Assembly (NCBI GenBank): GCA_963693285.1
Contig: OY848922.1
Coordinates: 8,358,923 to 8,422,922 of the forward strand
Direction of reading: 5' to 3'
Origin: Xestospongia muta
Lineage: Eukaryota > Porifera > Demospongiae > Haplosclerida > Petrosiidae
Length of the DNA stretch: 64,000 bases
Shown here: positions 1-64,000 of the stretch, piece by piece
Layout: each line of letters begins with the position of its first letter
Position numbering within the stretch: position 1 is the stretch's first letter
Notes under the pieces: generated by a model
Database searches by the model: none
What the model saw: only the letters and a program-made list of their open reading frames with translations
What the model was told of the DNA's origin: nothing
Translations under genes and position numbers: made by a program

Positions 1-315
1 TACAAGACTTTAAAACATGAACATAAGTACTTATGTACAGTCTTTAATAACTGAATTACACCTAAAAACAAATCAGATATATCAAAAGACTATACTATCA
101 TAAATGTTAACATACTATAGTGTCAGGACTACAGTTATAAAACCAGGTCATAAAACATAATAACTATTATTAATTATAAATTTTCTATAGATGAGGGTTA
201 TTTTCAGAGGTCAAAGTTCAAATAGTCCCACTTTATTATGTCCCCTCATACTGTAGATCATAGACATTAACTCACTTTGTGTTAGAGTTAGGTCACATGA
301 TAACTAGTAACTAAC

Positions 316-2163
316 CTTTGTCCATGTCTTTGTATCAATGTTAAATAACCAGCTGTCAGATCCACCAACTCCACCCACTATCATCATATGAAGGTCTCTG
401 ATAACAGTAGTAGCATGACCCCATCTACTCTGAGGCCAATTCACTGATTTGTGAAGTGGTTCACTTATCTTCTCCCAGTGCTGGGTAGATAATACTCAAG
501 TTAACATATTATACAATTAACATAGCAGTAATTAATACTGTATACTGGGAAATGTTTAAGAATATTGCTCATTTTATACTTTATGTGGATTTTAATTTAG
601 TTACCATATTTCCTTCAATAAGACCTGGGACATCTATTTCAATATTCATTAACAACAGGGAAATTTACTATTTGAGGACATTGTCTAATCAAGGACAGTA
701 TTTAAAATATAATTGTGAATCATTAAAGTTTCTAGAGTTAGAAGTGATTATGAACATTCCTGATAAACAATAGCTTTAAACTTTGTATATCAGTTAGTAA
801 ATGATAGATCAAGCTTTGACAGGAGTTTTAAGTAAATATTACCTCCTTGTCAACTCAACTGTTTAAGGACTTTATCAAACTACAGCTATTTAATGACTGA
901 TAAAATATTTTTAAAAATAAAATTTCTTTTTACGTTGTTCACTTTTAAACAGAACAACTTAGTAATAGACAATTTTGCAGACATTGTGCATTTTATTCAA
1001 GGTCATCATCAATTTCATTGATATACAAAAAAGGAGGCTACTATTCAAGAGTGACATTTACTCAAGGAAATATGGTATCACTATAGTTGACTATAGGAAT
1101 GTTTCAGTTATCACTATAACCTCTAAGTTGACTAAACAAATATTAACAAACAGTGAATCACTTGTTTATTAATAAAACAGTTCCTAATAATAATATAAAG
1201 ACACTATACTCTAAATTTAGTTCATTCAACATTCTCAAACTTTAAACTTGATTACTCCACAATATTATACAGTAACTAAATACTTTAACTTAGTACATAT
1301 TGTACTCACCACTGCAGTCTCTGTACATTGTGCAATATACACAGTGTTATCACGACCATTAGGAGTAGAACCACCAAATAACAGAGCTCTGTTATTTGGT
1401 AGTGATGTAAGAGTGAAGTAATTACAAGGAGGTGGGCATTCTCCATTAATATTTGGTATTATCCACTGACCTGAAATACAAACAGTTATAAAATTGTACT
1501 TGATATATAATGTATTGATAACATGATATATTGATATTCTTACCACTGGATAACTGATAATAATGGTGCTCATTAGTACTAACATTATCAACAAGTGGTT
1601 GCTTATCACTATACTGAGCACCAGGTTGTGGAGAGGTAGGACGTGGACCATATCCACCAACTACCAGTAGATAATCCACTTTATTGAATGTAAGAGATAT
1701 CATCCTACAGCTTGACTTCATCATTGGACTCATACTTGGATTAGTTGGGAACAGTTTATTCCATGTAAGTGAATCTGTTATTAATGAGTTGAGACTGTTG
1801 TGACGACACTGGTCATGATTACAATGTCCTCCAAAGTAGTAGATCCTGTTACTGATAATAGTTGAGGCATAATCATATACACCCAGTGGAGGTTTTCCAT
1901 TAGTAGGTCGTTGTTCCCACTTACCAGTTGGTAAGTGAAATAACTCAATAACAGAGGTCATCCTCCGTTTGACTTCATTATCATGTACACTAGGGAGACC
2001 ATGTATACTACCACCCCACATGTAGAGGTAGTCACCCACTATATGTGTGGAGTGATAGTACCTCTTTGTAGGTACATAATAATCTATAGAACATGATACA
2101 CACACACATAACAATAGATAACTATTATAATAATGTAGTCAAACCTGATCTAGATGTAGTCAT
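316..2163 (-). CDS. Kelch-repeat / TKL kinase gene, left copy, N-terminal exons only
   Basis: Partial gene on the minus strand that runs off the left edge. Visible exons are 2145-2163 (MTTSRS), 1544-2083, 1310-1470 and 316-480, each with GT-AG sites and continuous frame (295 codons). They encode Kelch blades, seen as repeated GG turns after a hydrophobic strand (YMWGG, YYFGG, LVVGG, LLFGG, MIVGG). The paralogue at 3527-7131 shows what should follow: one more Kelch exon, then a long exon with a coiled coil and a kinase domain, both outside the window. Kelch propellers usually bind protein partners. The exons are intact, so the copy need not be dead, but the kinase half cannot be seen. Confidence 0.8.
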
Positions 2164-2364
2164 CTTTTCTACAGACACGCCCTTAATAAGAATCTCAGTT
2201 ATTTTAATTGAGGACAACTCACTACTTACAGGTTCCATCATAAAACAAGTAATCTTAGAATATACAAGTCATTTTATTTATTAGAACTTATTCCATTCAC
2301 ATGTATTAGTGTGTGTTAATACAGTATACAGTTAATGAGACATAAAATAGTACTGTATAACATC

Positions 2365-2640
2365 TTAAGACTGCACTGTATCAGGTAGACCTGACTTGTC
2401 TAAATCACTGAAATAAGGATGTTGTATAGCAGTCTTTGCTGACATTCTCTTCCCAGGATTATAAACCAACATTTGCTGATATTAAATACAACTAGAATTA
2501 CAAGGATCATTGAACAATAACTTACCATTAAAAGAATCATTGAACAATAACTTACCATTAAAAGGATCATTGAACAATAACTTACTATTAATAGGTCACA
2601 TGGAAAGGAATGTTCCTCTCTACAAAAAGAGCTGGTCATA
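2365..2640 (-). pseudogene. Cyclin-dependent kinase C-terminal remnant, left copy
   Basis: Exon 2365-2475 (minus) encodes the last 36 residues of a CDK1/2-like kinase, starting [14 protein letters not shown] and including [10 protein letters not shown], then a stop. An upstream exon piece ending CDLL joins in frame across a short intron, as expected for the DLL-x-ML motif of CDK subdomain XI. Nothing resembling the rest of a CDK (PSTAIRE, HRD, DFG) is found upstream before the EXOSC8 remnant. The intron has been expanded by a short tandem repeat, about 2500-2585. Best read as a gene fragment carried along in the tandem duplication. Confidence 0.65.
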
Positions 2641-2772
2641 CTAGACTATAGTCCACATTATATTTATCATATAGTTATAGTTATAACAAGTACTGATAAT
2701 ATGGTCTGTTATTAGAAACTATTTAAAGTACATGTTATATTGGTCATTACATAATGGTATAATAAATAATAC

Positions 2773-3250
2773 TTAATTTGTTATATTATTAATTGTTGTT
2801 GTAATCAATTTACTGAGAGCTTTGCCTTGTTTCTTTGATATCGTAATACATTTCTCTATCTCTTCATAATTTAATGCTATGCCCCCTAATATAATAGAGA
2901 TAATTAATAATAATAATATTAACCAATGAATGAAATAGTTATTAATACTAGTTATTAAACAAGATTACAATAGACCACACTAGTTTGTTATGATATGATA
3001 TTGTTGTTGTTACATAATATTACATAATCGTGAACTTTTATAAGGACAGTGTCTAATATCAAAAGTTGTAATATGTATTGTATCCTATGAAAGGAAGGTG
3101 TCCCTAGCTAGTCAAACTAGACCAACAGTGGTCAGAGAAGAGATATTCTACAATATATATAACAACTAACCATCTTTTTGAAGCTACTACAACAACAAGT
3201 TCACAGACATCTTTATAAATGTAGTCAATTCATATGAATCTTGACATAGT
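2773..3250 (-). pseudogene. EXOSC8 3' remnant, left copy
   Basis: Bases 2773-2885 (minus) match the last exon of the intact EXOSC8 gene (8047-8159), including GGIALNYEEIEKC and the stop. A second degraded match to EXOSC8 exon 8 lies near 3170-3240. The two exons between them in the intact gene (8372-8478 and 8525-8639) are missing. It is a by-product of the tandem duplication and cannot encode an exosome subunit. The stretch 3251-3526 holds no recognisable gene. Confidence 0.75.
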
Positions 3251-3526
3251 AGGAGGTGAACCATTTTAAAGATCAACTTATTATATTATAAATAATAACT
3301 TGTTAATATAAAATTAATAAATGAAAAAGATCACACTCAAAAGATTATTATAAGCAATACTAATTATATTTATAATGTCCATATAGGGTAATACACTCAA
3401 TACTAATATTAATTCTAGTCACACAGTAATACAACAGTAATATACAAACTACTAAATAATATAATAGTCATAGTACATTATAGGAGGATTATACTAAATA
3501 AACTACTTACATATATAGTGGATGAA

Positions 3527-6500
3527 CTACATATGTTCAAGGTAAGTAAGTACTTGAGAAATAGATGGACGAACTTGACTCTCATGAGAGATACACCTTT
3601 GAACGAGACGTTTCATAGTTGGCCACTGGATAGTCTCTGATTGAGTCATTTTGTCAGCTGTTTTAGAAGCAGGAGGTCGACGTAGGATGATCTCCATTAG
3701 TAGGACACCAAAACTAAAGACATCCATTGCTGGAGAATGTTGATCTGGAAATGGCGCTTCAGGTGCAGAATAAAAAGGATTACCAGGAGCTACGCTACTA
3801 ACTGAGATACTTTGAACAAGATTAGCTGAGCCATAATCAGAGAGTTTAGCCTTCCACATTCCACTACCAGATGGTTCAAGGAGGATATTAGGACTACTAA
3901 CATCACGATGTAGTATAGGGTGTGGTTGCCAGAGATGAAGGTAGTTTAAAGCACGAGATATGTCTTGGACAATCCTGATAATTTGAGGTCGTGTTAGTGG
4001 AGATTTCTCAATTTCTTTTCGAAGACTAGTTGGCATTAATTCAGTGAGGATGATAGGAGTACCCAGTCGAGTGGCTCCTATGAACTGGAGAAGATTGGGA
4101 TGACGAACTCGAGCAGCAATCTCCATTTCTCGTGTAAAAACTGATACGTTATATGGTGACAGGATAACTTCATGAAGACATTTGGCAGCTACTCTAAGAC
4201 CACGAAATTTAGCCACCTTGACTTCTCCCCAACCTCCTTTCCCAAGAACCTCCTCACTCATCTCAATCTCCTCTCTCCTCACTACCCAGTGAGACTGTTC
4301 TTGTAACTGTTGCTGAACATGTTGTTGAAGAGTTGCATTAACTTGGTGTGTTTGTTGTTCCCTCTCTTCTTGATTTTGTAGCTGTTGTTGAAGTAACCTT
4401 TCTCTATCTTCATAATCTCTTAGCTCACGTTGAAGTGTAGCTTGAGTTTGTTGTTTCTCTTGAAGTTCTCGATGTAGTTGATTTAGTTGTCTTTCTTTTG
4501 TTTGAAGGTCCTCTTGAAGAGCTCTTGTCACATCTATCTGCTGTTGTTTGGTATCTTGTAGCTCTTTGTTGGTAACTTCAAGTTGTTGTGTTAATCGTTG
4601 GATTTCTCTATCTTTCTCTTGTGATTCTTGATAGGACAAAGAAGGTTGAAGACGTGGGAGAGATTGGACAGTAAGTTGAGGTTGTCCAAGTCTCACAAAA
4701 GGTTGTACAGATGTTTCTTGTCTCTTCTGTTGTAGCTTAAGTTGATATTCTTCAGTTGACCTCAGGTTAGTTATTACATCTTTTAAAAACCATTGGCCAT
4801 CATTACATACTACAGTGAGAGATATAGTATGTTACAATAGTATTGAGTTATGAAACTAGTTTTTAATACAAACAGTTAGTATGTCAACACTCCTATATGA
4901 TACTGTGATAATACTGATAATGTGTGTCTGTACTATATAACAAATACTATCGTCAATAGACAGTACTTACTAAGTTCAAGTACTGTAGTATCATTGAGTT
5001 TACCAGCAGGACAGATATATCCTCCAAATTGTATTACCCATACAGTGGTAGGTGACACATTCCATACTGAGAGGGAGTGGGTACATCTCTTAGTAACTGA
5101 GTCTGGTATAGTGAGCTATAAGATGGAATATAGTGTACTATATGACATTATAATAATGATGTTATGATATTACTACAAAACTATTCATTATACATGTAAC
5201 ATCAGTGGATACATGTACTCTAGTAACAGACTATAACTTTGTATCAACTGGTAGAGTTGACATGTTACAAGACTTTAAAACATGAACATAAGTACTTATG
5301 TACAGTCTTTAATAACTGAATTACAACTATAAACAAATCAGATATATCAAAAGACTATACTATCATAAATGTTAACATACTATAGTGTCAGGACTACAGT
5401 TATAAAACCAGGTCATAAAAAATAACTATTATTAATTCTAAATTTTCTATAGATGAGGGTTATTTTCAGAGGTCAAAGTTCAAATAGTCACACTTTATTA
5501 TGTCTCCTCGTACTGTAGATCATAGACATTAACTCACTTTGTGTTAGAGTTAGGTCACATAATAACTAGTAACTAACCTTTGTCCATGTCTTTGTATGAA
5601 TGGTAAATAACCAGCTGTCAGCAATAGTATTCCTTGATTTATTAAATCCACCTACCATTATAACATGTAGGTCACTGATAATAGTGGTAGCATGATCACA
5701 TCTACTCTGAGGCCAATTCACTGATTTGAGACGTGGTTCATTTATCTTCTCCCAGTGCTGGGTAGATAATACTCAAGTTAACATATTATACAATTAACAT
5801 AGCAGTAATTAATACTGTATACTGGGAAATGTTTAAGAATATTGCTCATTTTATACTTTATGTGGATTTTAATTTAATTACCATATTTCCTATAATAAGA
5901 CCTGGGACATCTATTTCAATATTTATCAACAACAGGAAAATTTATTATTTGAGGACATTGTCAGCATTTATTCAAGGTCATCATCAATTTCATTGATATA
6001 CAAAAAGGGAGGCTACTATTCAAGAGTGACATTTACTCAAGGAATGTGGTATCACTATAGTTGACTATAGGAATGTTTCAGTTATCACTATAACCTCTAA
6101 GTTGACTAAAGAAATATTAACAAACAGTGAATCACTTGTTCACTAATAAAACAGTTCCTAATAATAATATAAAGACACTATACTCTAAATTTAGTTCATT
6201 CAACATTCTCAAACTTTAAACTTGATTACTCCACAATATTATACAGTAACTAAATACTTTAACTTAGTACATATTGTACTCACCACTGCAGTCTGTGTAC
6301 ATTGTGCAATATACACAGTATTATCATGACCATTACGAATATCACCACCAAATAACAGAGCTCTGTTATTTGGTAGTGATGTAAGAGTGAAGCTACTACA
6401 AGGAGGTGGACATTTTCCACTAATATCTGGTGTTATCCACTGACCTGAAATACAAACAGTTATAAAATTGTACTTGATGTATAATGTATTGATAACATGA

Positions 6501-7131
6501 TATATTGATCTTCTTACCACTGGATAACTGATAGTAGTGGTGCTCATTAGTACGAACAATATCATTATAAGCATTACTATACTGAGCACCAGGTTGTGGA
6601 GAGGTGGGACGTGGGCCAAATCCACCAACTACCAGTAGATAATCCACTTTATTGAATGTAAGAGATATCATCTCACAGTATGACTTCATCATTGGACCCA
6701 TACTTGGATTAGTTGGGAACAGTTTATTCCATGTAAGTGAATCTGTTATTAATGAGTTGAGACTATTGTGATGACAGCCGTCATGATTACAATGTCCTCC
6801 AAAGTAGTAGATCCTGTTACTGATAACAGTTGAGGCATAATTATAGACACCCAGTGGAGGTTTTCCATTGGTAGGTTGTTGTTCCCACTTACCAGTTGGT
6901 AAGTGAAATAACTCAATAACAGAGGTCATCCTCCGTTTGATTTCATTATCATGTACTCTAGGGAGATCATCTGTATCACCACCCCACATGTAGAGGTAGT
7001 CACCCACTATATGTGTGGAGTGACGTGACCTCTTTTTAGGTACATAATAATCTGTAAAACATGACATGCACACACATAACAATAGATAACTATTATAATA
7101 ATGTAGTCAAACCTGATCTAGATGTAGCCAT
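3527..7131 (-). CDS. Kelch propeller - coiled coil - TKL kinase
   Basis: Six exons (minus): 7113-7131, 6518-7051, 6284-6444, 5578-5757, 4971-5115, 3527-4809; total 2322 nt, 773 aa. Start is MATSRSDYYVP. Residues about 8-346 carry six Kelch-type GG turns. About 405-525 is a Q/E/R-rich coiled coil. About 530-770 is a tyrosine-kinase-like (TKL) serine/threonine kinase: glycine loop GKGGWGEV, VAAK lysine, HRDVSSPN catalytic loop, DYG in place of DFG, intact APE. The catalytic loop has S where HRDLKxxN kinases have K. An HWVV motif precedes the kinase, as in the two kinase genes at 34-42 kb. A cytoplasmic signalling kinase with a Kelch sensor or adaptor half is inferred; the substrate is unknown. 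Confidence 0.9.
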
Positions 7132-7142
7132 CTTTTCACAGA

Positions 7143-7640
7143 CACACTGTCATAGTGCATTTGGTCCCCCCCCCCTAAATTTGTCCCCTGGGACTATCAC
7201 ATGTACACTAGTGCAAAATATCCCCAGGGACATTGTGCACTTGTAATATTTCCATGTAGGACTGCTGGCACTAGTGCAGATTGTCCCTCTCAGTACAAAG
7301 TGTCCCCTGGAGGAGGCATCATGTACTAGTATAAAGTGTCTCCCTTAAACTCCTAAATAAGTATTTGCTCAACGACAATGAATTACAAAATTATAATAAT
7401 GAATTGAAAATAATAATACAACATATGAACAACTGTCACAAAACCATTTTGAATTTTTTTTCCATGCTTCTGTCAGACATTCACACAAACATTGTGGTAC
7501 CATTTATTACACAAACTTCATGAAAGTAGATGATTACGAAATACATGTTGTATATATACTATTTGAGATGGATTTTCACCATAACAAAGTGATGTCGCGA
7601 AAGACAATGCAAAGAGACCACAATCATTTCTACTATATAT
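7143..7640. other. Insert unique to the right duplication unit
   Basis: Intergenic DNA upstream of the Kelch kinase that has no counterpart in the left unit, which has different DNA between its shared flanks. It starts with a C-rich stretch and contains imperfect inverted copies of a TCCCCTGGGA-type motif and of AGTGCA/TGCACT between about 7150 and 7330, so it may contain a small foldback element. No gene was recognised. Confidence 0.4.
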
Positions 7641-7698
7641 TAGTGTGTGTTAATACAGTATACAGTTAATGAGACATAAAATAGTACTGTATAACATC

Positions 7699-7905
7699 TT
7701 AAGACTGCACTGTATCAGGTAGACCTGACTTGTCTAAATCACTGAAATAAGGATGTTGTATAGCAGTCTTTGTTGACATTCTCTTCCCAGGATTATAAAC
7801 CAACATTTGCTGATATTAAATATAACTAGAATTAAAAGGATCATTGAACAATAACTCACCATTAATAGGTCACATGGAAAGGAATGTTCCTCTCTATAAA
7901 AAGAG
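7699..7905 (-). pseudogene. Cyclin-dependent kinase C-terminal remnant, right copy
   Basis: Nearly the same as the left copy. Exon 7699-7809 (minus) encodes [14 protein letters not shown], then [14 protein letters not shown] and a stop. An exon end at about 7860-7905 joins in frame through a GT-AG intron. The rest of a CDK is absent between here and EXOSC8. Keeping an open frame and splice sites in both copies is notable for a fragment, but the duplication may simply be recent. Confidence 0.65.
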
Positions 7906-8046
7906 CTGGTCATACCAGGCTATAGTCCACATTATATTCATCATATAGTTATAGTTATAACAAGTACCGATAGTATGGTTTGTTATTAGAAACTATTTAA
8001 AGTACATGTTATATTGGTCATTATATAATGGTATAATAAATAATAC

Positions 8047-10391
8047 TTAATTTGTTATATTATTAATTGTTGTTGTAATCAGTTTACTGAGAGCTTTGCC
8101 TTGTTTCTTTGATATCTTAATACATTTCTCTATCTCTTCATAACTTAATGCTATGCCCCCTAATATAATAGAGATATTTAATAATTAGTAATGATATTAA
8201 CCAATGAATGAAATAGTTATTAATACTAGTTTATTATGATATGATATTGTTGTTACATAATATTACATAATCATGAACTATTGTACTGATAAATTTACAA
8301 GTTAATGAATATAATCTTTGAAAGGTTTAGCTATCACAATATAAAGGGGTGTGATAGTGGGTGTGGTTTACCTAGTTTATACACTCCAGCTAACATATTC
8401 TTGTCAGTGACTACAATACTCACTAAACCAGAACATAGTGACATCTCACCTCCTGTAGGATCAAGGAGACTAGACCATCTAGAGGACAATATTACATCAT
8501 AGTTACTAATGTAACCACACCCACTTATGATGAATGGCAAATGAGACTGATACAGGTAGTGAACCACAATGTAGTGGAGTATGTGTTGCCATGGAAACCA
8601 CTGGACCTTCTGACTCAATAGTAACAGTTGGTAGCTTGACTAACAATGAAACATATCATGTAATAATGTGGAAACGCCCAGTAAGGACACCCTCTATATT
8701 GAGGACACTTGTTCTAGTCCAATACTAATACTTTAGTGTATTATACAGCCACTCCCAAAATGTCAGTTATAAAATGGTTATATTATGTACTGTATCCAAT
8801 GAAAAGAGTAGGCCCCTATTATTAGATCAATCAAATTAGACCAAACAATGTCTAGATAATAAACATATATAATAACTAACCATCTTTTAAACCTGCTACA
8901 ATAGCTAATACACAAACATCTAAAGGAGGTCCATCTATACTTAGCAGAATAATATCAATATACAATGTCCAACATAACTAGAATATAGAGATCTCGTAAT
9001 AATAATAGTATGTATAATGTACCTGTCCTTCTAGTATACAGAGTTGATGTAGATCAATGAATTTAGAACTAAATGAAGTATATAATATAAGTAATGTCAT
9101 TAATATCAACTTATATTGTTATTATATGGTAAAAGATGTGTTATGAGTTAGATATATCAATAAAATAAAATAATATTCTATATATGTGTGTGTAACCTGA
9201 TTTGTGAAAGTGACCACTGCTAAACATCTCAATAAACAGTTTTGTATACATATATAGTTGCTGTATATGTACATCTATTCATAATAACTTTATGTGTGCA
9301 AAACTTTTAAGATGTTTTAACATTGGGCCCTTTTCACAAATCAGGTCACAAATGTACTGTTTACCAAAAGTAGTCCCTTACTGAAAATCAGGTCACACAT
9401 ACCAAATAAACAATTGAGAATAGACATTTAGTAATCAACTACTTTCTTACAATATTTCCCATTAAATTATACAGTTATATTAATGATCAATTCTTTCTAC
9501 CTCAGTATTATATCCTGTATTGTTTGGGACACAAATGTGGAAGACATTTCTTTTATTATTTTACCTCCAGTAGCAACAGGAGAATAATCAACATTTAAAA
9601 CTAGAAAGAAATATATTATATATACTTAATATAGGACTTACCTATATAGCCTTCATTAGGTGACATTTGAGGTGGATTACAGAGCTCCTGTTATTAATTA
9701 TAATTAATTAATCTAATGAGATATTGATTAACTTAACTGCTTGGATACCACATGTAGCACAAGTATTACCTATCTTGACTAAAGATGAACCATTGGCAGT
9801 ACTAATGGAACCTACAATATGAGAGAACATCTTATAAGGACAATGTGAATTAAAAATACCCTCTATATTTAAGATACTTGTTCTAGTTCTATACTAATAC
9901 TTTAGTGTATTATACAACCTCTATATTGAGGACACTTGTTCTAGTCCCATACTAATACTTTAGTGTATTAAACAACCTCTATATTGAGGACACTTGTTCT
10001 AGTCCCATACTAATACTTTAGTATATTATACAACCTCTATATTAAGGACACTTGTTCTAGTCCCATACTAATACTTTAGTATATTATACAACCTCTATAT
10101 TAAGGACACTTGTTCTAGTCCCATACTAATACTTTAGTATATTATACAACTTCTATATGCACTCTTCCTAAGTATAACAATACCTGTATTAATAGTGGCT
10201 GTCCTAGCTTGATCTACTTTTCGGCCATCTTCTCTGAGACCCTCATCCTAAAGGTTATATGTACCAATGTTTATAGACCTAATATACTAACCAGTAATCC
10301 TGTTAGGAAGTCATCAGGAAACAACAACCTTAAAGAAAAAAAGAAGTTATGTCAATAATACATAAACATATTACCTAAAATCTAGCTCCAT
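8047..10391 (-). CDS. EXOSC8: Exosome complex component RRP43 (EXOSC8)
   Basis: Eleven exons (minus): 10375-10391, 10292-10328, 10184-10247, 9738-9811, 9642-9687, 9501-9600, 9023-9068, 8881-8977, 8525-8639, 8372-8478, 8047-8159; 816 nt, 271 aa, close to the usual 276. RNase PH-fold core subunit of the RNA exosome ring; animal ring subunits are catalytically inert and guide RNA to the nucleases. Recognised by LREDGRK near the N-terminus, SISTANGSSLVKIGNT, the LCWTLYIDI strand, LPTVTIE and LDPTGGEMSL. One intron (8479-8524) is only 46 bp. The start lies 53 bp from the divergent gene at 10445. The introns hold a foldback element and a 58-bp minisatellite. Confidence 0.93.
9183..9401. repeat. Foldback / MITE-like element in EXOSC8 intron
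   Basis: The ends read as an imperfect inverted repeat (TATGTGTG...ACCTGATTT at the left, its complement at the right). An inner pair of arms, ACCTGATTTGTGAAA and TTTCACAAATCAGGT, sits near 9194 and 9340. No coding capacity. This pattern fits a short non-autonomous DNA transposon. Confidence 0.6.
9858..10155. repeat. 58-bp minisatellite array, EXOSC8 intron
   Basis: About five tandem copies of a 58-bp unit that begins CTCTATATTGAGGACACTTG and ends near TTAGTGTATTATACAAC. The same unit recurs at about 14620, 17740, 43620, 44575, 47590, 52880 and 54325 in either orientation. Confidence 0.9.
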
Positions 10392-10444
10392 CTAATCACT
10401 CCACGTGGTAGCTGCGAGCCCCACCTACTTACTAACAAGTAAAA
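10392..10444. promoter_or_regulatory. 53-bp bidirectional promoter region, EXOSC8 / DsbA-like gene
   Basis: Only 53 bp separate the two divergent start codons. The gap contains a palindromic E-box-like CCACGTGG at 10401-10408 and a CCCCACCT stretch. The promoter role is inferred from the head-to-head layout. Confidence 0.6.
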
Positions 10445-12463
10445 ATGGCTGTTATCTTTTATTATGATATAGTCTGTCCTTTTGCCTATATGGCTAGTCA
10501 TATAGTTGAGGCTGCTGTATCCAGAGCTGGAGGTAAAGTACATTGGACACCAGTACTGCTGGGTAAGTAAGGGAGGCAACTGTAGTCTGGTAGTTTAGGT
10601 ACTTGATAGGACTTGAAGTTAAGTAATTTCAAGTGTGAGCACTAAAATGATGGGAGACAGAGTTCAACTAGTGTTACTGGTCTATTCCTTATGTAGGTGG
10701 TTTATATAAAGTCGTAGATGCTCCTCAAGGAAAAGATGGCTCTGCTATGGATGTGATGGCTCCAGCAAAAGTTAGAATTGTCAATGAAGGTATATTGACT
10801 AGGAGAGTCTATCTATATTGGACATCCAGATACTTTGGGACACTGTTCTTAGCATAGAGGTGTCCTCAGTAAAATACCAGGACTAGAACAAGTGTTTTAA
10901 ATATAGAGCATGTCCTTTATAGGTTTCTCTTATGCTCATAATAATGAATAATCCTTCCTTCTTAGATTTTGAGAGACAGGCCTATCGTTATGGTGTTCCC
11001 TTTAACACACCACATCACCATCCACAAAAGACACTTCATGCTATGAGAATACTAGCTGGTATTGATGACCAGGAGATAAGAATAACATTATCCAAAGCAT
11101 TCTATAAAGTCAGTAACTTTACTTAACATATAATATATTAAATACTTTGGGACTTTAGGCTTATTGGCAAGAAGGCAGAGATATGGAGGAACATGATGAG
11201 ATACAAACTGTTGTTGATACAGTTATAAAAGGTCTCGATGTTGGTAAAATGGCTACTAACTCAGGTTGTTCACAACTACTTAAGAATAATACTGAAGAAG
11301 CTGGGAATAGAGGAGCATTTGGAGTACCAGGGTAACTTCATTTTGGCCTTTTAAGGTTTTTATTTCTTCCAGTTTTTATGTTAATAATCAGTTATTTTGG
11401 GGAGTGGATCGACTATTCTTAGTAGAGAGAGTGTTAGGTAGAAAAGATGCCTTACCTGAGAGACTAGCTTCACCATCTCCACAAGTAAGTTCACTTGAAG
11501 AGATGATCATATCTCTCCCTCACACATACAGGGTGGTCAAGCAGACCTAACCTTCTACTTTGATTATTCCAGCCCATGGAGTTTCATAGGCAATGAGTTA
11601 CTAGACAACACAATACAAAGTGTGTCTCCAGTATCTGTTCGAGTTCATTATGTACCTATCCTCCTGGGAGCTTTGTTTAGAAATATAGGTGCTCCACAGG
11701 TACATATATTCATCTATAGTACATACTACTTCCTTGTCGTATCATTAGGTACCTGGGATGGCATTTGCTGATGCAAAACGTCAATATATGTCTTGGGAAT
11801 TAAATCATTTTGCTAATGAAGTTGCTAAGAGGCCTATTCAATGGCCAGATAGTTTTCCAATACGAACAGTGCTACCACTACGAGTGACGCTAGCTTCAGG
11901 GTGTGATCCTAAACTGATAAAGACATTATGTAAGTTCCTTTGGTCTTTAAGTATGAGATATAACATAGCTTTTTTAAGTTCGAGCAGCATGGGAAGAAAA
12001 TAGGAATATTGGTGACCCTGAGGTAAAGAAATGTTGATAAAAAATTGAAAGTAGTCATATAAAATTTTAGACTTTACTTACCTCAAATACAATCTTTAGG
12101 TGTTAAGAGATGTTCTGATATCTCATGGATTTCCTAGTACTGAATTAATAGAGAAAGCAAGCACACAGCCTATAAAAGATCAGCTAACAGCTAACACAAA
12201 GAAGTAAGTAACCATGGAAACAGTAACCATAGAAACAGAGGAGATGGATATTGAGAAAGAGAGAGGTACACATACACAAGAACATATAAAAAGAATGTGA
12301 GAGAATTCTCTCTTCTCTTTCAAGAGGTGAGGACGAAGGATTATGTGGTGTCCCAACATTTCAAGTCAATGGTAGTCGTCCAATATGGGGACAAGACAGG
12401 CTACATGTTGTAGCTGATATGTTATGTGGATGGAAAGAAACACCACCAGCAAGTAAACTATGA
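10445..12463 (+). CDS. Two-domain DsbA-family protein (HCCA isomerase / GST kappa-like)
   Basis: Ten exons: 10445-10562, 10697-10789, 10966-11108, 11159-11331, 11373-11484, 11532-11699, 11749-11929, 11979-12022, 12100-12203, 12325-12463; 1275 nt, 424 aa. Each half is a full thioredoxin-fold/alpha-helical-insert domain of the 2-hydroxychromene-2-carboxylate isomerase / GST kappa type: FYYDIVCPFAYM and FYFDYSSPWSF strands, then GVP and FWGVDR (first half) or GVPTFQVNG and IWGQDR (second half). The usual family member is one domain of about 200-220 aa, so this is an internal duplication. Family members use glutathione; the substrate here is unknown. There is no signal peptide. Intron 1 holds a 5S-rRNA-like fragment. 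Confidence 0.85.
10570..10662 (+). repeat. 5S rRNA-like fragment (SINE3-type remnant?)
   Basis: In intron 1 of the gene above, GAAGTTAAG followed about 28 bases later by GATGGGAGAC reproduces the spacing and core of 5S rRNA internal promoter boxes A and C (GAAGCTAAGC ... GATGGGAGACC). The flanks are diverged and it cannot be a functional 5S gene. Confidence 0.5.
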
Positions 12464-12608
12464 ATATTTAGTAACAACAATTTTTACAAAAACTAAACAA
12501 TAATTCTCAATAATGTATACAATATATCAGTATTCCAAGACGTTAGTTTGTTAACCAGTAATACTGATACCATATATTGTTTCTAATTATACAATGTGCA
12601 ATTGATTT

Positions 12609-15555
12609 TTAAAAATTATTTCTTCCATGACGATGACAATAAGGCGAATTTACATTAGCATTGAGACGACAAGGCAGACCATTACGAGTCATTGCAGCAC
12701 ATTTTTGGTTACCTAGGAAACTAGAAGAGGTACTATTGGGGGTGTGGTCTTTATGAGGGGTAAGAGTAGACGTGGGGATTGGCGTTGAAGGGGGCGGGAA
12801 CTTTGGAACGTAACCTCCATTGGATGTAATATCTTTGTAGAGATCATCAATTTCATCATCAGATATCTCATGACTATTATGTGTGCTCAATGTTGGGATG
12901 GAAGAGATAGTGAGAGGTTTTGTAGAGAGGGATAAAGGTCTAGCTACTTTGGTGTGTTTGAAGTGACCATACCATTGTTTGCCCCAGTCACCTAATAGAT
13001 AAATTAATGATATTAATAAAAAGTGTCAATGTCATTAATGAAATGATTATAGGGGCCTATATTATGGAGCTTCAATGTAAAGTCACATTGCTATTAATGA
13101 CATGAGGTATATGCAGTGTCCTTTGTAGTATTAATAAATATTTGAAATGAGGATATCCCTGTAATTAGGACAATTTAATTCAATAGTATGACAGCTATAA
13201 ACAAGACTAAAGCCTCTTATTAAAGGACACTCTAGATTATATCAAAACACTTTTATATTCAGGAACTTATTCTGTTGTTAAATGTCCTCAGTATCTAGTA
13301 TATAAATACTTACCTAATAATATTGTTAACAGTATCCCAGCTAACTGGACCAGACTAAAAGCACATTGAAACTTTAGTTCAGCTAACAAATTCCCCAAAA
13401 CTAACACTAACAAAGCTAGTCTAGACAACCAAGGTGCTTTAAGGAACAGCAATATTAGACATGATATCAGTAAGAAAAGACAATGGCTAGCTGTAGTTGT
13501 TAGTGTACGAAGACCGTCCTGAGCCCCGCCTACTTTCTCCATAACCCAGCCAAGTTGCACACTGACGGCACTGTTCATAGTATCCAGTAAAGAGAGGACA
13601 TGTGCTACTGTATCATTGATAGTTTTAAGATTTGATATTGTGTTTTCATATTGTCCACTTATTTCATTTAGAAGTAGTAGTAGATCATTAGTGCTATTAT
13701 CTGTATAAGAGATACTAAAAATAAATAGACTGTATTTTTATGTAAGACATAGTGTGTGTTCTCTATAGGACAAAGTGAACATATTCATTGCTCTTAGAGA
13801 CACAATTGAATGAGAGAGAGAGAGAGACATAATGGTTCCTCTCTAAAAACCATAAGGGACATATGTGGTTATCTTTATCAGAGCTAGTCAGAGGACACAC
13901 AGTGACATATATGGTTGTCTCCCTCGGAGAACAAAGAGGAACAAAAAAGATCACTAAACTCAAAAATTACTACAACCATTCTTATATTTTGACATTTAGG
14001 AGAGTATATTAGCAACTTAATACATCTCCTTTGCATAAAAAATGTCTATTATTATAATAATGTTCATATTTTTTGAGGTACACACTATTCACTATATATC
14101 AGTACATATGACTTACCTATTCTCTTCCAAACTTGCCTAACATTCACACTCAACAGATCCAACTCATCTCTCATTCTCTGTTGAGACTCTTGACGATTTT
14201 TATCCTGAGCTACCAACATTTCTCGAGCTATTTCTACAACAATAATACAAACATTTATAAACTATTTCTACCAGCAATGAACCTTAGACAAGTTACTGTA
14301 TATATAGCTCACTTACCAAGTTGTTGTCTAATATTATCAGTCATGTTCTTCAATTGTTGTTGACTTTTTTGTATCAGAGATCGTTCCACAGTAAGATGAT
14401 CAATATTTTCATGAATGGATTCTTCAAGTGCCTCTTGTGAGGTAGATAGGTTTGATTGTCGCTGGAGGAGATGTTCCTGTTCTCTTTTCACTTCTTCAAG
14501 ACTCTCATTAGTAAAGTGTCGTATCTATATGTGAAAAATATATTTAACATTCATGCTATAAAAGATAGTTAATTCTTTCTTAATAGTAGGCACTTTACGA
14601 TCTTAGAAAAATTGTCCTCAATATAGAGGTTGTATAATACACTAAAGTATTAGTATGGGACTAGAACAAGTGTCCTCAATATAGAGAGAGGTTGTATAAT
14701 ACACTAAAGTATTAGTATGGGACTAGAACAAGTGTCCTCAATATAGAGGTTGTATAATATACTAAAGTATTAGTATGGGACTAGAACAAGTGTCCTCAAT
14801 ATAGAGTGTCCCTCATGAGAAGTCCATTATTTTAAAAGTTACTCTACCTGTTCATGATTTGATGCTAGAACTTCCATTGCTTTAATTTGTTGTAATGTTG
14901 AGTGAGAGAGCTGGTTAACAGCAACTTCCGTTTGATAACGAAATTGTTGTTGTCGAGTAGCATAACACACTGACCTAGCTCTATTACTAATGATATGATA
15001 GGCATTCCACATATGAGCATCCATGGGCCCTGTACACTCTGCTACAGTCTAAAGAGAGAGAGAGAGAGAGATGATCCATTGTCCACACACTCACATACCA
15101 TATCACTTGTACAAGGGAACACTTCACGTCCTTCTGCTTCAGACTGGCAGTTCAATAACTGAACACTCATCTTCGCCAATTCTTCTTCATTCATTTCACT
15201 ACAAGACTTACGTAGAGCCTGAATAACCTGTAAAAATGTATTCTCATAGCCACTGACAAATCTCCCATCATATTAGTCCTCGTACCCAATACTGCTTAAC
15301 TTACTAAACAACTAGACCACTACACCTTCTACTAACCTTATGTTGACATTGTTCTAAAGGAGGCAAGTCCAGTAACTGTTTGGCTTCTTGTAAGAACTTC
15401 TGCTCAGCTGAGTTTATTTCAAAAGGGACAAGAACTCCATCTTTTTGTGGTGTGTTCTCGTTAGCTGTATCTTCATCTTTGTCAGAATCCTTGCTAAATG
15501 GCCACCAGGCTAAAGTTATGTGAAGATAGAAGACAAGAAAGAAGAAAGTTTTCAT
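12609..15555 (-). CDS. bmb: Brambleberry-like nuclear fusion protein (KAR5/GEX1 family)
   Basis: Seven exons (minus): 15337-15555, 15099-15227, 14848-15048, 14317-14524, 14117-14233, 13314-13700, 12609-12991; 1644 nt, 547 aa. A signal peptide (MKTFFFLVFYLHITLAWW) leads into a Cys-containing ectodomain (LEQCQHK, KSCSEMNEEELA, NCQSEAEGREVFPC), a long helical region rich in Q/E, and two or three hydrophobic segments about residues 330-420. The C-terminus has a small Cys/His motif, CAAMTRNGLPC...YCHRH. That order matches brambleberry, the nuclear-envelope protein needed for pronuclear/karyomere fusion in zebrafish, and its KAR5/GEX1 relatives. Role in fusion of nuclear membranes is inferred from family. 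The first start codon of the open frame lies 54 bp upstream (MVSFETAG) but MKTFFF gives a cleaner signal peptide. Confidence 0.75.
14600..14812. repeat. 58-bp minisatellite array, brambleberry-like intron
   Basis: About three to four copies of the 58-bp unit, here in the opposite orientation (CCTCAATATAGAGGTTGT...). They lie in the intron between the exons at 14848-15048 and 14317-14524. Confidence 0.85.
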
Positions 15556-15802
15556 TCTCTTTTCTTTTTCACACTCAAATTTGGAGCCAGCAGTTTCAAA
15601 ACTGACCAATCCGTAAAAGACACGCCCCTTATAATTAAGTATACGGAATACTTCATTAATTTTAGTACCATTTCATTTCTATACAAATTTCAGAACGTTT
15701 CCGTATACGTCCGTAAACGTAAAAGACCACGTGTAACAAACAACTTTATTATTCATGAAAATGTACAAAAAAAGTAAATCATTGTTGCCATGGTAACATG
15801 TA

Positions 15803-16356
15803 TCACCTCAAATAACCCCTAAATAATGATAATAAAATAAATAATTATTAAAATAAATAGGGATAAACTCACGGTAATTTCATAGTCATAAACACTCGAC
15901 AAGCAAAGAATGAAATCATTACACTGAAAAATCCAAAGGCCAATAACATAATCCGATTAAATCGAGAGAGACCAGGTGTGTTGCTTCGCTCTAAGACAAT
16001 GAAACCAATACCTCCGAGAGTGAACAAGAAACTGGATGCTAAACCTTCCATAATATATTGTCCATTAACTCGATACTGAGAGAAAGAGAGAGAGAACATT
16101 AAATTAGTATGAAATACTATAAATTAACCTGCATAAAGGCTACAGGCTTGCTATGACCAAATTCATCTGTAGTTGAACCAATTGAAGGTGGTTCCACGAT
16201 AACATCATAAATAACTCCACCAGTCACCAGAAAATAGGACAGTAATATAATGCCAAATACAACAGTAGCTGATGGGGCTTTAATAAATGATGGCTTCTTA
16301 ATTCGAACTTGAGGAGCTTGTAAAATGTAAAAAGGGAGACGATAAAGGTACTCCAT
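15803..16356 (-). CDS. OSTC: Oligosaccharyltransferase complex subunit OSTC (DC2)
   Basis: Three exons (minus): 16129-16356, 15873-16075, 15803-15818; 447 nt, 148 aa, as for animal OSTC (149). A subunit of the ER oligosaccharyltransferase that couples it to the translocon. Nearly diagnostic motifs: [46 protein letters not shown] at the end. Three to four transmembrane helices are visible. The last exon is only 16 nt; without splicing it the frame stops just after MKLP, so the KLP-GYL continuation supports the model. Head-to-head with PDSS1, 63 bp between starts. Confidence 0.95.
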
Positions 16357-16419
16357 TGTTCAAGAAGGGGTGTGGCTATAATTAATTAAGTAAAGATTTA
16401 TGAGCCACGCCTATTCCAC
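16357..16419. promoter_or_regulatory. 63-bp bidirectional promoter region, OSTC / PDSS1
   Basis: The gap between two divergent start codons. It carries GGGGTGTGGC (16367-16376) and GCCACGCC (16404-16411), an inverted pair of CACCC/CACGCC-type boxes flanking an AT-rich TATAATTAATTAA core. Confidence 0.6.
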
Positions 16420-18018
<1,599 letters not shown>

Positions 18019-18176
18019 ATGAATATTGTTATTTTAAAGGTCATCACTCACATGTTACACTTGACAAAATTCATTGTTTATAAAATGTATTTATAAGTTA
18101 TAAAGTTCATAAAGTGCTTTATTAAATTAACAAGTACTTGTGAGGGTGTATTACTTGTCAGCATTTTAGAGGCATC

Positions 18177-19459
18177 ATGGCATTACTCAATGTACTCTTG
18201 ATTCTTTGTTTTACTGGTCTGGTTCTTTCTCAAACACCAATTCCTTCACGACCTCCAGGTATGTTATCCCACTTCACTGCTGAGTGGTTTAGTAATAAAA
18301 TAGTCTAGAGAAATCAATCCAACCTCTTGTTGTGAATATATATAAAACCTTTTCTTAGTTTAGAGGTGTCCTCAATATATAGCAATGAATTCATAATATA
18401 CTATACTATATGAAAGGTTCTACTTTAGATGTCCTTACTTCAATGTTACATTTTTTACTTCAGGATATGTGTTTCAGCCTTCCACGGGAGAGCCACAAGT
18501 TGTTGTGGAAGCATTTTATGATCAGTAAGTCTACAAATAGACTCATCCTATATATATATATATATATATCTTATCTTATAATAGTTTGTGTGATGATTCT
18601 AAAGCTAATTACCCCACATTAAAACAGGTACTATCTTGTTATACACTATTAACAGTTTGGCTTTGAATATAATATACATTTATAGCTACGTACAGCTTAC
18701 ACTGGAAAACCTGTTAAAATACTGGTTCATATATTTCCACTACCGTAAGTTCAAATTCATGATATCTATATCCATCCATCCATCTATCCATTCATTGATC
18801 CATCTATTTATTTATGCATCCATTCATCTATCTATCCATCCATACAGATATCATCACAATGCTTACTTTATGCAACAAGCTGGAGAGGTAGTGAGAAATA
18901 TATCATATCTTAACTTTGAAAACTATCTAGATGCTGCATTTCAAGATCAAGATCGTAAGATCATTCACACTTACCAACATTATCTATTAATATTTTATTC
19001 TTTTATTTTTAGAATTTCTAGATGGTTCTGTTGATTTAACTGAGCCTCAAGTCAAGAATAAAATAGCATTCTTTACAGAAGGCAGTACAAAAGTGTCTTC
19101 AGCAACGTAAGACTGATAATGTAATAGAACCTCCCTGTAATAATGAGGAAGCCCCTTTAATTAGGACATATTCTTTTTAATGTACTAAGTATAATGACTT
19201 TTTGTAATGAGGATGCTCCTTTAATTAGGACATCTCCCTTTTTGATTGTATTAATCTCTATTCCTTATACAGTGTGTTACAAGGATTTGATGATGATATC
19301 ATAGTTCGTAGATCTCGTTATGCTTGGAAATATGCTGCTCATCGTGGTATTACTGGAACACCTCAATTTATAATCAATGGAGTCCATTATCCTGATGCTT
19401 CTGATTTCACCCTTATTGAATGGAGCAAATGCATTGATCAACTGATACAAAATCCATAA
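18177..19459 (+). CDS. Secreted DsbA-like thioredoxin-fold protein, copy A
   Basis: Seven exons: 18177-18258, 18464-18524, 18585-18627, 18686-18744, 18848-18954, 19013-19106, 19273-19459; 633 nt, 210 aa. A clear signal peptide (MALLNVLLILCFTGLVLS) precedes a DsbA-type thioredoxin fold: VVVEAFYD strand, LCDDSKANYP at the active-site position, VKILVHIFPLPYHHNAYF, and the cis-proline strand GTPQFIINGV. The active site is CxxS, not CxxC, so a dithiol oxidase reaction is unlikely; a monothiol, isomerase-like or non-catalytic role is possible. It is the first of three tandem paralogues, 158 bp downstream of PDSS1. Enzyme activity and substrate are unknown. Confidence 0.85.
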
Positions 19460-20559
19460 ATGTGGAATGCTACTTGTTACAATAGTTACTGCTAAATATG
19501 TACACTTTAAAACTGAGTTTAAGTTCATAGAAAACATGTTAATTTTGTGATAGAAACACAAGCTATGAATAACTTTAAAAGTATAAATAATACAGCTTTG
19601 GTCATATAACCTCTATACATGTTTTATAAAGGAAACTCCACCTCTTAAACATTCCTATATGACCTGAGGTGTAATGGATAATATGATAATGGCAGTGTCT
19701 ATACCAATTATACCAGTAATGGCACCATACTTTAATGTAAAATTAATACATATAGGTTCCGATGTTTAAGGTATAGGGTCTGGGGTATAGTATCAAGTTT
19801 CCATTAAAGTACAGAGCTCTATTACCAACACTCTAGACACTGCCTATAACAAATGTATTATCTTATATGTACATATAGTCCAGTTGATATGTATTGTCTT
19901 ATCAAATATGACATGTAGTCAAATGAAATAAAAAACAATTAAGAATACTATTTCAAAGTGACATGTACATGCCATTGGGTATCAAAGAATGAAATTTTGA
20001 ATATCACTTACTAACCAAACCTATATGTACCCAAGCTTCCTGAGTAATATTAACATATGACTCAAAATACCAGTGTGTACAAGTTATTGTATATATATAT
20101 ATATTTGTGTGTGTGTCTCACCTGCACATTCTCCCCAAGCTATATATATATATACTGGATGATTGCTTTGATAATATTCATGACTTGAATTAACTTAAAG
20201 CATTCTTATTAGTGGATCAGGATACATGTTGTATATATCATTGTTATATTTTTAAAATATTTATTATCTCTTCTTTAAAAATTTGCACTCGAGGAAGTAA
20301 AGGAGCTGTTATAAATTTAGATAGAAGGAACAACAGATAATGAAGAAAAGTGTTGAGTAAGGGTTTTTATTCTTTTAAGTCCCTATAAAATTAAATATGA
20401 TAAAAATTTATTATAATTAGTAGTGTTGTTCTAGCTTGTTTAAGTTTTATTCTTGGCCTTTAAAAGTATAGTTTTAGTTTTAATTATTTTAACAATCTTC
20501 GGTTCATCGATGCTGGTAATCATATTCATAGTTAACGTTAATGAGATTCATAGCGATAC

Positions 20560-20998
20560 ACAGTCGCGCCCCACAAGGGCATGAAGACAAAATCTGCAGT
20601 GAATATATAAGCAAACCAAAACATCCTTGGTTGCCAGTGTGTTGTAGGCCAGCGTCTGCAATGCATCATGACCTCTGAGATGGTTACCAGCATACTCTTC
20701 GGAGTATCCGAAAGGCGGACTAGGATACGGCTGGTAGTCTCCCTTTAAACGTGACGAGGTCTGGTGTATTGTAGTCCCGGTTTAGTAATGACGATGATTT
20801 CTTCCCGAAGCTCGAAACCCAGTACGGCTGGTTTGAAGTTAGGGCGAAGTTCCAGCCAGGATTACCTCGTCTTCGGACGAGGGTTACCAAGCCAGGTGGC
20901 GGTCCTAGCTAGCAATAGCAGGGAATCCTGGAGCCTAAGTGGAAGCCTGCGTGGGATGTGAGTCACGAAAGATCGTTTGGGCAACACACAAGGGTTTT
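20560..20998. ncRNA. GC-rich hairpin-rich repeat, long form (candidate structured RNA or mobile element)
   Basis: An island of higher GC in AT-rich intergenic DNA. It has perfect stem-loops with a TTCG tetraloop: ATACTC-TTCG-GAGTAT (20692-20707) and CCTCGTC-TTCG-GACGAGG (20865-20882), plus a GGCTGG/CCAGCC stem (20826-20857). A TATA-like ATATATAAG lies just upstream of the conserved start (about 20605). Long form repeats at 24182-24618; a shorter form lacking the middle lies at 21165-21360 and 24787-24982. The class is not recognised; a structured transcript, a SINE-like element or remains of a larger transposon are all possible. Confidence 0.4.
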
Positions 20999-21164
20999 TT
21001 TTTATAAATTTAGAATTATATTTAATTATAAAGAAATCTTTTTTATCATTTTTAATTATCCATTTATATATCTATTTAATTATGATCACTTTAACAGTAT
21101 TTAACAAGAGCTTGACGACAAAATTTGACGTACATATAAAAGGAAACCAAGACAAGCTTGGATA

Positions 21165-21360
21165 GGTTGTGTTGTGGGCCAGCGTCTGCGATGCATCTAA
21201 CTTGACCTCTGAGATGGTTACAAGCATACTCAGGATTACCTCGTCTTCGGACAATGGTTACCAAGCCAGGTGGCAGTCCTAGTTAGCAATAGCAGGGAAT
21301 CCTGGAGCCTAAGTGGAAGCCTCAGTGGATGTGAGTCACGAAAGATCGTTTGGGCAACAC
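21165..21360. repeat. GC-rich hairpin repeat, short form
   Basis: Same ends as the long form (GGGCCAGCGTCTGC ... GTTTGGGCAACAC) but about 160 bp of the middle is missing. The second hairpin is eroded (GACAATGG instead of GACGAGG). A good TATA box, TATAAAAGG, lies about 30 bp upstream of the conserved start. Confidence 0.6.
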
Positions 21361-21749
21361 AACATTTTTTTTATAAATCACAAATATTAAATTTTATCCA
21401 AAAAAAACACAAGACTACAATTGTAATAAATCCATCATGCATATAAAATACATGGTACAAAATGAGTGGAATATTTATTATTGTAATTGTAATATGAACC
21501 ATTTTATATACATCCTGAAAACAATGAATGTATTCAATACATTTTCCTGTGATAATTTAGCAAAAGAAATTGTAGACAGAAATAAATGACTGAGTATTAT
21601 TATTTTAAAGGTCATCACTCACATGTTACACTTGACAAGATTCGTTGGTTATAAAATGTATTTATAAGTTACCACAGTTCGCAAAAGTGCTTCATTAAAT
21701 TAACAAGTACTTGTGAGGGTTTACTACTTGTCACCATTTCAGAGGTATC

Positions 21750-23088
21750 ATGGCATTACTCAATGAATTCTTGATTCTTTGTTTTACTGGTCCGGTTCTT
21801 TCTCAAACACCAATTCCTTCACGACCTCCAGGTATGTTATCCCACTTCACTGCTGAGTGGTTTAGTAATAAAATAGTCTAGAGAAATCAATCCAACCTCT
21901 TGTTGTGAATGTATATATAATCTTTTCTTAAATTAGAAGTGTCCTCAGTATACAGCAATGAATTCATAATATAGTATACTATATGAAAGGTTCTACTAGA
22001 GGTGTCCTTACTTCAATGTTACATTTTTTACTTCAGGATATGTGTTTCAGCCTTCCACAGGAGAGCCACAAGTTGTTGTGGAAGCATTTTATGATCAGTA
22101 AGTCTACAAATAGACTCATCCTATATATATATATATATATCTTATCATGTAATAGTTTGTGTGATGGTTCTAAAGCCAATTACCCCACATTAAAACAGGT
22201 ACTATCTTGTTATACACTATTAACAGTTTGGCTTTGAATATAATATACATTTATAGCTACGTACAGCTTACACTGGAAAACCTGTTAAAATACTGGTTCA
22301 TATATTTCCACTACCGTAAGTTCAATAACTCCATCCATCCATCCATCTATCCATTCATTGATCCATCTATTTATTTATGCATCCATTCATCTATCTATCC
22401 ATCCATACAGATATCATCACAATGCTTACTTTATGCAACAAGCTGGAGAGGTAGTGAGAAATATATCATATCTTAACTTTGAAAACTATCTAGATGCTGC
22501 ATTTCAAGATCAAGATCGTAAGATCATTCACACTTACCACTATTATTTATTAATATTTTATTCTTTTATTTTTAGAATTTCTAGATGGTTCTGTTGATTT
22601 AACTGAGCCTCAAGTCAAGAATAAAATAGCATTCTTTACAGAAGGCAGTACAAAAGTGTCTTCAGCAACGTAAGACTGACAATGTAATAGAACCTCTCTG
22701 TAATAATGAGGAAGCCCCTTTAATTAGGACATATTCTTTTTAATGTACTAAGTATTAATGACTTTTATAATAAGGATACCCCTTAATTAGGACATATCCC
22801 TTTTAGATTGTATTAAGTATTAATTAAGCACTATAATGAGGATGCTCCTTTAATTAGGACATCTCCCTTTTTGATTGTATTAATATCTATTCCTTATACA
22901 GTGTGTTACAAGGATTTGATGATGATGTCATAGTTCGTAGATCTCGTTACGCTTGGAAATATGCTGCTCATCGTGGTATTACTGGAACACCTCAATTTAT
23001 AATCAATGGAGTCCATTATCCTGATGCTTCTGATTTCACCCTTATTGAATGGAGCAAATGCATTGATCAACTGATACAAAATCCATAA
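21750..23088 (+). CDS. Secreted DsbA-like thioredoxin-fold protein, copy B
   Basis: Same seven-exon structure as copy A with intact splice sites; first exon 21750-21831, last exon 22902-23088, predicted 210 aa. The signal peptide differs slightly (MALLNEFLILCFTGPVLS, with an acidic residue that may weaken it). The active-site segment reads LCDGS. The last exon is almost identical to copy A (I to V in DDDVIV). No stop or frameshift was found. Confidence 0.83.
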
Positions 23089-24181
23089 ATGTGGAATGCT
23101 ACTTGTTACAATACTTAATATGTACACTTTAAAACTGTTAATATACAAGTTATTAAGTTCACAGAAAACATGTTAATTTAGTGATAGAAACACAAGCTAT
23201 GTATAACTTTAAAGTATATGTAATACAGCTTTGGTCATATAACCTCTATACATGTTTTATAAAGGAAACTCCACCTCCTAAACATTCCTATATGACCTGA
23301 GGTGTAAATGGATAATACAATAATGGCAGTGTCTAGAGTACCAGTAATGGGACACCATACTTTAATGTAAAATTAATACATATAGGTTCCGATGTTTAAG
23401 GTATAGGGTCTGGGGTATAGTATCAAATTTCCATTAAAGTACAGAGTTCTATTACCAACAATCTAGACACTGCCTATAATAAATGTATTATCTTATATGT
23501 ACATATAGTCCAGCTAATATGTATAGATACAACTTATCAAATATGACATGTAGTCAAATGAAATAAAAAGCAATTAAGAATACTATTTCAAAGTGACATG
23601 TACATGCCATTGGGAATCAAAGAATGAAATGAGAATATCACTTACTAACCAAACCTATATGTACCCAAGCTTCCTGAGTAACATTAACATATGACTCAAA
23701 ATACCAGTGTGTACAAGTTATTGTATATATATATATATTTGTGTGTGTGTCTCACCTGCACATTCTCCCCAAGCTATATATATATATACTGGATGATTGC
23801 TTTGATAATATTCATGACTTGAATTCTTATTAGTGGATCAGGATACATGTTGTATATATCATTGTTATATTTTTAAAATATTTATTATCTCTTCTTTAAA
23901 AATTTGCACTCGAGGAAGTAAAGGAGCTGTTATAAATTTAGATAAAAGGAACAAAAGATAATGAAGAAGTGTGTTAAGTAAGGGTTTTTATTCTTTTAAG
24001 TCCCTATAAAATTAAATATGATAAAAATTTATTATAATTAGTAGTATTGTTCTAGCTTGTTTAAGTTTTATTCTTGGCCTTTAAAAGTATAGTTTTAGTT
24101 TTAATTATTTTAACAATCTTCGGTTCATCGATGCTGGTAATCATATTCATAGTTGACGTTAATGAGATTCATAGCGATACA

Positions 24182-24618
24182 CAGTCGCGCCCCACAAGGA
24201 CATGAAGACAAAATCTGCAGTGAATATATAAGCAAACCAAAACATCCTTGGTTGCCAGTGTGTTGTAGGCCAGCGTCTGCAATGCATCATGACCTCTGAG
24301 ATGGTTACCAGCATACTCTTCGGAGTATCCGAAAGGCGGACTAGGATACGGCTGGTAGTCTCCCTTTAAACGTGACGAGGTCTGGTGTATTGTAGTCCCG
24401 GTTTAGTAATGACGATGATTTCTTCCCGAAGCTCGAAACCCAGTACGGCTGGTTTGAAGTTAGGGCGAAGTTCCAGCCAGGATTACCTCGTCTTCGGACG
24501 AGGGTTACCAAGCCAGGTGGCGGTCCTAGCTAGCAATAGCAGGGAATCCTGGAGCCTAAGTGGAAGCCTGCGTGGGATGTGAGTCACGAAAGATCGTTTG
24601 GGCAACACACAAGGGTTT
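24182..24618. repeat. GC-rich hairpin-rich repeat, long form, second copy
   Basis: Nearly identical to 20560-20998, with both TTCG stem-loops and the upstream TATATAAG retained. It was duplicated with the 3.6-kb unit. Confidence 0.6.
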
Positions 24619-24786
24619 TTTTTATAAATTTAGAATTATATTTAATTATAAAGAAATCTTTTTTATCATTTTTAATTATCCATTTATATATCTATTTAAT
24701 TATAAATCACTTTAACAGTATTTAACAAGAGCTTGATGACAAAATCTGACATACATATAAAAGGAAACCAAGACAAGCTTGGATAG

Positions 24787-24982
24787 GTTGTATTGTGGGC
24801 CAGCGTCTGCGATGCATCTAACTTGACCTCTGAGATGGTTACCAGCATACTCAGGATTACCTCGTCTTCGGACAATGGTTACCAAGCCAGGTGGCGGTCC
24901 TAGCTAGCAATAGGAGGGAATCCTGGAGCCTAAGTGGAAGCCTCAGTGGATGTGAGTCACGAAAGATTGTTTGGGCAACACC
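24787..24982. repeat. GC-rich hairpin repeat, short form, second copy
   Basis: Counterpart of 21165-21360 in the second unit, with the same internal deletion and an upstream TATAAAAGG. Confidence 0.6.
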
Positions 24983-25368
24983 ACATTTTTTTTATAAATC
25001 ACAAATATTAAATTTTATTAAAAAAATACAAGACTACAATTGTAATAAATCCATCATGCCTATAAAATACATGGTACAAAATTAGTGGAATATTTATTAT
25101 TGTAATTGTAATACAAACCATTTTATATACATCCTGAAAACAATTAATGTATTCAATACATTTTCCTGTGATAATTTAGCTAAAGAAATTGTAGACAGAA
25201 ATAAATGAATGAATATTATTATTTTAAAGGTCATCACTCACATGTTACACTTGACAAGATTCGTTCGTTATAAAATGTATTTATAAGTTACCACAGTTCA
25301 CAAAAGTGCTTCATTAAATTAACAAGTACTTGTGAGGGTTTACTACTTGTCACCATTTCAGAGGTATC

Positions 25369-25738
25369 ATGGCATTACTCAATGTATTCTTGATTCTTTG
25401 TTTTACCAGTCTGGTTCTTTCTCAAACACCAATTCCTTCACGACCTCCAGGTATGTTATCCCACTTCACTGCTGAGTGGTTTAGTAATAAAATAGTCTAG
25501 AGAAATCAATCCAACCTCTTGTTGTGAATATATATAAAACCTTTTCTTAGTTTAGAGGTGTCCTCAATATATAGCAATGAATTCATAATATACTATACTA
25601 TGTGAAAGGTTCTACTTTAGATGTCCTTACTTCAATGTTACATTTTTTACTTCAGGATATGTGTTTCAGCCTTCCACAGGAGAGCCACAAGTTGTTGTGG
25701 AAGCATTTTATGATCAGTAAGTCTACAAATAGCCTCAT

Positions 25739-25781
<43 letters not shown>

Positions 25782-26713
25782 TATCATATAATAGTTTGTG
25801 TGATGATTCTAAAGCCAACTACCCCACATTAAAACAGGTACTATCTTGTTATACACTATTAACAGTTTGGCTTTGAGTATAATATACATTTATAGCTACG
25901 TACAGCTTACACTGGAAAACCTGTTAAAATACTGGTTCATATATTTCCACTACCGTAAGTTCAATAACTCCATCCATCCATTCATTGATCCATCTATTTA
26001 TTTATGCATCCATTCATCTATCTATCCATCCATACAGATATCATCACAATGCTTACTTTATGCAACAAGCTGGAGAGATAGTGAGAAATATATCATATCT
26101 TAACTTTGAAAACTATCTAGATGCTGCATTTGAATATCAAGATCGTAAGATCATTCACACTTACCAACATTATCTATTAATATTTAATTCTTTTATTTAT
26201 AGTATTTCTAGATGGTTCTGTTGATTTAACTGAGCCTCAAGTCAAGAATAAAATAGCACTATTTACAGAAGCCATTACAAAAGTGCCTTCAGAAACGTAA
26301 GACTGATAATGTAATAGAACCTCTCTGTAATAATGAGGAAGTCCCTTTAATTAGGACATGTTCTTTTATGTACTAAGTATTAATGACTTTTATAATAAGG
26401 ATACCCCTTAATTAGGACATATCCTTATAGATTGTACTAAGTATTAATTAAGCACTATAATGAGGATGTTCCTTTAATTAGGACATCTCCCTTTTTTGAT
26501 TGTATTAATATCTATTCCTTATACAGTGTGTTACAAGGATTTGATGATGATGTCATAGTTCGTAGATCTCGTTATGCTTGGAAATATGCTGCTCATCGTG
26601 GTATTACTGGAACACCTCAATTTATAATCAATGGAGTCCATTATCCTGATGCTTCTGATTTCACTCTTATTGAATGGAGCAAATGCATTGATCAACTGAT
26701 ACAAAATCCATAA
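25369..26713 (+). CDS. Secreted DsbA-like thioredoxin-fold protein, copy C
   Basis: Third paralogue, same seven-exon plan, last exon 26527-26713; the frame is open throughout. The signal peptide is MALLNVFLILCFTSLVLS and the active-site segment is CDDS. It is the most diverged copy in exons 5-6: FEYQD instead of FQDQD, LFTEAITKVPSET instead of FFTEGSTKVSSAT. The TA microsatellite in intron 2 is longer than in the other copies. Divergence concentrated in one helical region may reflect relaxed constraint or specialisation. Confidence 0.83.
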
Positions 26714-26760
26714 TATGGAATGCTACTTGTTACAATACTTAACATGTACACTTTAAAACT

Positions 26761-28084
26761 GTTAATATATAAGTATAAAGAATGTAATTTGTTTTATTGA
26801 TTTGTGGAGTTGATCTTTCCATAGTCTGTTTCTATGATCAAGCATTGTTTGACAGTCAGGTCTATCAAGGACTTGTAATGTAAAGACTAGTTGGCCACAA
26901 TGCTTCTGTAGCTGCATATATGAATACTACAGCTACATCAAATTTTGTTATGGGTGGGGTAGCTTGGGCCCATGGTTCTCAAAGGCAACAAATATATATA
27001 TTTGGAGTTTAGTTCAACTTCTGAGCTAACTTCTAAGGGTAAGATCTCCTGTAATTATCATTGTCTATTACCTATTGATATCCATTGTTATCCCAATATG
27101 CCTTTCGGAGAAGACCAGACATAATTTTATCCTACTTTCCAGAATTGAAGTTATAGCTATGAAGAAAACCAATAACCTTAGCTATAGCTACATATGTATT
27201 TAGACCTTAATTACATCAATTTGACTAACTTCAATCACTATAAAAAAATTTTAAAAATTTCTCTTTTGTATATTAGGTGATTTAGGTCCATTAACTTGGC
27301 TCTTGTCATCCTTACTCTTCATATACCCACAAATGAGAGAGTGTGGTTAGGCATAAAGACCACTGCAAACAAATGTGATTATGTCAGTTCATGGAATGGA
27401 ATCATTGAGTGAAGTAATATGAAATAGTGAATAGTATGTCTTTATCAATAAACAATATGGGATTTGTACATATACTATTATGTATTGCTATTTGCCTTAA
27501 TACACAGTATATGAATAATAATGTAATCCAATAACTGTTATGTTAATGAGAGGATTGTCATTATTTGATATCCGTGTATATCATTTCGTTATTATTCAAC
27601 TATATGTCTTTGTTCATTGTGACGGTTTGATGAATGAATAGTTTATTGCCATATGAAAGAGCTATTACCTCCAAATAATGTAACTGTCATTTATAATATT
27701 AGTATCAGAATTATGTTGTTACCAATGTATGAAACAGCTCTAAAGCATGCACAAGTTCATGGTCCATTCAATGTGTATAGATTATGACTGATGATACACA
27801 CACAAAGCACTATAAGATGTGATAGTTAAGATGTATATGTCATTATACTTTTTGCGTTTTCATAGATGATGTATACTGATAAAAGCTAAAATATTATGGA
27901 GATGAGTTGTATTGTGTAATTTAGAATACTGTAACTGAAACTGTGATACTTTATTTCAAAATATTTTGATGTATATTAAAATTTATCACAAAATCTATGA
28001 TATACACGACATTTTAAAATTGTTTAACTACCAAGTTAAGGTTGCACTCATCAAAATTAAATTGTTTATTAAATTGCACAGTTA
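26761..28084. other. Intergenic stretch without a recognised gene
   Basis: AT-rich sequence between the DsbA-like array and the transposon. No open frame over 60 codons with family resemblance, no clear exon series and no repeat seen elsewhere in the window. Confidence 0.5.
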
Positions 28085-28372
28085 CCTTAGTTACTTGGGG
28101 TGTGTCTCTCTTAAAAATTATATACTATATTGGGACCACACATACAATAATAGCATTCATTGATCAACTCTTGTCAACACTGGGGAATTGTCATTTAGTA
28201 TTGGTGGCAATGAAGTTGATTAAATTATTATAGTGATCATTCAGTCAGTAATATGAAAGGTATCACCAATACCAAAATGTTGACAAGACTTGATCAATGA
28301 ATTCTATTAATGTATGTGTGGTCCTGGTATAGTATATAATTTTTAAGAGAGGGCCACTCCAAAGTAATTTAG
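28085..28372. repeat. Long foldback element next to the CACTA insertion
   Basis: Two arms of about 80-100 bp (about 28088-28190 and 28270-28370) are reverse complements with few mismatches; for example TCTCTTAAAAATTATATACT pairs with the segment around 28334-28353. The arms surround about 80 bp of non-matching DNA. The CACTA element begins 8 bp after the right arm. Confidence 0.65.
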
Positions 28373-28636
28373 ACAGGTATCACTGGAAAATTAAATATGT
28401 TTCCAGTATGTTGTCCTCGAAGAAACGTAAAGGAAACATATGTAATAGATTTCTCTATATGTTTCTGTTTTGGAAATTTGTAATTTTTATTATGTTTCCA
28501 ATATTAAAATACTCCACAATTACAATGGTTAGAAACAAATGTTTTCATTGACAATTAATTATACATGTAACCAAAATTTATTATCTAGCAATAACATAAA
28601 TTTAAGAAAAAGAAAGTAAATCAATTATTTATGGCG

Positions 28637-31564
28637 TTAAGAAATTAACGGACTCACAACTAGTACTGTCTCATCATTGATAGTGTAAGTGCAAGAAAGA
28701 GCTATCCCAAGAATGTTTTCTATTGGTACAAACTGGTTGTCTGAACAGAACTCAAAAGTTGAGTTACAATACACCTCATAAGGTTTACCAAAGTAATGAC
28801 GACTGGGATGATAACAAGGCCATGACACCATTGCAAAGATTTTGCTGACAAAAGACTCAGAGGAAGAAAATGTCAAAGAATGAGTAACAAAACCACTAAC
28901 TTGTGCAATACATACAGAAAAATTACTAAAGTAAGTAGTTTGCTCATGCTGTTGGTATCACTACTGAAGGGAAATATAGGCCTAGCAAGAACATATTGAC
29001 CAGTTACATATGCTAAACCATTAATTTCAATACGTTTCATGAGACGATGTGAAGAAGGAACCATAGAACAGTTTAATGTAGGATATAAACACTTATATAG
29101 TTTTGTAATTGCTAATAGTTGGGACTGTGAGAAGGAATGGATTGTGCATTTTATATCTGGTTTGTAGTTATTTTCTACATTAATAAGCTCTGAATGAGAC
29201 ATGGTAAGCAATGTTGAGGAATGATTATGGAAAAGTGGGACAAAAAGTTCAGAAACATTGTTTTTATCTTCTGACAACAAGATTAACAGGTGTATTTGTG
29301 AATTATCATTCATAAATCTATCCATTAATTGGCATTCAATGTTTTTGTTATTGTGTGGTAGGTTACCAAGTATACCATTGCACCTTTCAAATGAAAAAAG
29401 GAAAAAATTGGCAATTGGACCAATATCTTCAATGCATGCACGAAGATGACAATGAAGGTGCATGTTGGGAGTTGCACTATCTTGGCCATAGAGAGAAATG
29501 CAGCGTTTGCAAAACTGCATGAGCAAAGCATCTGCCAATTGAACATCACTCTGTGACAACTCTTTCTTATTGAGTAGTCTACAAGCCAAGACGAAATGCC
29601 TTAACCATTCTAATTCTTGTGATGTCAATATATCTTTTAAGCAAACAATGGCAAAATAGCATATCCATTTCATCCAATTCTCAGCAGTGAATGAAGAAAG
29701 ACAATGGACAGATGGTATTTGGTTTAACTTCATATTAGGAGTGATTTTAAAGCTTTTGATTACTGAATCAATAGAATTAAGAGATTCAGCACTTAGACGT
29801 CCATGCTTGAGCCATATGTTTTGGAAAATATGTTTTGCTGTCCCAATGTACATATTATGCATTGGGTCAATTATTGTCATTACAATAGGATCAAAGTAGG
29901 GTAAATCTAAAAGTACTGAATACCGGCATCCGACTTCACTCTCCTTCTTTCTTAAAGCTGATTCAGATCTACATAACTTCAGTTCATTTACATCATGTCT
30001 GTGTTTGTAATTACTCCTAGAAATCCACTTTTCTCTTTCAAAATTAGAATAATTATTCTTTCCGAACATGCCAGTAAAAAACTCACAATAACATTTAGAG
30101 CAACCAAGATTAGCTGTATGGCTCAGAAATCCACAAACCTTTCTGCTGGCAGGAATGTCACATGCAACACAAATTAAGGCAAACCGCAAAGTTAATGATC
30201 TACCATTTGAAAGATATATCAAAACACCCTGCCATAAGGTTAACAGTTCATCAACTAAGGGTTTCAAAAAGTGATTAACTGTTTTCTTTGGCTCATTATG
30301 ACCAGGAATTAATCCTACTAAGATTACATTTTCTCTTTTAAATCGCATTTTTCTTGGCAAATTAACTAGAACTAAATAAATTACACCAACTGAGTATTGT
30401 CTGTGCTTAAAAGGCTGAAACCAGTCTATGTTTAACATTAAGGCGAAATTGTTTTCTTTTGTTAAGAAGGCACTACCATCATCAGTTTTAATATGGTGCC
30501 ATATCTTTCCATCATGCACATCTCTCATAGTTCCATCAGTTGACAACATCATACGGTTTTTCTGACAAAGTTCGTAAAGGCCTTTACGTGCAAACAATCC
30601 TTTAAGGCTTTCAACTAAACTTTTATAGGCAAAAGTTAGATATGGATAATATTTATGCTTACCATCACTTATGATGACAGTTCGTAATAATTGATTTCTG
30701 CATAATGTACTTGACACATTAGTGTTTTTACATGTCTTAATGACAGTTTGGCCTCCTCTTTTCTCCAGACATTCATTAGGCTTATAAAGAAAATGGCACT
30801 TTCTACAAACAACATACTTTACAAAGGAAGACTGATGTATCTTTTTTTCAATCAAACGATTCTTTTGATACAATGTTTTAGGAAAAACATCTGCAAGTTG
30901 ACGTAATCGATGACAGTAAAGTCCACCAAAATGAAATAGCACAGAAACAAAACTCAAAATCCAACCAATAGCTTTAGAAGGTAATGATATACACACTCTC
31001 AAGGGCTGCAATAAAGCCAATGGTCCACCAAATCAAAGCTTCATCTTCTTCATCAAGATGTAATGCATTGTCTTCACTGTTGTTTAACCTTTCAATAAAT
31101 TCAGGAAATTCACATTCTAACTCATTGGAAGATTCAACCCATACTTCAGTATCTGTGATAAATAAACAACCAAGTTTAAAACTTGCTATAGGCAATTACT
31201 GTGTATGTAACATACCATTAACATCATAGATTTCAAGCTCATCGTTTGTTACATCATTTTCTGTTTCCAAACTATCAACAATTTCCATTAAGTCATCTGA
31301 GATGGTCGAGAGATCCAAACTAGAACGTTCTTTCTCGCGGCAAAGATCAGTCTCTTTAACGGGATCATCACTAGATGTGTCATACAAACTGATAGAAGAG
31401 CTATCATCCTCATTGTGCTTCCGGAGTTGTGATACATTACACCAGATCCCTGAGTGACAGTATAATCGTCGATGCTGCTTGTAAGTTTTCAATGAGAGTC
31501 TTTTAAAACAATGTCCGCAAAGCTTGAAATTTGTAGCCTTAGACTGTCTTAATCTCTGAGACAT
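28637..31564 (-). CDS. TNP2-type (EnSpm/CACTA) transposase
   Basis: Minus-strand gene inside the transposon. N-terminal exon 31216-31564 (MSQRLRQSK) has a Cys/His cluster (CGHCFKRL...HRRLYCH), probably zinc-binding and DNA-contacting. A second exon ends near DEALIWWTIGFIAA. The main open frame 28873-31017 has transposase hallmarks: FALMLNIDWFQPFKHRQYSV, NLPRKMRFKRENVILVG, IPGHNEPKKT, LPYFDPIVMTIIDPMHN. A 3' exon (28637 to about 28900) encodes HYFGKPYEV and ENILGIALSC, the typical TNP2 C-terminal part. Two junctions are not settled: near 31000 the frame shifts by one base relative to the preceding exon, and near 28890 a short intron seems needed. It may be a slightly damaged copy. Confidence 0.82.
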
Positions 31565-31688
31565 TTTAAAACAAAGTAACAAGACACCTCTGTTTCAGTA
31601 TTGCAATGATCACGTGATAACGTAGCCGAAAGTCGCGGGATCTGTATGAAGTTTTATTTATCTCGTTCTCTCTGGTTGTAGAAGTTAA

Positions 31689-33759
31689 ATGGCCTATTCT
31701 TTCCTTCAGCATCAACCCAGTCCTAGCTATTTCGAACAACTCAATGATAATGACTATGATGAGTATCCTGAGAGCATGTCATCGAGCTCATCTAACTGTC
31801 ACAGTACTGAATATGATGACTCAAGTCCTGTTGTAATTCCTCCTACACCTCCAAGAAAAGCAGTGAACAGTCGATTGAACCTACTCTCTCGTTTAGAAGA
31901 TGCCATTGGTCCATCTCAGTTACCTTCTTGGATAAATGCTAGCGCTTCTTTAGAAACAAAAGACAACAGTGTTAAAGCTAGTGCCAAAGTTACTACTAGT
32001 CAATACCACACTGGGTAAAGCTTCAACTGAAGTAACTCCCTACCATGCTAAAGCTAAGTCAACAACAAGAATTTCTTCGAAATGTAATCAAAAAACTCAA
32101 GGTAGTACTAAAGTCAAGGAATCTCCTGTTGTCCATAACTTCATTGATACTGAACAGACAGGTAAATGGTAAAATTGTACAGTTTTTATGTTAGATTTTT
32201 GTAGCAATGGACCAAATTTTGCAAGAGATTAAAAATTCAGAAGAAAGGTTACAGACACGCATTGAGGACTTGGAAGGTAGATTTGGACAACGTCATGGTT
32301 CTACTACTTACTAAAAGGAAAAAGATTTCACCTCCTGAAATAAGAGTAAGTTATTTTGATGTGCTAAGGCAAAGTGAGAAATTTAACAGCTTTTATAATA
32401 CAACCACATAGCTATTTACACAATTTGTGGTCTATGGTAATCTCAATTTCTCTTTAGGCTTTTTAGTTGACTTAAGTATCATGATATGTTTGTTCGGAAA
32501 GAAAACTTTATACTAGCCTTATGTTTTAGGGTTGGAAATGTTTTTGGTATGGGGCTAATAACTGTAAAGTAAATATATCACAGTACTATATTATGTGTAC
32601 AGTCAATTAAGTGTGTATTTCTGAACAAACAGTACACTATAAATTGTGTCAAGAGTCTCAAGACCTTTTCCTTTGCCCCATCACAAACTAATAGTAGGGT
32701 TGAAAGGTCAAAAGGTTTGCTCACTAGTCTAACCTATGAATAATTTTCCAATAATAGGCAAATATAGTAATATTATTGTGACAATATTGTATGTATAACA
32801 TTGTTAGTACATTTGACCCACCCACACATCATGTTATAGTAACTTTTATTATCTAGGATTATGTACGCAAAACATATTTAGCTTTATACGAAGAAGATGA
32901 GAACCTTGAATGGAACTTTAGGTATGAATAACATGACCTCCACTTGTAACACTGTCTTCTGTGTACTGTTGTAGTAAGAAGATAAGTGACAAAGAAAATC
33001 AAATGATATTAAAGAAATTAGTAGCAGAAGTGAAATCTCACTTTCCTGATGTAGCCACTGCAGTTATTAATGGTTAGTAATATTATCAACTTGAAAAATA
33101 TATTGGCATATCTGTTGAAATTATAAATGTTATGTATAATATAATGTGTGCATTATTAAGTATTTTATTAAATGTGGTTTTACCATATTCCTCATCATCA
33201 TGATCCTTTTATAGATGCTACTAAAACTTATTTTTCAAGTTGTCACACTAAGGCAAAGCTCATAAATTCAGGAAAGTATTCTAGTAAGTGTGAAAAACAA
33301 AGAAGAAGAAACAGGATAACTAGAGTAAGTAGTTCATACCATTTAATTAACACTATTGCAATTCCATTATAGGAAATGACAATGATAATGTTAGTGTAAA
33401 TACTTATAGTTTTTTTATTTTTTTCAAACACTGTTTTTTAATAGAAGCTACAACGAAGACTTACTGAATATGATCGAACAACTGGCCTATCTGATGCTAC
33501 TAAAGCAAAGTGGAGAGTTTGTTTCACTGGTGATATGATGAGCTCAGAAGAGAGTGATGAAAATGAAGATTACCAGTTTATTATCCGCACTCTTCCATGG
33601 AGAGGAAAAAACCTAACAAAATTACTGTATGCTTTGTACAAAAAATCTTCCAAAACCTGTTCAGTAAGAAGTAAGCATATGACTATTAAAAGGAAGGAAG
33701 GGCTTCCTTCTGATAGACTGAAACCAGCTGGTTATCCCGAATATGCTTTTCAGCATTGA
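31689..33759 (+). CDS. Second ORF of the CACTA/EnSpm element
   Basis: Plus-strand, divergently transcribed from the transposase. Exon pieces: 31689 to about 32160 (Ser-rich, PPTPPRKA; frame changes near 32010 so this part may be broken or spliced), a short coiled segment near 32205-32275 (MDQILQEIKNSEERLQTR), then about 32860-32920, 32975-33075, 33215-33330 and 33445-33759. The last encodes AKWRVCFTGDMMSSEES, IIRTLPWRGKNL and MTIKRKEGLPSDR, a C-terminal block I associate with accessory ORFs of animal EnSpm elements. Function in transposition is unproven. Exact exon ends were not worked out for all pieces. Confidence 0.6.
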
Positions 33760-34274
33760 TTGCAACGACAGTGGTTATTCAATAATTTATTTTATGAGTC
33801 ATTTATTCAATCATTATAAATGTTATGTTATGTGAAATCGTGTCCATATAATGTTGGGTCAGTAAGAGTGTTCTGATTATGTCATTTATTGTTTAAGTTG
33901 TTTATGTGACTATGACATTATCTTTGTGATTTACATAACATTTCCTTTTTTGAGGATATATATCATAATGGAAATGTATTTCATTTTGTAGTGATTACTT
34001 GATTTTTTTTTGATTTGTTGTATTTGTAAATAATCATTAATTCAATGGAAACATTAAAGTTTCTTTAATAAAAATACAAAAAAAATTTAGTGTTTTCAAG
34101 TGTTTCTATATATAGTGGGGAAACTTGCTCTTCACATGTGTTTCTTATCAAAAGAAATCTTTATGTTTCCTTAGTTTGGAAACGCCAGAAACATAACAGG
34201 ATACTTGACATTTTCAAAACGTTTCCAGATGTTTCATGCTGTAGAAACATATTAATTTTTCCAGTGTATGTACA

Positions 34275-37200
34275 ATGGCTGTAACAAAACAACCACTTCA
34301 GGAGACATTGGAACAGAGACCAATTTTACAAGAGTTATGTGAACATATTCGCATTGGTGATAAATGGTATTTGTTAGGAATCCAGCTGAATCTGGATCCT
34401 AAGAAGTTGGATGATATTAAACAGCTACCAGGAAGTTCCGCATTCAAAACATCAAAAATGTTTCACTTGTGGTTGGACACTAACCCTTACGCTACAAGAA
34501 AACAAGTCATAGATGCTTTGAAGAAGAAATTTGTTGAGCAAGTTACTATTGCACATGAGTATGAGAATGCTATATGGAGTTCTGGTCAGTAATCTTATGC
34601 AAGACAAATGGCTAATATAATACCGCATGCATGTTTTGTGCTTTTTTACTGCCCCTAGGTACCGAGGCTGGTATCATTCTTGAATGTCATTTTGCTGAAT
34701 TTTCACAGTGTCTAATCAATCCTGTAAGAGTAGCTCAACTCTTATATAGTGAGAGATGCATCAATGAAAAAACACTTGATAAGATGGAAACATTAGAAGA
34801 CGTATTGGATGAGAAGAAGACAACTCTGTTGACTGCTCTGTATACTGCCATATCTTCAGATCACAAAATGTTGAAAGCTCTGGCTACAGTACTATCTCAG
34901 TTTGAAGAAACAAAACTTTTGTCTGAGAGAATTATCAGCGAATATGGTAAGAAATCATGTGCATTATTAGTTGTACAATTAATTGATGTTTTTAGCTCAA
35001 AAGTTTCCAAATAGTCAGAAGAGAGCTGATAATTTTAAAGTGATAACAACAACAGCAAATCAGACAAGCCCTGAAGATCATGCCAGTGACATTTTGCGAC
35101 TTCATTATGGTTCTCTCTCTCAATCTCTTTGTTATCCTCTTGGTGTGGCTAAACTACTTTATGGAGAGAATGTTATTTCAGCAAAAACATTGTCAGCAAT
35201 GAAATCTACTATAGAGTCTTTGTCAGGAGAAAAAAAAGCGATATTTGTTCTATTAAAAGCTATACGTCAAGCTTTACATGCCAAGTACCATAACCTTAAT
35301 ATCTTTATTAGTGTACTTTTAAAGTTTACAAACAATGTACCACATGCTACGGCAATGTGGAAGGACTATGGTAAGTATAATAATTAAACTACAATTCTGT
35401 TACTACTTCATGTTTCAACAGCGAAAGTATTTCCAGAAGAAGTAATAGCTACTGTTGGCGAAGGTATTGTGTTATAGTAATGCATTGTTATTAAATAAAA
35501 TATTAGGTAATTTGGTAACCACAACATCAACAATGTCACCCCAGACAACTTCAAATCAAGGTTGCTTCAGTTCCAAATGACATTAATTAATGTTAATACC
35601 TATTGTAGGTATTCCACTTCCTCGAACTTTGAGCCCGGTGTTTGGTTCTGTCCGAGAAGAATTTGCAATAGCATTCAGTAAAATTCGAGAAGCTATTAAT
35701 GCAAGCCCCCCCCCTTTGGATAAATTGAAGCTTTTCTTGGAAGATGGTTACCCTTATCTTCGACCTCAGTTAGCTCATTCTAACTCCATCAACGATATAC
35801 TTAATGTTGTGAGAGAGCATTGCACACTGATTAACATCAGTTGTCTAGAGAGCATTGTGAAGCGATTTGATATAGAAGAAGCTAAGACACACATAAAAGA
35901 ATATACTGATGCTATCCAGTCACTATGTAATGAAACAAAAGCTTCTCTTTGTCTGGGTGAAAGTTTCAAAGTGAAAAACACTCCTTCTCTTCTCCAATGT
36001 GAGACAGCTGTCTTTGTCTTAGATTGGAATCCCAGTGGCTGCACATTGGAAGATATTAAAGATATTCTTGCTAAATCAGTTGATGGAAATGTGGTGATTC
36101 ATGATTTGAGAGATGGTAACTCCGTTATTGTTACCTGCTTTTTTCCACTCAGCATGACAAGCTTACTTATTGCCAAAGCTCAGGAGACTCTTGAAACAGT
36201 AAAGAAAAAAGGACTGAAAAAACTTACTATTGGTCTTTGTACCATTTATGATAAGTGTGAAAGAGATAAGGTAAGATTGAGTGCTACAAACAACACTTGT
36301 AGAAATGTTGTAACCTGATATAGGAGGTTGCAACTATTGTAGAAGAGGAACTCAGAAGTCAATTGGAAATACAACAAGCCATGATTGAAACAATAGAAGT
36401 CCAGTCTACAGTCAGTAAAAATGAAGGTAAGTTTAATGTTATGGATATCTCTTGCTGTGTGATGTTTTCTGTATAAGTTTGATTGATGATGATAACACTT
36501 ATTTTATTTAGCTCAGATTTAATACCATGATTGGTTGATTAAATCATATATTGTCACATTTAACAAAATTATTTGATCCAAACTGAAAGCAAACATAAAA
36601 ATCTTTTGATTACTATTTTAATGTATTTTAGAATTGACTGTTTATCAAATGTTGAAAATCATTTGATAAACAGTCAATTCCATATATAGTAAAAAATCAA
36701 CAATCAATTTTTACAGTGTTAAAGATGTAGTTAATGGTTGATTCATTTGTAGAATAATGGTCAATCCTTACATCAAATTTATTCTCATCCACAGAAAATG
36801 ACATTAAAGATGAGTTCACTGATTTTTTGGTGAGGGTCAGAAACCAAATGTGTCAACTTAAGGAGGAAAATAGCACCTTGCAGCAGAAATTAAATGAAAT
36901 AGCTGACTCAAATCAGGAAGAGCTACATCAATTGGAGCAAGAAAATGTAAAATTGAAAGATGAGAACACTGACTTGCAAGATGAAATAAAGAATGTAAAA
37001 GAGAAATAGTAAGTGTATACTCATGAATAAGTTGTTCATTTTGGTTGCCCATATTTAGTAAGCAAGTGGAACAGAGATTAGTGCAGAAGGATTTTCAACT
37101 TAAAGACATGGAAAAAGTAATTATCACTCAAAATTTAGTATTATATAATGCCCTGGGGATAGGAAAATTCAGAAGAGAAGAAAAAGATTCAGAATGAGTT

Positions 37201-38752
37201 AAGAATATTGGAGACAAGAAATCTTGAGCTGCAGACTGAAAGAAACAAAGCACTCGAAGAACAAAATAAATTAAAAAGACAACTTGCTGAAAAAACTCTG
37301 ATGTGGAAGGAACAAGTAAGTAATCAAAGCAAAACTGTTAGTATGATTTTGTAATTTAAGTTTGAATTGGTTCAAAATGACTTTAAAACTGAGAAAGAAG
37401 CAAAAGAGAGAGCTTTGATGTCCTTACAGATGAAGAAGTACATTGTAATATAATTAAATCAAAAATTGATTCTCCTATAATAGTACATCTATGGATTCAA
37501 CGTTAACACAGAAAGAGATTGAACTTGTAAAACTGCAAGAAGTCCATCAATATGTTAGCACATAAATAGTCATATACATGACATGTTTTGAAAATCTAGG
37601 AATTGGAAAGTGTTAATGAAGAGTTGAGAATACAGAGAACAAAATACAAAGAGCTTGAAGATGAAAACAATCAATTGATTATGAGTACAATTGAAGAGCA
37701 AAACAGACTGAATGAAGAACTTAAGCAATATAAGATGAGGGAGGAAATGGTAGATAGAATCAATTCCTAAACTAACAATAACATTGTGTTTTTTGTATAG
37801 TCAGCATCACTTCAACGTGATTATCACCGTGAGAGAAGTGCAAGCCAGGCTTTGCAAAGAGAACTGGAACAGCTACGAAAAAAATTCCAACAAAATAGGT
37901 GAGATAAACACATATAATACTGATATCTATGTATAATCTCATTCTAGTCAACAACTGGAGGCAACTGATTCTCAACTGGAGCAACCACATTGGGTTGTTA
38001 GTGAAAACGAGGTTATAATAACACCGGAGGTCTTAGGTAAAGGGGCATATGGTGAAGTTAAAGTGGCTGTTTTCCGAGGTCTGAAAGTGGCAGCTAAGTC
38101 TCTCCATGGTCTCATTATATCACCCTACACTGAAACCATGTTCTCCAGAGAAATGGAGATTGCTTCTAGAGTACGTCATCCTAATCTTGTCCAATTTATT
38201 GGAGCTACCAGAGTGGGTACACCCATCATCCTCACAGAACTCATGACTACAAGCCTTTGCATAGTGCTTCAGAATAAGTGTTTAACACAATCCCAAGTAG
38301 TCCGCATCAGTTATGATGTTGCTACAGCTCTCAATTATCTCCATTTATGGAAACCAGATCCTATTATCCATCGAGATATTAGTAGCTCTAATGTCCTGTT
38401 AGAACCATCAGTAGCTGATAGCTTTAAAGCTAAAGTAGCTGATTATGGAGCAGCTAAGCTTCAACAACATACAAAGACACTTATGCCAGGAAACGTATCT
38501 TATGCTGCCATAGAAGCTCTTGATCCTGAGAGTCATACACCAGCAATGGATGTGTACAGTTACTCTATTCTCTTAATAGAGATGATTATTCATAAGCCAC
38601 CTGCTGGAACAATTCCAGAGAGAGAAAGACAAGCTAGTGGTGTGTCATGGCCACAAATGTCATTTCTCATCCAGAAGTGTCTCAACCGAGATTATCACCA
38701 TCGTCCAACTATGTCACAGATCTTAGACACGCTTAAGCAATTAAGAGTTTAA
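34275..38752 (+). CDS. Death domain - CARD-like x2 - UBAN-like coiled coil - TKL kinase (RIPK-like chimera)
   Basis: Fifteen exons: 34275-34584, 34659-34946, 34996-35370, 35422-35463, 35507-35560, 35609-36270, 36324-36426, 36795-37008, 37059-37116, 37163-37315, 37361-37437, 37484-37541, 37600-37749, 37801-37898, 37948-38752; 3447 nt, 1148 aa. Exon 1 is a Death domain (GDKWYLLGIQL, LPGSSAFKTS). Exons 2 and 3 each encode a six-helix death-fold/CARD-like module (VRVAQLLYSE; LGVAKLLYGE). Exon 6 (about 357-577) is an unassigned domain (VFVLDWNPSGC). About 578-880 is a coiled coil with UBAN-like FELVQNDFKTEKEAKER (from 754) and QRDYHRERSASQ. From about 905 is a TKL kinase: GKGAYGEV, VAAK, HRDISSSN, DYG, AIE in place of APE. 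Predicted to join death-fold assembly and ubiquitin binding to phosphorylation. Its ATG is 9 bp after the transposon. Confidence 0.88.
36631..36681. repeat. Perfect 21-bp inverted repeat in an intron
   Basis: GAATTGACTGTTTATCAAATG, an 8-9 base loop, then the exact complement, inside intron 7 of the death-domain kinase gene. The neighbouring sequence to about 36718 ends TTTTTACAGTG and resembles the ends of the foldback element at 63466-63697, so this may be part of a small non-autonomous element. Confidence 0.7.
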
Positions 38753-39222
38753 TGAGATTGCAAATTGTCAACTCAAGAAGTTAAATAAAATGCTATTTTG
38801 CTGCTATATATATCTGTTGTTTTGTTTTGCTGAATATTTCTCACTGAACTGTTAAGTAAATATATTCGTTCCTTGCTACTCATACTTGTATACTTACAAT
38901 GAAAGATATAAAAAGCATTTCTTAATCAAATACATCTTATTGAAGCATTTAGGGAGGGATCAGGGACACCCCGGTATTACAACATTCATGAATTCTATAA
39001 TAACCACAATCTACTAATATTATTTACTTACAACTGCTATGATTGGTGTATCAAGTCCCTCCCTTTCTTTCTTGTCAACAATAAAAGATAAAACTTGAGA
39101 CAAATAGTGAGAGTGACATTAAAGAAAGTTATATAGCTACTTGCATGTCTACTGTTATTACATATCAATATACACTGTCATCAATGAATTCACATATGAG
39201 AGGTTCTAATGGTCTTTTTTCC

Positions 39223-39440
39223 TTCTTTATTTAGAGTTCAGCTATTACAGAGAGTTTAAATTTAGCATCAAAAATATTTCAGTAAATCTATAGGATTTTT
39301 GAACCACTTCACAGTCAGTCCTGAAAGAAATCAATTGTACAGTTTAGCAAAAGAAATTGTAGACAGAAATAAATGACTGAATATTATTCTTTTAAAGGTC
39401 ATCACTCACATGTTACACTTGACAAGATTCATTGGTTATA
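39223..39440 (+). pseudogene. Detached copy of PDSS1 exon 9 and its 3' flank
   Basis: Repeats the acceptor, exon 9 and downstream flank of PDSS1 (compare 17860-18080), with differences including a frameshifting change in the middle (LNLAS... then altered frame) while the FLNHFTVSPERNQLYSLAKEIVDRNK-coding part stays readable. No other PDSS1 exons are nearby. Its flank looks closest to those of the 3.6-kb units, so it probably came from that array. Confidence 0.8.
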
Positions 39441-39616
39441 AAACATTTAGGAGCTACCCACTCTCCTTTTTTATAACTGACGGACGTTAGTTTATCAAAA
39501 AAGAAGGAGGGGCTAGCTCGGATGTCTGTTATCAAAAAGAAGGAGGGGCTAACATTTTACATCATTGTTTAGTGAGATAGGCTAACATAGACTTAGTGGG
39601 TGGATTCTCAAAAGTG

Positions 39617-41008
39617 ATGGCCACTAAAGCAACACAAATATTGTGGATTGATCCACCAGTTGAGCTGACATTTCTAGGTAAGTGACTTCTCTGATATTGA
39701 TTAGTAATGTTGTTAGAGTACTGTCTAGTGCTTACAATTATACAGTCGAAACTAGAGGCTACATACCAGTATGACATAGCCAAATATCTATAACCTACTT
39801 CTATTATTGCATTCATTCAATTTTAGAATTGAAACGTGCATTTACCATTCTTTGTGCACGTGATCAGCTTATGTTCTACTGAAATTTTAATATGACACGT
39901 AACACCTACCTTTTTTAAACTTTGACATGAAATTGAAGATACAACCTCTAAATAAAGATATGATAAAATTAGTAATAGTAAAATATGTAAATTATTTATA
40001 TTAATATGTATATTATTCACTGGCAGAGATACTGGGGGGGCAGGGGGGGCTTGAGCCCCCCCACTTTGCAAAGAAGGCAATTATATACGTGGGTGGGTGA
40101 TAGTCACTATAGTGTAAAAAATGTTGCATTGTGTGAACTCTCTAGCAGCTGGAAATTCAATTTACACTTATTAATTAATTCTACATGTAAGTTTTTTTTG
40201 ACTGAGCTGCCCCACTTTTTGAGTGGTGTCTCTGCCTCTGTTATTAAAATGTATTTCAATTGTAATTTGGTATCTTCTTTTACATTTAGGCCCATTCACA
40301 GATAAGGTCACAACCAAACTCATTCTTCGTAATCCCACTAATGAAAGAGTAGGATTTTTGGTAAAATGCACTGTTCCTAAACATTATGCTGTTAAACCAA
40401 ACAGTGGAGTCATCAAATCACATGGACAAGAAATAGTCTTTAGTAAATAAAAATAACTTTAATAAGTTCCAACATTATATTTTAATGCCATTTATGTGAT
40501 TATTTATATAATGTACTACTTAATATTCATTTCATGTTCTACATGGTGATAATGAGACATATACTGTAAATATTCTCAAAGCTTTATTAACCTAACAGCA
40601 AGTCTCTCATATCATTTCTTGCTATTCAATAGTATCACCTTTATAATATTTTTGTGATCTTAACACAGTTTTAACTTGTTTGTAGTTACTTCGATGCCAA
40701 TGAATGAAGCAGATCTAGCTGAACAAAGTAGACATAAGTTTATGGTCGTGACAATGTGTGTAGATGATGATATTGCTGCTAAAGATATAAGCACTGTTGT
40801 AAGATTCTCTTCTTTTAATTTCATTTAACTGCTTGTTGTGTTGCAGATAAACCTTGCTGATAAGGAGAAAACCATGGATACAAAATTACAGTGTGTATTT
40901 GTAGATACTGCTATTTCATCGTCTCATCAAGTAATAATGTTTGTGATTTAATTTAACATACACTGAGTAAATACAATGTCGTCATAGTCATTCATTCATT
41001 CATTTGAG

Positions 41009-41052
<44 letters not shown>

Positions 41053-42207
41053 CTTCCTAAGATGGTAGAAGGACAAGACAGATTAAAGAAGAAGCTTGAA
41101 CTAGAACAAGAAAATTGTAAAGAATATCTCCAGCAAGTTCAGATATGGAAAAATAAAGTAAACAAAAGGGTTAGACCATTGATGGTATTTTCTGTTTAGT
41201 TTGAATCAGCTCAGCGTGATTTGGAGTTTATGAAAAACACAAAAGAAAAGGAACTTCAAGAAATGCAGGCTTTGGAACAAAATTTAGTGAGAGAAGTGGA
41301 TGACCTACGTAGAAGAGTCACATTTTTGCAAGATCAAATTTATAATGAGAAAGAAAAATAGTTAGTAACTAAATTATTGTATCCATCATAACATATATAT
41401 CTTTAAAGTAAACAATTAGAAAGACTTCAGTCTCAACCACATTGGGTTGTGGATAAAGAGGAGCTGACTATGACATTGGAGGTCTTAGGGGATGGAGCAT
41501 ATGGTGAAGTCAAAGTGGCTGTCTTCCGAGGTCTAAGAGTGGCTGCCAAGAGTATCCATGGTCTCATCATCTCAGATTACACTCAAGATCTTTTCTCCAG
41601 AGAAATGGAGATTGCTTCTAAAGTGCGTCATCCCAATCTTGTCCAATTTATTGGAGCTACTAAAGTGGGTACACCAATCATCCTTACAGAGATCATGACC
41701 ACAAGTGTTTACAAAGAACTCCAAATGAAGGCTTTAACAAGAGCCCAAATACTTGGTATCAGTCGTGATGTAGCCTTAGGTCTGAACTATCTCCACTTAT
41801 GGAAGCCAAACCCTATTATACATCGAGATGTTAGTAGCCCTAATGTCCTATTAGAGCCATCAGTAGGTGATAGCTTTAAAGCTAAAGTAGCTGATTATGG
41901 AGCAGCTAACCTTCAACAACAAGCAAAAACCGATATGCCTGGAAATCCAGCATATGCTTCCCCAGAGTCTCGTGACCCTGAGACCCAAACTTCAGCAATG
42001 GATATTTATAGTTATGCTGTCCTTCTAGTAGAGATGATCCTTCATCAACCACCAGCTATGATGATTGCTGAGAGAGAAAAGCAAGCTAGTAGAGTATCGT
42101 GGCCTCCTATGACCTCTCTCATTCAGAGATGCCTAAACCGAGATTATCATCATCGTCCAGCCATGGCACTGATTTTAAAAGAAATAAATCAAATAAAAGT
42201 CAAATGA
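39617..42207 (+). CDS. VAP-type MSP domain - UBAN-like coiled coil - TKL kinase chimera
   Basis: Seven exons: 39617-39677, 40290-40442, 40686-40798, 40847-40930, 41062-41157, 41200-41360, 41409-42207; 1467 nt, 488 aa. Residues 1-137 are a VAMP-associated-protein MSP domain: [64 protein letters not shown]. About 138-223 is a coiled coil ending in the UBAN-like [19 protein letters not shown] and EVDDLRRRV. About 245-485 is a TKL kinase ([26 protein letters not shown] changed to SPE). VAP proteins normally end in a membrane anchor and bind FFAT motifs at ER contact sites; here a kinase replaces the anchor. The role as an FFAT- and ubiquitin-directed kinase is inference. A CT microsatellite forms the acceptor tract of intron 4. 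Confidence 0.87.
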
Positions 42208-42551
42208 ATTAATTAATTTGAAATGGGAGAATATAGATGTTGAAGTATTTCCTTTTTTATTTGAGCAAAGGATACTTGTATTTATGTATTTACTTCCTTA
42301 TTAATGTTCATTCACTGTTAGTTTTGAAAGCTATGATATTCTAGTAAAATAATCATTTCTGCTAACAAAATGATCCTGAAATGTGGAAAGCCGTGAGCTC
42401 TAGCTGATTATGACTCAGCTAAAAATGCCAATCAACTGGCAGTGCAACTTCTGGTAATCCTTACCACCTGGCTGAACAAAGTTCAAGATCCAGTCAATTT
42501 AGATGATGACTTACCAGCTGATGACAGACAAAGTGTTGCAAGATATAATCA

Positions 42552-42754
42552 TAACCAGTTAGCTACTAAATCTTCCACTACCCAACTTGAACGAGGTACA
42601 TCATCTTTTCCGAGGGTAGTATTGACGATTCTTTGGACACCTTCAATTTCACTCTCTCCAGGTTCTAGCTCACCAGAAGGTAACTTGAAAAATGTCATTC
42701 CTGCTGGGCTAGGACCTATTAAGTTATGTGCTCAGAGTGTATGATACACATGTA
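42552..42754 (-). pseudogene. Partial duplicate of NUDT21 exon 2
   Basis: About 200 bp match 43380-43583 (from CCAGTTAGCTAC to the ATGATACACATG end), covering most of NUDT21 exon 2 and its upstream intron edge with a few substitutions. The exon is cut off at one side and there is no neighbouring exon, so it is non-functional. Confidence 0.85.
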
Positions 42755-42764
42755 AGTTTATATA

Positions 42765-43065
42765 CTTAAAGGAAACTCCACCTCCTAAACATTCCTATAT
42801 GACCTAAGTTGTAAATGGACAATACAATAATGCAGTGTCTAGAGTACCAGTAATGGACACCATACTTTAATGTAAAATTAATACATATAGGTTCTGATGT
42901 TTAAGATATAGGGTCTGAGATATAGTATTAAAATTTCATTAAAGTACATAGCTCTATTACCAACACACTAGACACTGCCTATAATAAATGTATTATCTTA
43001 TATGTACATAGTCCAGTTAATATGTATAGATACGACTTATCAAATTCGATATGTAGTATTATAAG
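42765..43065. repeat. Dispersed copy of the 3' flank of the DsbA-like array
   Basis: The stretch starting AAAGGAAACTCCACCTCC repeats DNA found downstream of DsbA-like copies A and B (about 19628-19920 and 23262-23540) with small indels. Together with 39223-39440 it shows that pieces of the 18-26 kb array also lie on both sides of the VAP-kinase gene. Confidence 0.85.
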
Positions 43066-43089
43066 GTAGCATCTTTGAAAGCATACATA

Positions 43090-47111
<4,022 letters not shown>

Positions 47112-47183
47112 TGAAACAACAACATCTAAGACTGTTTAATAAAATGAGATATAAAATAGAGTTAGTATACATGTAACAACTGG

Positions 47184-47857
47184 TCAATCATCATTTGTTT
47201 CGTCACCTTCCTCAATTCGACTTAGCTTTGATCCAGGTCTTGATGTGGTGAGGTTAGTTGTATGAGTTTCTTCTTGTGTGTCAGATACTGTTAGTACAGG
47301 CTCTGTTTCTGAAATATATGGTTCTTCTATTGTCGTTTCTTGATTATCTGTTATAATATCTTGAGCATTTTGTACAGGTTCTTCAGTCTAAATAAAGGAC
47401 AACTATTATATTGTATGTACTACTAAATAGGGCCCCCTCTTTGTATAGACCACACCCACTTAAGAAAAGAGGGTTTTAGTTGGATATGAAAAATACGAAA
47501 TTACAACTCCTATAATAGATGCTATGATATGGTTGCTAAGCAACTAGTAAGTTGAAAAATGCCTCCATAACTGTCTTTAGTATAAAGGTGTCCTCAATAT
47601 AGAGGTTGTATAATACACTAAAGTATTAGTATGGGACTAGAACAAGTGTCCTCAATGTAGAGGGTGTCCTTAATTCAATTTTCATTATGAAAGGTTTCAT
47701 ACTATACCTTTTGAGAAGCTTCTTGTAAGTTTTTTTTATGATTCAGTAGCCACAATCCGAGATACTCTATCGGATCTGTAGGTCGACGAAGAGCAATTTC
47801 GGCCAGTCCCAAAGCTAAGGCAGGTCCTACTGTCTGCTTTACATATTCGCTTTCCAT
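47184..47857 (-). CDS. DPY30-motif protein (DYDC-like)
   Basis: Two exons (minus): 47708-47857 and 47184-47387; 354 nt, 117 aa. Residues 1-50 are a DPY30 dimerisation/docking motif: MESEYVKQTVGPALALGLAEIALRRP (given here in parts: GPALALGLAEIA, RPTDPIEYLGLWLLNH). It fits the small DYDC1/2-like proteins, some of which dock in cilia and sperm tails, rather than DPY30 itself. The C-terminal half is acidic, Thr/Glu-rich and probably disordered. The single intron holds one copy of the 58-bp repeat. A CCACACCC box lies about 64 bp upstream of the start. Confidence 0.8.
47578..47680. repeat. 58-bp repeat, DPY30-motif gene intron
   Basis: One full and one partial unit of the 58-bp family in the CCTCAATATAGAGG orientation. 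Confidence 0.8.
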
Positions 47858-48052
47858 TGCGTTACGCAGTTACCATGGCTACACGTTGTCCACCTATTAT
47901 AATAATACTCTCGCATAAGCCACACCCATCATAATTAAAAACAGACAAAATTTTTAACATTAATTTCACACATCAAAAAAGGAACAAATCAATAATCATT
48001 AATAATGGATAATATTAAGGGGCAAATTCATTGAAAATTGTCTTTTTCTTAA

Positions 48053-53499
<5,447 letters not shown>

Positions 53500-53741
53500 C
53501 CAATATCGGTACCACGTAATAGATTTTAGCCACACCCTTCACGTCCCTGGTGATTTGGGGGCGTGCCTGTCGGAACACGCGCTTTGCTCTATCACGTAGA
53601 ATGACGAAGCTGGGATATTCCCTCAAAAAACTAGGTGGCAGTGATTGGTCATTGATATAGTATATAGGTATTATTGAGGTATGCTGATAACTACAAATAT
53701 AATCCGTTATCTCTTCTATTATCTCTAGTAGAAACCTCAAA
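53500..53741. promoter_or_regulatory. 242-bp divergent intergenic region, ACSL / NEMO-like gene
   Basis: Head-to-head spacer. It contains CCACACCC (about 53530), GGGGGCGTGCC (about 53557) and GGAACACGCGC, i.e. GC-richer than the surroundings, then an AT-rich part near the NEMO-like start. A shared promoter is inferred. Confidence 0.5.
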
Positions 53742-56700
53742 ATGTCTAACCAATGGAACGATGCTGGTCCAGCTTATGGTAGTGGCTATGATCATTCTTC
53801 TCGTAGTTACAACCCGCCTGTAACAGTAAGATTAATATTTATTACCAGTAGTTATTTACATTGAGTTTTTTTCAGCCTGCATCACTAATGTCAAGAGCTG
53901 GTGATGGGATAGCTGGAATGGGTTCTGTGACGCCTGAAGTCTGGAACGATATCTTGATGCAAATGCAGAAATTAGTTGTAGACAATGAAAAATTAAGGTA
54001 TAACAATATAGCTATTGTTTTATAATATAATATAGCTATTGTTTTATATTTAATTACTTGTATTCTTTTAGGAAAGCACTTGAGAGTAATAATCATGAAC
54101 TTCAAAAAATGTTAGCCAAAAAGAAAGGTCAGTTATATGATAATAGAATCTTGTATTGTAATGAGATATTTTAGTGATTAGTTTTTGATTGCCATTATTA
54201 ATAATATAAACTTATTTTTTAATATATTTTAATTACATATGTACAATGCTTCACAAATTAATCTCAGTGAAAAATACATCAATTAACCTCTTATAAAGGT
54301 CACTGTGAATTAAGAAGACCCTACCTCTATATTGAGGACACTTGTTCTAGTCCCATACTAATACTTTAGTGTATTATACAACCTCTATATTGAGGACACT
54401 TGTTCTAGTCCCATACTAATACTTTAGTGTATTATACAACCTCTATATTGAGGACACTTGTTCTAGTCCCATACTAATACTTTAGTACATTATACAACCT
54501 CTATATTGAGGACACTTGTTCTAGTCCCATACTAATACTTTAGTACATTATACAACCTCTATATTGAGGACACTTGTTCTAGTTCCATACTAATACTTTA
54601 GTACATTATACAACCTCTATATTGAGGACACTTGTTCTAGTCCCATACTAATACTTTAGTGTATTATACAACCTCTATATTGAGGACACTTGTTCTAGTC
54701 CCATACTAATACTTTAGTGTATTATACAACCTCTATATTGAGGACACTTGTTCTAGTCCCATACTAATACTTTAGTGTATTATACAACCTCTATATTGAG
54801 GACACTTGTTCTAGTCCCATACTAATACTTTAGTGTATTATACAAACTCTATATTGAGGACACTCGTCTAGTCCCATACTAATACTTTAGTGTATTATAT
54901 ACTACTATTATACAGTATATTAAGGATACCTCTCTTCACTATTTACATATTAGAGGTTCCATACTTTTAATAACTGAAATAGTTTATAACGATTATTAAT
55001 TTAGGTTGAAATTAATTGTAAATAATACCTAATGTTGTTAATTGTAATATCATTTGTACTCATAGACAATGAGAAAGCTCAAAAAGAAGCTACAGAAGCT
55101 CAAAAGTTATACTGGGATGCTCGTGTCTCTGTACTTGGTTTTAAAGCCAAGATCATGAAACTAACTGGTGAAAGAGATCAGTTACTTAGCCAACAATCTA
55201 GTGTATCCACAGAGTCCTCATCCTTGAAAGAAGTAAGAAATAATTAATAGAAATATGAATTAATTATGTTAAAGTTGGAGAAAGAAAAAGAGCAGTTACA
55301 TATGGAGAAAATAACTATGGAAGAAAGTAACCAAAACTTTAAGAAGCAGTTACAACAAACAGAAGTAAGTAAATATTAAAATTGACAAACATGGATTGTC
55401 TTTTAGGAAGAATTACAAAAATGGCGTGACCATTTTCAAAAGATGTCAACTGATAACCAAGAATTACGTACAGAAAATGTAAATACACATTTAAAAACAT
55501 ACTTTAAATTTTATTGTATTGTGGTTCTTTGTTGTTAGAGCCAGTTAATACGCAATTATGAGCAAAAGATTGCAGAACTTCAGCAAGATATCCAACGAGT
55601 CTCTCAACAACCTGTCCCTAAGCCACGTACAATGTTGAAATCTGATCCTGACCTTATAAATAAATATGAAAAAGAGAAAGAAGATCTTAGAGCTCAATTG
55701 AGAACAGCAGAGCATCAAATTGAAACAGAGAGGAAGAGTCGTGAAGCTGCTGAGACAAAACGAACAAGAAGCAATGAAGAGATAGCTCAATTAAAATATC
55801 AACGAGATAGTCTTCATAGTAAGCTCAATGAAATGGAATTACTAAAGAAGGAATTTGATATGAAACAGCAAAGAGTGAGTCAAGTCTTTCATTTTTTTCT
55901 AATTTTTATCCATTCATCTTTCTCTCCTTATCCTGACGACATATTCAATAGTATGAAAGAGATATTCGTTCATTGAGGCAGCAATTAGAACAGCAACCAC
56001 CTCCAACCATGGAAGCCGTTCCTTCAGGAGGACCTTCTGGAGGAGCCACTGTCATGAAACTTCGTAAACAGCTCAATGAACAATTTGGTGTAAGTCATAA
56101 CTTGTACAATACAAAATATGATCTTCTTTTAGAAAATAAAAGCGCTCAATGATGAAAATCAAGCTCTCAAACAAGACGTGGAAGTGAAAGATACTAACAT
56201 GAAGTGGCTTAATTCAGAAAAAACAAAACTTCAAAACCAGTCTCGCCAACTTAGTGAAGAAATCAGTATCTTGCGTCAAAGATTAGATGACGTAGGAGAC
56301 TCAAACCAGGAGCAACTACATGAATTAGAACGACAAAATGCCACTTTGAAAGATGACAACACGTATTTACAAGACCAAATACAAAATGAGAAAGAGAAAA
56401 TGTTAGTCCATTCACTTTAAACTACAAGCTGTCATTATTTTTTTTAAATTTAGCCATCAACTTGAAGTGAGGTTATCACAGAAAGAGTCTCAACTTCAAC
56501 AACAACTACAAAGTAATGAAAGTACCAGTAGTAGCTGGGAACAATATATTGATGTGAGTACTTTATCAGTAACAATCATCATATTTATGCTGAACCAAAG
56601 CTTGTAAATACAGTGTAAGTACATGGTGCTTTCTATTAAGACATTTTGTTAAGGTACATGTTAAAAGATGGCCACCTAACAACAATATATATGAAACTGT

Positions 56701-58397
56701 GAAGACCACTGCTATATGTACATACATATCTTTATACAGAGTGCCTCTTAGTTAGTATAGTTTGATAATGTTTCTCATGGCTAGGAAATGGAAAAAGAAA
56801 TGGAAAGAGTTCAAGGCGAGTTAAAAGCACTGAGAAATAAAAACCAAGATTTTCAGACTGAAAATCATCATTTGATGACAGAGAGAAACAGAGCAGTTGA
56901 GGAACAAGATAGATTGAAGAAGAATCTTAAACAAAAACAAGATAATTGTAAAGAATATCTTGAACAAGCTCAAATGTGGAAAGAACAAGTCAGTAGACAA
57001 TGAAATGAAGTATTTATGTATGTTCATGTAGTTTGAATCTGCTCAACGTGATTTTGAGCTTGAGAGAAATGTGAGAGAGAAAGAAGCTCAAGCTGTTCAA
57101 GCATTGCGCCAAAACAGAGATAGTTTACAGAAAGAAGTGGATGAGCTACGTAGAAGAGTCACTCAACAGCAATCAGATCTTGCTAACTATCAAGACCCTG
57201 ATTTTGTAGGTGGTCCAATGACAGAACCTCTGGGTGGTCATGGAGTAGGTAGTCCTTCATATCAACCTCCATCAGGTGATCAAAGAAGGGGAGGTTACAG
57301 CCAACAACATGGTTTTGGAGATCAAAGGGGTTTATCCACACACCCTCGTCACTCAGGTGAGCAAAAGTATCCTCTTGGACATGTTGAAGGCTCTCGTCAA
57401 CCAATTGAAAAAGCATCTCCACCAATTCCACGTAGAGAACAGGGTCCAGGTTATGGGAGTGATGTTTACAGTCCACCAGCTCGTCCTTTAGGAGACCAGG
57501 GTTATCGTCATCCAATGCAACAAGGATCTCCACCTATGCCAAGAGAACATGGTCCAGGACGTGGGAACATAGGTTATAATCAAACTGATCGTCCCACAGG
57601 AGATCAAGGCTATCGTCCTCTCCCACAAGAGGGCTTTCCTCCTCGTCAAACTGGAGGAGGGGATTGGACAGCACCTGTGGCAGGAATTGGCCAATTCCAA
57701 AGATCTGATCGTGCATCTGGAGGTGGTGAAATTTTAGGGCAACATTTTCAACAGTAAGTTTTGTTTGTCTTCACAAATACAATATATGTATTTAATATAT
57801 GCTATTTATCACTTTCCCTGGCTCCATGATATATTAATAGTTTGTATGAAGACCATTAATTTTGACTCGAGTATTTAAAACATTGTAGACTATAAATAAG
57901 ATATGTCCTGGTGTTAATAAGGCACTATAACTTCAGCAAGTATTTAAAGGAACCTACTTAATGTATTAAGTAGTAGCATATTGACATTATCTTGATTTCA
58001 TATAGGAGGCCTAGACAGAATGTAACTGCACAAGAGTATCGTCAAGTGGTAAGAGATTGAGACAAACAAAGAGAGAGAGAGAATAATATAAACTCACTTA
58101 TCCCATTATTATTCTTTACATATTTTAGACACCTAAATATGAAAATATACGTCCTGGGCAACCTTATGGTGGAAATCAATTCCCACCACCAGATCCACAA
58201 CCTTGGCAAGTAAGTCACACAATCTCATATTTCCATGGCAACCATTTAACCACTCTTAGCAACAAAACCAAGCGGGTGTGGTTCTTCCTGGGGATATACC
58301 AAATTTAGCTAAACCATCAATGAGTTGTCCATTATGTGGTCGAGCAGACTTTGCCACTCAAACTGAACTTGAAATGCATTGTGCTAAATGTGACTGA
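53742..58397 (+). CDS. NEMO/optineurin-like ubiquitin-binding scaffold
   Basis: Fifteen exons: 53742-53825, 53876-53997, 54072-54127, 55066-55232, 55275-55364, 55407-55478, 55539-55874, 55952-56089, 56133-56401, 56454-56553, 56785-56988, 57032-57753, 58006-58048, 58129-58209, 58260-58397; 2622 nt, 873 aa. N-terminal coiled coil (MQKLVVDNEKLRKALESNN, 60-80) resembles the first helix of NEMO/optineurin, the IKK/TBK1-binding side. Long coiled coils follow to about 590. Residues 547-589 hold a UBAN motif (FESAQRDFELERNVREKE), which binds linear/K63 ubiquitin in relatives. About 590-830 is Pro/Gly/Gln-rich and disordered. The C-terminus (851-873) is a C-x2-C-x13-H-x3-C zinc finger like NEMO's. Expected role: cytoplasmic ubiquitin adaptor in innate signalling or selective autophagy. 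Which paralogue it matches best cannot be judged here. Confidence 0.82.
54315..54905. repeat. 58-bp minisatellite array, NEMO-like intron 3
   Basis: About ten tandem copies in CTCTATATTGAGGACACTTG orientation, the largest array here. Variants (TTAGTGTATTA, TTAGTACATTA) are clustered, which suggests local unit spreading. Confidence 0.95.
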
Positions 58398-59649
58398 AAG
58401 AACAAGAAGAAACTTGAATGAAACTTTAGTAATAAAAGACACTTGTTATTTGCGTATTATACCTTAGTTTGTTTCTCAAACAGAATTAAAATGGCTACCA
58501 TTAAATTTATATTTTATTATGCTTTGTTCTTGTATAGTTGTAGACTACAGTGTTGACCCCAGACCCTTTATACAGAGTTGGGGTGGAGATACAGTTAGTT
58601 TTCTTAACTAGTACATATAGAGATAATATATAATACGCTTAACAAGTAACTAGAATGGTAGGATTATAAACTCATAAGCTTTTAAACAATTATGGAGTAT
58701 AAAGAGTACTACTAATACTAATGTCAGTTAACATTGACTTATATGTAGATAATTCCTTTAAAAATTTCAAGTGATTTTGTGATGTGGAACAATTCTCAAT
58801 ATTTGACTCAACATCATGGACTGATATAGTCCATGATCAGAATTTAAAAATGGTTCAAAGTCATTAGTAGCCAAATCACTTGAAATTTTTATGAAGTTAG
58901 CTATATAGGTCCTTGTTAAGTAGAATAATTGGTTGTGATCATAAATGTTGTAAAGGCTGTAAAAAATTAAAAAGAATAATTAATTTACATGTACATGTAC
59001 TAGTAAAACAAAGGGGATTATTTTAATTTTAAAAGAATTAATGCAATATTTAAGAACAAGTACATTAATTAATTAATTAATAATTAATTACATTATTGTT
59101 ACTTAATAAGAATCAATAATTCTATTCTTATAAAAATGTGTAGTGATTTTTAGTGAATTTTGAAACTATAATTGGCCCAATAGTCACAGAATCACAAGTA
59201 ATGTTGCTATGGTAATTATTGCTATGATAATATATAAATGTTGCTATGGTAATCATTGCTATGGTAACAAAGATGTTATCACTATGATAATAGTTACCAT
59301 GGTTATTTCAATATTGCTTCATTTTGGATGTGAACACTTTAAAATAATGTTCATGTCAATTATGTCTATTGTGATGTACAGTATATATTTTAATATATAA
59401 TTGGTTGTGCTCAGAAAGGTTTTTAAAATAAAAATGTACCTTTATAATTAATACTAAATAACAATAACAACAACAATATTAACAATAAGTTTAGTAATAC
59501 ATAATAACACACTTCTATGATATTATTATTTACATTACATACAATTATTACTGTTAACTACATATCAAAAATAAAGTTATACAAATAAAACATAATCATT
59601 TTATGAGGTAAAACTCAAACAATTGTATTATATATCAAGATATCAAACA
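58398..59649. other. Intergenic, with a foldback element and a short ATGGTAA repeat
   Basis: Tail-to-tail gap. At 58760-58890 the arms AAAAATTTCAAGTGATTT and its complement enclose about 95 bp, with an inner CATGGACT...AGTCCATG palindrome, i.e. a MITE-like foldback. At 59201-59302 a TTGCTATGGTAA-type motif recurs several times, ending GTTACCATGG. The rest is AT-rich with no gene seen. Confidence 0.7.
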
Positions 59650-62600
59650 TTAGTAATCTTCATCATCCAGTAGTGATTCTCGTCTCATTACTACTGATAC
59701 CACACTCACTGAACTAGTTTCACATGATAAAGCAGGAGATCCAGGACGTATTAAAGGAATTTCTGCATCATCAGTAACAGGATCTGGTGGAGGCTTCTTA
59801 AAGACCCTCATGATTTTTGCAATTGGTTGTTTCAAACAAGATTTAGACAGATAGTCCCAGACATGATAGAGGATAATACCACAGAATATTACAAATGATA
59901 CTGATACTAAACCAACACTTAACAGTTGCCTTGAATTTGACTTTTCACAAGTTTGTACGTTCACATAAGCTATAATCATGAGATTAAGAAAAAAAGACAT
60001 CTCTAGACAAGCCAAAGGTAAATGTCGATATATTCCTTTTAAAAGGAAGTACATTGATATAATAACAAATAAAAGAGATGTTAACACATCCAAACTTATA
60101 GTAGCCTTAATATCTAGAGACACAACCAGTGCTAATATAACACGAACAAGTAGTAAAAATCCAGTCCAAAAACGACACTTGTCCTTATATGGACCTCCAT
60201 ATGCATCAAAGAAAGGCTTCATATACTTTTGGCAGCAACACATGTATTTTGATAGAGGTCCTTCAAATAATGGTATAGTAAGAAGATAGAAAGTGTATGG
60301 TACAATTAGTAAAATGAGTACAGCCACTGAGAACAGGAACAATGGTAGATGACAATAACCTCCTACATATAAGATATTAGCATCAATGTACCACCTCAAT
60401 AATGTCATATTATTATTACCATTACACTGAATATTAATGAAATAAAGGGTCTTGAAGACAGTACGTATCAGTTTGGTATAAGAGAGAAGGATCATAGTGG
60501 CTAGTACTGGAACTGCATGTGAGCCCACAAGTCGAACCACTTTGCTGGAATATTGTGATGATATTACAATGAGTATTAGTAGAAACCAAACATAGGCTGG
60601 AAAAATAAACTGTAGCCATGTCTTACTGCAAGAATCCATACCATCAATGAAACAAGTCTCAATACCCAGATCTAGATTGAGCCAGGAAATGAATTGACTA
60701 AGAACTTTCACAGGACCATTGGGAAAAAAAATGGGTTCATATATTTTGACAACGTTAGCATAGAATATAAGTCCATTGATTGTACCCACAGATACAGTTA
60801 AGTTTAAAGCAATGATAAAAGCTACCAGTGCTATACCAGCTAAAGCAAATGGAATGATAAGAGCTATGTAGTTATTAGTACATTGTCCACATTGATTGGA
60901 ACCTAACATGAGACTGAGTCCTTCACTACATTGTCCACAGAGTATGCCAGATCGATTGTAAAGACACTGTGGATCTGGAGAGGTGATTTTAAATTGAACT
61001 GTTCCATCATTGCAGTAATCAAAGGGGCAGTGAGGATAAACAATAAGACAGTCTGAGTCATTATTATAACCAATCCACATATCACCATCTCTAGTTATAA
61101 TTTGAGTGTTGATATCACAAGTTATTGAAGATGTATTTAATTCAGATCTACAACTGCAAGTATCATTTATTAATGGATAACCAATTGGACAGGACTCAAT
61201 ACTAATGTCGATGAATATAAAATAAGCTTCAGATGAAAATTCAGTGATAAAACCTTCAAGTGTTACACCGACGTTTGTTGTGTTCAATGAAGGGTTTGCT
61301 GTTAACTTGAAGGTTACATTGGTACAAGTTGCATTTAGTCTAGTATTGTCAGTTTGTACAGTAGATGATGAACTATCTAATGTTGTCAATTTTATAACAC
61401 CCTTTGTTAAACCATCTTTATTACCAACAATAGCTAGTGATATATTGACATTAATTCCAGGTATTGCTGTTATATTGATGTTTGTAATAGAGCAATTTTG
61501 TATGTTTGATTCACAAAAACACGCTTTGATAGGATCTGATGACACTACTGATAGACCTGTCTGTTGAGGGTAATAAAATTGGTGATCAAAGTCAAAGTTG
61601 ATACAATGAGAGAATATACCTCCATACAAGACATCACCAGATATATCAGCTGTATTGTTGACAAAATATAGTATCTTAGTATTAGTATCATAAAAAGGAA
61701 CATCTCTAAAGGAACAAAATTTCACAACGTTTTCACCAGCTAGTGACACAAATATTCCTCCACCTGACTCACTGGCATGATTATTGACAAATGATATGTT
61801 TGTGTTCGGCTTTAATAATAATTGGCAGAGTCCATATAAAGCAATACCTCCACCATTAATACCAGAATTGTTTACAAATGTACTATGTCCATCAAATGTT
61901 ATTATTGGGCTATTGATACTCACTAAACCAGTTGTGTTATGATTACTAATGTCAATTTGGCTAAAAACAACATTTTCAATGTTCACTAGAAACACAGCAG
62001 ATTGATACATGTTAAACATGTGTGGTACTTTATTGAATTGAAATGAAACATTTGTAAAACGAATGCTAGTTATTGAAAAAATTTGGGAAGCAAAGAAACC
62101 TGATCCAATGTATGCAGTATTGTTGTATATAGTGCAGTTATTAAACTCAGTACTACTACTTCCTTTTCGCGAATCAATGTACACTCCTCCTCCTTCATAA
62201 GAAGCAGTATTGTTGTATATAGTGCAATTACTAAACTCAATATTACCACTTCCTTTTTGCAAAGAAATGTAAACTCCTCCTCCTCTATTCCAAGCAGTAT
62301 TGTTGTATATAGTGCATTTACTAAACTCAGTTCTACCACTTCCTTTTTCCAACTCAATGTAAACTCCTCCTCCTTCTCCTCCATACTGAGCAGTATTGTT
62401 GTATATAGTGCAATTACTAAACTCAATACTACCACTTCCTTTTTGCAACTCAATGTAAACTCCTCCTCCATACTGAACAATATTATGTGAAAACTCACTA
62501 TTTTCAATGATTATCTCAACTTCAATTTCATTATCAAAATAATGCACCAAAGTCATACCACTTCCTATACCCAGTGTAAAATTTGATTTCACGATATTAA

Positions 62601-63237
62601 CTCTGGATAGTTTTTTAACCTGGTCATCATAGTAAATTAATGTATTGCCTACATCAGTCTTAAGATCTCCATTATTAGCAAATGTGGAATTGATGATTAA
62701 CACATCAAAACCATTGTAAAGAACTAGTCCAATATCAGAACTATTCTGGACTGATACCCATTCCAATGTCACATTATTGATGTCACCAAAGAATAAGCTA
62801 ACACCATTACTTCTAATCAAATTATATCCATAGTTTGTTATTGTTATTGATTTTAATACAACATCTGTGCTATTAGTAAATTTTATACCACCTCTGTTGT
62901 AATCACTACATCTTATTACTGAGGTAGATTGCATGACAGTCTCATGAAAGCCTTGTTCTATATGACCCAGTCCCTGTAGAGTTATATTACTTACACCACT
63001 GATCTCCAATATACCTTGTAGAAAATGAGTTCCCTCTAGGAAGTAAAAGATTGTGTCATCAGTGAAGTAAGATATATAATCAGCAATATAGTAGGAGAGG
63101 TTGTGACAAGGTAGGTCAGTATGAGGACAAGGTACTTCATTAGGATCTGCAGAGACATAATACTCAGAAGCAGTAACATATCCACTGTAGATATACAGTA
63201 TAACTGATGTTATATAATAGATATGACACCAGCTCAT
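59650..63237 (-). CDS. Parallel beta-helix ectodomain plus multi-pass membrane protein
   Basis: Single exon, 1195 aa, unusual in this intron-rich window. An N-terminal signal peptide (residues about 1-23) precedes right-handed beta-helix repeats (pectin-lyase-like), clearest at about 250-385 as five 29-31-residue repeats with NCTIYNNTA and GGGVYI. Many N-glycosylation sequons are present. A Cys-rich stretch (about 700-790, CGQCSEGLSL, CGQCTNNY) leads to about eight to ten hydrophobic helices (790-1150), with conserved-looking FFDAYGGPYKDKCRFW between two of them. The tail (about 1150-1195) is cytoplasmic and Ser/acidic-rich. It looks like a surface receptor, adhesion or channel-type protein; the family is not named here. 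The DNA repeats at 62110-62465 could expand or contract. A single exon could reflect retroposition or a lineage-specific family. Confidence 0.85.
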   Translation of the reverse strand: MSWCHIYYITSVILYIYSGYVTASEYYVSADPNEVPCPHTDLPCHNLSYYIADYISYFTDDTIFYFLEGTHFLQGILEISGVSNITLQGLGHIEQGFHETVMQSTSVIRCSDYNRGGIKFTNSTDVVLKSITITNYGYNLIRSNGVSLFFGDINNVTLEWVSVQNSSDIGLVLYNGFDVLIINSTFANNGDLKTDVGNTLIYYDDQVKKLSRVNIVKSNFTLGIGSGMTLVHYFDNEIEVEIIIENSEFSHNIVQYGGGVYIELQKGSGSIEFSNCTIYNNTAQYGGEGGGVYIELEKGSGRTEFSKCTIYNNTAWNRGGGVYISLQKGSGNIEFSNCTIYNNTASYEGGGVYIDSRKGSSSTEFNNCTIYNNTAYIGSGFFASQIFSITSIRFTNVSFQFNKVPHMFNMYQSAVFLVNIENVVFSQIDISNHNTTGLVSINSPIITFDGHSTFVNNSGINGGGIALYGLCQLLLKPNTNISFVNNHASESGGGIFVSLAGENVVKFCSFRDVPFYDTNTKILYFVNNTADISGDVLYGGIFSHCINFDFDHQFYYPQQTGLSVVSSDPIKACFCESNIQNCSITNINITAIPGINVNISLAIVGNKDGLTKGVIKLTTLDSSSSTVQTDNTRLNATCTNVTFKLTANPSLNTTNVGVTLEGFITEFSSEAYFIFIDISIESCPIGYPLINDTCSCRSELNTSSITCDINTQIITRDGDMWIGYNNDSDCLIVYPHCPFDYCNDGTVQFKITSPDPQCLYNRSGILCGQCSEGLSLMLGSNQCGQCTNNYIALIIPFALAGIALVAFIIALNLTVSVGTINGLIFYANVVKIYEPIFFPNGPVKVLSQFISWLNLDLGIETCFIDGMDSCSKTWLQFIFPAYVWFLLILIVISSQYSSKVVRLVGSHAVPVLATMILLSYTKLIRTVFKTLYFINIQCNGNNNMTLLRWYIDANILYVGGYCHLPLFLFSVAVLILLIVPYTFYLLTIPLFEGPLSKYMCCCQKYMKPFFDAYGGPYKDKCRFWTGFLLLVRVILALVVSLDIKATISLDVLTSLLFVIISMYFLLKGIYRHLPLACLEMSFFLNLMIIAYVNVQTCEKSNSRQLLSVGLVSVSFVIFCGIILYHVWDYLSKSCLKQPIAKIMRVFKKPPPDPVTDDAEIPLIRPGSPALSCETSSVSVVSVVMRRESLLDDEDY

Positions 63238-63465
63238 GACGGTAGCGTGTTAAACAGTAAAGACCAAATGAACAATAGAAAATTAATGTCAAACTGATGA
63301 AGAAACAAGATAATTTAAGTTGTATTTCTGCAGCCTTTTATAAACTGAAATATTACATGTTGACATCATTTCCTGTGAATACCATAGCAACTCATATAAT
63401 TTAGTATAAAATGAATGTAAGTAAATTACAAGATGTTACTATAGAATCTATCATAAATTGATGAA

Positions 63466-63697
63466 CATTGTAAAATTGATTTGTTGATTTAACCAATGTA
63501 TTGTTGTACAGGTTGTATGTAGCAAACTAATATGATGTGAAAATAGACATAACATTGTTTTTATTACTAATAAATATAATATTAATAATATTAGTAATCA
63601 AAACAGTGTTATGTTTACTTTCACATCATATTAAGTTTGCTACATACAACCTGTATAACAATATATTAGTTAAATTAACAAATCAAGTTTTACAGTG
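63466..63697. repeat. 232-bp near-perfect palindrome (foldback MITE-like)
   Basis: The two arms of about 110 bp are complementary over nearly their full length, centred near 63582. The ends read CATTGTAAAATTGATTTGTTG and, on the other strand, CACTGTAAAACTTGATTTGTTA. No clear target duplication. The terminal sequence resembles that near 36690-36718. Confidence 0.85.
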
Positions 63698-64000
63698 TAG
63701 TTATGATAATTATATGATTAGTGCTCGTACTTGAGGAAACACTTCTAAACTAAATAATGAATAGTCTACTAATAACTGCAATAGTTTCATAAGAATTGTA
63801 GTAGCCACAAATTAAGTACTATAATTATGACATCATTGGTGTAGTCTAATATTGTAACTATATATTAGCTATATAGTGAATGGTGTTTGTCCTTGTAAGT
63901 CCATAATAAATGATGTTAGTCAGTCACTATATATCAATCACATACTGTTATATTTTAAGAGGTACATTAGTAACACTACCTGTAGTAGAGATTAAATTCA
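63698..64000. other. Right edge, no gene recognised
   Basis: AT-rich sequence beyond the palindrome with no convincing exon. The far edge may enter an upstream or neighbouring gene that is not visible. Confidence 0.5.

Follow-up and report, generated by a model that had tools for sequence, protein, structure and literature searches.

A predicted cluster of chimaeric genes around one NEMO-like scaffold gene in the sponge Xestospongia muta

Introduction

Has part of a NEMO-like scaffold gene been transferred into neighbouring kinase genes, and would it direct these kinases to ubiquitin? The question is raised by a 64,000-nucleotide stretch of contig OY848922.1 of Xestospongia muta, referred to here as the window. 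A first-pass annotation had proposed that a single coiled-coil/UBAN cassette is common to a NEMO-like gene and two kinase genes, here K1 and K2, that it spread by exon shuffling, and that it makes the kinases ubiquitin-directed. The peptides on which this proposal was built are all present in the sequence, within open exons bounded by GT-AG.

The NEMO-like scaffold gene

The scaffold gene and its exons relevant to the cassette are:

53742..58397, + strand: NEMO-like scaffold gene, 15 exons, 873 aa
56133..56401, + strand: exon 9, DSNQEQLHELE...NEKEK, phase-2 donor
56454..56553, + strand: exon 10, HQLEVRLSQKESQLQQQ; in phase 2, out phase 0
56785..56988, + strand: exon 11, MWKEQ at its end, phase 0
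57032..57753, + strand: exon 12, FESAQRDFELERNVREKE (UBAN-type core) plus linker, out phase 2

The protein consists of a long coiled coil, a UBAN-type stretch (exons 11-12), a Q/G/P-rich linker and a C-terminal finger-like CxxC...HxxxC motif. The DFxxERxxRE core, which we take to be the UBAN core motif, occurs once and aligns without gaps to the CC2-LZ region of NEMO. Its strict form, D[FY]xxERxxRE, appeared in 5 of 20000 shuffles and a loose form in 85 of 20000, which places the core beyond coiled-coil chance, and the alignment score to mammalian NEMO was equalled by 1 of 2000 shuffles. These two results speak for the proposed NEMO-like identity. CC2-LZ (PF16516) is the top Pfam match of a 104-residue piece of the scaffold at 23.4 bits, below its cut-off of 35.3. 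Scanning the whole protein yielded no Pfam family at cut-off, with PF16516 absent from the matches. The best PDB matches are NEMO chains, at E 0.03. At the C-terminus CxxC and HxxxC are present, no Pfam finger reaches cut-off, and the nine PDB matches do not include the NEMO finger. A search of residues 340-872 against a large protein collection gave no hit at E<=0.001 among 7990 scored candidates. Overall, there is modest evidence that the scaffold may be NEMO-like.

Two kinase genes of mosaic architecture

In K1, the predicted order is a death-domain head, helical domains, a domain of a large family, the NEMO-derived cassette and a TKL kinase:

34275..38752, + strand: K1, 15 exons, 1152 aa, predicted
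34275..34584, + strand: exon 1, death domain (PF00531, 23.8 bits, cut-off 22.6, exon scanned alone)
35609..36270, + strand: exon 6 domain, matched at least 150 times in its own genome, chiefly on contig C4
36795..37008, + strand: exon 8, duplicate of NEMO-like exon 9 (identity 113/153 nt)
37059..37437, + strand: exons 9-11, interpreted as copied from NEMO-like exons 10-11-12, core DFKTEKEAKE
37484..37898, + strand: exons 12-14, interpreted as the block 10-11-12 copied a second time, core DYHRERSASQ
37948..38752, + strand: exon 15, kinase domain (PF00069, 112.6 bits)

The death domain reaches its cut-off with exon 1 alone and is not listed when all 1152 residues are scanned. The exon 6 domain found no PDB match at E<=0.001; its structure, predicted at low confidence (mean pLDDT 62), has helices followed by a part that looks ferredoxin-like.

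K2 is shorter and carries a different head:

39617..42207, + strand: K2, 7 exons, 488 aa, MSP domain, cassette and TKL kinase, predicted
39617..40930, + strand: exons 1-4, MSP domain (PF00635, 71.2 bits, cut-off 25.9)
41062..41157, + strand: exon 5, duplicate of the final part of NEMO-like exon 11, 71/87 nt
41200..41360, + strand: exon 6, chimaera of the start of NEMO-like exon 12 and the end of exon 9
41409..42207, + strand: exon 7, kinase domain (PF00069, 109.9 bits)

Both kinase domains score far above cut-off for PF00069 and PF07714 and contain the G-loop, VAxK, HRD and DYG motifs, with AIE in K1 where APE is expected. Their nearest kinases, in a tree without IRAK or RIPK, are a large family of their own genome; in the PDB, searched with the K2 kinase as only query, CTR1 (87 bits) and TAK1 (75) scored best, ahead of IRAK4 (62). 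Fold, catalytic motifs and nearest relatives agree in placing K1 and K2 among predicted TKL kinases, the PDB part of this assignment being for the K2 kinase only.

One cassette in three genes

The cassettes resemble the scaffold well beyond coiled-coil composition. For each of six out of six segments, none of 1000 heptad-preserving shuffles scored as high. K2 exons 5-6 share 50/83 identical residues with the NEMO-like protein (score 248, shuffle maximum 109), K1 exon 8 shares 36/69 (178 against 93), exons 9-11 share 42/92 (166 against 96) and exons 12-14 share 32/81 (108 against 99, n=1000 throughout); the last of these scores was equalled by one full shuffle in 1000. Coils of related kinases, three of them taken as controls, stayed at background by heptad shuffles, of which 262, 532 and 587 in 1000 scored as high; by full shuffles the counts were 36, 109 and 9 of 1000. 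A cassette common to the NEMO-like gene and both kinases, as first proposed, is thereby borne out.

The likeness extends to DNA in both K2 cassette exons and in four of the seven of K1 (8, 10, 13 and 14), with 73-82% identity across the significant exon matches. K1 exons 9, 11 and 12 do not match the NEMO-like gene above codon shuffles at DNA level and were placed by protein, order and phase; exon 10 was placed by DNA as well. K2 exon 6 joins two matches, one to the start of NEMO-like exon 12 (93/122 nt, score 76) and one, in its tail, to the end of exon 9 (32/40 nt, score 40), where codon shuffles (n=200) reached at most 30 for the whole exon and 32 for its last 44 bases. At the start of the K1 and K2 kinase exons, the likeness to NEMO-like exon 10 is equalled by that to the related kinases' own coil.

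A phase-0 intron before F(E) and a phase-2 intron after (E)KEK are common to the three genes, as the first-pass annotation had noted. Its order of blocks holds for the NEMO-like gene and K1, where the KEK block precedes the UBAN exon; in K2 this block is fused to the end of that exon, and the DSNQE block is absent.

The K1 and K2 cassettes each give dN/dS of 0.30-0.31 against the scaffold, and two kinase pairs give 0.29-0.31, which suggests purifying selection on kinases and cassettes, although such pairwise values are blind to which side is constrained. Synonymous distances in the region range from about 0.02 to 1.4.

Distribution and origin of the fusions

Searched with the scaffold UBAN exon, the genome returned four places, all on contig C6: the scaffold itself, a headless 3' copy, a second locus and K2. 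The K1 copy is too diverged to be detected with this query; the K1 cassette as query found 12 places, again all on C6 and all within the same cassette genes. Close members of the TKL family carry a Kelch-type head and a Q-rich coil instead. All 28 close kinases that were fetched have this other head, and in none of them do cassette words occur within 1500 bases upstream of the kinase.

The second locus lies about 250 kb away and combines a NEMO head with a K2-type kinase, and a K1-type head with an adjacent NEMO tail. By blastn its order is K1-type head, NEMO 3' part, an acyl-CoA-synthetase-like gene, NEMO 5' part and K2 kinase, at 70-95% DNA identity. In the gene model the scaffold-kinase join falls inside a single exon, with the breakpoint within the counterpart of NEMO-like exon 10, near 56510, and the fusion does not include the UBAN exon. 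The UBAN piece of the putative death-domain/NEMO chimaera falls below the CC2-LZ profile.

Evidence from protein, DNA, intron phase and the genome-wide searches thus agrees with the proposed exon transfer into nearby kinases, and the second locus strengthens it. A transfer from a NEMO-like gene, through duplication and recombination, is well supported by these comparisons. One shared capture is unproven, because the cassettes of K1 and K2 resemble the scaffold (46% and 66%) more closely than they resemble one another (30-37%). The three kinase fusions formed one clade in 4% of bootstrap trees, a grouping that the AU test did not reject (p 0.185).

A probable chimaeric gene cluster

We favour, at a probability of roughly 0.6, a chimaeric gene cluster around one NEMO-like scaffold gene in which the kinase cassette would serve as a coiled-coil rod for dimerisation and docking, both functions being predicted from coiled-coil character alone. 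In a first step, copies of NEMO-like exons 9-12 would have come to lie ahead of the kinase exon in members of the large TKL family. K1 would then have gained the phase 2-2 block, exons 10-12, twice in tandem, along with a head of a death-domain type known from another very large gene family; K2, as modelled, would have received a head of the MSP type and a single copy, shortened and recombined internally. Later, a duplicate of the neighbourhood may have arisen some 250 kb away, with tails swapped by recombination within the common cassette or next to it. The products would be a NEMO head joined to a kinase of the K2 type and a K1-type head before the NEMO UBAN and finger tail. In the resulting proteins the rod would dimerise the kinase and might pair with the NEMO-like scaffold, while recruitment by the head (death domain or MSP) would gather kinase domains for trans-activation. 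Any ubiquitin sensing would reside mainly in the scaffold and the death-domain/NEMO chimaera; the K1 cassette could possibly bind ubiquitin in weakened form, and that of K2 has probably lost binding.

If so, domain shuffling can be watched here while its traces are fresh: the region has one scaffold, three fusions to kinases and one to a death-domain gene, and the breakpoints are still readable at exon level. Constructs could be used to ask whether a NEMO-type rod fused to a kinase replaces IKK-NEMO coupling, and whether the fused proteins still read ubiquitin.

Alternative explanations

The strongest competitor is the original suggestion of ubiquitin-directed kinases, in which the K1 and K2 cassettes are working UBANs that bring the kinase to linear or K63 chains. 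It is favoured by their origin in a gene that has itself kept the signature, and by the first K1 copy, where D, F, E and E are retained and lysine replaces both arginines, residues whose functional roles we presume. Overall, however, 2 to 4 of 6 signature residues are lost in the kinase copies, and their scores against mammalian NEMO, reached by 188, 194 and 230 of 2000 shuffles, are no better than that of the best of five control coils (194-1373 of 2000). The K1 cassette found no PDB match at all, the K2 cassette found 18, none of them NEMO, and neither matched the CC2-LZ profile. PDB search, Pfam and shuffles thus give no support to a UBAN identity of the kinase copies, and the second-locus kinase fusion is modelled without a UBAN exon. 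We consider the suggestion unlikely. Judged by title and the opening of the abstract, no paper among the best-ranked literature results deals with a UBAN-kinase fusion or with NEMO in Amphimedon.

Somewhat less likely again is that K1 forms a one-chain signalosome, uniting a receptor-type death-domain head with a rod of NEMO origin that reads ubiquitin and with a MAP3K/IRAK-like kinase, and able to pair with the scaffold and the death-domain/NEMO chimaera. If true, a pathway of separate proteins elsewhere in animals would be covalently fused in this lineage.

The predicted chains might also be artefacts of assembly or gene modelling, with cassette and kinase exons on different transcripts. Several K1 donors are weak (GTATTG, GTTGCT, GTACAT, GTTAGC, GTAGAT), and K2 exon 5 opens with ATG after a CT repeat; because of this ATG the join of exons 4 and 5 is a prediction, and MSP exons 1-4 may be a gene separate from the kinase part. 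Against this, all 34 introns of the models are GT-AG (14/14, 14/14 and, for K2, 6/6), 27 of them spanning 42-80 bases, and the frame is open throughout. The modelled kinase exon starts in phase 2 and therefore has a 5' partner, and at the second locus the modelled scaffold-kinase join lies within one exon. We hold an artefact to be improbable.

Still less credible is the reverse direction, in which the kinases had the cassette first or ancestrally and the scaffold borrowed it. Heads in the kinase family are clearly exchangeable, and the cassette tree is unrooted and from a single species; yet none of the 28 close kinase relatives fetched shows the cassette, the exon set is most complete in the scaffold, which also carries the UBAN signature, and K2 exon 6 is two scaffold exons fused. 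Finally, all the segments are E/K/Q-rich coils, and a generic control coil even obtains Pfam E-values of 1e-5, but chance resemblance among generic low-complexity coils is rejected by the heptad-preserving shuffles and control coils, and the DNA identity and common intron phases point the same way.

Comparison with known systems

The scaffold resembles NEMO/IKBKG, optineurin and TNIP (ABIN) in its long coiled coil, its DFxxERxxRE core and a C-terminal CxxC-HxxxC motif. It differs from them in its long Q/G/P linker, a CC2-LZ below cut-off, a finger-like motif recognised by neither Pfam nor PDB search and a length about twice what we take that of NEMO to be, and the core of the UBAN proteins is eroded in K1 and K2. 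IRAK and RIPK1 join a death domain and a TKL-type kinase in one chain. K1 is similar in its N-terminal death domain and C-terminal TKL-type kinase but has the NEMO-derived cassette and other domains in between. In NEMO-IKK and optineurin-TBK1, kinases of another family are coupled non-covalently to a UBAN coiled-coil scaffold, whereas here kinase and scaffold piece are predicted to form one chain. Gene families are also known to have arisen by exon shuffling of symmetric modules. Exons 10-12, a phase 2-2 block that appears to have been duplicated and moved, fit this scheme, to which the region adds exchanges of heads and tails and an exon built from two exons.

Gene models in the window

Exon models for two kinase genes and a NEMO-like scaffold in the window (C6:8358923-8422922), all predicted, were built by hand, and the whole genome (158 Mb, 28 contigs) was searched for their parts. 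A fourth gene, which we take to be acyl-CoA-synthetase-like, adjoins the scaffold.

34275-38752, plus strand: K1, a TKL kinase gene headed by a death domain; 15 exons, 1152 aa
39617-42207, plus strand: K2, a TKL kinase gene headed by an MSP domain; 7 exons, 488 aa
53742-58397, plus strand: NEMO-like scaffold; 15 exons, 873 aa with the last acceptor shifted by 3 bases
about 48050-53500, minus strand: acyl-CoA-synthetase-like gene (at the second locus, L035 3855-6845)

All 34 introns of the three hand-built models have GT-AG borders, and 27 are 42 to 80 bases long. The short introns, along with the presence of MSP, death and NEMO-like domains, point to an animal, here taken as an Amphimedon-like sponge. 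K1 and K2 have open reading frames with kinase motifs present, and both kinase domains and the MSP domain of K2 well exceed their Pfam cut-offs. The K1 death domain passes marginally when exon 1 is scanned by itself and is not reported from a scan of the entire protein. The domain encoded by K1 exon 6 (35609-36270) has 150 or more matches in the genome, mostly on contig C4, and reaches no Pfam model at cut-off; its low-confidence predicted model has helices followed by a ferredoxin-like-looking part. The same two helical domains precede it in all five fetched loci, with a further domain ahead of them in four and a leucine-rich-looking tail, not recognised by Pfam, in one; the first domain of L058, the sole one scanned, was not called Death. 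Elsewhere in the window, a 719-aa reading frame (28873-31032, minus strand) is presumably transposase-like.

A cassette shared by scaffold and kinases

The first-pass annotation had claimed that one coiled-coil cassette, together with its intron positions, is common to the scaffold, K1 and K2. Both claims hold, and the cassette is real. Once aligned, the K1 and K2 copies resemble the scaffold better than generic coiled coils do: six segments (K2 exons 5-6, 5 and 6, which overlap, and K1 exons 8, 9-11 and 12-14) all outscore each of 1000 shuffles that preserve the heptad class of every residue. The weakest, K1 exons 12-14, reaches 108 against 99 for the heptad shuffles, a score equalled by one of 1000 full shuffles. 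Three control coils from related kinases stay at background under heptad shuffling (262, 532 and 587 of 1000), and give 36, 109 and 9 of 1000 under full shuffling.

The DNA agrees, with 71 of 87 nucleotides identical between scaffold exon 11 and K2 exon 5, and 113 of 153 between scaffold exon 9 and K1 exon 8. Measured against 200 codon shuffles, K1 exons 10, 13 and 14 score narrowly higher (40 vs 38, 44 vs 35, 33 vs 28) and exons 9, 11 and 12 fall below the maxima (24 vs 28, 27 vs 34, 30 vs 32); the latter three are assigned to scaffold exons by predicted protein, order and phase. Intron phases are concordant in all three genes, with phase 0 ahead of the F(E) exon and phase 2 behind the KEK block.

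In scaffold exon numbers, K1 reads 9, 10-11-12, 10-11-12, then kinase, and K2 reads 11, a fused 12/9, then kinase. Since the exon 10-12 block has phase 2 at both ends, its insertion or repetition keeps the frame. By sequence comparison, K2 exon 6 is a chimaera of two scaffold exons: 93 of the 122 bases at its 5' end are shared with the beginning of exon 12 (score 76), and the final 40 or so correspond to the end of exon 9 (32/40 identical, score 40), where codon-shuffle maxima are 30 to 34.

Descent from a UBAN-type region

The UBAN-type core, scaffold exons 11-12, aligns without gaps to mammalian NEMO chains at the top of the PDB list (E 0.03), and CC2-LZ is the best Pfam match of this piece, below cut-off. 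These figures are weak by themselves because a control coil, compared with other coil families, obtains even lower E-values. Shuffling is the better test: the score against NEMO is equalled by 1 of 2000 shuffles for the scaffold, 42 for a death-domain chimaera at a second locus, 188, 194 and 230 for the two K1 copies and K2, and 194 to 1373 for five control coils. Six signature residues (human D311, F312, E315, R316, R319 and E320) are all kept in the scaffold; the chimaera keeps five, the first K1 copy four (lysine replaces both arginines), the second three and K2 two. From the shuffle test and signature counts, the K1 and K2 cassettes are therefore read as descendants of a UBAN-type region that have drifted from the signature. 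The suggestion that these are ubiquitin-directed kinases is not supported by the same figures; ubiquitin sensing is possible for K1 and unlikely for K2.

A genome search with the scaffold UBAN exon found four places and one with the K1 cassette 12, all on contig C6, the latter within these same genes.

A second locus with exchanged tails

About 250 kb away on the same contig lies a rearranged counterpart, 70-95% identical to the window in DNA.

C6:8144101-8164100 (L035, L036), minus strand: second locus, with a scaffold-kinase fusion and a death-domain chimaera

The fusion is an open gene model of 979 aa with a scaffold start, at a synonymous distance of 0.02 from the scaffold over exons 1-2, internally repeated scaffold exons and a K2-type kinase end; the join lies inside scaffold exon 10, where HQLKMRLSQKESQLQQQ is followed by PHWVV. 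It holds three tandem copies of exons 8-9 (L035 37-3544), of which the first two are fused in frame with a piece of exon 7. Adjoining it on the same strand, the putative chimaera comprises a death domain that scores 30.2 bits against a cut-off of 22.6, a K1-type exon-6 domain (65% identical) and a scaffold tail with a UBAN-type exon and a finger motif. Between the two lie acyl-CoA-synthetase-like stretches, 89-91% identical, with some pieces lacking a match. Compared with the window, the order runs from a K1-type head through the 3' half of the scaffold, the acyl-CoA-synthetase-like gene and the 5' half of the scaffold to the K2 kinase, and tails have therefore been swapped between copies. Because the chimaera switches from K1-like (DSNQEKLHQLE) to scaffold-like sequence inside the cassette, the shared cassette itself was probably the site of recombination.

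Some 28 kb downstream of the scaffold gene in the window there is a third, headless copy of the scaffold 3' half, with its UBAN core kept. This copy begins directly beside an array of a roughly 58-base minisatellite that recurs, mostly at 90-98% identity, at several window sites (43604-43839, 44568-44876, 54323-54908) and at the second locus; L037 5777-6149 is a further site. Also beside it recur, at about 90% identity, parts of a 1199-aa frame (window 59650-63249, minus strand) in which GGGVYI...TIYNNTA units are repeated and the tail looks, by eye, multi-pass membrane-like.

Kinase relatives and number of captures

The K2 kinase domain has at least 149 matching places in the genome, fragments among them, and 39 matches, counting K1, K2 and fragments, reach 72% identity or more. 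In a word search of the 1500 bases upstream of 28 fetched close relatives (L003-L030), all 28 showed a different head signature, 26 a Q-rich coil word and none the cassette words. Pfam calls Kelch repeats in window frame 1446-2138 and, of two relatives scanned, upstream of one, so that 'Kelch-type head' is a label checked on few family members. A near-identical Kelch-like frame (6420-7106; both minus strand) sits 5' of a kinase of this family with a Q-rich coil (3527-4831, minus strand).

In the kinase tree, K2 and the second-locus kinase are sisters (100/100) and K1 belongs to the group of 13 rows that contains them (96/93). A clade of all three fusions appears in 4% of bootstrap trees and is not rejected (AU p 0.185); cassette distances do not decide between single and multiple capture. 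In K1 and K2 the start of the kinase exon is similar to scaffold exon 10 and also to the coil of the related kinases. Since the joins are not the same, recombination must have occurred at least twice.

Proposed working and comparison with known proteins

Purifying selection acts on the kinase pairs (dN/dS 0.29-0.31) and also shows for cassette against scaffold, with 0.30 over 72 codons for K2 and 0.31 over 76 for K1; chimaera exons 11-12 give 0.58. The cassette would dimerise the kinase and may also form joint assemblies with the scaffold. Where this takes place would be set by the head, and the kinase would be activated through proximity; the heads of these genes make sense for signalling.

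A UBAN-kinase type fusion was not found in the literature searched, whose coverage was incomplete, nor does one appear in passages of a NEMO paper (PMC10694592). Judged from the gene models, domain shuffling appears to have yielded scaffold-kinase fusions. We know of no such combination elsewhere, and the component parts are all of known kinds.
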